Positions 1 through 64,000 of a DNA stretch of 64,000 nt are shown in pieces. Origin of the DNA: Thiocapsa rosea. GTDB taxonomy: Bacteria > Pseudomonadota > Gammaproteobacteria > Chromatiales > Chromatiaceae. The stretch spans positions 5,498,501 through 5,562,500 of the forward strand of contig NZ_RBXL01000001.1 in the NCBI RefSeq assembly GCF_003634315.1, read 5' to 3'. A program made the translations under genes and the position numbers. Position 1 is the first letter of the stretch; the number at the start of each line of letters is the position of its first letter. Below the pieces are notes generated by a model. The model saw only the letters and a program-made list of their open reading frames with translations. It made no database searches and had not been told where the DNA came from.

Positions 1-417
1 CGGAGCAATCTGAACGTCCTGACCTATCGTGAGTGATCCCTTATAACAGGAGAACTGACATCCAGGCTGTATCGTCGTTCGGCTTCCGATGCTCAGTGAA
101 CCACCGTCACCCGTCTCGATGATACATCCCCGGTTGATGTAGACTTCGTCGCTAATCCGAACCTTCGTATCACGCCCTCTCGAAAAAAGAATGACGCCAT
201 CCCCGATGAAAACGTGCTGGCCCAAGATGAGAGTGGAATGCGAAAGGAGCGCCGACGGGGCGATATAGCCGGCTACTCCCAAACGCGCGAGGCGATGCCG
301 CCCCTTATAACCCGGGTAAGCCCATCCAGCAATCCCGGAGGCCAACCGTCCGAAAAAACTCCGACCCGCAAGCCTCATCCAGAAACGTCCCCAAGGTTCC
401 CGTACTCGTAACGCCAT
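1..417 (-). CDS. Hexapeptide-repeat (left-handed beta-helix) acyltransferase, 3' end outside window
   Basis: Reading the minus strand from an ATG at 415-417 gives 139 codons without a stop, running off the left edge. After a basic N-terminus (MALRVREPWGRFW) come repeated hexapeptide-type units such as ILGQHVFIGDGVIL, VRISDEVYINRGC, LSIGSRTTIQPGC and LTIGQDVQIAP, the pattern of left-handed beta-helix O-acetyltransferases (the WbbJ, WcaF and serine acetyltransferase superfamily). These use acetyl-CoA to acetylate sugars in the cytoplasm. In this glycan locus a sugar O-acetyltransferase is the likely role; the acceptor cannot be told. No signal peptide or membrane segment is seen in the visible part. 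The catalytic His region probably lies beyond the edge. Confidence 0.8.
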   Translation of the reverse strand, partial: MALRVREPWGRFWMRLAGRSFFGRLASGIAGWAYPGYKGRHRLARLGVAGYIAPSALLSHSTLILGQHVFIGDGVILFSRGRDTKVRISDEVYINRGCIIETGDGGSLSIGSRTTIQPGCQFSCYKGSLTIGQDVQIAP

Positions 418-991
418 ATTGCCTCCCTAAACCATCAAAACACGTGCTCGCTATCCGAGGACGATTGAAGTTACCTCCGCGTAAATTCGTCCAGCTAAAA
501 GCTCCCGGCCCCTCCGAGCGACACTTACCTCTCAAGATACGAATCGAGAAGGCAGGCAAAGTTGCGGAAGCCGGTTAGCGCAGCGTAACCCGAAGTTCGT
601 CCGATCGACAGCCTTTGAGCTTCGGCTTGCGGCGTGCAGGCCTCCCCAAACGTACACCTTCAGCGAGCCATAGGCGTAGGCGGAACGCTCCTACACTGCC
701 GAGAAAGTCGAGATGACCGCCGTAGCCGCGAGCCCTAACCAAACCGCAATACTCTCCAGATTGCAGAACGCATACTGATTCGATTCCCATCCCCACCAGC
801 TCCGATCACGGGTGTCCATCAGACGCTCGAAGCCGTGATCGTCGGCGGTCGGTTAGTCCGCAGAACGCATCCGTGCGGCCAAGGTACAATGCCAGAGCTT
901 CCATAACACTCTCCTGCTCGCAATAAAACCGCGACGAAAGTCCTACCTCGGTTCCTCATTGCTCAAGGATGCACAAATCAGAGGTCCATCA
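418..991. other. Intergenic, no gene recognised
   Basis: There is no open frame here with recognisable protein content. Short frames on the minus strand have no family features. The stretch ends at the CTAG target site of the IS1182-type element. It would contain the promoter of the minus-strand acyltransferase, but I see no clear -35/-10 pair. Confidence 0.5.
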
Positions 992-1299
992 CTAGCAGCC
1001 TGTCGGACTTGACCTTCGCGATGACCTGAATCGGAGTCTCGAGGGTCGCGTGTTGCGCATAAGAGACGCTTTTTGGATGAAAGGTGAGGTCTTCCTGACC
1101 TTTCCCCTTGCTGCGGGTCCAACGCGGCCATGGGCCGCAAGTTCCACGTCAGGCACACTAGGGTCCATCTGTTTTGGACGTTGTCCAGACCGTTAATGAG
1201 GAACTGACGAAACCCCCTCACGGGTTTGATGATGCCGAACACCGGTTCGACGGTTTGTTTGCACAGGGCATAGGTCGCCCGGCCAGCCCTTTTAAGGTG

Positions 1300-2673
1300 T
1301 CATTTTGTGTTCGGCTCTATGCCGGCGAGTAATCTAGCGGTTGAGACATGTGTGTGACCTTTGTATTTCGTGCGCGGGATGGGCGGTTTTTTCGGGCCGC
1401 GCGGACTCTTCCGGAGTTTGTGTAAATCCACGAATTGCGCCAAGCGCAGCAAACACTCGGTCAGCTGCTCCGTAGTCGCGTGTACAAATGGCGCCCATTC
1501 GTGTTCCGGCACGGCGATCGTCAGACCCGTCATCGTGGTCGCAATCTCACCCGCGAGATAGAACTGCGACACGGTCTGATCGATGTCCCGGGTCGGGTGG
1601 GCCGCGCGCAACGCGGCCATCACGACGGCATAGAGATTGAACGCGACCAGTGCCAAGCAAAAGCCGAAGAGCGCGGCCTGCGGATAGCCCAACGCGGCGA
1701 TCTCGGAATGGAGGTGTTTCTCGAGTTTTTGAAAGGCCGTCTCGATACCCCAGCGCATCCGATACAAGGCCGCAATCGTCGGGGCGTCAGCGACCGCAGA
1801 CGGTAAATTGGTCAACAGGACGAGCTTCGTATCGCCATTGCGGGTCGGCGTCTTCAGATTGACGGTGATGCGGCGCAGCGCCCGGGTCTCGCCGCTCGTG
1901 GACGTCAATTGAACGGCTTGGTCGTACACGTCGCCACTCGCCGAAGCGCCAATAAATCTAAATTTTTCCAATGGCTTGGCGACGAGGTTGCTATGCTGGC
2001 GAATAATGAAGAAGGCTTGCTTACGGTGGATCTCGAACAGAAATTGCGAAACGCAAAAATTCCGGTCTGCCAGCCAGACATCATTCGCTTCGACCGTGGG
2101 GATCACCGCATCCAGCAACGCGCGCTCCTGGGTATGGCCATCGGCACAGAGAACGACCGTTACGGCAATGTCCAGTTGTGGATCGAAGACAACCAACGAT
2201 TTCCCCGGCAAGGGGCCGGCGGTCGTCGCGCGCAGCGGTTTCAGGCGATGTTCGCTGGCAGCCAGGCAGTTGCCATCCAGGTACTTCAGTCGATATCCGG
2301 GCAGTAACGAAGGACGCGCTCCGTTCATCGCGAGGATCATGTCCCGCGCCTCCAGCGCGATCTCGCCGACCAGTGCTTGGGAGGTGGTCAGTTCGACCCC
2401 TTGCAATTTTGCATAGACGGCGACGATGGAGGCCGCGATGTTGGCCTGTCGATACGCTGCGTGAACGCTTGCTTGGGTCCTGCACACGACTTGCAGCATC
2501 AGCCCGACGAGCGACGAGAACAGAATATTGCGTGTGTACTGAGTTTGGCGTGTCGCTTCGAACCAGCGGTCCAGTTTCTCGGGGTTCAGCAACCGCTCCA
2601 GCAGGACGCGCACCATGACGGTGGTCGGACTCTTCTCGACAAACTTCTGGAGGATTTCACCAAACATGGTCAA
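1300..2673 (-). CDS. IS4-family DDE transposase
   Basis: This 457-residue protein fills its IS. It has a DDE core: the segment VTVVLCADGHTQERAL, then NDVWLADRNFC, then LYRMRWGIETAFQKLEKH, which carries the Y-R-E signature of IS4-type enzymes. The ORF spans the element from tip to tip with no stop or frameshift, so it is probably functional. Transposition would be cut-and-paste in the cytoplasm on its own tips. It still carries a TGGGGTATCGAG sequence at the catalytic-Glu motif that looks like an unoccupied site for the serine-recombinase elements found elsewhere in the window. Confidence 0.9.
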   Translation of the reverse strand: MTMFGEILQKFVEKSPTTVMVRVLLERLLNPEKLDRWFEATRQTQYTRNILFSSLVGLMLQVVCRTQASVHAAYRQANIAASIVAVYAKLQGVELTTSQALVGEIALEARDMILAMNGARPSLLPGYRLKYLDGNCLAASEHRLKPLRATTAGPLPGKSLVVFDPQLDIAVTVVLCADGHTQERALLDAVIPTVEANDVWLADRNFCVSQFLFEIHRKQAFFIIRQHSNLVAKPLEKFRFIGASASGDVYDQAVQLTSTSGETRALRRITVNLKTPTRNGDTKLVLLTNLPSAVADAPTIAALYRMRWGIETAFQKLEKHLHSEIAALGYPQAALFGFCLALVAFNLYAVVMAALRAAHPTRDIDQTVSQFYLAGEIATTMTGLTIAVPEHEWAPFVHATTEQLTECLLRLAQFVDLHKLRKSPRGPKKPPIPRTKYKGHTHVSTARLLAGIEPNTK

Positions 2674-2704
2674 TCGGGCACGTGTGCAATGTTGAAGATC
2701 TTTA

Positions 2705-2744
2705 GATATTACAGTATGTTGCTAGATATTACAGTATGTTGCTA
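2705..2744. repeat. Two tandem 20-bp repeats in the IS4 subterminal region
   Basis: GATATTACAGTATGTTGCTA occurs twice head to tail, just inside the tip upstream of the transposase start. The AT-rich unit holds ATATTACAGTAT-like promoter-like sequence. It may be a transposase-binding or promoter duplication. Confidence 0.75.
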
Positions 2745-5498
2745 GCACCTTAAAAGGGCTGGTCGCCCGGCCTTTGGGTCTTGAGCCGTTGGGCCATGCG
2801 TTCGACCGGGGTCGCCTCGGCGGGCGGGGCCTGCGGGCTCTCGAAGCGCTCCGACCAATGGGGGTGTTGCTCGTCCCACTTGATCGCGATCGAAAGCTCG
2901 ATGCCGGCGCGTTCGCAGGCCGCCACATTGCCTTCGCTGAATTAGCCGGCATCGGCCAACAGCTGTTCCGCCCGGACGATCTCCTCCGGCAGGGCCTGCA
3001 GCTGTTCGAGCAGCGGGGCGAGTTGTTGCTTGTCGTTGGCCGCTTGCATGACCTGCGGGAGGAGCACCGGCATGGTCTCGGAATCGACCACCGCTTGGGC
3101 GTTGCAGCACGGCTCCAAGCCACCACCGGCGACGGGCACGATGCGGGCTTCTTCGTCGGTGAGGTTGATCTGGTCTACGGGACGCGGGTCGGGGGTGGGC
3201 GCCGTGGGTGGCTTACCGCCCGGTTGGCGTCCCGTGGCAGCCGCCTCGGTCGCGCGGGCGACGAGCTTGGATTCATGGTCGATATTGCGGCCGGAATAGC
3301 TGCCGGTGGCGTAACCGTAGATCAGAAGCGAGAGAAACAGTGCGGGCTGGTAGGGCACGCTGCCCCGCCCGGCGTAGGCCGGTTCCAGCGTGCCGAGATC
3401 CAGCCCCTCCACCACCTCGACCACGTTGCTCGCCAAGTGCCCTTCGGGCAGCAAAGCGTGCACCGAGGGCGGTCGCATAAAGGCAACATCACAAAGGATC
3501 GGACGGAAGTGGCTCATCGGCTCAGGCCCCCAAGTGTGCTGCGCTGATTCTACAGGGCGGCTCCGCCGCCCGACACAGGGAAAGTCCGACAGCCTTCTAG
3601 TACCCCGTTCCGCCTAATCTTGCGTAAGCATGATCGTAGGAGTATTTCTTAAGGCTGGCTATCAGGAGAGACTCCCTATGATCAAGTATGTTGTACGGCT
3701 CACCGAAGAGGAACGGACGGCGCTCACGGAGGTGATCGGTAAAGGCAAGGCGGCGGCCCGGAAGATCAAACATGCAAACGTGCTGCTCAAGCTCGATGCC
3801 GATGGGCCGGGTTGGAGCGATGTGCAAGCCGCGGACGCCTTCGACTGCAGCCTGCGCACGGTCTTCAGCATCCGACAACGCTTTGTCGAGGCCGGCTTGG
3901 AGGCGGCACTGGAACGCAAGGAGCGAGAACACCCGCCGCGTGAACGGATTCTGGACGGCGCGGGCGAGGCGCAGCTGCTGCGCATCGCCTGCTCGGCGCC
4001 TCCCGAAGGACAGGCACGCTGGACCCTCGCGCTGTTGGCCGACAGCCTCGTCGAGTTGAAGGTCGTGGAGGCCATCTCGCCGCAAACCGTCATGCGCACG
4101 CTTAAAAAAACGCTCTGAAACCGCACCTGCGCACCTGCTGGGTGATTCCGCCCGAGCACAACGCCGAGTTTGTGGCCTGCATGGAAGACGTGCTGGAGGT
4201 CTATCACCGTCCTTACGATCCACAGCGCCCGGTGATCTGCCTCGACGAGCAGCCGACCCAGCTGATCGGCGAAACCCGCATGCCGATTCCGCTGCAACCC
4301 GGGCAGCCGCAACGCTACGACTACGAATACGAACGCATCGGCACCGCCAACAACTTCATGATCGTCGAACCCTTGGCCGGCTGGCGCAAGGTCAGCGTCC
4401 GCGCCACCAAAACCGCACTCGATCTCGCGCATGAGATCAAGGAATTGTTGGATCGCTGTTCATACTACCCCCTGGCTGTTTTGCGGTCGTCGAAAAGATC
4501 CGGAGTCGGTTCTGAAACCTTGATTCTCAATCCCTTACGGTTGCCTTGCGAGACATGGATGGCCTCGAGCTCGCCACGCTTGACACGCTGCAACACGGTT
4601 TGGCGCGACACGCCGAGCCGGCGCATGGCCTCGACGATGGGGACAAAGCCTTCGGGCGCCTCGCCGGCGAAGTGCGCGCGCAAGGCCGCGGTGATCACGA
4701 TGCGCCAGGGCGCGCCCGGCGTGACCTGCTCTCCGGCGATGAGCCCGTCGTTGAGCTGACGGTGCAGGGTCGAGGGCGCGACCCCGAGGACGGCGGCGGC
4801 GTCCCGGATGGTCAGGGGCTCGCCGCAGACGGGCTGTGCCGGCGGCACGAAGCAGGGAATGCCCCAGTGGGTGCGCAGGCTGCCGACGCGGTTGACGGTG
4901 AAGGGTAAGCCGGTGGCCGTGGTGCGCTGCTGGCGATTGAGTACGCCGGCGATGACGGCGTCCGGATAATACGCGGCCAAGCGGCGAATGAGCGCCACGG
5001 TGTCCTCGTCGGTGCGGACCGTGGCCGCGCGGGTGCGCGGCAACGCGATGCTGAGATCGCTGATCAAGCCGCCATGCCACCGCAGGGTGACGTGCACCGC
5101 GTGCGCGTCCTTGTCGTGCGTGACCAGAACCTCTTCGAGGAGGGCACGCAACAGCTCCTTGCGGTCGCGATCGCTGGTGGAAGGCGCTGACCAAACCGCT
5201 TCCAAATCCTCGGCCAAGTCGAGCAGGGCCTCGCGCTCGGCCGCGCAGAGCGCCTCTGGATGTTGCTGCTCGGCGCGCTGCAACTGCTGCTCGGCGGCCT
5301 GCACGGCGTGTAGGGCGCTCTCCCAAGCCGCTTCCAAGCCGCGGGCGACCAGGCGATTGTCGGGGTCGACGTTCTGATAGCGGCGCTGCGCCAGCTGTGC
5401 CTGATAGCGCGCCTGCTCGAGCTGATGCTGCCATTGCACGCGGGCGGCCTGCGCGGCGCTGTCGCCGGCCTCGGCCGCATCCAAGGCTGCTTGATCGG

Positions 5499-7382
5499 GT
5501 CGGGCTGACGGGATTGCGCCCGTCAGCCCTCCCACACCACCGGACATGCGGTTTTCCGCATCCGGCGGTTGAGCCCAGCGGGCTTAGCCCGCAAGCGTCC
5601 ACGGTAGAGTGAATCCGTGTCGATTCAGTGTTGCGGTTTTCAATGCTTGGTTGACGACGATATGACGCGCCATGAACCAGGCACCGCGCCGACAGCCGGC
5701 CACCCCGAGCGCACGTCCGCGCACGCCGAGGCGCCGCAGCGCGTTGAACCGTCCGTGGCGATCGTGCCAGCGCAGCCAGAAGCATTTGCGCATATGCCGC
5801 CTGACCCAACCCGACAGGGCGTGGACCTCGCGGCGCCAGTTGGCGTAGCCGAAATAGTTCCACCATCCGGTGACATAGCGTTGCCACTGTTCACGCAGTT
5901 GCTCGCTGGTGAGGCTTTGCCGGGCGTCCCAGAGTTCGCGCACCCGATCCTTAAACCGCTCGATGGCCTTCGGCGCCGGACTCACCTGTCCACCGGGGTG
6001 GATGCGAAAGCCCAGCAGCGCGCTCTCCTCGGTACGGCGTGCGCCACTCTTGGTGGCGTTGACGTCCAAGTCCAGGTGCGTGTGCAGCCACCGCGTCAGG
6101 CGCTCCAGCACCCGCTCGGCGGCCCGTTCGCTGGCCACGAACACGGCGATGTCGTCGGCGTAGCGTACGAACGACAGGCCCCGCTGCTCCAGCTCCCGGT
6201 CCAGCACGTCGAGGTAGAGGTTGGCCAACAGCGGCGACAGCGGCCCGCCTTGCGGCGTGCCGCGGCTGCGCCGAATGTGCCGTCCATCGCCCTCGTCCAT
6301 CGGTGCGCGCAGGTAGCGCCCGATCAGCGTCATGATCCGCTTGTCGCTGATCCGCTGTCCCAGCAGGTGCATCAGGCGGTCGTGGTTGACCTGGTCGAAA
6401 AAGCGCGCCAGATCAATATCCGCCACCCATTCCTTGCCGTCGGCCACGTACCCGCGTGCGGCCGTGACGGCGTCATGGGCCGAGCGTCCGGGGCGAAAGC
6501 CCCAGCTGTGCTCGCTCATGTCGCCATCGAAAGCCGCGCTCAGCACTTGGTGCAGGGCCTGCTGGATCAGCCGGTCCTGCACCGTGGGAATGCCCAGGCG
6601 GCGTGTCCCGCCGCCCGGCTTGGCAATGTCCACCGCGCGCACCGCCGCCGGGCGGTAATCGCCCCGAAGGAGCTTCTCCCGAATCACCGGCCAGTGGCAC
6701 TTGAGGTGGGCCTCGGTCTCGGCGATCCCTTTGCCGTCGACCCCGCCGGACCCGGCGTTGGCTTTCACCCCCGCCCAGGCCCGTTCCATGTTGACGGTGT
6801 CGAGCACCGCCTCCAGACTGATCTCAACCGTGTTGCTCATTGAACCCCTTCTTGCGTCTGTGCTCGCGATCACGGTTGACTTGATGAGCGCGGACCTCCC
6901 CCATGCGGGAATCCACCCGTTCGGTTCGGCTCGCCGTCCCGGTAGCTGCCGCAGTTGCAACGCCGAGTGCGTGTCGCCCATCTGCCCGCCTTCCGGATCG
7001 GATGCAGACTGTGGTTCTTTCGTGACTCTTCGGCCCTTCACTCCTCCCGACTTTCACCGGGCCTCAACGCTACTACGGCCTCTGCTGACTTCTGGACCGC
7101 TCTCACGGGCCAGATCTCCCCGAGTAAGAACATGTACTTTCGACCCGTGCCGCCAGGCTCTACCGGAGACGTCTTTCGGTGACGGTTGGATTTCGCGTTC
7201 CCTAGCACGCTCATCGCCCGCATCCGGCCTCGCTGCCTGTTCGTGTTCCTACGGTCGTGTCTTGGCTACACCCTGCTTTCAGCTTGGCCTCGCGGCGTCC
7301 ACCTTGGGTTTCGCTACGCTTCTCGTCACTCTTCGCGGTTACCTCCTTTCAGGTAACAAGTACATGCCCATGTCGGGCACAC
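5499..7382 (-). mobile_element. Group II intron inside the serine-recombinase gene
   Basis: The minus strand begins GTGTGCCCGAC (consensus GUGYG) at 7382. It carries a maturase gene, then a domain V hairpin at about 5537-5570 (AACCGCCGGATGCGG, GAAA-type loop, complementary arm). A domain VI stem (GGGCTGACGGG / CCCGTCAGCCC) follows, and the intron ends CCCGAC at 5499. Length is 1884 bp. The 3' boundary is chosen by analogy with the twintrons, which end in the same CCCGAC. Confidence 0.75.
5584..6840 (-). CDS. ltrA: Group II intron reverse transcriptase/maturase
   Basis: About 418 residues from ATG 6840 (MSNTVEISLEAVLDTVNMERAW), which has an AGAAGGGG ribosome site just upstream. Reverse-transcriptase blocks are clear: GIPTVQDRLIQQAL, GFRPGRSAHDAV, VADIDLARFFDQVNHDRLM, RGTPQGGPLSPLLAN and the active-site FVRYADDIAVF. 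A group II maturase-type C-terminus follows (VTGWWNYFGYAN). No HNH endonuclease is seen, so retrohoming would probably prime on nascent strands. The protein assists splicing and reverse splicing of its own intron RNA. Confidence 0.9.
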   Translation of the reverse strand: MSNTVEISLEAVLDTVNMERAWAGVKANAGSGGVDGKGIAETEAHLKCHWPVIREKLLRGDYRPAAVRAVDIAKPGGGTRRLGIPTVQDRLIQQALHQVLSAAFDGDMSEHSWGFRPGRSAHDAVTAARGYVADGKEWVADIDLARFFDQVNHDRLMHLLGQRISDKRIMTLIGRYLRAPMDEGDGRHIRRSRGTPQGGPLSPLLANLYLDVLDRELEQRGLSFVRYADDIAVFVASERAAERVLERLTRWLHTHLDLDVNATKSGARRTEESALLGFRIHPGGQVSPAPKAIERFKDRVRELWDARQSLTSEQLREQWQRYVTGWWNYFGYANWRREVHALSGWVRRHMRKCFWLRWHDRHGRFNALRRLGVRGRALGVAGCRRGAWFMARHIVVNQALKTATLNRHGFTLPWTLAG

Positions 7383-8568
7383 TAGGGCGGCGGGCTGGAC
7401 CGCCGCGAGGACGGCGGCGGCCACTGCCTGGTGGAGGCGCTGCCCGCCAACGCGCAGGCACGCCTCGCCGCGCCCGTTGGCGAGGTTGTCGCCGGGGCAG
7501 TCATAGGTCGGGGCGGCGTTGCGACCGCTGTAGGCCACCACCAGCTTGCGCCCGCAATGACCGCAGAGGGCGAGGCCCTGCAGCAGGGCCGCCCCTTCGC
7601 GCAGGGCGCCGCCGCCGTCGTGGCGGATCGGGCGGGTATTGGCGGCTAGGCGCACCTGATTGTCCTCGAAGGTCGCCCAGTCGATGAAGCCCTGGTGATG
7701 ATCATGCAGCACGACACTCCAATCCGCGCGTGGTAAGCGCTTGAGGCGTTTACGCACCTCGCCATGCTCGTCAATATAGCGCTCCTGGCGGGTTTTACCG
7801 TAGACGTAGGCGCCGGCATAGACCGGATTGGTGAGCACCTGGTGGATTTTCGTGTAGCTCGGCGTACCCCATTGAATGTCGCGGCACCCGCTCGCTTGCG
7901 TGGGGAAGGGCAGCGCCTCGCTGCGAAACCACAGCCAGACCCGCCGTGCCGAGCCCATCTCGGCGAAGCGCTCGAAGACGGCGCGGATCGCCCCGGTGAC
8001 CGCCGCGTCGGGGTGAAAACGGACCTCCCCGTCGGCCTCGCCCCACACCAGCCCGATGGGCAGACCCCGGCGCAGCTCCCCGCGCGCCGCCTTGTTGCGG
8101 ATACCGCCATTGAGGCGGGCACGCAGGACATGCAATTCCGCCTCGGACATGGTGCCCTTGAGGCCGAGCACGAGTCGATCGTTGAACAGCCCCGGGTGGT
8201 AGAGGCCGTCGGCATCGCCGATCAGCGTATCGGTCGTCCCGCACAGATCCAGCAGGCGGTACCAATCGGCATTGTTGCGGGCGAGTCGCGAGACCTCCAA
8301 GGCGAGCACGATCCCGACATGACCGAGCGCCACCTCGGCGGCAAGCTCGGCGAAGCCCGAGCGGGTGTTCAGGCCCGACCCGGAGAGGCCGAGATCCTGA
8401 TCGATCACCCGGATCTGCGCCGCCGGCCACCCGAGTTCTGCGGCGAAGGCCTGCAACTGATATTGCCGCGCGGTGGACTCGCGGTTGGATTCGACCTGTG
8501 CGCTGGTGGACTGGCGGATGTAGACCACCGCGAGACGCGCGCGATGCGAGGGCGTGATTTTGCCGAGC

Positions 8569-8743
8569 TCAGTCATCGGGATGCTCCTGCGGCTGTGGAG
8601 CACGCCGGGCCAGCACGATCCGGCGCATCAGACGCGCCAGCAGTGCGCGAACGCTCTGTTGCTGCTCGGGTCGGAGGGTCTCCCACGCCGGTACGGCCCC
8701 GGCAGGCGGTGGTGGCTGCAGGAAGGTCAACTGCTCGGGCATC
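8569..8743 (-). CDS. Small conserved ORF upstream of the serine recombinase
   Basis: A 57-residue frame from ATG 8743 (MPEQLTFLQPPPPAG) ends in the TGA overlapping the recombinase start. Its middle (WETLRPEQQQSVRALLARLMRRIVLARR) resembles the equivalent ORF of the other serine-recombinase elements (WSTLPPRQRERLIVLLSRLVEHRL), which supports it being real. Function is unknown. The position suggests a recombination directionality or regulatory partner, but that is inference. Confidence 0.55.
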
Positions 8744-9016
8744 GCTCGGCTCCTTCGGTGAGGTTGGCGCGGCCGACTCGGCGGCCTGCGCACGGCGAAG
8801 GAGCCCATTAACAACGCTGCGGAGCTGACGCAACTGCGTCACCGAGGCCAGCACCGCCGGACGCGGCGCGGGCGGGCCGTCGAGATCGGTCCAGGTGGCC
8901 GGAACGCGCAAGCGCGTCCCGTCCGGGAGCACCAGGACGAGCTTGAGTTCACCTTGGAGGGTGACGGCGCTGAAGACTTCAAGTGACTGGCCGTCAAAGG
9001 GATGGCGGGTACGCCG

Positions 9017-10510
9017 GGGCTCTCCCGGAATTCAGGGAAAGCGCTAAAATATTTAAAAACATGACGTTGTAGTCATTTTGACCGAACACGTTGGTTGAAA
9101 ATATCGCTGGACGCACCCCGTCCAAGCCATTTTTAAGCGGTTGTTTTTCATTGATCAGCGCGCGAAAACCCGATAACCGCACAGATCGAGGTACACCCTC
9201 TGGTAGAGCCGGCGCAGGTTGCTCAAGCCATAGCACCGCCGTTTTAATACTTTGATCTTGTTGTTGAGACCTTCGACGAAACCGCTCGTGTGTCGTTCGG
9301 TAAAATAATTGGTGATCTCGTCCCAATGACGGCGCAACGTTTTCAGGAAGGATTGAAAACACGTCATCTCGGCGTTCTTGACCCGTCGCATCCAGCCACT
9401 GAGTTTGCGCTTGGCCTGACCTTTGGACAGGGGCATGTCGTAGACCTCGGTGAGGGCTTGGCTGAGGGCATGAGCTTGCGCGAGTTGCGGGGAATAGGCG
9501 AACAACCGGGCGCGGATCCGCCGTTCCTCGGCGCTCAAGTCGGATTCGCGCTTGCGCAGGATCCACTGGACGTTCTTGAGCCCGCCGTACTCGGTTTTCG
9601 ACAGGTCGCGCTTGAGCCGGCGCAGTTCTGTCTTGCGCAACGTCTCCACGGCGTCGCGATACAAACGCGCGACATGGAAGCGATCGGCGCAGATGGCGAC
9701 GTGCGTGCCGAAGACGGCCTTGGCCGCACCGATGAAGCCGCTGTACAGGTCGGTGCACACGACGCGAACGGTGCGCCGCAAGGATTTTGGGATCGTGCGC
9801 AAAAACGCCTCGATGGTCGCGCGCTTACGGTCCTTGAGCACGGCGAGGATGCTCAGGGTGTCCTCGACCCTGGCGCTGACGATCACCACGAAATTGCCGT
9901 GGCCTTTGGTCAAGGCGATCTCGTCGAGCCCGAGCACGGGCAGCGCCGTGAGCGTCGTCCAGTCGATCTGGCTCGGGACGCACCGATCGAGAATACCGTC
10001 GAGGTGCTCCGGGGTGACGGCCTCCTTGTGCGCGACGTCTTCCAGGGTGCTGTTGATCAGGGCGCGCATCAGGCTGTGTTCGAACGCACGGGTGAAGCCG
10101 CTGCGCGGGTCGTACCAGTCCACCCGTTGGGTGGTGGTGGGATGATCCCGGCAATCGGGGCAGCGATACCGTTTGGGACGAATGAGAATTTCGGTGCGAT
10201 GCTCGAAGATCGACAGATGGCGCAACCGCCGTTCTTCACCGAGTCCATGCGGCTCAGTGATGCGTCGGCCGCAGCTCCGGCACTGCGTGCCCTCCTCGGT
10301 GCTGTGCACATGAATTTCCAGCACAGCGGCGTCCGTGATCTCGACGCGGTCGATGGCGATCTGCGGCAGTCCGAGCAGGCGCAGGAGTTGGCTCTGGTCA
10401 ATCATCGGTTTTCCATTGAGTTAAAAGCGTTCGAATGGAAGTTTACCAAGATTGGCTGCGTAGAACACTGATTTTACTAAACTTGGCGTTCCCTGAGATC
10501 CGGGAGAGCC
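9017..10510 (-). mobile_element. ISL3-family insertion sequence, intact
   Basis: The tips are GGCTCTCCCGGAATTCAGGGAA at 9017 and, inward from 10510, GGCTCTCCCGGATCTCAGGGAA, typical ISL3 ends. Perfect 8-bp direct repeats TACGCCGG flank it (9009-9016 and 10511-10518). Length is 1494 bp with one transposase. It interrupts the DUF5372-like gene. Confidence 0.95.
9155..10405 (-). CDS. ISL3-family transposase
   Basis: A 416-residue protein with the N-terminal zinc-binding region CRSCGRR ... YRCPDC. A DDE core follows (VLGLDEIALTKGHGNFV, VVCTDLYSGFIGAAK, then ERHTSGFVEGLNNKIKVLKRRCYG), diagnostic for ISL3. Full-length and undamaged inside well-matched tips, so probably active. It catalyses cut-and-paste transposition on its own ends. 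Confidence 0.94.
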   Translation of the reverse strand: MIDQSQLLRLLGLPQIAIDRVEITDAAVLEIHVHSTEEGTQCRSCGRRITEPHGLGEERRLRHLSIFEHRTEILIRPKRYRCPDCRDHPTTTQRVDWYDPRSGFTRAFEHSLMRALINSTLEDVAHKEAVTPEHLDGILDRCVPSQIDWTTLTALPVLGLDEIALTKGHGNFVVIVSARVEDTLSILAVLKDRKRATIEAFLRTIPKSLRRTVRVVCTDLYSGFIGAAKAVFGTHVAICADRFHVARLYRDAVETLRKTELRRLKRDLSKTEYGGLKNVQWILRKRESDLSAEERRIRARLFAYSPQLAQAHALSQALTEVYDMPLSKGQAKRKLSGWMRRVKNAEMTCFQSFLKTLRRHWDEITNYFTERHTSGFVEGLNNKIKVLKRRCYGLSNLRRLYQRVYLDLCGYRVFAR

Positions 10511-10946
10511 TACGCCGGACGGTCACCCGCTCGGGGGTGCCGTCGAAGTGGTGGTGGGTATTGTGTCGTGGCGTCCTTGGACGTCGATTACCCCAAGGCC
10601 GAAAAGGTCGTTCTGATTTGGGACAATCTCAACACCCATGCACCGGCGTCGCTGTACAAGGCATTCCCACCGCAGGAAGCGCGTCGACTCCTGGACCGCT
10701 TGGAGATTCACGACACCCCCAAACACAGCAGCTGGCTCGACATCGCCGAGATCGAACTCAGCGTCTTCACCAAGCAGTGTCTGGATCGGCGCATCGACGA
10801 CATCGACACCCTGCGCAGCGAGGCCAAGGCCTGGGCGGATCGCCGCAATGCTTCCGGGGCCGTTGTCGACTGGCAGTTCACGACCGACAATGCACGCATA
10901 AAGCTCAAGCGCCTATATCCGCAACTTAAGGAGGAATGAGGTACTA

Positions 10947-11654
10947 GGATCCGCGTCTCGTCCTGCCTGACGGTCGCGGTCGTGAAAACGCAACATCCAA
11001 AAGCCGCATTGCGAAACGAAGCTAACCTTTGCCGACCTGTCGCGATCTTCGCACCTCATGCCTCATTGTAACGCCGGGCGCACTATGGATCCGGCGTCCG
11101 AACGCGAGACTCACCTACACCGCGTTCCTACACCTGCGCCAGTGCCCGATTCCCTGTCAGCTCAAGTTGGAAACGACCCCGAAGCTTGCTTCCGAGCGGA
11201 TCACCGGTATATTTTCCAAGCTTCAGCGTTCTACGGTGCGCTGGTCTCTTCCCCAGACTTCCAGAGCCGCAGACGTGGCGTCGCCGGAAGGCCGGGCGCA
11301 ACGTGAATCGCTCGACAGCCGAACTATGATCTTGGGGAGCATCCGGAACTCTCGGCTCCTAGGGGACTCGCGGCCACATCGGTCCAACTGCCACCCGTCA
11401 AATCGACCCGAAGCCGTCCGGACTCTCCAACTGTTCCGGAAGAAAACCTACCGGATATCGAAACGCATTGGCATCCGCATCGATGTCTTCGAAAACGCTC
11501 CTTCGTCAAGCCCCAACCTTTACCGGAATCAGCGCATGGCATTCATCGAGAAACAGATCGAACGCATTTTCCGAAGACACTATGGTCTGACCAAGCGGTT
11601 GCGCCTCCGGACACTGGCACAGGGACTACCCGGACGACCGCCTCTCGTGATCTA
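10947..11654. other. Unassigned stretch
   Basis: A 230-codon plus-strand frame runs through 11029-11721, but it crosses the tip of the next IS630, has no recognisable domain, and its composition (many Arg, Ser and Pro) looks like chance reading of non-coding DNA. I see no gene. The original host sequence is rejoined here after the nested block that starts at 992. Confidence 0.5.
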
Positions 11655-11834
11655 TACCTCTTATAGGCATAAACTCAACTTTCCTCATGTCGACTCTCAG
11701 CAATGCTCGATAACATTCTGACTTCGAGTTAGACTTGACACTACCGATGGGCCGTCTTGTAGTTTTTTTGCGACGATGATCAGAATCGAGTTCTCCGAGC
11801 AGGATTTGAAGAAAATACAGCAGTTGCGTTACGC

Positions 11835-11966
11835 GGCCTCGATCATCCCTTCGCCCACAGCGGCCACCGAATGCGTCGTCAGGCCATCCTGGCCTGACGG
11901 AATCAGGGCTGGAAGCCCTGACGACGCAAGGATCGCCAGCAGTTGGACCAAACGATGATCAAGGCC
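11835..11966. mobile_element. 132-bp MITE with DUF6399-IS tips
   Basis: The tips GGCCTCGATCATC and GATGATCAAGGCC match the ends of the DUF6399-type IS at 30786-32656. The 8-bp target duplication CGTTACGC is perfect (11827-11834 and 11967-11974). No coding capacity. An internal hairpin (GCGTCGTCAGG ... CCTGACGACGC) could fold. Presumably moved in trans by the DUF6399 transposase. Confidence 0.9.
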
Positions 11967-12811
11967 CGTTACGCGCATCCACACCCAAGGGTGCGCAGGC
12001 GAATGGAGGTGCTGTGGCTGAAGAGCCAGGGCCTTGCGCACCGGGAGATTTGTCGGCTCGCGGGAATTTCCAGCAACACCCTACGGCAGTACCTCGGGAT
12101 GTTTCAGTCCGGTGGTATCAAGAAGCTGATGGAGCTCAACTTCTACGCCCCGACGAGCGAGTTGGAGCAGCATCGCTATCGACTCGAAGCCGTCTATTTT
12201 CGCAAGCATCCGCCTGCGACCATCAACGAGGCGGCGACCATGATCGAGGAGCTGACGGGAATCAAGCGCAGTCCGAGCGCCGTGGGGCGGTTTCTCAATT
12301 CGCTCGGCATGGCTCCGAGAAGAGTCGGAACCATACCCTCGAAAGCCGACCCTGAGGAGCAAGAACATTTTCGTATCAATAAGTTAGAGCCGCGCCCCGA
12401 AGAAGCCAGACAGGGTAAACGCGCTATTTTTTTGTCGATGCTGCTCACTTTGTATTGGGTGCCTTTCTCGGTATTCTGTGGTCATTCTCCCGTCTCTTTG
12501 TAAAGACTTCCGCCGGGAGAAAACGTTTCAACGTGCTCGGTGCGTTGAACGCGATCACACATGAACTGGTGATGGTTACGAACGATACCTATATCACCGC
12601 GGACAGCGTCTGCGACCTGTTGCGACGCATTGCCATGCTGAATCTCGACGTGCCTATCACGCTGGTTATGGATAATGCGCGCTACCAGAAGTGCAATATC
12701 GTTATAGCGCTGGCTTCGCAACTGAATATCGAATTGCTTTATCTTCCCGCCTATTCACCGAATTTAAACCTGATCGAGCGGCTGTGGAAGTTCGTCAAGA
12801 AAAAAGTCCTT

Positions 12812-13912
12812 GGTGATTAGCGTCGTCCCTCAGCCAGCGATTTTCGAGCCGGCAGGCTCACGGAGTGAGCCACCCCCGGGCGCATACTGTCGGACATCTC
12901 CACCCGCAGCGAGGCCGACGGCGATGCCGCAGAACCCGATTCAATTCCAGCCGGGCATGTCCCTGGACGATTTCTTCGCACGCTACGGCACCGAAGCCCA
13001 GTGCGCCGCGGCCCTGGAGGCGTCGCGGTGGCCGCAGGGGTTCGTTTGTCCGCACTGCGGAGCCACCTCGCACAGTCGCTTCCACGCCGACGGGCGCACC
13101 TACTGGCAGTGCGCGCAGTGCCGGGTGCAGACCTCGCTGACGTGCGGGACCCTGTTCGAGAGTTCCAAGCTGCCGCTGACCAAATGGTTTCAAGCCATGT
13201 ACCTGGTGACGCAGAACAAGAACAACCTCTCGGCACTGTCGCTCAAACGCCATCTCGGCGTGTGTTATCGCACCGCCTGGCGGCTCAAGCACAAACTCCT
13301 CGAAGCCATGGCCGAGCGCGAGTCCGGTCGCCTCCTCACCGGCGTGGTTGTTGCCGACGACGCCGTCGTCGGGGGCAAGCGCCGCGGCGGCAAACGCGGA
13401 CGCGGCTCCGAAGGCAAGGCCGTGTTCATCGCCGCGGTGGAAGTCGGCGACGACGGTCATCCCCGACACGTGCGCTTCGACCCGCTCCCCGATCTGAAGG
13501 GCGACACGCTGCGCGCGTGGGTGCGCAAGGCGCTGGATCCCGACGCACACCTCGTCACCGACGCCTTCGCGAGCCTCGGCTGCGCCGGGGCAGAAGTCGC
13601 CGCCTACGGGGCGATCGTGGTCAGCCCGCGCAAATCCAGCGAGATCGATGCGTTCCGCTGGGTCAATACCGTCATCTCCAACCTCAAGACCGCGATCCGG
13701 GGCACCTATCACCACGTCAACGTCCACAAGTACTTGGCGCGCTACCTCGCCGAGGCGCAGTATCGCCTGAACCGCCGGTTCGATCTGCCCTCGCTGGTCG
13801 GGCGACTCCTCCATGCCAGCGTCCGCACCCCGCCCAGCCCCGAGAAATGGCTGCGCCAGGGCGCCGTCCGCACGGCGTGAAATGCTCTGGCTGAGGCACG
13901 ACGCTAATCACC
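12812..13912 (+). mobile_element. IS1595-family insertion sequence, intact
   Basis: The tips are GGTGATTAGCGTCGTCCCTC at 12812 and, inward from 13912, GGTGATTAGCGTCGTGCCTC. The flanking 8-bp repeats AAGTCCTT (12804-12811 and 13913-13920) are perfect, as expected for IS1595. Length is 1101 bp. Inserted in the IS630 transposase gene. Confidence 0.95.
12924..13880 (+). CDS. IS1595-family transposase
   Basis: From ATG 12924 (MPQNPIQFQPGMSLDDFFARYG) 318 residues follow. The N-terminal zinc ribbon is FVCPHCG ... WQCAQCR. The ISXO2-like catalytic domain follows (VVVADDAVVGGKRRGGKRGRG, then HLVTDAF, then IVVSPRKSSEIDAFRWVNTVISNLKTAIRGTYHHVN). The in-frame extension upstream of 12924 lies in the IS tip and is unlikely to be translated. 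Complete, so probably active. Confidence 0.92.
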   Translation: MPQNPIQFQPGMSLDDFFARYGTEAQCAAALEASRWPQGFVCPHCGATSHSRFHADGRTYWQCAQCRVQTSLTCGTLFESSKLPLTKWFQAMYLVTQNKNNLSALSLKRHLGVCYRTAWRLKHKLLEAMAERESGRLLTGVVVADDAVVGGKRRGGKRGRGSEGKAVFIAAVEVGDDGHPRHVRFDPLPDLKGDTLRAWVRKALDPDAHLVTDAFASLGCAGAEVAAYGAIVVSPRKSSEIDAFRWVNTVISNLKTAIRGTYHHVNVHKYLARYLAEAQYRLNRRFDLPSLVGRLLHASVRTPPSPEKWLRQGAVRTA

Positions 13913-14076
13913 AAGTCCTTTACTCGAAATACTATCCCAATTTCGCCGAGTTCCGAGATGCAATCACCGACTGCCTAAAACAAACGCACACCACGCACAA
14001 GAAGGAGCTGGACTCTTTACTCACGCTGAAATTCCAGGCATTCAAGAAATGCGAGCTTGTGCCTATATGAGGTATA

Positions 14077-14163
14077 CATGGCTTGCAAGCACTTGGTCAC
14101 CCGCAGCTTTGAGCTCTCACGCAGGGTTTCGGACGTCAGCGAGGTCTGCACCCGGCACTGCGC
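14077..14163 (-). pseudogene. Fragment of an IS1595-type transposase
   Basis: The minus strand reads QCRVQTSLTSETLRESSKLRVTKCLQAMY, matching residues just after the zinc ribbon of the intact IS1595 transposase (QCRVQTSLTCGTLFESSKLPLTKWFQAMY) with substitutions. It is cut at GTATAC by the IS630 element. Confidence 0.75.
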
Positions 14164-14165
14164 AC

Positions 14166-14350
14166 CCAACACGCCTGACATACCGCCAACACTCGGCGAG
14201 GCCATGCACAAGGTGGCGAAGCTCGGCGGTTTTCTTGGGCGTAAGTGCGACGGCCGACCTGGCGCCACCGCACTCTGGCGCGGCCTCGCGCGACTGTCCG
14301 ATATCACCGAAACATTTTCGATCTTTCATCCGCCGATCCCGGCCAGACCT
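14166..14350 (+). pseudogene. C-terminal fragment of a Tn5-like (IS4-group) transposase
   Basis: The frame reads PPTLGEAMHKVAKLGGFLGRKCDGRPGATALWRGLARLSDI. This parallels the C-terminus of the transposase ending at 50194 (PSLDTMVRMIATLGGFLNRKGDG ... WIGLQRIPDF). No other part of that gene is nearby. Confidence 0.75.
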
Positions 14351-14497
14351 TAGGAGCTGTGTTCGGTGTGGGCAATAGACAGGGTAAGCGAGGGCGTGAG
14401 GTTACACTTTACAGCCGAAGACGCCGCATGGGCTTTCTCCTCGAAGCGCCTTCGTCCAACAAATGGTAAACCCGTCGCCCCTATGACACCATCGCCC

Positions 14498-15469
14498 CTA
14501 CCCGTCGCCGCGTTGGGGGTGGCCGAAAGGATGATCGACACCTCCACGTCGATAAAAACGGTACGTTGGGTATAACCTGTTCTTGTATGTAATGCCTAAC
14601 AGCCCTCTAGCGGCGTTCTTTAAACTGCTCATGTTGGCAGCATACCGGAACTCATATTTAAGTGGAATCTTTGCCGGCACTAGCCCTACTGACGCTGCAA
14701 ATATGTCAAGTGATTTTCGATGAAAGCAATTTATGTGCTCAAGCGGCTGAACAGGCATTAATAGAGGTCTTGATGATGGAGTTACGTCCCAGCTGATACG
14801 ATGCACTCGTTTTTCCATGCCAGTGCCATTTGGCACGCTTATTTTCAGAAGGCCATTGGGTTTCAACTTGCGTACTAGGCCAGTTAAAATCCGATGTGGA
14901 TTGGCAAGATGCTCAAATACCTGTTCGGTGTTGATTAAATCAAAGTAAGTTTCCGAATCTAAAAAAAATGGGTCAATCATGGGAATGCCATTTGCGTGTG
15001 CTTGGGCCATCTTGGATTCAGAAAGATCGGCACCATAGACCTGGCAACCAAACGACTTAGCCACTTGGCACCAGTGTCCCCACCCCATTCCGAAATCGAG
15101 AAAGTTCGCATCTTTTGGATTTATCGCGAGGTAGCTAAGTACCGTAACAACTTCTGAAACGTAGGCAAGAGCCTGCTGGACGGATCTTCGTCCTTCATTG
15201 TATATTTGCGAATCTTTAGGCTCGATCCAAATCTCGTAAAGGCTATTAAGTAGATCGTCGTCACCGACCTGCCGCTGCCAGATGAGCCCACAAGCTGCGC
15301 ATTGATCGAGGATATAATCCATGCCATCAAGAGACCCTTTTGGAATGCGGTTCCGGTAATAGCTATTTAACCACCGAAGCAATTCTGGGTTGGAAAATGG
15401 AATAGAGAGCAACGTGATTTTTGAACTGTTTCCGCAAGTTGGGCATTTGACTCTTTCAATAAACATCAT
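14498..15469 (-). CDS. Class I SAM-dependent methyltransferase with N-terminal zinc motif
   Basis: A 323-residue protein. The N-terminus has two Cys pairs (VKCPTCGNSS and DQCAACGLIWQR), a zinc-knuckle layout seen in sugar methyltransferases. A Rossmann core follows, with motif I FLDFGMGWGHWCQVAKSFG, acidic loop YGADLSESKM, and FDLINTEQVFEHLANP before a KPNGLLKISVPN strand. It likely methylates a nucleotide sugar or glycan. Its ATG overlaps the stop of the upstream ORF (ATGA), suggesting translational coupling. The last about 20 residues (RRGGVDHPFGHPQRGDG) look foreign, so the 3' end may have been replaced by insertion debris. Confidence 0.8.
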   Translation of the reverse strand: MMFIERVKCPTCGNSSKITLLSIPFSNPELLRWLNSYYRNRIPKGSLDGMDYILDQCAACGLIWQRQVGDDDLLNSLYEIWIEPKDSQIYNEGRRSVQQALAYVSEVVTVLSYLAINPKDANFLDFGMGWGHWCQVAKSFGCQVYGADLSESKMAQAHANGIPMIDPFFLDSETYFDLINTEQVFEHLANPHRILTGLVRKLKPNGLLKISVPNGTGMEKRVHRISWDVTPSSRPLLMPVQPLEHINCFHRKSLDIFAASVGLVPAKIPLKYEFRYAANMSSLKNAARGLLGITYKNRLYPTYRFYRRGGVDHPFGHPQRGDG

Positions 15470-15660
15470 GGCAACCTCACAAGTTCTAGAGCTGATATGT
15501 TCTGACCTGCAACGGGCCGTTTCAGAAGGAACTTCGGCAGCAATTCCCGCCGAAAAACGTCCCCTATAGGCAACAGTAGGTTAGCGCAGTCTCGAAAAAA
15601 GTCTTCATAAACTTTCAGAAAAGAATCAGTATACTGCCGCGCAAATCTAAGGTTGCGAGG
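15466..15660 (-). pseudogene. 3' remnant of an unknown gene, coupled to the methyltransferase
   Basis: The frame (NLRFARQYTDSFLKVYEDFFRDCANLLLPIGDVFRRELLPKF ... LELVRLP) ends in a TGA that overlaps the methyltransferase ATG. Its codon use resembles the neighbouring host gene. Upstream it is cut by the IS4-like transposase copy starting about 15670, so the 5' part is missing. No family recognised. Confidence 0.5.
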
Positions 15661-15669
15661 CGGATTCCG

Positions 15670-16674
15670 ATGAGTGCGCCTTTCGTCCGTAAACAACTGA
15701 GCGCCGTAGGCCTGCTACAGACAGCGCGGCGGGTGTTCGGGACGATCCCAGATACGCCCGGCAACGCGATTGCGCTGGTCGATCAGCTGACGTTGGGGCT
15801 TGCGTTGTTCGGGTGAAGTATCCCTCGCTGTTGCAGTTCGAGCACGACTGCCGGGAAGAGACGACGAGGGCGAATCTCCAAGCACTCTCCGGCGTGGAGC
15901 GCGCCCCGAGCGACACGCCCTTTCGCGACCGCCTTGATGCGGTGGATCCGAACCACCTGCGTCCGCTGTACAGGACACTGTTCGCCGAGTTGCAGCGCGA
16001 AAGGGGCTGGAGGGGTTTGCCTGCCTCGATGACAGTTATCTGCTCTCGCTCGTAGGCACGGGCTACTTCTCCTCGCAGACGATCCACTGTGCGCAGTGCG
16101 CCGAGAAACACCATCGCAACGGCGCCTCCTATCACCAGCTGCTCGGGGCGATGCTGGTGCATCCGGACGGCGCGGAGGTTTCCCCGCTCGCCCCCGAGCC
16201 GATCCTCAAGCCCGACGGGGCGTAGAAAAACGACTGCGAGCGCAAGGCCGCCAAGCGCCTGCTCACGGATCTGCGCCGCGAACACCCGCATCCGAAGCTG
16301 ATCGTCATGGAAGACGCGTTGGCTTCCAATGGTCCGCAGATTCGCCATCTACAAGCGCTTGATCTACTTTTTATTCTCGGCGCCAAACAGAGTGACCATA
16401 CGTTATCTGTTCGACCGGGTGGCGGCCAGCAGCGCGCCGACCACCGAAGCGAGGCGCAGCGAGGAGAACGGATTCCGCCACCCCTTACGCTACCTCAACG
16501 GCGTCCCGTTGAACGACGCCAACTTCGACCTCGAGGTGAACGTCCTCGAGTATTCCGAGCACGCCCCCGACGTTAATATCGTCCACTTCTTCTGGGTGAC
16601 CGATATCCCCGTGGACAACAGCAACCTGATGCCCCTTATGCAAGGAGCCCGCGCACGCTGGAAGAAAACAGTCC
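15670..16674 (+). pseudogene. Degenerate IS4-like DDE transposase
   Basis: It begins MSAPFVRKQLSAVGLLQTARRVFGTIPDTPG. Reading then needs several frame changes (for example after LALFG and near 16010), and there is a TAG at about 16225 before KNDCERKAAKRLL. Later segments are LIVMEDALASNGPQIRHLQALD, NGVPLNDANFDLEVNVLEY and VTDIPVDNSNLMPLMQGARARWK. Coding stops in RWK, where family members continue IENE with the catalytic Glu. A serine-recombinase fragment follows directly. Confidence 0.75.
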
Positions 16675-16947
16675 GCAGACCTTGAGCATTTGATACCAGT
16701 CCCGCTAGCTGCGCGCCAAGCGCGAGATCTCGATGCCGAGGACGATGCCGACATGATCCAGACCGACTTCGGCCATCAGCCGCTGAAAGCCGGGCCGACC
16801 CTCGACGCTCGCCCCGGAACGGCACAGGTCCTCATCGATCAGGAGGATCTGCGAGGGAGACCAGCCCGGCTTGACCGCCCGATCCAGCAAGGCGTACTGC
16901 AGCCGGGTCGACTCCTGGTGGCGCTCCACTCGCTGCAGCGTGGATTC
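16675..16947 (-). pseudogene. Fragment of the serine-recombinase element
   Basis: The minus strand matches about 270 bp of the recombinase at 23818-25974, covering residues RTRLQYALLDRAV through PGFQRLMAEVGLDHVGIVLGIEISRLAR. It is cut at both ends. It abuts a transposase gene at the same RW motif that full copies occupy elsewhere, so it is probably the remnant of a third insertion after deletion. Confidence 0.8.
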
Positions 16948-17200
16948 AGCGAAATCAAGCAGAGGATCGGCAGTGCCCAGACGCAAACGCTCAACCCCGA
17001 TGACGTCACCAACCATCTCCGGTTCTGCATGGTGGCCACCACCGTTACCTGGATCTACGGGCCCGCTTAAAAAAAATTCCCCGCGCTTCGTACCGAACCA
17101 CCGCTCGCACATAATCTCGCCAACTCGGGTTTCGGGGTCAACTGCGGAGATCCCAGCCACGGCACCCGAAATGCCCTCATCGCTGCTGTCATGGTGCTGG
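16948..17200 (+). pseudogene. Transposase C-terminal fragment
   Basis: The frame LNPDDVTNHLRFCMVATTVTWIYGPA, after one stop, continues as KKFPALRTEPPLAHNLANSGFG and GTRNALIAAVMVLVA. It looks like the C-terminus of a DDE transposase of a family I cannot name. Broken and incomplete. Confidence 0.45.
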
Positions 17201-17375
17201 TCGCCTGAGAAAAACGAGAAACTTCAGGGAGAGAACAGGTAGCACGATCCCCTGCCCATGAAAGACGAAAGACCGAGGCAACCATCAGATTTGCAATGCC
17301 CCTTAGGGACACACGGGTGCTACTGCGATAGACTCTCACCTGCGCCAAAGAGCCTCAATCCAACGGAAGTCCAGC

Positions 17376-18512
17376 GTGATGCCAAAGCCTGCAGGAAAAC
17401 GGAAGCTGTCGACAGTTTGGATCGGGTTACGCGGAATACCCGACATCATGGGGGGCGTCGAAAGTCATGCCGAGCACATCTGCCCGCGACTCGCAGCGCT
17501 GGGATGCGAGGTTACCGTTGTCTGCCGCTCGACATACTCTACGGCGCACAATAACAAACATTGGCGTGGGGTCAATCTAGTCACTCTTTGGGCGCCCCGC
17601 TCAAAAAACCTCGAAGCCATTACTCACACGGTCCTGGCGGTTTTTTACGCAATTTTTAAGCGACCGGATATTCTACACATCCAGGCAGTCGGGCCTGCCC
17701 TCCTGACCCCGCTCGCCCGACTCTTCGGGCTCAAAGTCGTAGTAACCAACCATGGCCCTGACTACGTCCGCGAAAAATGGGGCCGTTTTGCAAGCCTTAT
17801 ACTCAAAAAGGGTGAGGCATTCGGGATGCGTTATGCCAATTGCGCGATTGCGATCTCTCGTACCATTCAAACGGCCGTTGAAAGAGAGTACGGTTGTACG
17901 CCATCACTTATCCCTAACGGCGTGGACCTCCCGGAGATGCCCACGTCGACGTCTCACCTAGCGACTTTTGGCTTGGAACCAGCTCGATACATCCTGATTG
18001 TAAGTCGTATTGTACCGGAAAAGAGACACGAGGATCTTATCGAAGCCTTCGGCATTGCAAAACTCCCCGGTTGGAAGCTAGCAATCGTTGGATGTGCCGA
18101 TCATCCTGGACTCCATTCAGACAAAGTTGCGCGAGCCGCCAACACCAATCCCAATGTCGTCATGACAGGCTTTCAGACCGGGGAGGCGCTGCGGCAACTT
18201 TATGCCCACGCCGGCTTGTTCGTGCTTCCTTCTTCGCATGAAGGGCTCCCAATTGCGCTACTGGAAGCGTTAAGCTATGGGCTCTCCGTACTGTCGAGCG
18301 ACATTCCTCCGCATCTTGAGCTTCGCCTCAGCGCAGAGCGCTATTTTCCAGTACATGATGTAGGAGAACTGGCAAATGCTATGATTAGACTAACTGCTCG
18401 CCCACTATCACTTGAGGAACGCACTTCCATCCGAAAATGGGTCTTGCAACGTTACAACTGGGACAAGGTCGCACAACTAACACTCGAAGCCTATATACAA
18501 GCGATGATTTGA
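17376..18512 (+). CDS. Glycosyltransferase family 4
   Basis: About 378 residues; starts are GTG 17376 or the adjacent ATG 17379. The N-terminal half has GLRGIPDIMGGVESHAEHICPRLAALGCEVTVVCR, the pattern of DUF1972-type rhamnosyl/galactosyltransferases. The C-terminal GT-B domain has ILIVSRIVPEKRHEDLIEAF and the nucleotide-sugar site LFVLPSSHEGLPIALLEALSYG with the E-x7-E arrangement. It would transfer a sugar to a lipid-linked glycan at the inner membrane. No membrane span. The IS4/twintron block starting at 18540 now separates it from the downstream glycan genes. Confidence 0.88.
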   Translation: MMPKPAGKRKLSTVWIGLRGIPDIMGGVESHAEHICPRLAALGCEVTVVCRSTYSTAHNNKHWRGVNLVTLWAPRSKNLEAITHTVLAVFYAIFKRPDILHIQAVGPALLTPLARLFGLKVVVTNHGPDYVREKWGRFASLILKKGEAFGMRYANCAIAISRTIQTAVEREYGCTPSLIPNGVDLPEMPTSTSHLATFGLEPARYILIVSRIVPEKRHEDLIEAFGIAKLPGWKLAIVGCADHPGLHSDKVARAANTNPNVVMTGFQTGEALRQLYAHAGLFVLPSSHEGLPIALLEALSYGLSVLSSDIPPHLELRLSAERYFPVHDVGELANAMIRLTARPLSLEERTSIRKWVLQRYNWDKVAQLTLEAYIQAMI

Positions 18513-18539
18513 CGCTCGTAGGTTCATTTTGCGTAACCT

Positions 18540-18549
18540 GTCCAGGTAC
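18540..18549. repeat. Left copy of the 10-bp IS4 target duplication
   Basis: GTCCAGGTAC here and at 32693-32702 bound the 14.1-kb block. The left copy directly abuts the 3' end (CCCGAC on the minus strand) of the left twintron. Confidence 0.85.
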
Positions 18550-18593
18550 GTCGGGTAGCAGGGTGACCTTACGGTCACCCCGCCCCCTAAGGT

Positions 18594-20582
18594 AGGGTCG
18601 AGAACTGGCGCGCCGAGGTTAGGGTCCGGTGGATCCTCCAGCGCTTTCGCGCTGGCCCTCAGTCCGGCTCCCATGATCACGTTTCCAGCCCCCGCCACGT
18701 CAAACCCGGCGTGCCGTTTTCCGGCACCGGGCTTTCCTGCCGACTTCACATCCAGGGTTATGAGACCGCTTGCACTGGGAGCGCTTTCGGCTTACGCAGC
18801 CCGATTCGGTACCCGTCGTAGAGCCCGAGCACCTCGTATAGCCACGTCCTACTCCACCTCTTCCAGCCAAAGCCCTGACGCTGCCGCGCGCGCATCAGAT
18901 GGCGCCGAATCTTCTTCTCCACCCAATCTTGGACATACCCGAAACAGCGACTGGAGTGCCCCACCCGAAAGTAGCCTACCCACCCCCTGAGGATCGGATT
19001 GATCAAGGCGATCACCCGATCGATCGGCTGCGAGCGGTAGCGGCGGAACACGTCCTTGAGGCGTTGTAGGATCGCGGTACGCGCCTTCATCCGTGGCGTG
19101 TAACGCGCGCCCCAGACCCCGCGCCGAGTCTTGGCCCGGCGGAAGTCAAAGCCCAGGAAGCTGAATGCCCCTCCCCGGCTCAGGTCCAGCCGTCGTGTCT
19201 TGTCTTGATTGAGTTGCACATCGAGCTTGGCCAACTCCTCGACCAAGCGTCGCCAGGCCGCGTCCTTGAGCCAGTTCCACCGGCGATACCCATCGACCAA
19301 GATCACCAGGTCATCGGCATAACGGGCATACTCGATATAGGTATAGCGTCCGTTGCGGGTGACCTCCTTGGCCCGCTCCAGCATCCGGTCGACCTCGTTG
19401 AGGTAGAGGTTACTGAGCAGGGGTGAGATCACACCGCCTTGCGGAACGCCCCGCTTGCCACTGGCCTTGAGGATACGCTTGAGCAAGCCCAAGACCTGAT
19501 CATCGCGGACCCGCTCCGCCACCTTCCCCAAGAGGAGATCGTGACGAACCGTGTCGAAGTAAGACGCCAGGTCCACATCAATCACATAGGTCTTGTTGCT
19601 CACAATGGCCTCGGCCACGCGCTGCACGGCTTGATGCGCCGTGCGCTTGGGTCGGTATCCATAGCTTCCATCCTGGAAGTCAGCCTCGAAGATCGGCTCC
19701 AGAATCAGCTTGAGCGCCCCCTGGACCACGCGATCGCGAATGCAGGGAATCCCCAGGACGCGCATGCGCCCGTCTCCCTTGGGAATCTCCCGGCGGCGAT
19801 TCGGTTGCGGTCGGTAGGTTCCGATGACCAGCTCATCCCGGATGCCTTTCAGAAACGCCTCCACGCCAGCCGCCTCGATGGCCGCGAACGTCACCCCGTC
19901 ACTGCCGGGGGCACCGTTGTTCGCTTTCGCCATCGCATAGGCCGCGTGCAGGGTCTCCTCTTTGCACACGTGGACGTAGAGTCCCCAGAAGCGCCAGGCC
20001 GGTTCAGCCTTCGCCTTGATGTAGATCCTCTTCCTCAGGTCTTGCAGATCGATGGGCGTCGTTGTCATCTCGCCCCTGCCTCCCATCTTGTTCAAGGATT
20101 GCCAACAGTAGGGCGCCTTCGCTCCACGGACATTACCCCGCTTCAGCGCTACTACGCGCCCATCCGCCACCCGCTCGCCTTCGGTCCACTTCCCGGTGTC
20201 GCCGGTTATAAGACCTACCTTGCTCCGGGGATTTCGCCCCGGGGCGAGACGGGCTTCTCCAGTTGCTTAGCGTGCCCTTGCCACCATGCCGTCGCTACTC
20301 ACCCCGCCGAAGTGGTCGGATCGTCTCGGTCAGATTTCGACCCGCCATGCTGCCTTCGCCCCACGGTTGCAGGCTCGGCCTTCGGAGCTACGCATTGTCG
20401 AGGCCATCATTGCGTTCACTGTTGTTACGGCCTGGTGACTCGCCACCTCCCCAAGGAAGGTGCTGTCGATCGGCTTCAGAGTCTTGGTCTCCCGCCACCC
20501 TGCGATCCAAGCTACGGGGCTCCTGACTGTTACCCCGGCAGGACTGTCTCCTGCTGAACACGCCAGCCTTCGCTGGACACAC
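18594..20582 (-). mobile_element. Inner group II intron of the left twintron
   Basis: It starts GTGTGTCCAGCG directly after outer domain V, contains its own maturase, and has a domain V-like hairpin at 18703-18733 (AGCCCGGTGCCGG / CACGCCGGGTT). The 3' end is near 18594 but not fixed; the next recognisable outer sequence is the GGGGGCGGGG strand of domain VI. Confidence 0.65.
18758..20068 (-). CDS. ltrA: Group II intron reverse transcriptase/maturase (inner intron, left copy)
   Basis: 436 residues from ATG 20068 (MTTTPIDLQDLRKRIYIKAK), which has a GGAGGCAGGGG ribosome site. RT blocks: NGAPGSDGVTFAAIE, GIPCIRDRVVQGALKLILEP, GYRPKRTAHQAVQ, VIDVDLASYFDTVRHDLL, RGVPQGGVISPLLSNLYL and active site YARYADDLVIL. 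The maturase domain follows (NPILRGWVGYFRVGHSSRCF). No HNH endonuclease. Supports splicing and mobility of the inner intron. Identical to 29296-30606. Confidence 0.92.
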   Translation of the reverse strand: MTTTPIDLQDLRKRIYIKAKAEPAWRFWGLYVHVCKEETLHAAYAMAKANNGAPGSDGVTFAAIEAAGVEAFLKGIRDELVIGTYRPQPNRRREIPKGDGRMRVLGIPCIRDRVVQGALKLILEPIFEADFQDGSYGYRPKRTAHQAVQRVAEAIVSNKTYVIDVDLASYFDTVRHDLLLGKVAERVRDDQVLGLLKRILKASGKRGVPQGGVISPLLSNLYLNEVDRMLERAKEVTRNGRYTYIEYARYADDLVILVDGYRRWNWLKDAAWRRLVEELAKLDVQLNQDKTRRLDLSRGGAFSFLGFDFRRAKTRRGVWGARYTPRMKARTAILQRLKDVFRRYRSQPIDRVIALINPILRGWVGYFRVGHSSRCFGYVQDWVEKKIRRHLMRARQRQGFGWKRWSRTWLYEVLGLYDGYRIGLRKPKALPVQAVS

Positions 20583-20674
20583 AACCGTGCTTGCGACTTT
20601 CACCGCACACGGCTCAAGCCTTGAAAAGGCACCGTGAAGCACCCGGCGATCAACGGGGGTTCGGCTAAGACGCG

Positions 20675-22126
20675 TCACGCGACGAGCCATGCAGGAGCCT
20701 GCACGGGTAGCCGTCCCCGCTGACGCCCGCGACGCTCGACGAAATAGTCGGCCTGTTGCGGGTCGTAGGGGTTGGCGTCGCCGCGGATCTTCACATGGCG
20801 TCGAATCGGGATACTCGCCATCCGAAAGAGCGTGACCGATCCGTCCGTGAACACCCAGTCTCGGCCGTCCTTGTGGGCATAATAGCGATCCTTGAGCCAC
20901 TTGCGGCCTTTTTGGGGATGTCGTCGTTTGGCCCAATTCCATGTCATGCACCAGATCGCGTGATCGATGTCGCTGAAGGTCTCCTTGCTCACGACATGGC
21001 GGTAGTAGAAACCCCATCCCCGAATGACGGGATTGAGGCGCCGGATCAACACATCCTGCGACAGGCTGCCGCCCGCTTCGAGGAGGGTCCGGACCTTTTC
21101 CTTAACCGCGGCGATACTGGGTTTGGCCGGTGTGATGAGCAGTTTTCCATGATACTTGCGCAGATTGAAGCCGAGGAAGTCGAACCCGTCGTCGATATGC
21201 ACGATCCGGGTTTTCGCTTCGGACAGCTCCAGGCCTCGCTCCATGAGGAACTGCTGCACCAGGGGTTTGACCTCATCGGCCAGCAGCGCCAAGGACGCGC
21301 CGGTGATGATGAAGTCATCCGCATAGCGGACCAGGTTGACCTTGTCACGGGGGTGGAACCGCGCACGCAGGCGCTGCTCCAGCCCGTCGAGGGCCATATT
21401 GGCCGCCGTCGGGGAGAGGATCCCCCCTTGCGGAGTGCCTTGCGTCGTAGGACGGAAGACCCCGCGTTCCATGAAACCGGCCTTGAGCCAGCCCCGCAGC
21501 TTCCCTTGGTTCGTCGGGACATGTTCGAGGAGCCACGGATGTGACAATTCATCGAAACAGGCCCGGATATCCCCTTCCAGAATCCATTCGGCGCAGTTGC
21601 GTCGACACAGTGCGAGAAAACACCCGGCGATCGCATCATGCGCCCCGCGCGCCTTGCGAAAGCCATAGGAGCACGGGTCGGCCAGGGTTTCCGACACCGG
21701 ATCCAGCGCCAGCAACTCCAGGGCCTGTTCGGCCCTGTCGGCGTGCACCGGAATGCCGAGCGGGCGGCGTTTTCCGTTTTTCTTGGGGATGTAGATCCGT
21801 CTAAGCGGTTTTGGCCGGTAGTCCCTTGCATTCAACCGATGGGCTTGTCGCCACTTGCGCGCGGGGGTATTCAACAGCGCACCATCGACCCCCGGCGTGT
21901 TCTTGCCCCGATTGGAACTCACCCGCTGCACCGCCAAGAGTTTGGCGGCGAGCGAGTTGGCGAGCAGGCGTTGCAGCGACCGCACGCGGTGCCACTTGCC
22001 GGCTCTGACCGCCTTCACGATTCGCGCTTGGAGTCGGCCGACGAGACGACGTATCCTGGACCAGTCGATGGCAAACCAGGGCGCCGTCCCATCCCGAGGG
22101 CCTTCAATGATGCCGAGGGCAATCAT
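20675..22126 (-). CDS. ltrA: Group II intron reverse transcriptase/maturase (outer intron, left copy)
   Basis: 483 residues. An N-terminal RT0-type region (RRLVGRLQARIVKAVRAGKWHRVRSLQRLL, SNRGKNTPGVDG) precedes RT blocks IYIPKKNGKRRPLGIPVHADRAEQ, YGFRKARGAHDAI, EGDIRACFDELSH, QGTPQGGILSPTAANMAL and LVRYADDFIITG. The maturase helix region follows (LNPVIRGWGFYYRHVVSKETF), then a basic tail (YFVERRGRQRGR). The start at 22126 is the longest in frame; an internal start is possible. A different RT subclass from the inner intron's enzyme. Identical to 27238-28689. Confidence 0.92.
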   Translation of the reverse strand: MIALGIIEGPRDGTAPWFAIDWSRIRRLVGRLQARIVKAVRAGKWHRVRSLQRLLANSLAAKLLAVQRVSSNRGKNTPGVDGALLNTPARKWRQAHRLNARDYRPKPLRRIYIPKKNGKRRPLGIPVHADRAEQALELLALDPVSETLADPCSYGFRKARGAHDAIAGCFLALCRRNCAEWILEGDIRACFDELSHPWLLEHVPTNQGKLRGWLKAGFMERGVFRPTTQGTPQGGILSPTAANMALDGLEQRLRARFHPRDKVNLVRYADDFIITGASLALLADEVKPLVQQFLMERGLELSEAKTRIVHIDDGFDFLGFNLRKYHGKLLITPAKPSIAAVKEKVRTLLEAGGSLSQDVLIRRLNPVIRGWGFYYRHVVSKETFSDIDHAIWCMTWNWAKRRHPQKGRKWLKDRYYAHKDGRDWVFTDGSVTLFRMASIPIRRHVKIRGDANPYDPQQADYFVERRGRQRGRLPVQAPAWLVA

Positions 22127-23817
22127 CGTCTAAAGAAACCCGTCGGGTTGAGCCTGTCGCAGGCGTGTTTCGTGAGTCAAGACCCGCCGGAAGTCTGCCC
22201 CCTTTCGGGGTAGGGCAAAGCTTGAACCCCTATCCGACCCATTACGGATCGGCATTCGCTTTCTCCGGCATCCTTTACCCGCTCGCCCGCGGGTCGACCC
22301 TTGCGGGCCGCTGTCCACCGTCCTTGTGGGAGCGATCGGGCTTACCACGTTTCGCATGTGTACCATTCCCGAAGGGGTTAGGCTCCGCCTCTCCGCCGGC
22401 AGCGCGACATCTGCGCGGGGCCAACATTGGAAGCCCCGACCTGACTGCCCACCTTTTGGTCCATGCCTGGTCAGCCTCTTTGGCATGTTCTTAGTAACGA
22501 CGGCTCAACAGCGATTCACCTGAGTTAGCCTTGCCCTTCAACCCCGGCTCCCGACCGCCTCGAGGCTGGCAGTCGCGACCTCCCCTCGCGGTTTGGTCGC
22601 CCGTCTGATCGACGGAGGCTACCGTGTCCCGGACGCTTCGCACCTCGGGGTTACCCCCGACGCACGGCCCGGTAGGGTACCGGCGGCAGAACGCCGGATC
22701 TCTTTGATCTCCTTGATAAATACACATGCGACATCGTGTCGCACGAATGTCGTTAAGTTAGCGTTTTTTGAATCATAACCCTCTGACAATGTTAGAATAG
22801 TTCTGTATTCACAACCCGATGCGAGGGCACCCAAATGGTACTCAAACCCAAGGCGACTGACTTCACCCCCACTGAAATCGCACACATAACGGGGATTTTC
22901 TTCTATCTATAGGGCTATAAGCAATACTTTGGCATCGTCGGACTTCATGGAGCGCCACCGGGTCGGGGAGAAAGCGTTCACGCGCGATCGTAAGCTGCCG
23001 CTGCCGCAACTGGTGAGGTTTTTGCTGAACTTACGCAAAGGTGCCAACCAGGACGAATTGGATCGCTTCTTCGAGGTCGTGTGCGAGCAACCGCTGGCCG
23101 ACAGTGTCTCCAAGTCGGCTCTGACCCAAGCCCGCGCCAAGCTGCGTCCCGAGGCGTTCAGCGAACTCAGTGATGTGCTGGTGAACGAGGCGATGCGTAC
23201 GCTGCCGATGCGCCGCTGGCATGGTTTTCGGCTGCTGGCGGTGGACGGGTCGACGTTTCTGTTGCCCAAGGAACCGGCGATCGTGGAGGCGTTCGGGCAA
23301 ACCGGAGAGGTCACGCCGCAGGCGCGTTTCTCGCGGCTCTACGACGTCCTCAATCGTGTCATCGTGGCGGCGGACATCGAGCCGTTGAGCGTCGGCGAGC
23401 GCATTCTGGCCGGCGAGTATCTGCCGGCGACCCGGGTCGATGATCTGCTGCTCTACGATCGCGGCTATCCGGCGTTCTGGCTGTTTGCCTCCCACGCCGT
23501 CGAGCAACGCCACTTCTGTGTCCGTGTGCCGCGCGCCTTCTGCACCGAGGTGGAGGCGTTTGCCGCCGGTGGCGCGCGCAGCGCCGTGATTGAGCTGACG
23601 CCCTGCGATGAAGCGCGTCGCCAATGCCAAGCCTTTGGCTTGCCGACCGAGGCGCTGCGGCTGCGCCTGATTCGGGTGCACCTGAAGAGCGGGGAGGAGG
23701 AGTTCCTGATCACCTCGCTGCTCGACGAGGAGGCATTCCCCACGCCGCTGTTCAAGCACTTGTACCATCTGCGCTGGGGCATCGAGATTGACCAGACATG
23801 GTGCCTCCATAAATCAC

Positions 23818-25974
23818 TCAGGCAGGGTCGACGGAGGGATCGTCGCTCCCGACGCGGACATGCCGCGCCCAGCGGCGGGGGACGCTGCGCAGGGCACGCA
23901 GGCGCTCGATCTCGGCGGCGTCGGCGCGAATCAACCATTGGCGGTGACCGCCCCGCTCGACCCGGCGGGCCTGCAGCACGCCTTTGCGTAGCCAGCTGAA
24001 CAGGGTGACCGACGGCATCTCCAGTTCCAGCGCCAACTCGCTGATGCTCCATTCGTCGGCCTGCCGATCGACCCAAGGCGCTTGTCGGCGCGTCGACGAA
24101 CCCGCCGAAACGCCCTGACGGGCGAGCAAGGTTGCCACCATCGCGGCATTGAAGGTCTGCCGCCGTTTCGCCGGATGCCACCGCTCGTTATTGAGTTGCC
24201 GCGCGATCTGCGCACAGGTCTGCCCCTCTTGATGTAAGCATAGAACACGCGCCGCCAGTTCGGGATAGGTGCTGAGCTGCTCCAGACGCGCCACCGGACG
24301 GGTCAGGCGTTCCCGGGTGCGGTGACCGCCGATCCAGTGCACCTCCACGGCGACCTGCTCGCTGTCGTCGATGACCGTGACGATGACCCGCTCCACGAGC
24401 AGTCGCACGATGGCTTGGCGTTCGTCGTTGCCGGTGGTCTCGGCGTTCCAGAGGGCCGGAAGGTCGCCGGCGAGTCGGCGGATCCGCGCGCGCTCCTCGG
24501 CCGACAACGCGGTCGGCTCGCTCGCCATGCAACGCGCATACTCGGCCTTGAGCTGATCCTCCGCGGCCAGGGCCGCCTCCCAATCCTGCTCCAGGGTGCG
24601 CGCCACCAGCCGATTCTCCGGCTCGACCGCGCGATACTGCCGCGCGGCACGCTCGGCGTCATAACGGGCGCGCTCCAGACGCTGTTGCCAGTGGGCGTGC
24701 CGGCGCGCGCGCTCGGCTTGGAGGTCCTCGGCGACCTGCAGGCTGATCTCCAACGCCGCCGGCTGCAGCGCCTCCAGGACCAACCGGCCGATCAACGCGT
24801 CAAGCGGCCCACCGCTGAGCGATTGACACAGCGGCGCCCCGTAGTCGACCGCCTCGCGGCTGCAGCTGTAGCGCAATCCGGATCCGCTGTTGGTGTATTG
24901 CGTGGCCATGGCCAGACCGCAGCGACCGCAGATCAGGCGACCCGACAGCAACGAGGGGCCCGCACGGACCACGCCGCCGGCTTGGGCGGTATTGGCCGCG
25001 AGCTGGCGCAGGTTCCGCTCGTATTGGTCCCAGTCGATGTAGGCCGGCAGGTGATCTTTGATCAGCACCTCCCACTGCTGCGGCGGCGCGACCGTGCGCC
25101 CGCTCGACGGACGTCCCGGCTGGCGACGGCGTGGATCCGTGGGGCGACGCCCGTAGGCGTAGGCACCGGCGTAGATGGGGTTGTGCAGCAGGTTGCTCAG
25201 CGTCACGCGGTTGGGGCGACGCCAGTCGAGCTCGCCGGTGCGCGGACCGCTGCGCACCCGATCGGGCAATTGGATGTGCTGATCCACCAGATAACGCAGA
25301 ACCCCGTTGATCGTGCCGCACCGTTGGAACTGCCGAAACACCGTCTCGATCACGCCCCGAACCTGCGCGTCGGGATCCTTGATCACCTCTCCGGAGGGCG
25401 CGCGGACATAGCCGCGCGGCAGCAGCGCGTGCAGCTCTCCGCGGCGTGCCTTCGCGCGCTTGCCCTCGAGCATGCGCTGCTTGAGGATGTGCAGCTCCGC
25501 TTCCGACATCGTCCCCTTCAGTCCCAACAGCAACCGGTCGTTGTAGGTCTGCGGATCATAGATCCCGTCGGCATCCCCGATCAGGGTCGCAAACAGTCCG
25601 CAGACCTCCAGCAATTGATACCAGTCCCGCGAGCTGCGCGCCAAGCGCGAGATCTCGATGCCGAGGACGATGCCGACATGATCCAGGCCGACTTCGGCCA
25701 TCAGCCGCTGAAAGCCGGGCCGGCCCTCGGCGCTCGCCCCGGAACGGCCCAGGTCCTCATCGATCAGGAGGATCTGCGAGGGCGACCAGCCCAGCTCGAC
25801 CGCCCGATCCACCAGGGCGTACTGCAGCCGGGTCGACTCTTGGTGGCGCTCCACTTGCTGCAGCGTGGATTGGCGCACGTAGACCACGGCTTGGCGCTGC
25901 AGATGCGAGGACTGGATCTTCCCGTACGTCGAGTTGGCCGGCGCACGGTACACGGGCGAGAGGACGGCGCTCAT
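23818..25974 (-). CDS. Large serine recombinase (copy A)
   Basis: 718 residues. The resolvase domain has catalytic Ser36 in VYVRQSTLQQVERHQEST, plus DEDLGRSGASAEGRPGFQRLM, EISRLARSSRDW and LKGTMSEAELH. A recombinase domain follows (RRPNRVTLSNLLHNPIYAGAYAYGRR). The zinc ribbon is ICGRCGLAM ... RYSCSREAVDYG. A long coiled segment comes near residues 420-480 (ERARRHAHWQQRLERARYDAERAARQY), then a C-terminal excisionase-like HTH (WSISELALELEMPSVTLFSWLRKGVLQARR). It would integrate and excise its element by Ser-DNA intermediates. The added HTH may help choose the target, but this is inference. Complete and probably active. Confidence 0.92.
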   Translation of the reverse strand: MSAVLSPVYRAPANSTYGKIQSSHLQRQAVVYVRQSTLQQVERHQESTRLQYALVDRAVELGWSPSQILLIDEDLGRSGASAEGRPGFQRLMAEVGLDHVGIVLGIEISRLARSSRDWYQLLEVCGLFATLIGDADGIYDPQTYNDRLLLGLKGTMSEAELHILKQRMLEGKRAKARRGELHALLPRGYVRAPSGEVIKDPDAQVRGVIETVFRQFQRCGTINGVLRYLVDQHIQLPDRVRSGPRTGELDWRRPNRVTLSNLLHNPIYAGAYAYGRRPTDPRRRQPGRPSSGRTVAPPQQWEVLIKDHLPAYIDWDQYERNLRQLAANTAQAGGVVRAGPSLLSGRLICGRCGLAMATQYTNSGSGLRYSCSREAVDYGAPLCQSLSGGPLDALIGRLVLEALQPAALEISLQVAEDLQAERARRHAHWQQRLERARYDAERAARQYRAVEPENRLVARTLEQDWEAALAAEDQLKAEYARCMASEPTALSAEERARIRRLAGDLPALWNAETTGNDERQAIVRLLVERVIVTVIDDSEQVAVEVHWIGGHRTRERLTRPVARLEQLSTYPELAARVLCLHQEGQTCAQIARQLNNERWHPAKRRQTFNAAMVATLLARQGVSAGSSTRRQAPWVDRQADEWSISELALELEMPSVTLFSWLRKGVLQARRVERGGHRQWLIRADAAEIERLRALRSVPRRWARHVRVGSDDPSVDPA

Positions 25975-26101
25975 CGGCGTTCTCCTCTGCCATCCCGGCT
26001 GCGCTCAGCCGATGTTCGACCAAGCGGCTCAGCAGGACAATCAGGCGCTCTCGCTGCCGCGGCGGCAGTGTGCTCCAATCGATCGGAGCCTTGCGCGTCA
26101 T
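25757..26101 (-). CDS. Small accessory ORF of the serine-recombinase element, copy A
   Basis: From ATG 26101 the frame MTRKAPIDWSTLPPRQRERLIVLLSRLVEHRLSAAGMAEENADER resembles the small ORF at 8569-8743. The open frame runs on past the recombinase start at 25974, so the functional 3' end is uncertain and the tail is probably only overlap. Function unknown; position suggests a partner of the recombinase. Confidence 0.4.
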   Translation of the reverse strand: MTRKAPIDWSTLPPRQRERLIVLLSRLVEHRLSAAGMAEENADERRPLARVPCAGQLDVREDPVLASAAPSRGLRAPIHAAASGAPPRVDPAAVRPGGSGGRAGLVALADPPDR

Positions 26102-27237
26102 GCCGGTGATCCAGCCATTTCGCAAGTTCCAACAACGCCCTACAATCCAGTATTGGTGACGTTTCGGGGGTTGTCAAAAACGCATCTACGGCGGTTTTCG
26201 TGATGGGGTATCGAGGAGGGGTACAAAACGGAAAAATCCCGGGTCGAGGTGGAGAACTTCTCCGGGCGCACGGTGCACGCACTCAAGCAGGACGTCCTCG
26301 CCAAGATCTTGACGCTCAACCTCACGGCGATCCTGGTGTGGGTGGCGCAATGGATGACCACGCGCCTGTATCAGGAGCGCCGACGCGGCTATCAGGTCAA
26401 CTTCGCCAATGCACTGTCGAAAATGAAGGACAACGTCGTGCGCCTGCTCTCTTTGGAGCCACCGCCCGGCCTCCTTGAACGGCTCCTCTGTGCCATGGCA
26501 CTGGAGGTGGAGGCGATCCGGCCCGATCGGTCGTTCCCGCGTAACATCAAGTCCACGAAGCCAAAACGCTTCCATCCCAACTACAAGCGCTGCCGCTAGG
26601 GCTTAACTTAATGGCATTGGTGCGACACGAGGTCGCATGTGTATTTATCAAGGAGATCAAAGAGATCCGGCGTTCTGCCGCCGGTACCCTACCGGGCCGT
26701 GCGTCGGGGGTAACCCCGAGGTGCGAAGCGTCCGGGACACGGTAGCCTCCGTCGATCAGACGGGCGACCAAACCGCGAGGGGAGGTCGCGACTGCCAGCC
26801 TCGAGGCGGTCGGGAGCCGGGGTTGAAGGGCAAGGCTAACTCAGGTGAATCGCTGTTGAGCCGTCGTTACTAAGAACATGCCAAAGAGGCTGACCAGGCA
26901 TGGACCAAAAGGTGGGCAGTCAGGTCGGGGCTTCCAATGTTGGCCCCGCGCAGATGTCGCGCTGCCGGCGGAGAGGCGGAGCCTAACCCCTTCGGGAATG
27001 GTACACATGCGAAACGTGGTAAGCCCGATCGCTCCCACAAGGACGGTGGACAGCGGCCCGCAAGGGTCGACCCGCGGGCGAGCGGGTAAAGGATGCCGGA
27101 GAAAGCGAATGCCGATCCGTAATGGGTCGGATAGGGGTTCAAGCTTTGCCCTACCCCGAAAGGGGGCAGACTTCCGGCGGGTCTTGACTCACGAAACACG
27201 CCTGCGACAGGCTCAACCCGACGGGTTTCTTTAGACG

Positions 27238-28689
27238 ATGATTGCCCTCGGCATCATTGAAGGCCCTCGGGATGGGACGGCGCCCTGGTTTGCCATCGAC
27301 TGGTCCAGGATACGTCGTCTCGTCGGCCGACTCCAAGCGCGAATCGTGAAGGCGGTCAGAGCCGGCAAGTGGCACCGCGTGCGGTCGCTGCAACGCCTGC
27401 TCGCCAACTCGCTCGCCGCCAAACTCTTGGCGGTGCAGCGGGTGAGTTCCAATCGGGGCAAGAACACGCCGGGGGTCGATGGTGCGCTGTTGAATACCCC
27501 CGCGCGCAAGTGGCGACAAGCCCATCGGTTGAATGCAAGGGACTACCGGCCAAAACCGCTTAGACGGATCTACATCCCCAAGAAAAACGGAAAACGCCGC
27601 CCGCTCGGCATTCCGGTGCACGCCGACAGGGCCGAACAGGCCCTGGAGTTGCTGGCGCTGGATCCGGTGTCGGAAACCCTGGCCGACCCGTGCTCCTATG
27701 GCTTTCGCAAGGCGCGCGGGGCGCATGATGCGATCGCCGGGTGTTTTCTCGCACTGTGTCGACGCAACTGCGCCGAATGGATTCTGGAAGGGGATATCCG
27801 GGCCTGTTTCGATGAATTGTCACATCCGTGGCTCCTCGAACATGTCCCGACGAACCAAGGGAAGCTGCGGGGCTGGCTCAAGGCCGGTTTCATGGAACGC
27901 GGGGTCTTCCGTCCTACGACGCAAGGCACTCCGCAAGGGGGGATCCTCTCCCCGACGGCGGCCAATATGGCCCTCGACGGGCTGGAGCAGCGCCTGCGTG
28001 CGCGGTTCCACCCCCGTGACAAGGTCAACCTGGTCCGCTATGCGGATGACTTCATCATCACCGGCGCGTCCTTGGCGCTGCTGGCCGATGAGGTCAAACC
28101 CCTGGTGCAGCAGTTCCTCATGGAGCGAGGCCTGGAGCTGTCCGAAGCGAAAACCCGGATCGTGCATATCGACGACGGGTTCGACTTCCTCGGCTTCAAT
28201 CTGCGCAAGTATCATGGAAAACTGCTCATCACACCGGCCAAACCCAGTATCGCCGCGGTTAAGGAAAAGGTCCGGACCCTCCTCGAAGCGGGCGGCAGCC
28301 TGTCGCAGGATGTGTTGATCCGGCGCCTCAATCCCGTCATTCGGGGATGGGGTTTCTACTACCGCCATGTCGTGAGCAAGGAGACCTTCAGCGACATCGA
28401 TCACGCGATCTGGTGCATGACATGGAATTGGGCCAAACGACGACATCCCCAAAAAGGCCGCAAGTGGCTCAAGGATCGCTATTATGCCCACAAGGACGGC
28501 CGAGACTGGGTGTTCACGGACGGATCGGTCACGCTCTTTCGGATGGCGAGTATCCCGATTCGACGCCATGTGAAGATCCGCGGCGACGCCAACCCCTACG
28601 ACCCGCAACAGGCCGACTATTTCGTCGAGCGTCGCGGGCGTCAGCGGGGACGGCTACCCGTGCAGGCTCCTGCATGGCTCGTCGCGTGA
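27238..28689 (+). CDS. ltrA: Group II intron reverse transcriptase/maturase (outer intron, right copy)
   Basis: Same protein, residue for residue, as 20675-22126, including the LVRYADDFIITG active site. It lies in domain IV of the outer intron, upstream of the domain V at 28749. Because the intron 3' part is now separated from it by the inner intron and an IS, self-mobility in cis needs the inner elements to be removed first or the RNA to fold around them. Confidence 0.92.
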   Translation: MIALGIIEGPRDGTAPWFAIDWSRIRRLVGRLQARIVKAVRAGKWHRVRSLQRLLANSLAAKLLAVQRVSSNRGKNTPGVDGALLNTPARKWRQAHRLNARDYRPKPLRRIYIPKKNGKRRPLGIPVHADRAEQALELLALDPVSETLADPCSYGFRKARGAHDAIAGCFLALCRRNCAEWILEGDIRACFDELSHPWLLEHVPTNQGKLRGWLKAGFMERGVFRPTTQGTPQGGILSPTAANMALDGLEQRLRARFHPRDKVNLVRYADDFIITGASLALLADEVKPLVQQFLMERGLELSEAKTRIVHIDDGFDFLGFNLRKYHGKLLITPAKPSIAAVKEKVRTLLEAGGSLSQDVLIRRLNPVIRGWGFYYRHVVSKETFSDIDHAIWCMTWNWAKRRHPQKGRKWLKDRYYAHKDGRDWVFTDGSVTLFRMASIPIRRHVKIRGDANPYDPQQADYFVERRGRQRGRLPVQAPAWLVA

Positions 28690-28748
28690 CGCGTCTTAGC
28701 CGAACCCCCGTTGATCGCCGGGTGCTTCACGGTGCCTTTTCAAGGCTT

Positions 28749-28781
28749 GAGCCGTGTGCGGTGAAAGTCGCAAGCACGGTT
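28749..28781 (+). ncRNA. Domain V of the outer group II intron (right copy)
   Basis: GAGCCGTGTGCGGTGAAAG followed by TCGCAAGCACGGTT folds into the canonical 33-34-nt catalytic hairpin with the AGC-type triad and a GAAA-like loop. The inner intron begins on the very next base. The mirrored copy is at 20583-20615 (-). Confidence 0.85.
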
Positions 28782-30772
28782 GTGTGTCCAGCGAAGGCTG
28801 GCGTGTTCAGCAGGAGACAGTCCTGCCGGGGTAACAGTCAGGAGCCCCGTAGCTTGGATCGCAGGGTGGCGGGAGACCAAGACTCTGAAGCCGATCGACA
28901 GCACCTTCCTTGGGGAGGTGGCGAGTCACCAGGCCGTAACAACAGTGAACGCAATGATGGCCTCGACAATGCGTAGCTCCGAAGGCCGAGCCTGCAACCG
29001 TGGGGCGAAGGCAGCATGGCGGGTCGAAATCTGACCGAGACGATCCGACCACTTCGGCGGGGTGAGTAGCGACGGCATGGTGGCAAGGGCACGCTAAGCA
29101 ACTGGAGAAGCCCGTCTCGCCCCGGGGCGAAATCCCCGGAGCAAGGTAGGTCTTATAACCGGCGACACCGGGAAGTGGACCGAAGGCGAGCGGGTGGCGG
29201 ATGGGCGCGTAGTAGCGCTGAAGCGGGGTAATGTCCGTGGAGCGAAGGCGCCCTACTGTTGGCAATCCTTGAACAAGATGGGAGGCAGGGGCGAGATGAC
29301 AACGACGCCCATCGATCTGCAAGACCTGAGGAAGAGGATCTACATCAAGGCGAAGGCTGAACCGGCCTGGCGCTTCTGGGGACTCTACGTCCACGTGTGC
29401 AAAGAGGAGACCCTGCACGCGGCCTATGCGATGGCGAAAGCGAACAACGGTGCCCCCGGCAGTGACGGGGTGACGTTCGCGGCCATCGAGGCGGCTGGCG
29501 TGGAGGCGTTTCTGAAAGGCATCCGGGATGAGCTGGTCATCGGAACCTACCGACCGCAACCGAATCGCCGCCGGGAGATTCCCAAGGGAGACGGGCGCAT
29601 GCGCGTCCTGGGGATTCCCTGCATTCGCGATCGCGTGGTCCAGGGGGCGCTCAAGCTGATTCTGGAGCCGATCTTCGAGGCTGACTTCCAGGATGGAAGC
29701 TATGGATACCGACCCAAGCGCACGGCGCATCAAGCCGTGCAGCGCGTGGCCGAGGCCATTGTGAGCAACAAGACCTATGTGATTGATGTGGACCTGGCGT
29801 CTTACTTCGACACGGTTCGTCACGATCTCCTCTTGGGGAAGGTGGCGGAGCGGGTCCGCGATGATCAGGTCTTGGGCTTGCTCAAGCGTATCCTCAAGGC
29901 CAGTGGCAAGCGGGGCGTTCCGCAAGGCGGTGTGATCTCACCCCTGCTCAGTAACCTCTACCTCAACGAGGTCGACCGGATGCTGGAGCGGGCCAAGGAG
30001 GTCACCCGCAACGGACGCTATACCTATATCGAGTATGCCCGTTATGCCGATGACCTGGTGATCTTGGTCGATGGGTATCGCCGGTGGAACTGGCTCAAGG
30101 ACGCGGCCTGGCGACGCTTGGTCGAGGAGTTGGCCAAGCTCGATGTGCAACTCAATCAAGACAAGACACGACGGCTGGACCTGAGCCGGGGAGGGGCATT
30201 CAGCTTCCTGGGCTTTGACTTCCGCCGGGCCAAGACTCGGCGCGGGGTCTGGGGCGCGCGTTACACGCCACGGATGAAGGCGCGTACCGCGATCCTACAA
30301 CGCCTCAAGGACGTGTTCCGCCGCTACCGCTCGCAGCCGATCGATCGGGTGATCGCCTTGATCAATCCGATCCTCAGGGGGTGGGTAGGCTACTTTCGGG
30401 TGGGGCACTCCAGTCGCTGTTTCGGGTATGTCCAAGATTGGGTGGAGAAGAAGATTCGGCGCCATCTGATGCGCGCGCGGCAGCGTCAGGGCTTTGGCTG
30501 GAAGAGGTGGAGTAGGACGTGGCTATACGAGGTGCTCGGGCTCTACGACGGGTACCGAATCGGGCTGCGTAAGCCGAAAGCGCTCCCAGTGCAAGCGGTC
30601 TCATAACCCTGGATGTGAAGTCGGCAGGAAAGCCCGGTGCCGGAAAACGGCACGCCGGGTTTGACGTGGCGGGGGCTGGAAACGTGATCATGGGAGCCGG
30701 ACTGAGGGCCAGCGCGAAAGCGCTGGAGGATCCACCGGACCCTAACCTCGGCGCGCCAGTTCTCGACCCTAC
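28782..30772 (+). mobile_element. Inner group II intron of the right twintron
   Basis: GTGTGTCCAGCGAAGGCTGG at the start, maturase at 29296-30606, domain V-like hairpin at 30631-30661. Its 3' end lies near 30770, just before the GGGGGCGGG strand of outer domain VI; the exact base is not fixed. Mirrors 18594-20582. Confidence 0.65.
29296..30606 (+). CDS. ltrA: Group II intron reverse transcriptase/maturase (inner intron, right copy)
   Basis: Identical protein to 18758-20068, starting at ATG 29296 behind GGAGGCAGGGGCG. It keeps the YARYADDLVIL active site and the full maturase region to the C-terminus (RKPKALPVQAVS). Probably functional. Confidence 0.92.
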   Translation: MTTTPIDLQDLRKRIYIKAKAEPAWRFWGLYVHVCKEETLHAAYAMAKANNGAPGSDGVTFAAIEAAGVEAFLKGIRDELVIGTYRPQPNRRREIPKGDGRMRVLGIPCIRDRVVQGALKLILEPIFEADFQDGSYGYRPKRTAHQAVQRVAEAIVSNKTYVIDVDLASYFDTVRHDLLLGKVAERVRDDQVLGLLKRILKASGKRGVPQGGVISPLLSNLYLNEVDRMLERAKEVTRNGRYTYIEYARYADDLVILVDGYRRWNWLKDAAWRRLVEELAKLDVQLNQDKTRRLDLSRGGAFSFLGFDFRRAKTRRGVWGARYTPRMKARTAILQRLKDVFRRYRSQPIDRVIALINPILRGWVGYFRVGHSSRCFGYVQDWVEKKIRRHLMRARQRQGFGWKRWSRTWLYEVLGLYDGYRIGLRKPKALPVQAVS

Positions 30773-30785
30773 CTTAGGGGGCGGG

Positions 30786-32656
30786 GGCCTTGATCATCGA
30801 TTGGTCCACTGTTGCTAAGCCGCCACAGGAACGAGGTAAGGCTGCCTTGCCGGGCGCGGTCGTCGTCGGGCCGGTCGGGCGGGCCAGGGCATGCGCTCGA
30901 GCACCTGCTCGAACAAGGATGGGTGGGGTTGAGCGAAGAAGCGCTCGGCGGCCGTGGTGCCGTCGGGCCGCTTGATCGCAAAGTTGTGCAGGGCGGTCAA
31001 GACCTGCTGCTTGCGCGGGCTGAGTCGGTGATGCCCATGCTGATAGAGCGCGAGGAAGCCGTTGCGTCCCTCGACACAGGAGCTGCTGCGCTGGAACAGA
31101 TCGGCACACTCCCCGGCGACCTGCTCGAGATGGTGACGGGTCTGCGGATCCAGCGACTGGATCGGGTGCGAGGGCTGCCTCAGCGGGGCGAGACGCTGCG
31201 CACTCAGTGCCCGGAGTCGATGACGGGGCTCGGCGCGGGTGCTGCGTGCGGCGACGCGCTCCAGATAAAGCGCCGGGATCAGGTCGTCGAGCATCGCCTG
31301 CTCGATGGCCGGTGCCAAGTCCAGCGCCTGCACCCGGGTGTTGACCATCATGAAGAAGAAGGTCAGCGTGGCGACGAGGCTTTGAGTCAGGCGCTTCGCC
31401 TTGGCCAGATGTGCGCAGAGACGCTCGGAAAGATCCGCTTCCTCGGCGATCGCCTCCAGGCGAGCAAACAGCGTTCCCAGACGCGCCTCCAACTGCTCGG
31501 GGGTTTGCGCCTGTCCCTGTTGGATCTCGTAGGGATGGTCGACCTCGCTGAACGCACCGATCAGGGCTTTGGCCTCGGCGCGGTGCGCGTGGGCCTGCTC
31601 GCGCGCAAGGCTGGCTTGGACGTAAGCGCTCAGCGCCTCGTCGATGCGCGCGGCGAACGCCGGCGGGCGCCCGGGGCCGTGGCGGCGCCGATGATAGGCC
31701 TGCTCGGCGGCGCATTCGTCTTGCCAGCGCGCCTTCGCCTCGGCCTCCGCCGTCTCGGCCTGTTGCTCGGCGCGCTTCAGCGACAGACTCATCGCCTGGC
31801 TGACCGCATGCTGCAGATGAAACAGGTCTGTGGAATGATGCGCGCCCAGATCACGCTCGACATGCGCCAACAGCCCCTTGGCCTCATCGCTGGTGCCTTG
31901 CACCACCGTGACATTCAGCCCCTCGAGTCCACCCTCGAGCGCCCGTGTCCAGGCCGCCGCCGAGCGCTCATCGCTCCTGTGCTCGAGCAGGATGAAGTTC
32001 GAGACCGCATCGATGCCCACCAAACGCATGCCGTCTTTCCACGTCTCATCTTCGGCGATGCTCAGTGTGCGATGGGGCATGGCTTGGGCCAGCGTCCCGC
32101 GCAGTTCGGTGGCGGCGGTGACGATCTGCTCCTCCAAGCCGGCATGGAACGCCTGCTGCGCACCGTAGGAGGCGCCGATGAATGCCGACAGCCCACTGCG
32201 CTCGAGAAAATCGCAGACCACGCGCACGCCCGCGCCGCCCTGCTCGCCGATGCTCCAGTGCGCGGCAACCAGGATCCGGCGCAGCCACACCACGCCTTCG
32301 GGCGTCTCGACGAAGGCCGACAGCGCCGACGGCGCCGATGGCGCAGGGGGCGCGCTCCAGTGACGCAGGGTGCTGCGCGCCACGCCGGCGCCGCTGACCG
32401 CCGCGCGTTGACTCTGCCCATCCTGCCGGGCTTGCGCCACCGCATGCCGATGCTTGGCGCGATCCAAGCGATCGTGGATTGGCGTGGGGCGTCGATCTGC
32501 ACTAGAGTCGACACAGGCAGGAGCATCGGACAACGGCGTTTCCCTCGGTCAGTTTGCACTTCCAAGGGTACGCCTCCCCGGCGCTCCTGCCACTCCTTCA
32601 GGGTGCTTGATCGCCTACCGAAACACGCGGTTTTGGACCAACCGATGATCAAGGCC
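30786..32656 (-). mobile_element. IS with DUF6399-type transposase, inserted in the right twintron
   Basis: The tips are GGCCTTGATCATCGATTGGTCC at 30786 and, inward from 32656, GGCCTTGATCATCGGTTGGTCC. Perfect 8-bp repeats GGGGCGGG flank it (30778-30785 and 32657-32664). Length is 1871 bp. Two 132-bp MITEs at 11835 and 40501 share these tips and the 8-bp duplication size. The uninterrupted left arm shows the empty site. Confidence 0.92.
30815..32533 (-). CDS. Transposase with DUF6399-like C-terminal domain
   Basis: 572 residues filling the element. Central segment: WKDGMRLVGIDAVSNFILLEHRSDERSAAAW, with VVQGTSDEAKGLLAHVERDLGAHHSTDLFHLQHAVS. These hold plausible catalytic acidic residues. A long Ala/Glu-rich coiled region follows (AEAEAKARWQDECAAEQAYHRRRHGPGRPP). 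The C-terminal part has SSCVEGRNGFLALYQHGHHRLSPRKQQVL, a segment I associate with DUF6399. Presumed DDE-type with a large helical insertion. Complete, and the obvious candidate to mobilise the two MITEs. Confidence 0.8.
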   Translation of the reverse strand: MSDAPACVDSSADRRPTPIHDRLDRAKHRHAVAQARQDGQSQRAAVSGAGVARSTLRHWSAPPAPSAPSALSAFVETPEGVVWLRRILVAAHWSIGEQGGAGVRVVCDFLERSGLSAFIGASYGAQQAFHAGLEEQIVTAATELRGTLAQAMPHRTLSIAEDETWKDGMRLVGIDAVSNFILLEHRSDERSAAAWTRALEGGLEGLNVTVVQGTSDEAKGLLAHVERDLGAHHSTDLFHLQHAVSQAMSLSLKRAEQQAETAEAEAKARWQDECAAEQAYHRRRHGPGRPPAFAARIDEALSAYVQASLAREQAHAHRAEAKALIGAFSEVDHPYEIQQGQAQTPEQLEARLGTLFARLEAIAEEADLSERLCAHLAKAKRLTQSLVATLTFFFMMVNTRVQALDLAPAIEQAMLDDLIPALYLERVAARSTRAEPRHRLRALSAQRLAPLRQPSHPIQSLDPQTRHHLEQVAGECADLFQRSSSCVEGRNGFLALYQHGHHRLSPRKQQVLTALHNFAIKRPDGTTAAERFFAQPHPSLFEQVLERMPWPARPARRRPRPARQPYLVPVAA

Positions 32657-32692
32657 GGGGCGGGTGACCGTAAGGTCACCCTGCTACCCGAC

Positions 32693-32702
32693 GTCCAGGT
32701 AC
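32693..32702. repeat. Right copy of the 10-bp IS4 target duplication
   Basis: GTCCAGGTAC, matching 18540-18549, directly follows the 3' terminal CCCGAC of the right twintron. Confidence 0.85.
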
Positions 32703-33474
32703 CCCAGGTCATGCCGATACCCTTCACGCTTTTTGCCATTATAATGAGCAGGCCGAAAGTTGCGGGCAGTTGCCTGCGACAAAATAGGCTGTGGTGATGA
32801 GGCTGCGTACGGTGCCGCAGGCCTTGGCCTTGCGGGCTGGGCTCTCAGCGTCCGCCACCTCGACGCTGCCTTTGCTTAGCTTGGAATCGCAGGCACTGAG
32901 GAGGCGGAATCTTGCCGATTCTTTCTTTTACGGCGTGACTTGGGAAAGTGCCAAACGTACAAAGATCCGTTCGAGAATGCCGGCGCGAATGTTCTAAACC
33001 AGTTGTCAGTGACCTAAAGGGAACGCGAAGGCCGTGCCGAGTTGCGAGATGGCGCGCGCAGGCGCACCCGGAACAGCCGGAACAGCCGGAACACCGAGTC
33101 GGCACTTTGTGCCTGTCGGCCAATCACCGGCAGCGTTGCTTTATGATCCCCGGTAAGGCGGTCTCCAAATGACCGCGAGTTGCCGGATGCAGCACCCTGG
33201 GTGCCAGTTTTATGGCAACTCGTCCTGAATCCGAAGCAATTCGGGCACTGGCAGAGGGGGTCCGTCATTGCGTTTGACCACTCAGGACCGATCGACCCCA
33301 GGCAGACCACTTGAGTCCGACCTGCATGCCGATGGTTCTCGTTCGCCCGGAGACACCCGCGTTCTTTATGCTCATGCTCATGCGCACGTACCTTTTTCAT
33401 CAAACATTGCTATTGATGCATGAAAGGAACGCCGAAGCACAACATGGATCCGCACACCGACTTGGCGTGATATT
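32703..33474. other. No intact gene; short tandem repeat
   Basis: About 770 bp of DNA with no recognisable protein. CCGGAACAG-type units repeat three times near 33069-33095. Frames on both strands are short and of odd composition. It probably was host intergenic DNA or old IS debris before the pyruvyl-transferase-like gene. Confidence 0.5.
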
Positions 33475-33600
33475 CCGTACGCCCCGAAGTTGAACCCTAT
33501 CGAGCAGTCACGGGAGCTAATCAAGAAGACGACGCTGTATAATGGCGATACTTACTTCTGGCTAATTACCCATCGAGATTTCCATCTGCATCTTGATTAA
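33475..33600 (+). pseudogene. C-terminal remnant of an IS630 transposase
   Basis: The frame YAPKLNPIEQSRELIKKTTLYNGDTYF matches the YSPNLNLIERLWKFVKKKVLYSKYYPNF region of IS630 no. 2. The catalytic-Glu region is recognisable, but the rest of the gene is gone and the end is degraded. Confidence 0.7.
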
Positions 33601-33686
33601 ATGCGTTCATCAATCACCAAGCACTTCGTGATGCTCGGCGATTAAATCGAATGCAAAACTAAAATGCGCTAAATATAGGACGAACC

Positions 33687-34709
33687 ATGCAGCTCTTATA
33701 TTTTCAAGCCGAAGAAGGCAATTTCGGCGATGATATGAACGAGTGGTTTTGGCATCAGATCATCCCAGAGTTCCCAGGATGGGATGAGACGTACACGATG
33801 CTTGGGATTGGTACGCTATTAGACGAAAATTGCTTCCGAGGGAAGAGGAAGCTACTCATCATGGGAAGCGGTAGTACCGGGTATCGACCAACAACACCGC
33901 TCGACCGATCAAGATTCGATATTGGCTGGGTTCGGGGTCCTTTGACAGCGAGTTTACTTGGCCTCCAAGAGCAAGATGCTTTAACCGATCCCGCGTACCT
34001 GTTATCCGAGCTTGAGGAGTTCAAGGGTGCCACAAGAAAGCAAACATCGAGATTATTGATCCCTCATCATAGTACTTCAAAACTGAATATAGACTGGGCT
34101 GCGCTTTCGGAAAGAATCGGCCTCACTTATCTTTCACCTTGCGACGACTCAAAATATGTCATAGAGCGAATTCGCCATGCCGAGCTCGTCGTATCAGAAT
34201 CTATGCATGGAGCAATCGTCGCGGATGCTTTCGGAGTCCCGTGGATCCCAATCGCGATCGGCCAGCAGTTCAATCACTTCAAGTGGCGTGATTGGGGGTC
34301 GAGCATGAACGTCAGAATTGACCCCTTCATCGCGCTCGATGAGCTGAAGCAGATCTACTTGTTCCTCCTGAAGCAGAGGCGGATGCTTTCTCGGTTTCTC
34401 ACGACTACTAAGACGTCACGTAGTCGGGTGAGCGGCAGCAACCACAGTGACGAGAATCTTACACTCCGACGAGTCCAGAAAGAGGACGTCGCTAAGTTGA
34501 AAAGACGGATTGAAATGCATTCATATTTGTTCGAACGAATGCTTGTGCGGGATCTTAAAAATGCCCTTAGAGCCGAACCTCGCCTGAGTTCAGAAGGAAT
34601 TCGTGGGCAGCGTCAAGAACAGATGCTCAGTCGGCTCAGCAACATTAGGAATCGATTTTCGTTAGATGCAAAGACTCGAGGTTTACCTGGTCGCAAGACG
34701 GAAATCTGA
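33687..34709 (+). CDS. Polysaccharide pyruvyl transferase-family protein
   Basis: 340 residues. Family hallmarks: N-terminal EEGNFGDDMNEWFW, LGIGTLLDENC, MGSGSTGYRP, GWVRGPLTASLLG, DPAYLL, then ERIRHAELVVSESMHGAIVADAFGVPWIPI, which holds the conserved SxHGxI motif. These enzymes (PF04230) add pyruvate ketals to exopolysaccharide sugars. The C-terminal 90 residues are basic and helical (KRRIEMHSYLFERMLVRDLK). Cytoplasmic, no signal. The low GC resembles the other glycan genes rather than the IS DNA. It probably once followed the glycosyltransferase at 17376. Confidence 0.85.
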   Translation: MQLLYFQAEEGNFGDDMNEWFWHQIIPEFPGWDETYTMLGIGTLLDENCFRGKRKLLIMGSGSTGYRPTTPLDRSRFDIGWVRGPLTASLLGLQEQDALTDPAYLLSELEEFKGATRKQTSRLLIPHHSTSKLNIDWAALSERIGLTYLSPCDDSKYVIERIRHAELVVSESMHGAIVADAFGVPWIPIAIGQQFNHFKWRDWGSSMNVRIDPFIALDELKQIYLFLLKQRRMLSRFLTTTKTSRSRVSGSNHSDENLTLRRVQKEDVAKLKRRIEMHSYLFERMLVRDLKNALRAEPRLSSEGIRGQRQEQMLSRLSNIRNRFSLDAKTRGLPGRKTEI

Positions 34710-34889
34710 GGCCGCTGTGTATCCACTCGGATGGTGAACTGTTCGAGTCCCAAAGTCAATTGGCCTTCGGTTTCTTTGACGCGCACGGCCCAGGATCTAC
34801 GGCACAATTAGATCCGAAAGCCACTGTTACCCGCGCTGATTTAGCAGAACATCGATCCGAAGATTCGCATGGATCGTTCGCTGACGCTA

Positions 34890-35783
34890 GTGGTCCAGAG
34901 TGGAAATCCTGATACCGTTTCTCAGGTCAATGCGGCATGATGCGGAACAGTTTCACTTTCCTGTGCTTTCACCTGTTCACCATGGCCCGCTGCGCTGCTG
35001 TCCCCGTCGATTTGTCTACGAAACACCGCCACCGTCTTGAAGCCATCGTGCGACAACACCATGCGGCGCAGAGCTTGGTGATGCGTGCGCGCATCATCCT
35101 TCTTGCCGACGCGGGTGTCGGTGTGCACGAGACGGCTCGGGAGTTGAACATTGGGCGCGCAACCGTGCAGCGCTGGCGCAAACGCTGGCTTGCCGGCGAG
35201 GGGCGGGCGTTCGCCGAACGGTTGTGCGATGCGCCGCGTCCGGGGACCCCGCCGACCTACGAGCCCGCAGCCACCGGTACGGTCGGTCACCACCTTGGCC
35301 AGACCCGGACCGAGGAAGACTACGCACAGTACCTCGCCAAGCTGTTGGCCACGCGCTCGCCCGAAACCCACTGGCATCTCGTGATGGACAACCTCAACAT
35401 CCATTGCTCCGAAGCGGTCGTGCGCTTGGTTGCCGAGGCCATCGGCTTCAACGGTGACCTCGGCCTCAAAGGCAAGTGCGGCATTCTCCAATCGATGGCG
35501 ACGCGTGAGAAGTTCCTCCGCGACCCCAGCCACCGCATCGTCTTCCACTTCACCCCCAAGCATGCCTCTTGGCTCAACCAGATCGAGATGTGGTTCTCGA
35601 TCCTCGCGCGCAAAGTCATCCGTCGCGGCAATTTCACCTCGGTTGAGGACCTGAATGCGAAAATCTCCAGCTTCATCGACTTCTTCAACAAGACCATGGC
35701 CAAGCCCTTCCGATGGACCTATCAGGGCAAGCCCTTGGCGGCCTAGGCGCTCAAACGGTCTCGGGATTTCTACAGCGGATCAC
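34890..35783 (+). mobile_element. IS630-family element (no. 3), internally deleted
   Basis: The tips GTGGTCCAGAGTGGAAATCC at 34890 and, inward from 35783, GTGATCCGCTGTAGAAATCC match. TA flanks both ends (34888-34889 and 35784-35785). At 894 bp it is short for the family, because the transposase gene lost its middle. Confidence 0.82.
34982..35746 (+). CDS. IS630 transposase, in-frame internal deletion
   Basis: From ATG 34982 ([23 protein letters not shown]) comes an N-terminal HTH ([21 protein letters not shown]). The frame jumps from PGTPPTYEP to [21 protein letters not shown], skipping roughly 130-150 residues that would carry the first catalytic Asp. The later part is intact: [13 protein letters not shown] (second Asp) and [22 protein letters not shown] (Glu region), ending QGKPLAA. 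DNA-binding and dimer parts without a full active site could act as a transposition inhibitor, but that is inference. Confidence 0.8.
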
Positions 35784-35785
35784 TA

Positions 35786-35932
35786 GCGAGGCTTCGCCTC
35801 AGACCGACGAGTCATGGGGTGAGCCCCGGCGTTGGGCGGCCCCGGTTGAGCAACGGAAGGCTAAACTTCCGATAGTAGCCGCACGTAGCGGCGTGTGGCG
35901 CGTGGCCAAGATGTCAACCGGGGCCTGCCATC
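35786..35932 (+). ncRNA. Hairpin-rich leader upstream of the unknown-family gene
   Basis: Consecutive self-complementary segments occur within about 110 bases: GAGGC-TTC-GCCTC, GGGGTGAGCCCC, GGAAG-GCTAAA-CTTCC and GCCGC-ACGTA-GCGGC, followed by CAACCGGGGCCTGCC and the ATG at 35933. There is no obvious ribosome site or ORF. The density of short hairpins suggests a structured RNA or cis-regulatory leader. It could instead be the tip of the IS-like unit that carries the gene. Confidence 0.4.
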
Positions 35933-37643
35933 ATGTTAGACCAAACCGTCGGTGAGTTGCTGAACGATCGGGTCACGCTGGATCTCGAAGGAATCGACCG
36001 GCTGTATCTCAACCTGTATCAACCGCGGCTGCAGACCGGCGGCGGGGTAGCCAACTTCTTCAAGGTCCATCGTGGTGCCAAGGTCGCCTCCACGGTGTTG
36101 ATGGCCCCGATCAGTCACGCCTTCGTCAAGGCGATCGAGGGGTTTGCGCAACGCGAGGGCGTGGAGATCGTGACCTTCGCCAAGGGACAGCGCAAAGACG
36201 ACATGACCCGCGAGCGGCTCCGCGACTTCGCTCAACCCGAGGGTGTCCTGTACATCGGCAAGGCTCAGGAACGGTTTGCCAGCTTCCGCATGATCAAGAA
36301 AATCAGCACCCACACCGGCCAGCCGTACCCCTGGTTCACGCGCGGGACGGTGATGTGCAACCATTTCTACTTCTATCTGGTGGATGCGGACTTCGGCCCC
36401 CTGTTCATCAAGTTCTGCTCCTACTTTCCCTACACCGCGCGGGTCTGCCTCAACGGTCATGAGTACGTCAAACGCCAGTTGGCCAAGGCGGGCATTGCCT
36501 TCGAGGCGCTGGACAACGGGTTGCTCAGCTGCGCCGAACCGGCCCGTGCGCAACGCATCCTCGATGACCTGAACGAGGCGACGATCGCCGCACTGGTGGC
36601 CAAGTGGTTGGGACGGCTCCCGGATCCCTTCACGGCGGAAGACCATGCCGCCGGCTACAATTTCCAACTCTCCATCCTGCAGGCGGAGTTCGCCCGCACG
36701 CAGGTGTTCGACCGACCGCTGTCCGGACGCCATCTGTTCGAGGAGGTCATCCGCGAGAACCTCGACTTGGGACGGCCCGAGAAGGTCAGCCTGATCTTCA
36801 ACCGGAGGATCACCAAACGCACGCCGGGGAGCTTTCATACCCGCGTCATCACCCAAGGGGTTATCCCTTCGCTGCATGTCGGCTACAAGTCCTCCAAGAT
36901 CAAGCAGTACTTCAAGGAAGGTCGGGCCCTGCGCACCGAGACCACGATCAACAACACCCACGACTTCGGCATCGGACGGAATTTGAACAACCTGCCCGCC
37001 CTGCGGGCCATCGGCTTTGCCGCCAACCGTCGCTTGCTCGAGGTCGAGACGCTCAGCCAGGACTGTCTGCTGGCCGAGGGGGTGTTCGATCAGGTCACCC
37101 AACCGCAGGTGGTCGGCGGGCAACGCGCCCCGGGGCTGCACCTGGACGATCCGCGGGTCTTGGCGCTGTTCACCGCCCTGTGCCTGTTCCTCACCCTGCC
37201 CGAGGGCTTCCGACACGCGGGGATGCGCACCTGGATGGCCCAAGCCTTGGGGGTGCCCGAGGACGCCTACTCACCCGGACGCATGACCTACGATCTGCGC
37301 CGACTGCGCCTGCATGGCCTCATCGAACGGATCCCGCAGAGCCATCGCTACCGGGTCACCGATGCCGGACTGCGGGTCGCCCTGTTCTTCACCAAGGTCC
37401 ACAGCCGCATCCTGCGACCGGGGTTGTCCCAATTGTTCGACGGCTGCCCGAAGGCGCCCAACCGGCCCATCGCCACCGCCATGAGCCGGCTGCAACAGGC
37501 GTTCGCGGACCTGTTTGCGTATTCCGGCGAAAGTGGCCACCCGGTCCGAAGGAAAGTGGCCACTGGTTCTGATTCAATCCAGCCAGTCAGTCCGAAGGAA
37601 AGCGGCCGGTCCGAAGCGGCCCCGCGACACGGGATGGGTGTAG

Positions 37644-38399
37644 TTACGCGAGGGCGGGATCGTCTGTCAACCCGGTGGAGTGTTTGCGCATCGAGTCTCC
37701 GGTCAAATTGATCTTGTAGGCGCAGTGCACGAGGCGATCGAGGATGGCGTCGGCGAGGGTCGGATCGCCGAGGTAGTCATGCCAAAGGGCGACCGGGAGT
37801 TGGCTGGTGACCAGGGTGGCGCGCGTCTTGAAGCGGTCGTCGAGGATTTCGAGCAGATCGCGCCGCTGCTCGTCGTTCAAAGGGGCCAATCCCCAGTCAT
37901 CCAGGACCAGCAGCTCAGTGCGCGCCAGTTCGGCGAGCAGCTTGGTGTAGCGGCCCTCGGCGCGGGCCATCGCCAGATCCTGCAGCAGCCGGGGCAGGCG
38001 CAGATAGCGCACGGTGAAGCCGTCGCGGCAGGCCTTGTGGGCCAGTGCGCACGCGATCCACGTTTTTCCGACGCCGGTCGGCCCGGTGAGGATGACGTTG
38101 AGGTGCTCGCCGATCCACTGACCGGTCGCCAGGCGGCTCATCAGGGCTTTGTCCAGGCCGCGGTGCGTGCGGTAGTCGAGATCTTCGATGGCGGCCGGCT
38201 CACGCAGCTTGGCCTGTTTCAGCCGGGTCTTGAGGCGTCGATTCTCGCGCGTGCTCAGCTCGCGATCGAGCAGCAGGCCGAGGCGCTCCTCGAAGCTCAG
38301 GGTTTGAATCTCCGGCATCTCGAGTTGTTCCTGCAGAGCCTTGAGCATGCCGTCGAGGCGCAGTTGCGCGAGGGTCTCCAGGGTGGGGTGAAGCAACAT
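37644..38399 (-). CDS. istB: IS21 helper ATPase IstB
   Basis: 251 residues. Helical N-terminus with FEERLGLLLDRELSTRENRRLKTRLKQAKLR. Walker A GPTGVGKT within VILTGPTGVGKTWIACAL. Walker B LLVLDDWG, then DEQRRDLLEILDDRF and the AAA+ sensor TLVTSQLP. A DnaC/DnaA-like AAA+ protein that shapes target DNA and activates IstA. It ends inside the right-tip repeats. Downstream of istA with a 57-bp gap, likely one transcript. Confidence 0.95.
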   Translation of the reverse strand: MLLHPTLETLAQLRLDGMLKALQEQLEMPEIQTLSFEERLGLLLDRELSTRENRRLKTRLKQAKLREPAAIEDLDYRTHRGLDKALMSRLATGQWIGEHLNVILTGPTGVGKTWIACALAHKACRDGFTVRYLRLPRLLQDLAMARAEGRYTKLLAELARTELLVLDDWGLAPLNDEQRRDLLEILDDRFKTRATLVTSQLPVALWHDYLGDPTLADAILDRLVHCAYKINLTGDSMRKHSTGLTDDPALA

Positions 38400-38456
38400 G
38401 GCGCTGGTCTCCGTAACGGGTGAGGACCCCGTCGTTCGACGGGGTCATGGTGACGG

Positions 38457-39998
38457 TTAGTGGTAGTAGTCGGCGCCGCGCAGATTGGCGTGATCCAGCG
38501 GCAAACTCTGCTGATCGGGGGTCGGCAAGGGCCGCTGATCAAGCCCTTTCTCCAGGATCGTGGCGAGGCTTTTGTAGCTGACGGTGCCGAGGGTGAGCGC
38601 GCGTGCACAGGCCGCCTCCAGGCGGGCCTCGCTGTAGGCCGTGCTCAGGCGCAGCACCCCGAAACAGGCATTGAAGGCCTGTTGTGGATGGCGCCGCGCG
38701 CCGAGCAGTTGCGTGGTGACGGCAGCGGTGGCCGGGCCGATGGTGTGCGCCCAGCGCTGCAGGCGTTCCGGGGTCCACTCCAGGGCGCGTTGATGGCGCT
38801 CCGGCATGTGGTCGGTCACCGTGGTATAGCCGCCCCGACGGGCGCTGCGGACATGGCTGGCGACCCGCTGGCCTTGGTGCATGACCTCCACTGTGGTGGT
38901 GGTCATGCGCACGTCGACCTGGCGCTTGACCAGGGCGTGCGGGACCGAATAGTGGTGCCCGTCGACCTCGATGTGAATGTTCGGCGCCACCCGTGCCTTG
39001 CGCCATTCGGCGTACTCGTAGGGAGTTGCCGGCAGCGCGCGCAGGGCCGGGCGATCGATCGCCTCGAATTGGCTCAGGCGCGAGCCGTCGAGCTTTTTGA
39101 AGGGACGGGTATTGAGCGCCTGCAGGTGGGTGGCAATGACCCCGTTGAGCTCGGCAAGGGAGAAGAACTCCTGATGGCGCAGGCGCGCCAGGATCCAACG
39201 TTCGACCAACAGCACGCCGCCCTCGGCCTTGGCCTTATCCCGAGGTTTGCGCACCCGTGCCGGGATCACCGCCAGCCCGTAATGGGCGGCGAAATCCTGG
39301 TAGGTCGGATTCAGATCCGGCTCGTAACGGTGGGCCTTGCTGACGGCGCTTTTCAGATTGTCGGGAACGATGATGTCCGGGCAACCGCCGAGAAAGTTCA
39401 GCGCGCGCACCTGCGCGCCGATCCAGTCGGGGAGCGTCTGCGTCCAGGTCGCCTCGGCATAGGTGTAGTTGGAGGCCCCGAGCACCGCCACGAAGATCTG
39501 CGCGGTGCGGATCTCCCCGCTGTCGGGGTCGATCACCGCCGCCGTCTGCCCGGCGTAGTCGACGAAGAGCTTCTCCCCGGCCCGATGGGTTTGGCGCATG
39601 ACCACATCCACCCGACCCTTCCAGACGCTGTAGCGGGCGCAGAATTGGCTGTAGGAATAGCCCTCGGGATGGCGCTCGCGGTACTCCTGCCAGAGCAGGA
39701 ACAGCGTGACGCCTTTGCGCCGCAGCTCCCGGTGAACGACATCGAAGTCGGGCTCGACCAGCCCGCGCTCGGCGGGGCGCCCGCCCGGCTTGAACAGCCG
39801 CCGCTCCAACTCGCCCGCACTCAGACCCTCGGGCAACGGCCAGGACAGCCCTGCCGCCTCGGCCCGATCCAAGTACTCCGACACCGTTGTTCGCCCGATA
39901 CCGAGCGCACGGGCGATCTCCCGCACCGACCGCCCGGAACCCCATTTCAACCGCAACACCTCTTCGACTTTTCGCATGGATAACCTCTGTCTTGGCAT
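38457..39998 (-). CDS. istA: IS21 transposase IstA
   Basis: 513 residues. N-terminal HTH (VREIARALGIGRTTVSEYLDRAE). Retroviral-integrase-type core: FVDYAGQTAAVID (first Asp), CPDIIVPDNLKSAV (second Asp) and KPRDKAKAEGGVLLVERWI (Glu). The C-terminal beta-barrel region is HIEVDGHHYSVPHALVKRQVDVRMT. Starts near the left-tip repeats. The full catalytic triad is present, so probably active. Confidence 0.95.
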   Translation of the reverse strand: MPRQRLSMRKVEEVLRLKWGSGRSVREIARALGIGRTTVSEYLDRAEAAGLSWPLPEGLSAGELERRLFKPGGRPAERGLVEPDFDVVHRELRRKGVTLFLLWQEYRERHPEGYSYSQFCARYSVWKGRVDVVMRQTHRAGEKLFVDYAGQTAAVIDPDSGEIRTAQIFVAVLGASNYTYAEATWTQTLPDWIGAQVRALNFLGGCPDIIVPDNLKSAVSKAHRYEPDLNPTYQDFAAHYGLAVIPARVRKPRDKAKAEGGVLLVERWILARLRHQEFFSLAELNGVIATHLQALNTRPFKKLDGSRLSQFEAIDRPALRALPATPYEYAEWRKARVAPNIHIEVDGHHYSVPHALVKRQVDVRMTTTTVEVMHQGQRVASHVRSARRGGYTTVTDHMPERHQRALEWTPERLQRWAHTIGPATAAVTTQLLGARRHPQQAFNACFGVLRLSTAYSEARLEAACARALTLGTVSYKSLATILEKGLDQRPLPTPDQQSLPLDHANLRGADYYH

Positions 39999-40218
39999 CT
40001 GAGCACCTCCTGAAAAGAGGAGGCACCCTACGCAGGGTTATCCCGTGTGGCGAGACCCCGGCCGGGGTGGCCGGATCAACCGGAATCGGTGGCCGGATTC
40101 AGCCGGAATCGGTGGCCGGTTTGAACCAGAATGGGTGGCCGCTTTCAATCAGAATGGGTGGCCGGATTGGGCCGGAATACGCAACCTGTTCGAGCAGGCC
40201 AAACTTGCGCCGGCTTAA

Positions 40219-40492
40219 ACTTGACTCACGCGCGCAGAAAGTTGTTCGTCAAGGAACCCTAGTAACGTCGATAACCCTGCACTTTAGAGTGCTGCGCAGT
40301 GCCGTTCGCAATGGGACACACAACGGGCAAGGTGCGGCAACGCGGCGGGTACCTCGTTGCCAAACTGCGGATCTAAATGCCGTCCAGCAGTTGTGAGGCT
40401 CATCTCAATTCTTTAGGCGTCGTTGGTGTAATATCAGCATGTCGAGCGGCTCACGCTGGCTTTTTTTGAAAGTTGTGTCTAGATGATTGATC
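40219..40492. other. Spacer, no gene recognised
   Basis: This follows the displaced stop of the unknown-family gene. Short inverted segments occur (ACTTTAGAGTGCTGCGCAGTGC region), but no ORF of note. Confidence 0.4.
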
Positions 40493-40500
40493 AACTGGGC

Positions 40501-40632
40501 GGCCTCGATCATCGTTTGGTCCACCTAGCCGGCGAGAGTACGGCACCCAAGCGTAAGGTTCTGATTTGCAGGCCAAGGTCGCAGCTATCCTTGCTCTTGC
40601 GCTGGATCTTGGACCAAACGATGATCAAGGCC
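40501..40632. mobile_element. 132-bp MITE with DUF6399-IS tips, second copy
   Basis: The tips GGCCTCGATCATCGTTTGGTCC and (inward) GGCCTTGATCATCGTTTGGTCC match the 30786-32656 IS. The 8-bp duplication AACTGGGC is perfect (40493-40500 and 40633-40640). Exactly the same length as the MITE at 11835 but a largely different interior. Confidence 0.9.
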
Positions 40633-40793
40633 AACTGGGCCAGTTTCGACCAAGCGCGTGGTGGCAACTTTGGATCTCGTGCGAGGTACACCAGGTGAGT
40701 CCATGCCTAGGTCTTGTTCGACGTCCACCTCCCCAATAAGAGCTCTTTAGTTGACATCATCATTTGACAGGTTCTACGAAGAGGCGACACGTT

Positions 40794-41918
40794 ATGTCTA
40801 CAATGAAACGACTTATCGGAGTGCTTTTGATTCCAGCAGTGGTATTCTTTGCGGGGGCGCTCGCGACTTCACCACGTGCGACGGCGGCCGAAGAGACGGC
40901 TAAGAACTGGTTTCCTGGGCATTACATCTTTCTAATCGATGGGACATATACCGGACTTGTCCCTACTGGAACACTATATCAAGCTGCAAAATCGAACCCT
41001 TACGTTCGAGGTTACTTCGTTCAGTATGATTGGGTAGTCTTAGAGCCTACAAAAGGCAATTATGATTTCTCAAAAGTTATCGCCGACCTTAATACTGCGC
41101 AAAGGGACGGCAAGAAACTTTGGGTCATGGTGATGGACCGGAAGTTCAACGCGAATCATCCCTTGCCCGTGCCGCAGTATATCGTCAATGAGTGCAAAGC
41201 GATGTACAACACCCTAAATGGAGTGCCAATGGGGTGGAAGTCGAAGCCCTATAATGTCTGTTTTCAAAATTATATGATCGCACTTTACCAACAGTTGGCT
41301 TCGGCAATCGACGATCACCCTGCCTTAGCGGGCGTGATGACGGAGGAGACATCCGTAGCTGGTATAGAAGATTTGCCGGACTACACCCACCAGTCGTATT
41401 TAGACGGGATGGTCCGAATTTTCGCCGGTCTGGCTTCTGCATTCGAGAAGGGAGTATCTATTCAGCTCGCAAACTATGCCTTTTCGGGGGGCAATACTTC
41501 AGAACAGCGTCGCGCCCTTGCCGAAGAGTTCATCGAGAAAATCGCAGAAAAGAATAACGGTGGAATAGGAACTCCCGATGTTATTCTCGCCAAGACTCCT
41601 ATGACACTTCGTGAGCCTTTTGGTTTTATGTATGATAAGTATCAGAATGTTGCTCCGATCGCACCCCACCATCAGTGGATGAGCTATGATCTTGGGGTTG
41701 ACCCTGAAACCTCGTTGAACTATGCAGTTGATGTGGCACACTCGAATTTTGTAATGTGGGCTCATCGCACCGACACGACCGGAAAATACAACGTGTTCGA
41801 CGTCCTCAACGAAATCACAAGGCAGAAAGGTCGCATTAACACCAACGTCCCGCAGAACATTCGTGACAGCTCAGGTCAGAGCCTACCTGCGCCTGGGGAG
41901 TTACGGATCACCAATTAG
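40794..41918 (+). CDS. Secreted TIM-barrel-like protein, possible glycoside hydrolase
   Basis: From ATG 40794 (MSTMKRLIGVLLIPAVVFFAGALATSPRATAAEE) there is a clear Sec signal peptide with cleavage after an ATAA-type site. The mature part has YVRGYFVQYDWVVLEPTKGNYDFSKVIADLNTAQRDGKKLWVMVMDRKF, the arrangement of retaining GH (clan A) barrels. A possible acid pair is AGVMTEETSVAG. It ends LPAPGELRITN. I cannot name a GH family. Beside glycan genes, a role in trimming or releasing the polysaccharide in the periplasm is plausible. An alternative start is ATG 40803. No IS damage. Confidence 0.7.
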   Translation: MSTMKRLIGVLLIPAVVFFAGALATSPRATAAEETAKNWFPGHYIFLIDGTYTGLVPTGTLYQAAKSNPYVRGYFVQYDWVVLEPTKGNYDFSKVIADLNTAQRDGKKLWVMVMDRKFNANHPLPVPQYIVNECKAMYNTLNGVPMGWKSKPYNVCFQNYMIALYQQLASAIDDHPALAGVMTEETSVAGIEDLPDYTHQSYLDGMVRIFAGLASAFEKGVSIQLANYAFSGGNTSEQRRALAEEFIEKIAEKNNGGIGTPDVILAKTPMTLREPFGFMYDKYQNVAPIAPHHQWMSYDLGVDPETSLNYAVDVAHSNFVMWAHRTDTTGKYNVFDVLNEITRQKGRINTNVPQNIRDSSGQSLPAPGELRITN

Positions 41919-41929
41919 CCGTCGGCGGC

Positions 41930-42905
41930 CGCAGTGAAACGATCGCATTCAGGCTCTTGTTCATTTTCCGGGCACCGCTCTCAGGCCGCGACCGGCATCA
42001 GACAGGTCGGTTTCGGTCCGCGCGGTCGATGCGGCACGGGCACGCGCAAGCGGAGTTGCTCGGACAAGGCATAGCGTGCCCGCCCAAAGGAGCCGTTGGC
42101 GGGATACGGTCTCCGTCTCGACCATCGCTGAGAGCACCGGCTCGACGGTTTGTTTGCGTAGGGCCCACGCTGCGGGTCGTCAGGCTGTGATTCATGCGCT
42201 GTGCAGGGGTCGCGTCGGCCGCCGGGGCAGATGTTTCGGTAAAGCGCTCCGACCAATCGGATACGGTCGGAGGGCCCGAAGCCCAGTCTGCCACGGAGAT
42301 GTCGATGCCCCACTCGCGCATTTGCGCGTGCAGCAGCGGCTGACATGACAGTGATGGTGTTGGTAGAGCACACCGCGGCACAGCTCGACGACTTTCTGAG
42401 AAGTTACCGCGGGGCCGGGCGGTAATTGAAAAGTCGCGCCCGCCTTGCGGGGCGTGCGAAGAGGCGCCCGACCCATGGTGGCCATTGAACCATGCTTATT
42501 CGACTGGCGGGATGTGACCAAGCGTGTGCGCCGCGCCATGAACGATGCTCCGGCCGGGCCTCGAACTTCAGGGTAGAACCGCGCCCGCGCTTGGTCTAAA
42601 ATTGCCTTACCCTGCCGCAGAGCCGCGAGCGAATTTGGTGACCGCCTCGAAGGCGGAACAACACCGGGAGCCGCCCAAGGCGGCTGGCTCGACTCCGAGC
42701 TTCATCTGGGCAGCGATCGTCTTCTTGCTTTTTCTCGGATGTAGGCTCGAACCATACTCTCGTCCAGACCGACCGTCGAAACGAACTAGCCGCGAGCCCA
42801 GAAGTTCTCGCCGGTAAGGTTTCCTTTGCCCACTCGCGAACTTCAGCGCGATGCGGCTCGCACCCTTGCCTTGATGTAGCCGACGTGCCCGGCCAGCTCA
42901 TGGAA
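41930..42905 (-). pseudogene. Mosaic of decayed IS fragments
   Basis: Three families are recognisable in order on the minus strand. About 41995-42290: an IS1182-type piece (SERFTETSAPAADATPAQRM and the KQTVEPV region). About 42290-42420: an IS66-like piece (CRGVLYQHHHCHVS, QMREWGIDISVADW) matching 53001-53080. About 42720-42890: an IS200-type TnpA piece similar to 59930-60060. All are out of frame or truncated. No functional gene. Confidence 0.65.
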
Positions 42906-42937
42906 AGTTGCTCCGAGACTTTAATCGAGAAACCAGA

Positions 42938-43831
42938 ATGCGTATGAAGCATATGTTTTTCTACCTAGCCGGAATCGGCTTCTTGGCATTGGCAAAAGCG
43001 AAATTTCTACTGAAAGGCTATTCCTCGCCAAAACCATTTGACTTTTCAGAGTCGGATCGCTGCATTGACTATGATATTCAGATTGTCGAACAATGGTTAA
43101 CTTACCTTGAAGGGTATACGCAAGGCGCCTACTCCCTTGCCGGAAAGAATGTTCTTGAACTCGGGCCGGGATCTGATTTAGGCATTGGAATTTACCTTCT
43201 TGCGAAGGGATGTTCCCAATATAACGCTTGTGACGTAAACAATCTCATGAGTTCTACCCCTAATGAATTTTATGAAAAGCTTTTCCTAAGATTAGAGGCA
43301 ATGAACGCTTCCGCGGACATAGCCTTTCTAAGAGAACAATTAAACAATGCCAATACGGAAGGCCATTCACGCCTTAACTATGTCGTCCGCGACGATTTCG
43401 ATATCGCATCCGCATTTGGAGAATCTACAGTCGATCTCGTCTTTAGCCACGCGGCGTTCGAGCATTTTGACGACGTTAAAACAACTATCTCCATCCTAAG
43501 CACAGTTTGTAAACCTAGTGCAATATTGGTAGCCGAAATAGACCTGAAAACCCACTCTCGATGGATTCGCAAAAAAGACCCAAATAATATCTATAGGTAT
43601 CCACAATGGATTTACGATAGATTCCGATTTCGCGGAATTCCAAATCGGCTTCGCCCGTTTCAATACAAAGAAATATTTGAAAAATTAGGCTGGACGAATC
43701 TCACGATAACGCCAGTTGGCAATCTTCATAATACCGAAGACTGCTATTCCGGGATGAGCAAGATGTTTTCGGACAAGAAGAATCAAATGGAATACTTGTC
43801 TATTATGGTCTGCGCGACGAGAGCAGGTTAG
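42938..43831 (+). CDS. SAM-dependent methyltransferase-like protein
   Basis: 297 residues from ATG 42938 (MRMKHMFFYLAGIGFLALAKAKFL). A short hydrophobic N-terminus may anchor it to the membrane. Motif I is NVLELGPGSDLGIGIYLLAKG. The acidic position is CDVNNL, then VDLVFSHAAFEHFDDVKTTIS, and the strand AILVAEIDL. This is the class I methyltransferase fold. Low GC matches the pyruvyl-transferase-like and glycosyltransferase genes. The substrate is unknown; a glycan or glycolipid is likely from context. Confidence 0.8.
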   Translation: MRMKHMFFYLAGIGFLALAKAKFLLKGYSSPKPFDFSESDRCIDYDIQIVEQWLTYLEGYTQGAYSLAGKNVLELGPGSDLGIGIYLLAKGCSQYNACDVNNLMSSTPNEFYEKLFLRLEAMNASADIAFLREQLNNANTEGHSRLNYVVRDDFDIASAFGESTVDLVFSHAAFEHFDDVKTTISILSTVCKPSAILVAEIDLKTHSRWIRKKDPNNIYRYPQWIYDRFRFRGIPNRLRPFQYKEIFEKLGWTNLTITPVGNLHNTEDCYSGMSKMFSDKKNQMEYLSIMVCATRAG

Positions 43832-44533
43832 ACGAGCTGCTTATGATCGAGGTGTCAATGCGCTTTAACTATTTTCCAAGTTAGCAGGGGTTGCTGATCA
43901 CGTGCGCTTCAAACAAGCAAGTAGAGCCGACCCCGTATCGAGGACCGTCTCACGCGGCGTTCTAGTTACTCAGCACGCTTTGAGTTTGATAAGCAATGCC
44001 CACCCCCCAAAGGTGCCCGCTCGATGCAGACACGCCATCACCATGGACGTCGTTTCCCGCTTATAGAGTGCCGGCTAATCTGGACTGAGAAAACAGTGTT
44101 TGATAAAGCAAGAGATGCTGGCTGGCCCGGGGGATGTAGCGAACAACCGCGACAGTGCTTGGCGGACGGGTCGACGGATTCACGCTAGCGCTTGACCTGT
44201 CGCCACATCGTCCCTCAAGCCCTTGCGACTGGAGACCGATCGCAGAGTCAAGGCCGCCAGGATTACCCTCCAATCGCCAGTCGCTCTCGATTCTCGGTGG
44301 TCGCCGGTTTTTTGTCCCAATCTGTGGTTGACCAAGTCAATTTTCCGCGTGTCGAAGGAAACCTCACGGTACCCAAGCACGACAACCTCCATAGATGTGG
44401 TTTCGACAATTCTCCAAGCAAGCCAATACTGGATTATAGGGCGGTCATCGCGAGGAGGATGTCGTATGAGTTAGGCCGCTTGCAGTGTCGTCATTATTCC
44501 GGACCCAGAGTATCCACGACGGAGCAACACAGA
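43832..44533. other. Spacer between two methyltransferase genes
   Basis: No convincing gene. The frame of the downstream methyltransferase is open from 44192, and AGGAGG directly abuts an ATG at 44459. Residues encoded between 44192 and 44534 resemble no domain and look non-coding. Confidence 0.45.
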
Positions 44534-45289
44534 ATGCAGGTTATTGAACCTAACGTCAAAATCACAGCTGCGGATCACATCTTCACCTCCGGCATCCGCG
44601 TTCTGCAAACGCACGTCATCCAGCACATCGATCGCCTCCGCAAGCCTCATCGCCAGCCGTACAGCCAGAATTTCAAGGACAAAATGAGATCGCTCGGTGT
44701 CGATATGGGAAAGATCGGATGGCGAGGGGCAATGACATTCCTACCTTATCGGGCAGAGTATCTGATCGGCCAAATAGAAACGCGCCCTCCAAAACGGATG
44801 CTCGAGGTAGGTGCCGGAAGCAGTACACTTCTGTTCGCAGCTTTGGCACACCGATACGGCTTCGAGATTGTTTCTTTGGAGAACCACAAGGCCTCAGTAC
44901 AGTACGTTAGGCACTTGCTGGATGGGACTCCTTTCAGCGACAGAGTCACACTTCAAATATGTAACTTCCGCCGAAGAGAATATGATAACGGTGATTCGTA
45001 TTGGTGGTATGCGGCTGACTTATCGTCGCAGGGCGACCCTTTCGATCTAGTTTTCGTCGACGGACCCATCAGCACGATTGTGGGACGAAACGGAGCCCTT
45101 CCTGAGGTCATACCGTTCCTGAAGGACGGCGCGCGTGTGTACGTCGACGATATCAACCGACCGAGCGAACAACGTGTTTTGCGGGAGTGGAAAGATCATT
45201 TTCCCCGTTTAATTATCGCAACCGAATGTCGAGGTATCGCAAAGATAACATTTCCGCGGAATAGCGCGTCTGCCGAGTCTTCTCCTTAG
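44534..45289 (+). CDS. Class I SAM-dependent methyltransferase
   Basis: 251 residues from ATG 44534 (MQVIEPNVKITAADHIFTSG). Motif I MLEVGAGSSTLLFAALAHRYG, acidic loop IVSLENHKASVQYVR, FDLVFVDGPISTIVG, and EVIPFLKDGARVYVDDINRPSEQRVL. The VDGP and VYVDD pattern resembles CmcI/TylF-type or FkbM-like O-methyltransferases. Alternative start ATG 44459. Host-like codon use. Possibly methylates a polysaccharide terminus. Confidence 0.78.
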   Translation: MQVIEPNVKITAADHIFTSGIRVLQTHVIQHIDRLRKPHRQPYSQNFKDKMRSLGVDMGKIGWRGAMTFLPYRAEYLIGQIETRPPKRMLEVGAGSSTLLFAALAHRYGFEIVSLENHKASVQYVRHLLDGTPFSDRVTLQICNFRRREYDNGDSYWWYAADLSSQGDPFDLVFVDGPISTIVGRNGALPEVIPFLKDGARVYVDDINRPSEQRVLREWKDHFPRLIIATECRGIAKITFPRNSASAESSP

Positions 45290-45501
45290 AGGAAGGGAAC
45301 TTGGAAACATCGCGAACACCTCGTTCATTATCCCGGTCACCACTCGGACGCCGCGACAGGCATGGACAGCCGGTCTCGAGGTGGGCGGACATCGGCCCGG
45401 GACGGTAAGGCATAGCATTACCCATATTTCGGCGTGGTGAGAGATGGCCTGGGCTGGACACGCTGAGCCGCATCTGTTGAAATCCGGCGCCATCACAACC
45501 G

Positions 45502-46398
45502 ATGGGGTGCGGGGAGATGGACGAGCGGATTCCGAGCAAGCTGTGCGGACGGCCCTTCACGGAGGCGGACCTGGAGCGGATTCGCCGCGCCATTGTGGCG
45601 GCGGATCCCCCGCAGCGCTCGGAAATTGCGCGACGGGTGTGTCGGGCGCTGGACTGGACGGACGTCCTGGGCCGTCCCAAGCTGATGAGCGCCCGGGTGG
45701 GTCTGCTGCGGCTGCATCGGGCCGGGCTCATCGCGCTGCCGCCGCCGAGCCGCGGCAACGGCAATGGTCGGGGGTTGATCCATGGCCCGGAGGTCTGGCC
45801 CGAGCCGCGACCCGTCGCGGGGACGGTGGGACAGCTCGGCGGGCTGCGGCTGGAGGAGGTGCGCGACCCGCACGCCTCGCGCCTGTGGAACGGCCTGATC
45901 GCGCGCCATCACTATCTGGGCTACACCCCGTTGCCGGGGGCGCAGCTGCGGTATCTGATCCACCACGACGGCGGGGTGTTGGGCGCCATCGGCTTCGGCG
46001 CGGCGGCCTGGAAAGTGGCGGCACGCGACTGCTGGATCGGTTGGGATGCCCCCTGTCGCGAGGCCCGACTGGGTCGGGTGCTCAACAATGCCCGGTTCCT
46101 GATCCTGCCTTGGGTGGGGGTGAAGAACCTCGCCTCGAAGGTGTTGTCGCTGGCGGCCGCGCGGGTGGCGGAGGATTTTCCCGCGCGCTACGGCGAGCCG
46201 GTGGTGTTGCTCGAGACGTACGTACAGACGCCGCGCTTCGCCGGCACCTGCTACCGTGCCGCGAACTGGCGGTACGTGGGAGAGACAGCCGGTCGCGGCA
46301 AATGCGATCGCGCCCATCGCGCGGCCCTGCCGCGCAAGGCGGTCTATGTCTACCCGCTGACGGCGGACTTCCGCGCCGTGCTGGGGGTGAGGGCATGA
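45502..46398 (+). CDS. DUF4338 (DruA-like) protein linked to a transposase
   Basis: 298 residues (starts at 45502 or 45517). The N-terminal segment resembles the usual DruA lead-in (FTEADLERIRRAIVAADPPQRSEIARRVC). The DUF4338 core reads WNGLIARHHYLGYTPLPGAQLRYLIHHDGGVLGAIGFGAAAWKVAARDCWIGW, LNNARFLILPWVGVKNLASKVL and LLETYVQTPRFAGTCYRAANWRYVGET. Its stop overlaps the transposase ATG (ATGA), so the two are translationally coupled. DUF4338 is known from Druantia defence, but here it is an IS passenger with no other Druantia gene. Its role in transposition is unknown. Confidence 0.82.
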   Translation: MGCGEMDERIPSKLCGRPFTEADLERIRRAIVAADPPQRSEIARRVCRALDWTDVLGRPKLMSARVGLLRLHRAGLIALPPPSRGNGNGRGLIHGPEVWPEPRPVAGTVGQLGGLRLEEVRDPHASRLWNGLIARHHYLGYTPLPGAQLRYLIHHDGGVLGAIGFGAAAWKVAARDCWIGWDAPCREARLGRVLNNARFLILPWVGVKNLASKVLSLAAARVAEDFPARYGEPVVLLETYVQTPRFAGTCYRAANWRYVGETAGRGKCDRAHRAALPRKAVYVYPLTADFRAVLGVRA

Positions 46399-47397
46399 GC
46401 GCGCTGGCCGCGGAACTCGACGGCATTCACCTCGGGGACCAACGTCTGAACCGGCGCGCGCGCCGGCTCTTGGCCAAACTCGGAGACAAGCCGACAGTGA
46501 GTATTCCGGCCGCGTGTGGAGGTTGGGGCGAAACACGCGCCGCCTACCGCCTGTTCGACCATCCGCAGGTCAGCGCCGAGCGCGTGCTCGCCCCGCACAT
46601 CGCCTGTACCGAGACGCGCCTGCGTGCGCATCCCCGGGTGCTGTGCATCCAAGACACCACCGAACTGGACTACACCACCAAGAAGGGCATCGCCGACCTC
46701 GGTCCGCTCAACTACGAGAGCCGTTGGGGCCTGTATCTGCATCCGACCCTGGCCGTCACCCCCGAGCGCGTTCCGCTCGGGTTGCTCGATCTATACAGTT
46801 GGGCACGCGAGCCCGGCAGCTTGGGTCAGGAGAAGGATGCCCAGCGCGCGCTCGAAGACAAAGAGAGCGTGCGTTGGGTCGACGGCTTTGCGCGGGTCAA
46901 TGAATTGGCCGAGCGCCTCACCGAGACGCGCCTCACCTACATCGCCGATCGGGAAGGCGACCTCTACGATCTCTTCGTGGAAGCCCCGTGTCCCGAGCAC
47001 GGCGCCGATTGGCTGGTGCGCGTTCAGCACCGCGAGCGCCTGCTTGCCGACGGACGCAAGCTGCGCGCGGTCCTCGACGCCGCCCCCGTCCTCACCGAGA
47101 TCACCTTCGAGCGACCGCCCGCCAAGGGCCGGCGTGCGCGCACGGTCCATCAACAGATCAAGGTCGTGCGCGTCACCCTCAAGGCGCCCGCGCGCCCCGA
47201 TCGCACCTTGCCCGACGTCACCGTCACCGCGCTGCTCGCCATCGAGCTGCATCCGCCCGCCGACGAGGATCCCCTCGACTGGATGCTGTTGACCAACCTC
47301 CCGGTGGAGACCCCCGAGCAGGCTATCGAGAAGCTCTCTTGGTACCTGTGCCGATGGCAGATCGAGATTGACCAGACATGGTGCCTCCATAAATCAC

Positions 47398-49554
47398 TCA
47401 GGCAGGGTCGACGGAGGGATCGTCGCTCCCGACGCGGACATGCCGCGCCCAGCGGCGGGGGACGCTGCGCAGGGCACGCAGGCGCTCGATCTCGGCGGCG
47501 TCGGCGCGAATCAACCATTGGCGGTGACCGCCCCGCTCGACCCGGCGGGCCTGCAGCACGCCTTTGCGTAGCCAGCTGAACAGGGTGACCGACGGCATCT
47601 CCAGTTCCAGCGCCAACTCGCTGATGCTCCATTCGTCGGCCTGCCGATCGACCCAAGGCGCTTGTCGGCGCGTCGACGAACCCGCCGAAACGCCCTGACG
47701 GGCGAGCAAGGTTGCCACCATCGCGGCATTGAAGGTCTGCCGCCGTTTCGCCGGATGCCACCGCTCGTTATTGAGTTGCCGCGCGATCTGCGCACAGGTC
47801 TGCCCCTCTTGATGTAAGCATAGAACACGCGCCGCCAGTTCGGGATAGGTGCTGAGCTGCTCCAGACGCGCCACCGGACGGGTCAGGCGTTCCCGGGTGC
47901 GGTGACCGCCGATCCAGTGCACCTCCACGGCGACCTGCTCGCTGTCGTCGATGACCGTGACGATGACCCGCTCCACGAGCAGTCGCACGATGGCTTGGCG
48001 TTCGTCGTTGCCGGTGGTCTCGGCGTTCCAGAGGGCCGGAAGGTCGCCGGCGAGTCGGCGGATCCGCGCGCGCTCCTCGGCCGACAACGCGGTCGGCTCG
48101 CTCGCCATGCAACGCGCATACTCGGCCTTGAGCTGATCCTCCGCGGCCAGGGCCGCCTCCCAATCCTGCTCCAGGGTGCGCGCCACCAGCCGATTCTCCG
48201 GCTCGACCGCGCGATACTGCCGCGCGGCACGCTCGGCGTCATAACGGGCGCGCTCCAGACGCTGTTGCCAGTGGGCGTGCCGGCGCGCGCGCTCGGCTTG
48301 GAGGTCCTCGGCGACCTGCAGGCTGATCTCCAACGCCGCCGGCTGCAGCGCCTCCAGGACCAACCGGCCGATCAACGCGTCAAGCGGCCCACCGCTGAGC
48401 GATTGACACAGCGGCGCCCCGTAGTCGACCGCCTCGCGGCTGCAGCTGTAGCGCAATCCGGATCCGCTGTTGGTGTATTGCGTGGCCATGGCCAGACCGC
48501 AGCGACCGCAGATCAGGCGACCCGACAGCAACGAGGGGCCCGCACGGACCACGCCGCCGGCTTGGGCGGTATTGGCCGCGAGCTGGCGCAGGTTCCGCTC
48601 GTATTGGTCCCAGTCGATGTAGGCCGGCAGGTGATCTTTGATCAGCACCTCCCACTGCTGCGGCGGCGCGACCGTGCGCCCGCTCGACGGACGTCCCGGC
48701 TGGCGACGGCGTGGATCCGTGGGGCGACGCCCGTAGGCGTAGGCACCGGCGTAGATGGGGTTGTGCAGCAGGTTGCTCAGCGTCACGCGGTTGGGGCGAC
48801 GCCAGTCGAGCTCGCCGGTGCGCGGACCGCTGCGCACCCGATCGGGCAATTGGATGTGCTGATCCACCAGATAACGCAGAACCCCGTTGATCGTGCCGCA
48901 CCGTTGGAACTGCCGAAACACCGTCTCGATCACGCCCCGAACCTGCGCGTCGGGATCCTTGATCACCTCTCCGGAGGGCGCGCGGACATAGCCGCGCGGC
49001 AGCAGCGCGTGCAGCTCTCCGCGGCGTGCCTTCGCGCGCTTGCCCTCGAGCATGCGCTGCTTGAGGATGTGCAGCTCCGCTTCCGACATCGTCCCCTTCA
49101 GTCCCAACAGCAACCGGTCGTTGTAGGTCTGCGGATCATAGATCCCGTCGGCATCCCCGATCAGGGTCGCAAACAGTCCGCAGACCTCCAGCAATTGATA
49201 CCAGTCCCGCGAGCTGCGCGCCAAGCGCGAGATCTCGATGCCGAGGACGATGCCGACATGATCCAGGCCGACTTCGGCCATCAGCCGCTGAAAGCCGGGC
49301 CGGCCCTCGGCGCTCGCCCCGGAACGGCCCAGGTCCTCATCGATCAGGAGGATCTGCGAGGGCGACCAGCCCAGCTCGACCGCCCGATCCACCAGGGCGT
49401 ACTGCAGCCGGGTCGACTCTTGGTGGCGCTCCACTTGCTGCAGCGTGGATTGGCGCACGTAGACCACGGCTTGGCGCTGCAGATGCGAGGACTGGATCTT
49501 CCCGTACGTCGAGTTGGCCGGCGCACGGTACACGGGCGAGAGGACGGCGCTCAT
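47398..49554 (-). CDS. Large serine recombinase (copy B)
   Basis: Identical over all 718 residues to the protein at 23818-25974: catalytic Ser36, recombinase domain, zinc ribbon, coiled region and C-terminal HTH. Identity at protein and apparently nucleotide level points to very recent movement between the two sites. Stop lies 31 bp from the left junction, start about 240 bp from the right. Confidence 0.93.
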   Translation of the reverse strand: MSAVLSPVYRAPANSTYGKIQSSHLQRQAVVYVRQSTLQQVERHQESTRLQYALVDRAVELGWSPSQILLIDEDLGRSGASAEGRPGFQRLMAEVGLDHVGIVLGIEISRLARSSRDWYQLLEVCGLFATLIGDADGIYDPQTYNDRLLLGLKGTMSEAELHILKQRMLEGKRAKARRGELHALLPRGYVRAPSGEVIKDPDAQVRGVIETVFRQFQRCGTINGVLRYLVDQHIQLPDRVRSGPRTGELDWRRPNRVTLSNLLHNPIYAGAYAYGRRPTDPRRRQPGRPSSGRTVAPPQQWEVLIKDHLPAYIDWDQYERNLRQLAANTAQAGGVVRAGPSLLSGRLICGRCGLAMATQYTNSGSGLRYSCSREAVDYGAPLCQSLSGGPLDALIGRLVLEALQPAALEISLQVAEDLQAERARRHAHWQQRLERARYDAERAARQYRAVEPENRLVARTLEQDWEAALAAEDQLKAEYARCMASEPTALSAEERARIRRLAGDLPALWNAETTGNDERQAIVRLLVERVIVTVIDDSEQVAVEVHWIGGHRTRERLTRPVARLEQLSTYPELAARVLCLHQEGQTCAQIARQLNNERWHPAKRRQTFNAAMVATLLARQGVSAGSSTRRQAPWVDRQADEWSISELALELEMPSVTLFSWLRKGVLQARRVERGGHRQWLIRADAAEIERLRALRSVPRRWARHVRVGSDDPSVDPA

Positions 49555-49681
49555 CGGCGTTCTCCTCTGCCATCCCGGCTGCGCTCAGCCGATGTTCGAC
49601 CAAGCGGCTCAGCAGGACAATCAGGCGCTCTCGCTGCCGCGGCGGCAGTGTGCTCCAATCGATCGGAGCCTTGCGCGTCAT
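49337..49681 (-). CDS. Small accessory ORF of the serine-recombinase element, copy B
   Basis: Identical to the frame at 25757-26101 (MTRKAPIDWSTLPPRQRERL...). Its 3' half overlaps the recombinase start, so the true end is uncertain. Confidence 0.4.
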   Translation of the reverse strand: MTRKAPIDWSTLPPRQRERLIVLLSRLVEHRLSAAGMAEENADERRPLARVPCAGQLDVREDPVLASAAPSRGLRAPIHAAASGAPPRVDPAAVRPGGSGGRAGLVALADPPDR

Positions 49682-50194
49682 GCCGGTGATCCAGCCATTT
49701 CGCAAGTTCCAACAACGCCCTACAATCCAGTATTGGTGACGTTTCGGGGGTTGTCAAAAACGCATCTACGGCGGTTTTCGTGATGGGGTATCGAGGTCTA
49801 TTTCAAGGTCTTGAAGAGCGGCTGTCGGATCGAGGAGCTCCAACTGGAGACACGCGCCCGCTTGGAGCCGGCACTCGCCTTCTACATGATCATCGCCTGG
49901 CGCGTGTTGTACCTCACCATGCTCGGGCGCGACTGCCCCGAAATGCCCTGCGATGCGGTGTTCGCCGAGGAGGAATGGAAGGCCGTCTACTTGGTGACCC
50001 AGCGCATGCCGCCGCCCGAGGCGCCGCCGTCACTCGACACCATGGTGCGCATGATCGCCACCCTCGGCGGCTTCCTCAACCGCAAGGGCGATGGCTTTCC
50101 CGGCCCGAAAACGCTCTGGATCGGGCTGCAACGCATCCCCGATTTCGTGCTCGCGATCGAGGCGGTGAGGAGCGCCGGGGCGAGTTGTGGGTAA

Positions 50195-50782
50195 TGGTAT
50201 GACGGTAAGGGCATGCGCAGGAGGAGGTTGCTCGCTAAGCGCGGGGCTCGCCCGCCCGAAGGGGCTCTCGGCGGTGGCCCCGTCCTTCACGCGACCTAAA
50301 TGAATTTCGTGCACGGCCCTGGCCGCGGCGAGCTTGCGATTGGCCAACCGATTACTCCCGCAATGATGCAGCGTCCGTTGGAGGGCCTTTGGGTTCGTTG
50401 TGGGTAGCTGTCCAGGAGTCCCTGGAACATGCCGGCGCTTTCGCGCACTGTTTGTTCTAGGCGGAGCGGGCGGCTTCGGCCGCCAAGTCGATCCACACCA
50501 GCAGCATCGTTGTCACCGAAAGGCTCGCCTCCTTCCGCGGCATCGACCCTCGGAACGGCCCTGACCGCAATGCAGCTTCGTACCGGCGGTGCGGAAACAA
50601 CCCATACCTACCGCCTGCACGAATATCACGAGACTTACTGAAATTGGGTGATACAAAGGTTTCGAAGCGTTCCGCCGAGTACTATGATCCAGCAAGACCA
50701 CGGATTGACCGTGGACCAGTTGAATGGCCCGCTGCTGCGGAAAACGAGTTATTGTCAAATCTGGTGTATGACCACAGCAATT
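50195..50782. other. No gene recognised between two ISs
   Basis: This contains the right end of the DruA-linked IS and the left end of the next one. Short frames have no family features. I could not fix inverted repeats for either IS here. Confidence 0.45.
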
Positions 50783-52168
50783 CTAAATTTGCCGCCGTTG
50801 TCCGGGCGATCGACGCTTGGGCGGCGGCCTCGCGGGCTGCAGGGCCTCCAGCATGAAGTCGAAGAGGTGATCCCAGGAGGTAAAGGGCATGTACAAGGTG
50901 AGCGCGCGCAGATGTTCGAAGAAGGTGCGCCGCGAGGGCAGGTTCCGGCGGATTGCGCGATAGCGTTGGTCGAGCAGATCGAGCACGCTGTGGGTGAGGA
51001 AGGCCAGCAGCATCAGGCTTGCCAGCAGCGAGGACAGGTGCTGTTTGCCGTGGCTGTAGTTGTGCTCGAAGTTGTAGCCCTTGGTCTTGAGGGTATTGTT
51101 GTTCTCGTTCTCGATCTTCCAGCGGCTGCGCCCGTCGGCGACGAGTTCGACGACGTTCTCCCGGGTGACCGGCACGGAGCTGGCCCAGGCGTTGCGGTAG
51201 AGCACATTGCCCGCGGCATCGGTGGTCGTCAGCTCGCACCAACCGACCTTCAGGGCATCATCACCGTCGCGCAGCGGCAGATCATTGAGCCAGCGATAGG
51301 TCTCGGTGAGGCGCTGCTTGCCCGTCCAGCATGTGTTCACCAGGGTCGGCACCGCGCCGATGCGCTCGAAGTCCGCAACCCATTCATACAGCAGCGTGTG
51401 CGACGGTGGCAGGCAGACGAACAAAAACGCACAGCCCAGCGCGAGCACCTGCTCGCAGAACGGCTGATGACAGTACAGATCGTCGCCCAGCATTGTGGTG
51501 CGCCACGGCGCGATACGTGCACCCCACTGCAGCAGCCACCGCGTTGCAGCATTGAGCTCGCAGTCCTGCTTGGCCTGCCCGTCTTGCGGGCGCACGAATG
51601 CCGGTGGCAAGGTAAAGACCTGCGCTTGCCCCGGGGCGACGATCACCGGTGTGACGGCAACATGGTAATACTGAGTCTTGCCGTTACTCAGCGTGCGCGT
51701 CGAGCAGTGCTCGCAGTGGATCGACTCGGAACAGTGGTACTGAGTCCCGTCGAGCGCAATCAGCAGGCGTGCGTCGACGCCGCGGTGCGATGCCAAGGCG
51801 CCGTGCCGATGCAGCGCCTCGATGAGTTCGAAGAACACCGGCGCGAGATGATCCGCCGAGACCGGGTCGAGCAGATTGCCGATCTGCTGCGTGCTCGGGA
51901 TCTGATGCACGCCGAACAGCGAGCTGGCGTTGTTCTCCCCGTGCTCTTTCTGCATGCGCCGCTGGTAATCCAGAAACGACGGACTCTGCAGGAAAAACGC
52001 CGAGAAGGCACTCAGCGCAGCGTCGCCGATGGAATAAGACTGGTTGTTGCCGCCCTTACGGTGATCAGGCAAATCAAACAAGGCCTCGCGAATCCGCTTC
52101 ACCAAGCCGGTGACCGAGAACACGTCCGGCGCAGGATCACTCTGGGCAACGGCAGGCTTGAGGACCAA
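50783..52168 (-). CDS. DDE transposase of an IS4-like family
   Basis: 461 residues. Core motifs: LLIALDGTQYHCSESIHCEHC (first Asp), TTMLGDDLYCHQPFCEQV (second Asp) and ADGRSRWKIENENNNTLKTKGYNFEHNYSHGKQHL (catalytic Glu), with helical flanks. Related to the degenerate copy at 15670-16674, which has the same RARWK motif. Full-length, no stops. Its RWKIE DNA (CGCTGGAAGATCGAG) is an empty potential site for the serine-recombinase element. Exact IS family name uncertain. Confidence 0.82.
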   Translation of the reverse strand: MVLKPAVAQSDPAPDVFSVTGLVKRIREALFDLPDHRKGGNNQSYSIGDAALSAFSAFFLQSPSFLDYQRRMQKEHGENNASSLFGVHQIPSTQQIGNLLDPVSADHLAPVFFELIEALHRHGALASHRGVDARLLIALDGTQYHCSESIHCEHCSTRTLSNGKTQYYHVAVTPVIVAPGQAQVFTLPPAFVRPQDGQAKQDCELNAATRWLLQWGARIAPWRTTMLGDDLYCHQPFCEQVLALGCAFLFVCLPPSHTLLYEWVADFERIGAVPTLVNTCWTGKQRLTETYRWLNDLPLRDGDDALKVGWCELTTTDAAGNVLYRNAWASSVPVTRENVVELVADGRSRWKIENENNNTLKTKGYNFEHNYSHGKQHLSSLLASLMLLAFLTHSVLDLLDQRYRAIRRNLPSRRTFFEHLRALTLYMPFTSWDHLFDFMLEALQPARPPPKRRSPGQRRQI

Positions 52169-53545
52169 AGGACTCTCCAGTAGCTTCTTAGGAGTCCCTC
52201 ATAACATAATGGTCTTAAATTTAGAACTGCTGGTATGACCATAGGGCCAGAGTTTGATCAGGCGGCTTCCCGTTGCTCCTCTTGGGTCTCCGGCGGGTCG
52301 TCGGACACCGGAATCCCGTCTTCGTAACGTGCTCCACCAAGCAGCTCGGCCACTTTCTCGTAACTTCTCAAAAAGTAGTGGCAACGATACCAGTGAGCTA
52401 CGACAATCAGCTCCCGTTCAGCACGCAATCCGACTCCTGACGTCCTCACCTGTCGAGCATGACCGACCCGAATCCACTGCCGGAGATTCCCGAAGCGGAG
52501 CGCACGCCGCTGGTCGAGTCTTTGCTGGCGCGCATCGAGCAGCTGCTTGAAGAACAGCGCCGGCAGGCCGAACTCATCGGGCAGCTGCGCGACGAGATCG
52601 CGCTCCTCAAGGGCGAGAAGGCGAGACCGAAGTTCAAGCCGAGCGGGATGGAGCAGCAGACCGAGCCCGAGAGCCCCGAGGGTAACGCCGACGGTGACAC
52701 CGGAGCCGGTGACGGCACCGGTGGATCGCGCAAGCGACCGGGCTCGGCGAAGCGGCCTAAAACCGCGCAGCTCACCATCCACGCGAGCGTCGGGGTCCCC
52801 CCCGGCGTGGAACTGCCGGCGGGATCGCGCTTCAAAGGCTACCGCGACTTCGTCGTTCAGGATCTGCGCATCGCCGCGCACAACACCCGCTATCGCCTGG
52901 AAGTCTGGCAGACCCCGGACGGGGAGTGCCTGGTCGGGACGTTGCCGAGCGATCTGTACGGCGGTCACTTCGGTGCCGATCTGCGCCGCTATGTGCTCTA
53001 CCAACACCATCACTGTCAGGTCACCCAGCCGTTGCTGCACGAGCAATTGCGCGAGTGGGGCATCGACATCTCGGTGGGGCAGATCGACGCCCTGCTCACC
53101 GGTCACACCGGTGCGTTTCTGGCCGAGAAGGACCAGTTGCTCACCACCGCACTGGAGGTCAGTCGCTGGATCAGCGTGGATGATTCCGGTGCCCGGCATC
53201 AGGGCCGCAACGGCGACGTGACGCAGATCGGCAACGACTGGTTTGCCTGGTTCTCCAGCACGTACAGCAAGAGCCGGATCAACTTCCTGCAGCTGCTGCA
53301 GGCCGGCGAGCGGTGCTACACCCTCAATGCCCATGCCTTGGAGTACTGGTGCGAGGAGGGCCTGCCCGCGGCAGCGCGCCGGCAACTGCAGAGCCTGACC
53401 ACGATCACGGGAACGCCGGCTTGGGCAGGGCGGAACCGTTCTAGCCCAGATTCACTGTTTTGCCGTGCGGTTGTCCTCGACTCTGAACAACTCCCGGCAG
53501 CACGGGTATAAAGCGCCGGAATAGCCGCCACCCGAGAACCCGAGC

Positions 53546-54610
53546 GTGAACCTGCGCGAGGTCGTCCTACAACCGGTCGCCGCATCCGAGGAGGCTCGCT
53601 TCCGGAGCCTCATGGCGGCCCATCACTATCTGGGCGCGTTGCCGAAGATCGGCGACACGCTGTGGTATGTCGCCACCTGGCAGGGACAGTGGCTGGCGCT
53701 GTTGAGCTTCTCGGCCGCGGCCTGGAAGTGTGCCGCGCGCGATGCCTGGATCGGCTGGGACTTTCGCCATCAATACGATCGTCTGCACCTGATCGCCAAC
53801 AACAGCCGGTTTCTGATCCTGCCCGAGCACCATGTGGCGAACCTCGCCTCGCGGGTGCTGGCGCTGAGCGAACGGCGTCTGGCCACCGACTGGCCGGCGC
53901 GTTTCGGTTACCCGTTGCTGTTGCTGGAGACCTTTGTCGACCCGCAGCGGTTTCACGGCACGATCTACCGCGCCGCCAACTGGCACGAGGTGGGCGAGAC
54001 CCGCGGCTATCGGCGCACCCGCACCGGCTACAGCGCCGCGACGGGCCCCGCCAAGCGTGTCTTTGTCCGCCCCCTGCACGCCCGCGCCCGTGCCTGCCTG
54101 TCTCATCCCGTCCTCGATCCCCGTTACCGTCACGGAGCCCCGCACATCATGTTGAGCGCCGATCAGATGCTGTCTTTGCCCGAGTTCTTCGCCGGCATTC
54201 CCGATCCGCGTCGCGGTCAGGGCCGGCGCCATCCCCTGCCCACGGTGCTGGCCATCGCCGCCGCAGCCACCCTGTGCGGGATGCGCGGCTACAAGGCCAT
54301 CAGCCTATGGGCGCAGGACTTAAGCCAGCAAGCGCGGGCGCGCTTTCGCTGCCGCTGGCGCAACCGCCGCTACGAGGTTCCCAGCCGCACCGTCATCCGC
54401 GAGGTGCTCGTGCGCGTCGACCCCGACGCGTTGAACAGCGCCCTGCAACGCTGGAACCTCCAGCATGCCGAGGACGAGGACTTGGCCGTCGACGGCAAGA
54501 CGATGCGCAATGCCATCGACGCCGATGGCCGTCAGACCCACATCCTCGGCGTCGTCGGCCACCGCAGTCAGACCTGCTACACCCAAAAAAAGTCGGCACC
54601 CTGCCCGTAG
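53546..54610 (+). CDS. DUF4338 (DruA-like) domain fused to ISAs1 transposase N-terminus
   Basis: From GTG 53546 the DUF4338 core reads RSLMAAHHYLGALPKIGDTLWYVATWQGQWLALLSFSAAAWKCAARDAWIGW, LHLIANNSRFLILPEHHVANLASRVL and LLETFVDPQRFHGTIYRAANWHEVGETRGY. Without a stop it continues through ATG 54148 (MLSADQMLSLPEFFAGIPDPRRGQGRRHPLP) into an ISAs1 transposase N-terminus (LAVDGKTMRNAIDADG). The zero frame ends after seven A at 54585-54591. Either one fused protein is made, or the transposase starts at 54148. Confidence 0.8.
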   Translation: MNLREVVLQPVAASEEARFRSLMAAHHYLGALPKIGDTLWYVATWQGQWLALLSFSAAAWKCAARDAWIGWDFRHQYDRLHLIANNSRFLILPEHHVANLASRVLALSERRLATDWPARFGYPLLLLETFVDPQRFHGTIYRAANWHEVGETRGYRRTRTGYSAATGPAKRVFVRPLHARARACLSHPVLDPRYRHGAPHIMLSADQMLSLPEFFAGIPDPRRGQGRRHPLPTVLAIAAAATLCGMRGYKAISLWAQDLSQQARARFRCRWRNRRYEVPSRTVIREVLVRVDPDALNSALQRWNLQHAEDEDLAVDGKTMRNAIDADGRQTHILGVVGHRSQTCYTQKKSAPCP

Positions 54611-55338
54611 AGGGTCGCGACGAGGCCAAGCAAACCAACGAGATCGGGATGGTCATCCCGGTCCTCGAGACCCTGGACATCACCGGGAAGACCATCACCG
54701 CCGACGCCTTGCTCACCCAGCGCAAGCTCGCCGAGTACCTGCGTGCGCGCGACGCCCACGACGTCTTCACCGTCAAAGACAATCAGCCGAACCTGCACGC
54801 CGATCTTCGCCTGTTCTTCGAGAAGGACCGCGGTCAACCCGATTTCCGCGAGCCGCCCACCCCGGGCCATGGCCGCATCGAGAGCCGCGCGATCTGGACC
54901 TCCGAGCGCCTCAATGAATACCTGGATTTTCCCGGTGTCGGACAGGCCTTCCTCATCGAGCGCCACACCGTGGAGAAGAAGACCGGCAAGACCTCCACCG
55001 AGACCGTCTACGGGGTGACCAGTCATACCCGCGACACCGCCGATGCCGCACGGGTACTGGGCTTGAATCGCGGCCACTGGACGATCGAAAACGGCTGTCA
55101 CTACTCCCTGGACTGGAACTGGGACGAGGACCGCTGCACCATTCGCACCGGCCATGGCCCCGCGAACATCACCGCGCTACGCCGCTTCGCCATCGGCGTC
55201 ATCAAGGCGAAGTCCCGCGACACCGTCTCCGCCACCATCCCGCGTCTGGCGCGCAACCTCCGCCTGGTATTCGACTATCTGCGCATGACCGAGAACTCCC
55301 GCCGGCGCCCGCCGGTCCGGCTGGCGCCGGCGGGCTAG
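54586..55338 (+). CDS. ISAs1 transposase C-terminal part, reached by -1 frameshift
   Basis: A -1 slip on A7 (54585-54591) gives VGTLPVEGRDEAKQTNEIGMVIPVLETLDITGKTITADALLTQRKLAEYL (second Asp region), FTVKDNQPNLHADL, YGVTSHTRDTADAARVLGLNRGHWTIENGCHYSLDWNWDEDRC (Glu) and a basic tail. The two frames join at a position where ISAs1 enzymes are normally continuous (QTCYTQKK / VGTLPV). This could be programmed frameshifting or a recent single-base loss. Confidence 0.82.
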   Translation, partial: KKVGTLPVEGRDEAKQTNEIGMVIPVLETLDITGKTITADALLTQRKLAEYLRARDAHDVFTVKDNQPNLHADLRLFFEKDRGQPDFREPPTPGHGRIESRAIWTSERLNEYLDFPGVGQAFLIERHTVEKKTGKTSTETVYGVTSHTRDTADAARVLGLNRGHWTIENGCHYSLDWNWDEDRCTIRTGHGPANITALRRFAIGVIKAKSRDTVSATIPRLARNLRLVFDYLRMTENSRRRPPVRLAPAG

Positions 55339-57404
55339 AACAGATTTGCCGTGCCGGCTTGGGAGGCGCATCTGGACGCCCTCGGGATCACGCGCGAGCG
55401 CCATCGGCGCATCGCCACCGAAGGGGCCTTGCTGGGTGGACTGATCCAGATGGGGTTCTCCCTGGATCTGGCGATCATCAGCGACGGCGCCGGACAGTTC
55501 GCGATCCTGCTGCATGCCTTGTGTTGGGTGCACGCGGAACGGCTGGTGCATAAGCTCATCCCCCTCAACGACCGCCAGCGTGCCGATCAAGCGCGGGTGC
55601 GCGGCGAGATTTGGGATCTCTACGCCGACCTCAAGGCCTATCGCCGCAACCCCGATCCGGCCCTGCGCCCCGGCCTGGAGGAGCGCTTCGATACGATCTT
55701 CACCCAGCGCACCTCCTATATCACCCTCGACCGCACCCTCAACCGCCTGCATACCCACAAGAGCGAGCTGCTGTTGGTCCTCGAACGCCCCGATCTGGTT
55801 CTGCACACCAACGGCAGCGAAAGCGATATCCGCGGCTACGTGAAATGGCGAAAAATCAGCGGCGGCACCCGCAGCGACCTCGGCAAGGACTGTCGCGACG
55901 GCTTCGCCAGCTTGAAGAAAACCTGCCGCAAGCTGGGGATCTCGTTTTGGGACTACCTGGGCGATCGCATCAAACAGCTCGGGACGGTTCCGCTGTTGCC
56001 CGACGTCATCCGCGAACGTGCACTCGCCGCTTCGGCGACGCCCTGAGTTTTTGAGAAGTTACACTTTCTCGGGGGCACGGATGCGCCGCCAGGTCTTGGC
56101 GGCCTCTTCGCTCATCTTGAAGGCCAGGCCGAGGAAGGTCGCGCGGGTGACGCAGTTCTTGGTCCGGCTGGTGCGATGGCGCACGGTGGCGAAGGTCGAC
56201 TCGATCGGGTTGGTGGTGCGTAGGTGCACCCAGTGCTCGGCCGGGAAGGCGAAGAAGGCGAGCAGGGCCTCGCGGTCCTTCTCGAGCTTCTCGGTCGCCT
56301 TGGGGTATTTGGCCCCATAGCGGTTGATGAAGCGCTTGAAGGCTTGGTCGGCCTGCTTGCGGGTCGGCGCCATCCAGATCGCCTGCAGATCCGCCTTCGC
56401 CTTGCCGTGCAACGACTTGGGCAAGGCATTGAGCACGTTGCCCATCTTGTGGAACCAGCAGCGCTGATGCACGGTCTCGGGGTAGACCTGATCGAGCGCA
56501 CCCCAAAACCCCAGCGCCCCGTCGCCGACGGCCAGGCGCGGACCCGCCTGCAGACCACGTGCCTTCAGATCGCGCAGCACGTCGAGCCAAGATTCGGTGG
56601 ATTCACGCAACCCGTCGCTGATGGCGACCCACTCCTTGGTGCCGTCGGGCCTTACCCCGATGATCACCAGCAGGCAGAGCTTGGGATCGTCGCTCTCGCG
56701 CAGCGTCGTGTAGATGCCGTCGACCCACCAGTAGGCGTACTGGCGGCCTTCGAGGCTGCGCCGGGTCCAATCCTTGTACTCCTCGGCCCACGCGGCCTTG
56801 AGCCGGCACAGCGCCGCCGCGGAGAGCCCCTTGGCGTCCTCTCACACCAGCACCTCCAACGCCTCCCCGAGATCGCCGCTGGAGATCCCCTTCAGATAGA
56901 GCCACGGCAGCGCCGCGGCGACCCGCGCGCTGCGGCGCACGTACGGCGGGGCCAGCGCCGAGTTGAACTTCACCCCGGCCCCGGAGCGATCGCGCACCTT
57001 GGGCACCTGCACCTCCACCGGACCCACCGTGGTGAGAATCTCGCGCGCCGGCAGATACCCGTTGCGCACCACCGCCCGGCGCCCGTCCGTCAGCGACACC
57101 GCGGCAAACTCCTCGAGCAGCTGCTCCACCTCCGCCTCGATGGCTCGCTGCAGGATGTCGCGCGCCCCGCGGCGCACCAGCTCCTCCAGCGGCAGGCCCA
57201 GCTCGGCCAGCACCTCGCCCCGATCCCCTCTTGCACTGCGGGCCCCCGTACTCGTATCGTCGCTCATGGCGCACCTCTCTCGTTGCTGCTTTGGGTCTTG
57301 ACAACCACATTGTCGGCAACGGTGCGCCGCCTGCTCAAGCTCTATCAGTCCCCGCTCATACACCAGAATCGAGCATAGCTCCGGAAAACCTGGAGAACCC
57401 GAAG

Positions 57405-58616
57405 ATGCGCATCCTATATTTCATTCCAGAAAGCTGGCCGACATTTCGTCCTGACATTGCCGTCCTGTTTGGTAAGTATTTAGCGGAGTACGGGTTAACG
57501 GTTGACCTTGCGACGGACGGAGATGATTCCGGTGCAAGCTGGAACGCTGGCCGTACGCTTTTCTTTCGAGCCCCGGCCGGAGCAGTGCCTGATACACCGT
57601 GGAGGTTTTTTCACACGCTGACCGTACTTCTGAGGGTTAGGACACAAAAGTACGATGCCGTGCAAGTGCGGAACATGCCGGTTCACGCTATGTTCGCTCT
57701 TTGGTTCTGTCGACTGACAGGTGCACAGTTCTACTATTGGATTTCGTTTCCGCACTCGGAGGGCCAGATTTTTAGAGCCGCCCGACGTGGTTGGACCGCC
57801 GGGTTCCGTTATTTTCTACCAATGATGCAGGGACACCTGGGTAAGTTCCTACTTTACAAGGTGATCTTGAAGAGAGCTGATCACGTTTTTGTTCAGAGTG
57901 CCCGTATGGCGTCCGACCTTGCGGAACGAGGCGTCCCAATCGCAAAGATGACGGCGGTTCCTATGGGTGTAGATACGACGCTGGCAGATCCAGAGAAGAT
58001 TACGGGAATCCATGATGATCGACTCATAAGAAAACGTGTTGTTTTGTATCTCGGCACGTTTGATGAACGCCCAATCGAGGTTTTATTGGAAATGGCCGCA
58101 GTAGCGCGGCGAAGCATACCGGAACTTGCTCTCGTTCTGGTTGGGGACTCTTATCATCAAAGCCGGCGCGACTCATTACACCGCCTGGCGCAAGAACTCG
58201 GAGTGTCCGACATCGTCGTGTGGGTAGGGTGGGTTTCACCAGACTTAGGTTGGCGATATGTGAGGGCTGCGGAGGTTGGTGTTTCACCAGTTCCAAGAGG
58301 CTTCCTCCTTGATTCCTCTTCACCTACAAAGGTGTTTGAGTATATGGCGCTCGGTGTACCAGTATTGGCTAACGACAGCCCTGCTGTTGAAGATATCATT
58401 CGGGAAAGCGGGGCCGGATTATGCGTAGAACTGAGTGGTGCTAACCTTGGCGGTGCACTGGTCTCGATGCTGAGTGATAAGGTCGCTCTTAAGGAAATGG
58501 CTGAGAGGGGCCGTAACTATGTCGTAAACTCACATGATTACAAGAAGCTGGCAGCCGAAACCGCGGACGTTTATGCACGACTGTTGCGTTCGGATACGAG
58601 GCCGATTGGAAAATAG
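57405..58616 (+). CDS. Glycosyltransferase family 4
   Basis: 403 residues from ATG 57405 (MRILYFIPESWPTFRPDIAVLFGKYLAEYG), with GGAGAA upstream. In-frame codons further 5' belong to IS256. GT-B fold: YDAVQVRNMPVHAMFALW, ADHVFVQSARMASDLAERGVPIAKMTAVPMGVDTT, then VLYLGTFDERPIEVLLEMAAVARR, WVGWVSPDLGWRYVRAAEVGVSPVPRGFLLDSSSPTKVFEYMALGVPVLAND with the donor-site Ser-Pro-x-Lys-x-x-E. Adds a sugar during repeat-unit assembly at the inner membrane. Its original promoter region is occupied by the IS256. Confidence 0.88.
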   Translation: MRILYFIPESWPTFRPDIAVLFGKYLAEYGLTVDLATDGDDSGASWNAGRTLFFRAPAGAVPDTPWRFFHTLTVLLRVRTQKYDAVQVRNMPVHAMFALWFCRLTGAQFYYWISFPHSEGQIFRAARRGWTAGFRYFLPMMQGHLGKFLLYKVILKRADHVFVQSARMASDLAERGVPIAKMTAVPMGVDTTLADPEKITGIHDDRLIRKRVVLYLGTFDERPIEVLLEMAAVARRSIPELALVLVGDSYHQSRRDSLHRLAQELGVSDIVVWVGWVSPDLGWRYVRAAEVGVSPVPRGFLLDSSSPTKVFEYMALGVPVLANDSPAVEDIIRESGAGLCVELSGANLGGALVSMLSDKVALKEMAERGRNYVVNSHDYKKLAAETADVYARLLRSDTRPIGK

Positions 58617-58784
58617 GACCTCTGCCGGACGGCACTAAACCCAAATAGATTCGACAACACTCTATCCTGACCCCACTGTGCGACGGTGAAGCGGGGCTCA
58701 GAACCGCTCTCGAGGGAACCTCCGAATTCATCCTGACGATCTTTCGGAGTTCTGTTGCCAGCAGTGGGTGACTCATAAAGATGT

Positions 58785-59747
58785 TTAGTTTGTTCTTGAA
58801 CTGCTATTAGCCACCTCTCGTAAGCGGTCCAACCCATAGAGTAAAAGCCCAGGACCTACGGCCAACGCGCACAGGAAATACGCGCCGAGGTTTGAGAAAA
58901 GAGCGTAGTTTAAGAAATCCCGATCGCCGCGATGTAAGCTATAACGCACATATAACGCAGCCCTCCAAGCAAATGTTGGGGGATCGTAACGAAAATAGTC
59001 GAAATTTTGATCGACCATTTGCAATATGTACTTCGAAATCTTCGCCGTCTCTCGCGGGCTTGCCTTTGTTAGCTGGTTACCAGAGTCTTGATAATAAATT
59101 CTCGGATACTCGTTTATGCAACGAACCTGATACTTCCGAGCAATCTCATCCCATACAATGTTCTCTGGAACGTACCGTACATCTCGGTCATCCGGGAACG
59201 GGAACTCGCGCAACACTGACGTGCGATGAAAACCCCAAAGATTAGCACGCACCTTAATCCTGTGCCGCAAATCCAGCGCATTAGTATCCAGCGGGCTTTT
59301 CGGAAAAGATCGTCCATAAGCTTTACCATTGGAGTCCTGGCTTCGGGTGACAATGCCTGTAAAACCATTGCGGACTGACACCGGAATCCCGTTCCAATGA
59401 GCTAGCATCGTTTGCAGAGCGTCGCTCGTAAAAGCGTCATCCGAATCGATCGGCAAAAATAACTCACCGCGTGCTAGTTCCACCGCCCGACGAAACGCTT
59501 GGTGCTTTCCCGCGTTTTCCTGCCAAACATACCTAATCGGAAAGTCGCCCCGTCCTTCCCACTCCCGCAACAAAGAGGATGTCTTATCGGTCGAGCCGTC
59601 ATCGATGACCAACCATTCGAAATCTCGATAGGTTTGTTGTTTCAAGCTATCGTACACTCTATGAATCGTGTGTGCCCGGTTGTAGGTCGGGGTAAAAACG
59701 GTGAATTTGACATTTTGGCTGTCCAAGTCATTCTTTCGCCTTGGCAT
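58785..59747 (-). CDS. Glycosyltransferase family 2
   Basis: 320 residues. GT-A motifs: FTVFTPTYNRAHTIHRVYDSLKQQTYRDFEWLVIDDGSTD at the N-terminus, QENAGKHQAFRRAVELARGELFLPIDSDDAF with the metal-binding DSDD (DxD equivalent), and later WDEIARKYQVRCINEYPRIYY. A hydrophobic C-terminal stretch (GAYFLCALAVGPGLLLYGLDRL) suggests membrane association. Inverting sugar transfer is expected. Convergent with the gene ending at 58616; an IS200 remnant lies just upstream. Confidence 0.88.
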   Translation of the reverse strand: MPRRKNDLDSQNVKFTVFTPTYNRAHTIHRVYDSLKQQTYRDFEWLVIDDGSTDKTSSLLREWEGRGDFPIRYVWQENAGKHQAFRRAVELARGELFLPIDSDDAFTSDALQTMLAHWNGIPVSVRNGFTGIVTRSQDSNGKAYGRSFPKSPLDTNALDLRHRIKVRANLWGFHRTSVLREFPFPDDRDVRYVPENIVWDEIARKYQVRCINEYPRIYYQDSGNQLTKASPRETAKISKYILQMVDQNFDYFRYDPPTFAWRAALYVRYSLHRGDRDFLNYALFSNLGAYFLCALAVGPGLLLYGLDRLREVANSSSRTN

Positions 59748-59761
59748 TTCATCGTCTCCCA

Positions 59762-60410
59762 GTAACCATCCCCCGGCAAAGCCGGGGGCTTTGAAGTCGT
59801 GAGCCGCTCAAAGCGGCAAGGCGTCGCTAACGCGGCCCAACGGTTCTTGGGCCGCCTAAAGGCGGCAAATCAGCGCCACAGTTTGAGCTGATCCAGGCGC
59901 TGGTCTTCGCTCTCTTGGTGCTGGATATACTCTCGGATCGTCGCTTCATCCCGACCGACGGTCGAGATGAAGTATCCCCAAGCCCAGAAGTGCTGCCCCG
60001 TAAAGTCGCGCTAGCGCTCGCCGTAGACGCGCGCCAGATGGATCGCGCTTCTGCCCTTGATTAAGCCGGTCACCTGGTACACGGCATACTTCGGCGGAAT
60101 CGAAATGAGCATGTGAACATGGTCCGACATCAGATGCACCTCGTCGATCCGGCTTTCCTTTTGCCGGGCCGACCGGTGAAAGACTTCCCCGAGGTGCGAC
60201 CGCAGTCGCCCGTAGAGCACGCGGCGGCGATATTTCGGGATGAAACCAACATGTTATTTGCACTTCCATTTGGAGTGACTTAGGCTCTCGAAATCGTCCA
60301 TCGGGACTCTCCACAAGCGTGTGCTTGGCGGTTCACGCTGCGGAGTGTCCCCGATGGACTCCCGGAAATGTCAAACTACTGTCACCCCGGCAAAGCTAGG
60401 GGTATTACCC
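59762..60410 (-). mobile_element. IS200/IS605-family remnant
   Basis: Subterminal hairpin CCCCCGGC-AAA-GCCGGGGG at about 59770-59788 and a degenerate counterpart (CCCCGGCAAAGCTAGGGG) near 60390-60407 flank a tnpA gene. No tnpB is present. Lack of inverted terminal repeats fits the family. Confidence 0.7.
59870..60301 (-). pseudogene. tnpA: IS200-type Y1 transposase TnpA with two stop codons
   Basis: From ATG 60301 it reads MDDFESLSHSKWKCK, then a TAA (60254-60256) where Tyr is normal. It continues HVGFIPKYRRRVLYGRLRSHLGEVFHRSARQKESRIDEVHLMSDHVHMLISIPPKYAVYQVTGLIKGRSAIHLARVYGER, a second stop TAG (60011-60013), and RDFTGQHFWAWGYFISTVGRDEATIREYIQHQE. The HUH motif (HVHM) and the Tyr region are present. 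Inactive unless both stops are suppressed. Confidence 0.85.
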
Positions 60411-60417
60411 GTTTTAT

Positions 60418-61641
60418 TCACTCGTCGCAAGAAAGTTTTCCGCGAGCAAGTCTCCGATAGACATCCTCATCGTACATGGCGCCTATGTCATCCCAGGTTA
60501 CACCGCTGCGCATTGCACTGGCATTTTTCTTCAATCGCGGAAGAGTGCTAGGCTCCACAACAAGGCGTTCCATTGCGCGTGAGATTGCCTCAGGTGAATC
60601 CGCCACCAAAAACCCATTCACATTGTCCTGAACATACTCCCGATGCGACGACACGTCCGTCGATATGATTGGAAGTCCAAACGCACGATACTCGATCACC
60701 TTTGTCGCAGGCTGATAGTGCCAAGTAGGGCGATCCGGAACATATGCAACACCTACGTCATAGTGAGCAAGGAGCTCAGGTATCTCACCATATTTGACTG
60801 CGTCTTTGGTCCCAACATAGGCACCAAGACCAAGACTCTGTATCAGTTGGGCATAGTACCCGGAAGATAGATCAGGTCCTACCAGGTCTAGATGAAAGCG
60901 TTCAGTGGTTCTGCGTAGCGCATCAGCGGCTTCCAAAAGCTGCTCGAGGGTTCGATCTCTGTCGAGCCCCCCAATATATACAAACCGCACGACATTCAAA
61001 GACGCGTCACCGTTAAGTCGCCTTAAAGGGTACCCTAGAAATCTTCCGTCAACGCCAACGGGCACCACGGTCCCGCGGCTTTCCCACTTTTCTCCTAGAA
61101 CACGCCGGGCCGCATCGGCATGACAGAAACATGCGTGGTCAAAAACAAACCCCGCGTTTATAGTCATCTCCGTGCCAACGAGTCTTTCATGAATGTTCTG
61201 CCACCAGTTATATGGTCGCACCTTTTCGTTGATTTGGCGTACGTCATAAACATAATGTGCCGAACCTCCAGAAAACGCGCGCAAAATCCAAGCCATTGAA
61301 GTTAGGTTTACTTGGATGATATCAAAGCGTTCTGTTCTGAGAAATCGCGCGATTCGCAGTAACATCCTAGCGCCAATGAAACGCTTTCTGGCACCATTTA
61401 ACAGCCGAAGAAAGGCCGGCGGAATATTGTAGGTGAGGGGGCGAGAAAATCCTTTGATGCTCGCCACAATTCCGGAAGCGTCCCGAAACACAAAGTCGTC
61501 CTCGAACCCAGGTTGCCCAACCCATACGCAATGACCGCGGCGCCGAAGAGACGCAGAAATTTGGTCATATATTGGGTTAGGAGTTCTCGAATAGAAGTGG
61601 AGGAGTACGATTCGCATATTTTGATCCGGGGAGGGCATCAT
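60418..61641 (-). CDS. Glycosyltransferase family 4
   Basis: About 407 residues; starts ATG 61641 or MRIVLLHFY at 61617. N-terminal Rossmann half: MRIVLLHFYSRTPNPIYDQISASLRRRGHCVWVG and FDIIQVNLTSMAWILRAF. C-terminal half: VVRFVYIGGLDRDRTLEQLLEAADALRR, then ELLAHYDVGVAYVPDRPTWHYQPATKVIEYRAFGLPIISTDVSSHREYV with the family donor-site K-x-x-E. Retaining sugar transfer in the cytoplasm. Same direction as the polymerase gene upstream, probably one transcript originally. Confidence 0.88.
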   Translation of the reverse strand: MMPSPDQNMRIVLLHFYSRTPNPIYDQISASLRRRGHCVWVGQPGFEDDFVFRDASGIVASIKGFSRPLTYNIPPAFLRLLNGARKRFIGARMLLRIARFLRTERFDIIQVNLTSMAWILRAFSGGSAHYVYDVRQINEKVRPYNWWQNIHERLVGTEMTINAGFVFDHACFCHADAARRVLGEKWESRGTVVPVGVDGRFLGYPLRRLNGDASLNVVRFVYIGGLDRDRTLEQLLEAADALRRTTERFHLDLVGPDLSSGYYAQLIQSLGLGAYVGTKDAVKYGEIPELLAHYDVGVAYVPDRPTWHYQPATKVIEYRAFGLPIISTDVSSHREYVQDNVNGFLVADSPEAISRAMERLVVEPSTLPRLKKNASAMRSGVTWDDIGAMYDEDVYRRLARGKLSCDE

Positions 61642-61993
61642 TTAACAGATATCGGCTAAATCCACGAGCGGACATCGGCAAAAGAAAAAATCGGCGTAGT
61701 ATCCTAGTCTATAGAGTCTATTGAGAAGGCCAGAATCCGAAGAGCGTGCTCGGCCATTTGACCTGCCACCAAATCATGGGAACCGGATACCAAATAATAC
61801 AATCATGGGAAATCCGGCCGGATCGAGACGGAATTTGACATCATAATACGAGGAGACCTCCCATTCTTATTCGCGCATCGCTGCAAGAAATCCCTGGCGA
61901 GCAACCTCTTTCAGAAATTTGAAAACGATCCGCGTTCCCCGCAACATCCTTAGTTGGACTAATCCACGCAATGCAATCGGCCGGGATCCCACT
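61642..61993. other. Spacer between polymerase and glycosyltransferase genes
   Basis: AT-richer than the IS DNA, with no ORF of note. It may contain a promoter for the minus-strand glycosyltransferase, but no clear boxes are seen. The repeated AATCATGGGAA near 61776 and 61801 is the only visible repeat. Confidence 0.45.
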
Positions 61994-63541
61994 TCAAGGG
62001 CCCGCGACCGTCCCTGGCCCCAAACCGACAGGTTTCAGCCGATCGGCCGTAGCATGGGCGTTTCGCCTAGCGAGCACGAGAGCTAGCCCTAAAGAAATCA
62101 TAACCATAAACATCATCGGCGCAATATAGGGAATATCGCTCCTGTAGAACAGCGACAGCGCAATAACGGGGATCAAAGATGCCATACCCGCTGCCGTGGC
62201 TCTTGTTTCGGCATCATATCTTTCGTTGTTCCTCTTAACCCGCGTGAGCAGACGGTAAGTACCGAATAAAATACCTGCGAGGCTCGTCAGGCCGATTAGA
62301 CCATAGTCCCAAAGGATCGTGGAGGCACCTGTGTAATCGATCACCCTATCTTGGTATACTTCCGAAAGTGAACCAGTAAGACCGCCCGACACACGGGATG
62401 CTCCAGCGCCATGGCCGAACAAAGTCTCAAAAGCAAACGTTCTCATGTTATTCTCCCACCAGTGCGTGAGAACGTTCCAGCGCGAAGTCTCGATGACTTC
62501 GTTACCTCGGAAACTGTATGTGAACATGCCCAAGCTCTCGCCCAGCGAACCGTGATCATGAGACCAATAAAAGAGATAATTCGCATAAAGAACACTGAAC
62601 AATGTCACACCGCCAAGCGCCATCATGCCGACGAAGATCAGAGGCCGCCGGCTTAGCTCCTCGCCGAAAAGTAGGATCAGGGCGATTGGCAAATAGATAA
62701 AGATCGCCTTTACTTCCGATAAGGCCAAAGGGATCACAGCGACGAACAAGACCGTATACGCAAACTTCTGATCCATTAAACCATGCCTGCGGTAGGAGAT
62801 GGTCAGCACGATGACGCAGATCAAATACAAGGCCATCACCGCAGAAAGCCCGCCACCAGCCGGATTGCCCCCGAAGGTACCTACTACCGAATCCGCCGCG
62901 AATATCCCACTAACAGGATTATCCGGTGAGGCACTCACCCGGCCGCCCGCGATAACGATAAACTGATAAAGGACCGGGATCACCTGAAACAGGCCAATTC
63001 CAAGAAGGAGGCGGAGCCATAACCGGATCTGCTGAACGGAAACAAAGGTGTTGGCCAAGAAGAACCAAAGTCCACCGAACATGATCCAGTCCTTAAACGC
63101 TCCAATTACCTGCTTTAATGACGGATTCGCCCACGCAGTAGACAATAGGGCACTGAAAACAAATACCAGCAAAGACCAATAGATCAGCGGGGCTTTCTCA
63201 TTGACCGGACGATTCGATCTTGCGATAAAGCCGAGTAGTGGCGGCACAAAGAGAAGCGCGGCAGCACCGTAGCTGACCCACCAAATTTGCGAGAGACTAG
63301 GTACAAAGTAACCAACCGTTCCGGCCACAAGAAGGGTCATTATGGTCGCAAACCATAGCAACACGATAGGGTTGAGACTGAGGACGAACGCAGCAAGCGC
63401 GCCAAGCCCCAAAGAAGCCATAAAAACAGACGACGAAACGGGAGTTTCCTGTGCGGAAGCGGCGCTCGCCGTAATAACGAGAACAAAAAATAAAAGTGAC
63501 GATGTCAATTTATTCCTTATCATGCTCGGGAATCCCAACAT
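61994..63541 (-). CDS. Wzy-type O-antigen/exopolysaccharide polymerase (integral membrane)
   Basis: About 510 residues; the likely start is ATG 63523 (MIRNKLTSSLLFFVLVITASAASAQ), or 63541. At least ten hydrophobic segments, for example FMASLGLGALAAFVLSLNPIVLLWF, ALLFVPPLLGFIA, LIYWSLLVFVFSALLSTAW, IFIYLPIALILLFGEEL and VIALSLFYRSDIPYIAPMMFMVMISLGLALVL. A large periplasmic loop holds GHGAGASRVSGGLTGSLSEVY, as in O-antigen ligase/polymerase proteins (Wzy_C-like). It would polymerise lipid-linked repeat units at the periplasmic face. Weak sequence conservation makes ligase an alternative. Confidence 0.8.
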   Translation of the reverse strand: MLGFPSMIRNKLTSSLLFFVLVITASAASAQETPVSSSVFMASLGLGALAAFVLSLNPIVLLWFATIMTLLVAGTVGYFVPSLSQIWWVSYGAAALLFVPPLLGFIARSNRPVNEKAPLIYWSLLVFVFSALLSTAWANPSLKQVIGAFKDWIMFGGLWFFLANTFVSVQQIRLWLRLLLGIGLFQVIPVLYQFIVIAGGRVSASPDNPVSGIFAADSVVGTFGGNPAGGGLSAVMALYLICVIVLTISYRRHGLMDQKFAYTVLFVAVIPLALSEVKAIFIYLPIALILLFGEELSRRPLIFVGMMALGGVTLFSVLYANYLFYWSHDHGSLGESLGMFTYSFRGNEVIETSRWNVLTHWWENNMRTFAFETLFGHGAGASRVSGGLTGSLSEVYQDRVIDYTGASTILWDYGLIGLTSLAGILFGTYRLLTRVKRNNERYDAETRATAAGMASLIPVIALSLFYRSDIPYIAPMMFMVMISLGLALVLARRNAHATADRLKPVGLGPGTVAGP

Positions 63542-63897
63542 TTTCGACTGTTCAGTACTGGGAAGACCATTTTTCTAGCCGTATCCGGTTCTGTCCAATA
63601 GGTCTCTTTCTACGATTGGGACGATGCACGATCAAAGGCGTGCGCAGTGATGTCCAATGCAAAGATATTCACCGCGTGAATCTTTGAAGTTGCCGGTTAA
63701 ATAGGAAGGCGATACGGAAATTTTTTGCCCCGACAGCTAATGCCGCTCGGCCGTACAAAACGGCTTCCTAGCTACCAATCTACCAATCTAAGTGAGCCTT
63801 GGCGCGACATCACGGACCGCATGAAACGCGTCATCGGAGCGGAGAGATCCGGCCGGCTCGTTACGACCCCTTGCGAACACCTTCCCAATGTTTCGAG
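63542..63897. other. Upstream region of the polymerase gene
   Basis: No gene recognised. It would contain the promoter of the minus-strand polymerase/glycosyltransferase genes. A 72-codon plus-strand frame at 63725 runs into the IS1182 tip and has no family features. Confidence 0.45.
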
Positions 63898-64000
63898 CAA
63901 CCTGTCGGACTTGACTCTCGCGATAACCTGTATCGGAGCCTAGAAGGGTCGTTTGTTGCGTAAAAGAGAGGCTTTTTTTGGATGAAGGGCGAGGTTTTCC
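63898..64000 (-). mobile_element. Tip of a second IS1182-family element, continues off the window
   Basis: CAACCTGTCGGACTTGACTC at 63898, and the following 100 bp, align with the left end of the element at 996 (CAGCCTGTCGGACTTGACCT) with scattered differences. The orientation is the same as the first copy. A distinct but related copy rather than an identical one. Confidence 0.75.

Follow-up and report, generated by a model that had tools for sequence, protein, structure and literature searches.

A serine-recombinase element that appears to dock on the catalytic-glutamate codon of transposases

Two identical elements, each inserted in the catalytic-Glu codon of a different transposase gene, are present in a 64,000-nucleotide stretch of Thiocapsa rosea DNA (the window). 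The observation of two identical elements in such codons of unrelated transposases is confirmed. Comparisons with related loci support the view that this serine-recombinase element docks on the catalytic-Glu codon of transposases. The base-exact insertion, together with relatives located in other mobility genes of many bacteria, points to an apparent parasite specialised on DNA parasites. We are highly confident that recombinase-driven insertion via attP and attB at transposase active-site codons is the best explanation of the sequence data, from which we infer movement.

Two copies in two unrelated transposases

Copies A and B are separated by 23.6 kb. They agree over 2,436 bp without a difference (23781–26216 and 47361–49796), as the first-pass annotation had surmised, and sequence comparison shows that divergence is immediate beyond this block. 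The element itself comprises 2.4 kb with one large gene only, the recombinase, preceded by two small ORFs, and carries no cargo. Copy A is flanked on both sides by perfect inverted repeats of 4,183 bp. The features are:

22929..23786 (+), target A, N-terminal part of a DDE_Tnp_1 (IS4-type) transposase, to ...YHLRWGIE; from Pfam and the empty twin
23784..23785 (+), left GA crossover dinucleotide of copy A, bases 1–2 of the catalytic Glu codon of target A
23784..23815 (+), left attachment arm of copy A (GAGATTGACCAGACATGGTGCCTCCATA region), inverted partner of the right arm; from attP conservation
23786..26214 (-), element copy A, 2,429 bp with the GA core counted once; from the identical block and the insert length against the empty twin L234
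23818..25974 (-), large serine recombinase of copy A, 718 aa, with Resolvase, Recombinase and zinc ribbon domains
26184..26214 (+), right attachment arm of copy A (GCGGTTTTCGTGATGGGGTATCGA region); from attP conservation
26213..26214 (+), right GA crossover dinucleotide of copy A, within the element end TGGGGTATCGA
26216..26599 (+), target A, C-terminal part, EGYKTEK... to the stop; from joined flanks and the empty twin
46410..47366 (+), target B, N-terminal part of a Tn5-like transposase, to ...YLCRWQIE; start approximate, from the Tnp_DNA_bind match
47364..47365 (+), left GA crossover dinucleotide of copy B
47366..49794 (-), element copy B, 2,429 bp, same sequence as copy A; from the identical block
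47398..49554 (-), large serine recombinase of copy B, 718 aa, identical to that of copy A
49793..49794 (+), right GA crossover dinucleotide of copy B
49796..50194 (+), target B, C-terminal part, VYFKVLK..., Dimer_Tnp_Tn5

Because a G follows both GA copies, the limits 23787–26215 given at first for copy A are equivalent to 23786..26214. In both copies the recombinase is on the minus strand and the target transposase on the plus strand, i.e., they are antiparallel.

When the flanks are rejoined, an open frame runs through ...YHLRWGI|EEGYKTEK... in A and through ...YLCRWQI|EVYFKVLK... in B. The Y-2-R-3-E-6-K spacing is exact in both, and Pfam assigns A to DDE_Tnp_1 and B to Tnp_DNA_bind plus Dimer_Tnp_Tn5. 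Thus, the initial claim of two clearly different transposase genes with this signature holds: the targets are mutually unrelated DDE transposases, each broken within the Glu codon of W-x-I-E.

Empty sites exist in nature. A twin of target A (L234), about 4.1 Mb off along the contig of the same genome, matches the occupied copy over 2,663 bp, lacks only the 2,429-bp insert and has an intact open frame of 426 residues. In a relative from the same genus (G001) one Tn5-like IS of 2.38 kb is present as three occupied and two empty copies. Comparisons of empty and occupied sites in both genomes demonstrate a conservative insertion: no bases are lost and duplication is limited to the GA core.

Insertion core and attachment sites

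GA is invariant in 20 of 20 junctions (two near-duplicates dropped; rows are not all independent), and the core is GA rather than the ATCGAG originally proposed. As GA constitutes bases 1–2 of the Glu codon, the insertion is inside this codon, not directly after it as initially read. TGG in attP is likewise present in 20 of 20 rows, not all of them independent. The reconstructed attP is a near-palindrome, TGGnnnATn-GA-nATnnnCCA, and TGGnnnATnGA appears to be common to the reconstructed circle joint and the targets. The half-site TGGnnnATn spells Trp-x-Ile. Its non-degenerate bases are conserved and its wobble bases vary, a pattern which is present also in attP, where the transposase exerts no coding constraint. 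It had been suggested that the right end of the element mimics its target. What resembles the target is the recombinase's own half-site, given the near-palindromic form of the reconstructed attP. Conservation of attB, for its part, partly reflects common descent of the target proteins. Recombinase and transposase are antiparallel at each of the 22 W-x-x-E loci whose flanks were joined.

Close relatives

An even sample of 369 genomes of the class, searched at E ≤1e-60, yielded three genomes beyond the window's own. Further loci were gathered from relatives of the matching genomes and from plasmids. Junctions were called automatically over all TC-TC pairs; IS66, IS630 and IS3 targets were read with fixed ends. 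Two tests had been set in advance, the independence of A and B and the location of most homologues at the catalytic-Glu codon of transposases. The latter was borne out: among 41 loci whose recombinase shares 50% identity or more, 34 have the insertion at a DDE-type catalytic Glu codon, 25 of them read on both sides and 9 on one. IS4 types are used as predicted, yet the range extends far beyond them: the host families comprise IS4, Tn5-like, IS5, IS701, ISAs1, IS1380, IS630, IS3 and other types. Five of the remaining seven are in IS66 TnpB or IstB, one target is unassigned (L102) and one locus (L104) is off target, located beside a hairpin adjoining an epimerase gene outside any mobility gene.

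The residue ahead of Glu may also be Val or Ala, and one target (L023) has no Trp (T-E-V-E). Recombinases which are 94–100% identical occupy four transposase groups (L001; L002 and L024; L023; L041). For the flanking ORFs 18 of 50 had no Pfam match. Of these 18, L028 and L107 matched IS21 and IS701 models once read in the right frame; the IS4 matches of L135 and L012 fell short of the cut-off, and the L023 flank had a weak IS1634 match (18.6 bits).

Distant relatives

In more distant relatives a mobility gene is found at the 3' junction in 45 of 50 usable loci, a few of these assignments being weak. These genes are IstB, IstA, IS3, IS66, group II intron reverse transcriptase and other recombinases. 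The weakest assignments retained are L121 and L092 (by eye), L070 (27.4 bits) and L127 (E 0.0005). L120 is flanked on either side by IS3 pieces whose orientations are opposite, and is no simple split gene. BLAST clusters of flanking ORFs contain about 30 bases of the element end, which may account for some of the links; they were given no weight, and assignments first based on these clusters were checked again after trimming of the element end or by family search.

Target type tracks the recombinase tree. We count 13 changes on 65 rows, compared with 32–40 in 300 shuffles, using a quick tree with every Glu target under one label and one-sided assignments included. The tree omits L040 (frame-shifted translation), L032 (far outgroup) and L041, L092 and L138 (translations too short).

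The recombinase and a proposed mechanism

The recombinase matches PF00239, PF07508 and PF13408, all above cut-offs. The Resolvase domain is N-terminal (residues 29–180) and is followed by the Recombinase and zinc ribbon domains, the order that characterises large serine recombinases. A weak C-terminal MerR-like HTH (19.7 bits versus a cut-off of 21.6) was given no weight. DUF4368 is absent among the four Pfam families matched. The nearest NCBIfam model, XisF (NF041201), scores 98.7 bits, far under its cut-off of 375. A phage element was considered and rejected: no phage record matches at least 80% of the query, and the sole match on a viral contig is partial (23%). Phage or transfer genes, the hallmark of phage and ICE integrases, are absent from the 2.4 kb with its single large gene. 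The junctions and empty twins display a fixed-dinucleotide crossover of attP with attB and conservative insertion. Sequence evidence makes it very probable that we are dealing with an autonomous, presumably mobile mini-transposon of 2.4 kb, mobilised by a large serine recombinase.

We propose that the element most likely exits as a circle. The recombinase would then pair the circle joint (attP) with an attB that covers the conserved Arg-Trp-x-Ile/Val-Glu codons in a DDE transposase gene, the DNA half-site TGGnnnATn adjoining the core providing specificity. Judging from the enzyme family, attP and attB would be cut at GA, rotated and rejoined. The outcome is seen in the sequence: a precise 2,429-bp insert within the catalytic Glu codon, an antiparallel recombinase and a broken transposase. 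One recombinase could enter many IS families because unrelated transposases keep the motif at their active site. IS copies are numerous, dispensable for the host and still mobile, and it is a reasonable inference that the transposase motif is a safe docking site, one which spreads. Related recombinases would have shifted to other conserved motifs of mobility genes.

Alternative explanations

One may ask whether the recombinase inserts with low specificity at many TGGnnnATnGA-like sites, with survivors only in dispensable IS genes. IS genes are dispensable, one off-target insertion (L104) exists, and with the 12-bp core alone 17–19 background sites per 800 kb score as well as A and B; hence flanking bases or a survival filter must contribute. 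Nevertheless, we consider this unlikely. A 24-bp matrix trained on 18 sites from other genomes, A and B excluded, gives 20.6 bits for the empty A site and 24.4 bits for the empty B site, whereas the best score in 800 kb sampled from the 6.1-Mb genome, at every position and on both strands, is 18.0 bits; several true targets fit this matrix poorly (lowest leave-one-out scores -0.1, 6.6 and 9.0 bits). Such a filter should leave survivors in pseudogenes, non-essential genes and intergenic DNA as well, yet a single one of the 41 close loci is clearly off target, and sister clades are at recurrent motifs of very different mobility proteins. Less probable still is host defence, in which the host benefits from a silenced transposase and host-level selection keeps the insertions. 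The target transposase is indeed stripped of its Lys and C-terminal part, and the group II intron RmInt1 is a claimed precedent for restraint of a host IS (PMC4238363). However, uninterrupted copies of the same IS remain elsewhere in the genome, so silencing is only partial, and exact targeting is explicable without host benefit. The early claim that the element kills a competing IS applies to the disrupted gene; intact copies of that IS persist, in the twin of A as well as in G001.

That the element is immobile by itself, an IS cargo spread only by IS mobilised in trans, is highly improbable in our opinion, as identical or near-identical elements reside in unrelated IS families. In its favour, the three occupied IS bodies of G001 differ by 14–33 bases from each other and by 41–65 from the two empty copies, and a 9-bp target duplication is present at composite L185. 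Composites L183 and L184 lack such a duplication, and the distances are incongruent: the closest pair is L183–L184 for the IS, yet L184–L185 for the element. Hitch-hiking inside an IS is suggested in G001; it may be an addition to self-mobility, not its replacement. We give hardly any credence to a segmental duplication or assembly artefact in which A and B would be duplicates of a single stretch, joined to a transposase by accident. The copies are identical and close together, and A lies between its long inverted repeats; but identity ends at the core on both sides, the target proteins are unrelated, A has its distant empty twin and the same junction recurs in many genomes. The insertions are independent, as the other preset test demanded. 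Recombinase-driven insertion via attP and attB thus is the reading we prefer.

Relation to known systems

TnpX of Tn4451 and TndX of Tn5397 are likewise large serine recombinases serving as mobility enzymes without ordinary target duplication and with several targets; several target genes also occur among the close relatives here. TnpX has a GA core and a circle joint resembling its targets. The window element differs in being cargo-free, 2.4 kb in size and directed at transposase active-site codons. XisF of the Anabaena fdxN element, the nearest if remote curated model, removes a developmental element from a single host gene. A y4bA-D type element of NGR234 (L093) belongs to the same recombinase superfamily (41% identity). 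Its 3' junction, read on one side, is in an ISNCY transposase (NCBIfam 326.9 bits, above the cut-off of 250) at ...NTPQAK, presumably near the catalytic Glu; it differs from the window element in its target motif and in several accessory genes located upstream.

DUF4368, which the window recombinase lacks, is reported in 63% of the multi-targeting clade (PMC10083194); for TnpX/TndX-like transposases it is not strictly defining. Phage and ICE serine integrases are reported at conserved coding sites, e.g., Mg chelatase and prolyl isomerase (PMC10083194). These share docking on conserved coding DNA, a dinucleotide core and the domain set; in each of these cases one host gene family is used, whereas the window element uses many unrelated mobile-element genes with one common motif and has no phage or transfer genes. 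IS607-family serine transposases are also small elements moved by a serine recombinase without target duplication. Their DNA-binding domain is N-terminal and their target specificity minimal (PMC4058570, PMC6188088); the window recombinase has its catalytic domain N-terminally and an exact target. RmInt1 in ISRm2011-2 is a mobile element inside another and is said to hold it in check (PMC4238363). As a retro-element it splices out of RNA, unlike a DNA insert placed by a serine recombinase which leaves the gene broken. No paper on transposase-targeting serine recombinases was found in the open-licence PMC literature. The recombination chemistry is already known; what appears to be new is the specialisation on transposase active-site codons.

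A guild of hyperparasites

Small serine-recombinase transposons probably form, throughout a whole superfamily, a guild of hyperparasites in which the attachment site of each clade reads the codons of a conserved, often catalytic, mobility-enzyme motif of another mobile element. The motifs would comprise the DDE catalytic Glu, the IstB P-loop and F-G/P-D/E-P, IstA K-P-R-D-K, motif A of group II intron reverse transcriptase, IS3 YNxxRPH, IS66 and other large serine recombinases. Target choice would evolve along the recombinase tree, and the transposons would influence how long IS families persist in several phyla.

These mobile elements would then have their niche in the active-site codons of other mobile elements. 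Two questions become testable: how the spread of IS is limited by parasites of parasites, and how non-degenerate codon positions allow a DNA-binding protein to adapt to a protein motif. A natural series of serine recombinases with shifted specificity would help to understand how such enzymes read DNA, and some broken transposase genes in bacterial genomes may be explained by such elements.

The two copies and their recombinase

Copies A and B, which the first-pass annotation had called apparently identical, are identical over 2,436 bp when compared within the window, and the flanking sequence diverges immediately outside this block.

23781-26216: copy A; one large gene, minus strand, 718-aa large serine recombinase with Resolvase, Recombinase and zinc ribbon domains
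47361-49796: copy B; the same gene, minus strand

The nearest NCBIfam model is XisF, although the score lies far below the XisF cut-off. At the search threshold the source genome (6.1 Mb, two contigs) has only two full copies, A and B. Three further partial matches, to relatives, all lie inside the window, and two of them are halves of a single split gene. A truncated remnant of a close relative (85% identity, one internal stop) is located at 16654-16950. By eye, two short overlapping frames upstream of the recombinase of copy A (25975-26190, minus strand) seem to be conserved among relatives. One resembles S-P-R-L-G-x-x-A-L-x-x-L-A-x-W-L, the other W-x-x-L-P-x-x-x-R; they may encode accessory or directionality factors.

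Conservative insertion into separate targets

With the flanks joined, target A is an open transposase gene (...YHLRWGI|EEGYKTEK..., Pfam DDE_Tnp_1), as is target B (...YLCRWQI|EVYFKVLK..., Tn5 type). Both are interrupted in the Glu codon of the Y-2-R-3-E-6-K signature. A natural empty site of A (L234) exists near 1.446 Mb of the same genome. It matches the window over 2,272 bp on the left side of the junction and 391 bp on the right, only the insert is missing, and its open frame of 426 residues is intact. In a relative of the same genus (G001) one Tn5-like IS is present in five long copies; three contain the element, and the two empty ones have 9-bp target duplications. Their alignment demonstrates that the element was added and nothing was removed. 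From the empty twin and the empty copies in the relative one can conclude that insertion is precise and conservative, that copy A looks recent, and that A and B are separate insertion events. Segmental duplication, the alternative which the first-pass annotation had set against independent insertion, does not agree with two different transposases and an empty twin of one of them.

The target IS of A sits between perfect 4,183-bp inverted repeats (18578-22760 and 26604-30786), in which group II intron reverse transcriptases are encoded. The empty twin, too, has part of the left repeat beside it.

Broken IS copies may also still be mobilised in trans and carry the element along. This is suggested by the occupied copies of G001, which are nearer to one another than to the empty ones, and by a target duplication around one of the three composites. 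However, the other two composites have none, and IS distances and element distances are not congruent.

Targets of close relatives

Loci were gathered by recombinase similarity alone, ignoring the flanks, with 20 of the 60 plasmid matches listed being taken. Of 142 loci, 99 were usable (dropped: 4 without usable hit, 12 too-short matches, 6 without 3' flank, 21 duplicates). For 41 of them the best alignment with the window's recombinase shows 50% identity or more; not all are independent events as some share identical or near-identical elements. Both junction halves lie at a DDE-type catalytic Glu codon in 25 of the 41, and the single readable half does so in another 9 (L009, L012, L013, L019, L079, L090, L101, L107, L135). 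Four elements are in IS66 TnpB (L088, L097, L098, L099), one is in IstB (L105), and one has no assigned target (L102). The sole clear off-target locus, L104, lies beside a GC-rich hairpin and an epimerase gene; its element is a near-identical relative of those targeting IS66 TnpB.

Families were assigned by Pfam or NCBIfam where matched, otherwise by motif. The Glu targets comprise IS4-type, Tn5-like, IS5-like (DUF4096), IS701/DDE_5, IS1634-like (weak), IS1380 (DDE_Tnp_1_4) and IS3-type (...DNAPM|ESFF, rve) transposases; others we take, by motif, to be ISAs1-like and IS630 (...SPDLNPI|EQAF). Thus, the docking at the catalytic Glu proposed initially is supported, yet its restriction to the IS4 group is not. 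Hosts include Chromatiaceae, Ectothiorhodospira, a deltaproteobacterial MAG, SAR324, Azospirillum, Skermanella, Rhodopila, Leptolyngbya and Streptomyces. Orientation is fixed at targets cut in the Glu codon of W-x-I-E or similar motifs: recombinase and transposase run antiparallel in 22/22 joined loci of this W-x-x-E type, and also in the IS3 locus L096. They are parallel in both joined IS630 loci.

Attachment sites

The shared core is GA at 20/20 junctions (two near-duplicates dropped). In target orientation attB, the empty site, reads CGnTGGnnnRTnGA. Rebuilding attP from the element ends gives a near-palindrome, TGGnnnATn-GA-nATnnnCCA, flanked by longer outer arms. Its TGG is invariant (20/20; pairs such as L001/L002 and L083/L095 have the same element), and its wobble positions vary freely; no transposase coding constraint acts on attP. 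Targets and element ends have a DNA motif in common, and near-identical elements reside in unrelated targets. The element end resembles the target because the half-site of the enzyme is present in both. Hence the mimicry described previously is real as a likeness, but its cause is the half-site, and the presumed core, ATCGAG, consists of a portion of it together with the invariant GA.

Scored with a 24-bp matrix built on 18 sites that did not include A and B, empty A and B reached 20.6 and 24.4 bits, above everything on both strands of an 800-kb sample of the host genome (best background 18.0). With a 62-bp matrix the top two background matches are ISAs1-like, H-W-T-I-E-N, as read by eye. Leave-one-out scores extend from -0.1 to 25.7 bits, therefore some real targets fit poorly. 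The 12-bp core by itself is unselective (17-19 background sites in the 800 kb).

Judging from the enzyme family, the element would form a circle, the attP of which would pair with attB in synapsis; cleavage at GA, rotation and religation would follow.

Distant relatives

Below 50% identity there are 58 loci; 8 were set aside as truncated or too far (L003, L032, L035, L051, L071, L116, L122, L123). According to family searches, tblastn and reading, the 3'-junction gene is a mobility gene in 45/50: IstB 14, IS3 type 8, group II intron reverse transcriptase 8, IS66 transposase/TnpB 5, IstA 4, another large serine recombinase 2, and IS30, ISNCY, IS4 type and tyrosine recombinase (weak) 1 each. Five have no assigned gene (L031, L050, L094, L115, L125). 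Both gene halves were recovered by tblastn in 12 loci (IstB: L064, L075, L091, L109, L114, L136; reverse transcriptase: L030, L080, L111, L112, L134, L142), and one half by tblastn, the other by eye, in 6 (IstB: L027, L137, L140, L141; IS3: L128, L132). The other 27 assignments rest on one side, four of them being weak (L070, L092, L121, L127). L120 has IS3 pieces on both sides, facing each other.

IstB is broken recurrently at F-G/P-D/E-P and once within the P-loop, GPP|GGGKS (L114); reverse transcriptases in motif A, DIDLxKF|FD (L030, L111, L112, L142), or after PKADGGKRPLGVP (L080); IS3 at YN|xxRPH; IstA at KPRDK. Both orientations occur at IstB and IS3 targets, in contrast to the Glu sites. 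Target type tracks the recombinase tree, with 13 changes on 65 rows versus 32-40 in 300 shuffles. In L118, a 36% relative, an IS4-family transposase is cut about three codons downstream in the same motif (RWQVELFF|), suggesting that the same docking region evolved independently.

Nested elements

The reverse transcriptase gene of one group II intron (L222, G464:C83) harbors two distinct recombinase elements, each at a conserved motif of its own. A further large serine recombinase from the superfamily of A and B lies at 4465-8603 of the window, in two pieces (45% and 36% identity) with a group II intron reverse transcriptase ORF (5584-7041) between them; here a retro-element has interrupted a recombinase of the guild itself. 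The distant relatives L017 and L073 have their 3' junction in another large serine recombinase gene (Resolvase domain matched) near ...GIYDPQTYNDRLLL; they would be parasites of the parasites. L127 and L115 are two distant recombinases in tandem, and at its 3' junction L127 has a weak likeness to a tyrosine recombinase end (...LGHAKLDTTALYTRVA; E 0.0005). In L092 (Paraburkholderia phymatum plasmid pBPHY02) an annotated transposase gene of the IS4 family lies within the recombinase gene and splits it.

Relation to known systems

Published large serine recombinases include ones that target conserved host genes and a multi-targeting clade to which TndX-like enzymes belong (PMC10083194); the available part of this source names no clade that targets transposase genes. 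The group II intron RmInt1 lives in an IS (PMC4238363). We found no description of transposase-targeting serine recombinases in the open-licence literature; subscription papers may differ. The chemistry is known, the ecological specialisation appears to be new. IS genes would be abundant, dispensable and mobile landing places, with active-site codons that presumably change slowly.
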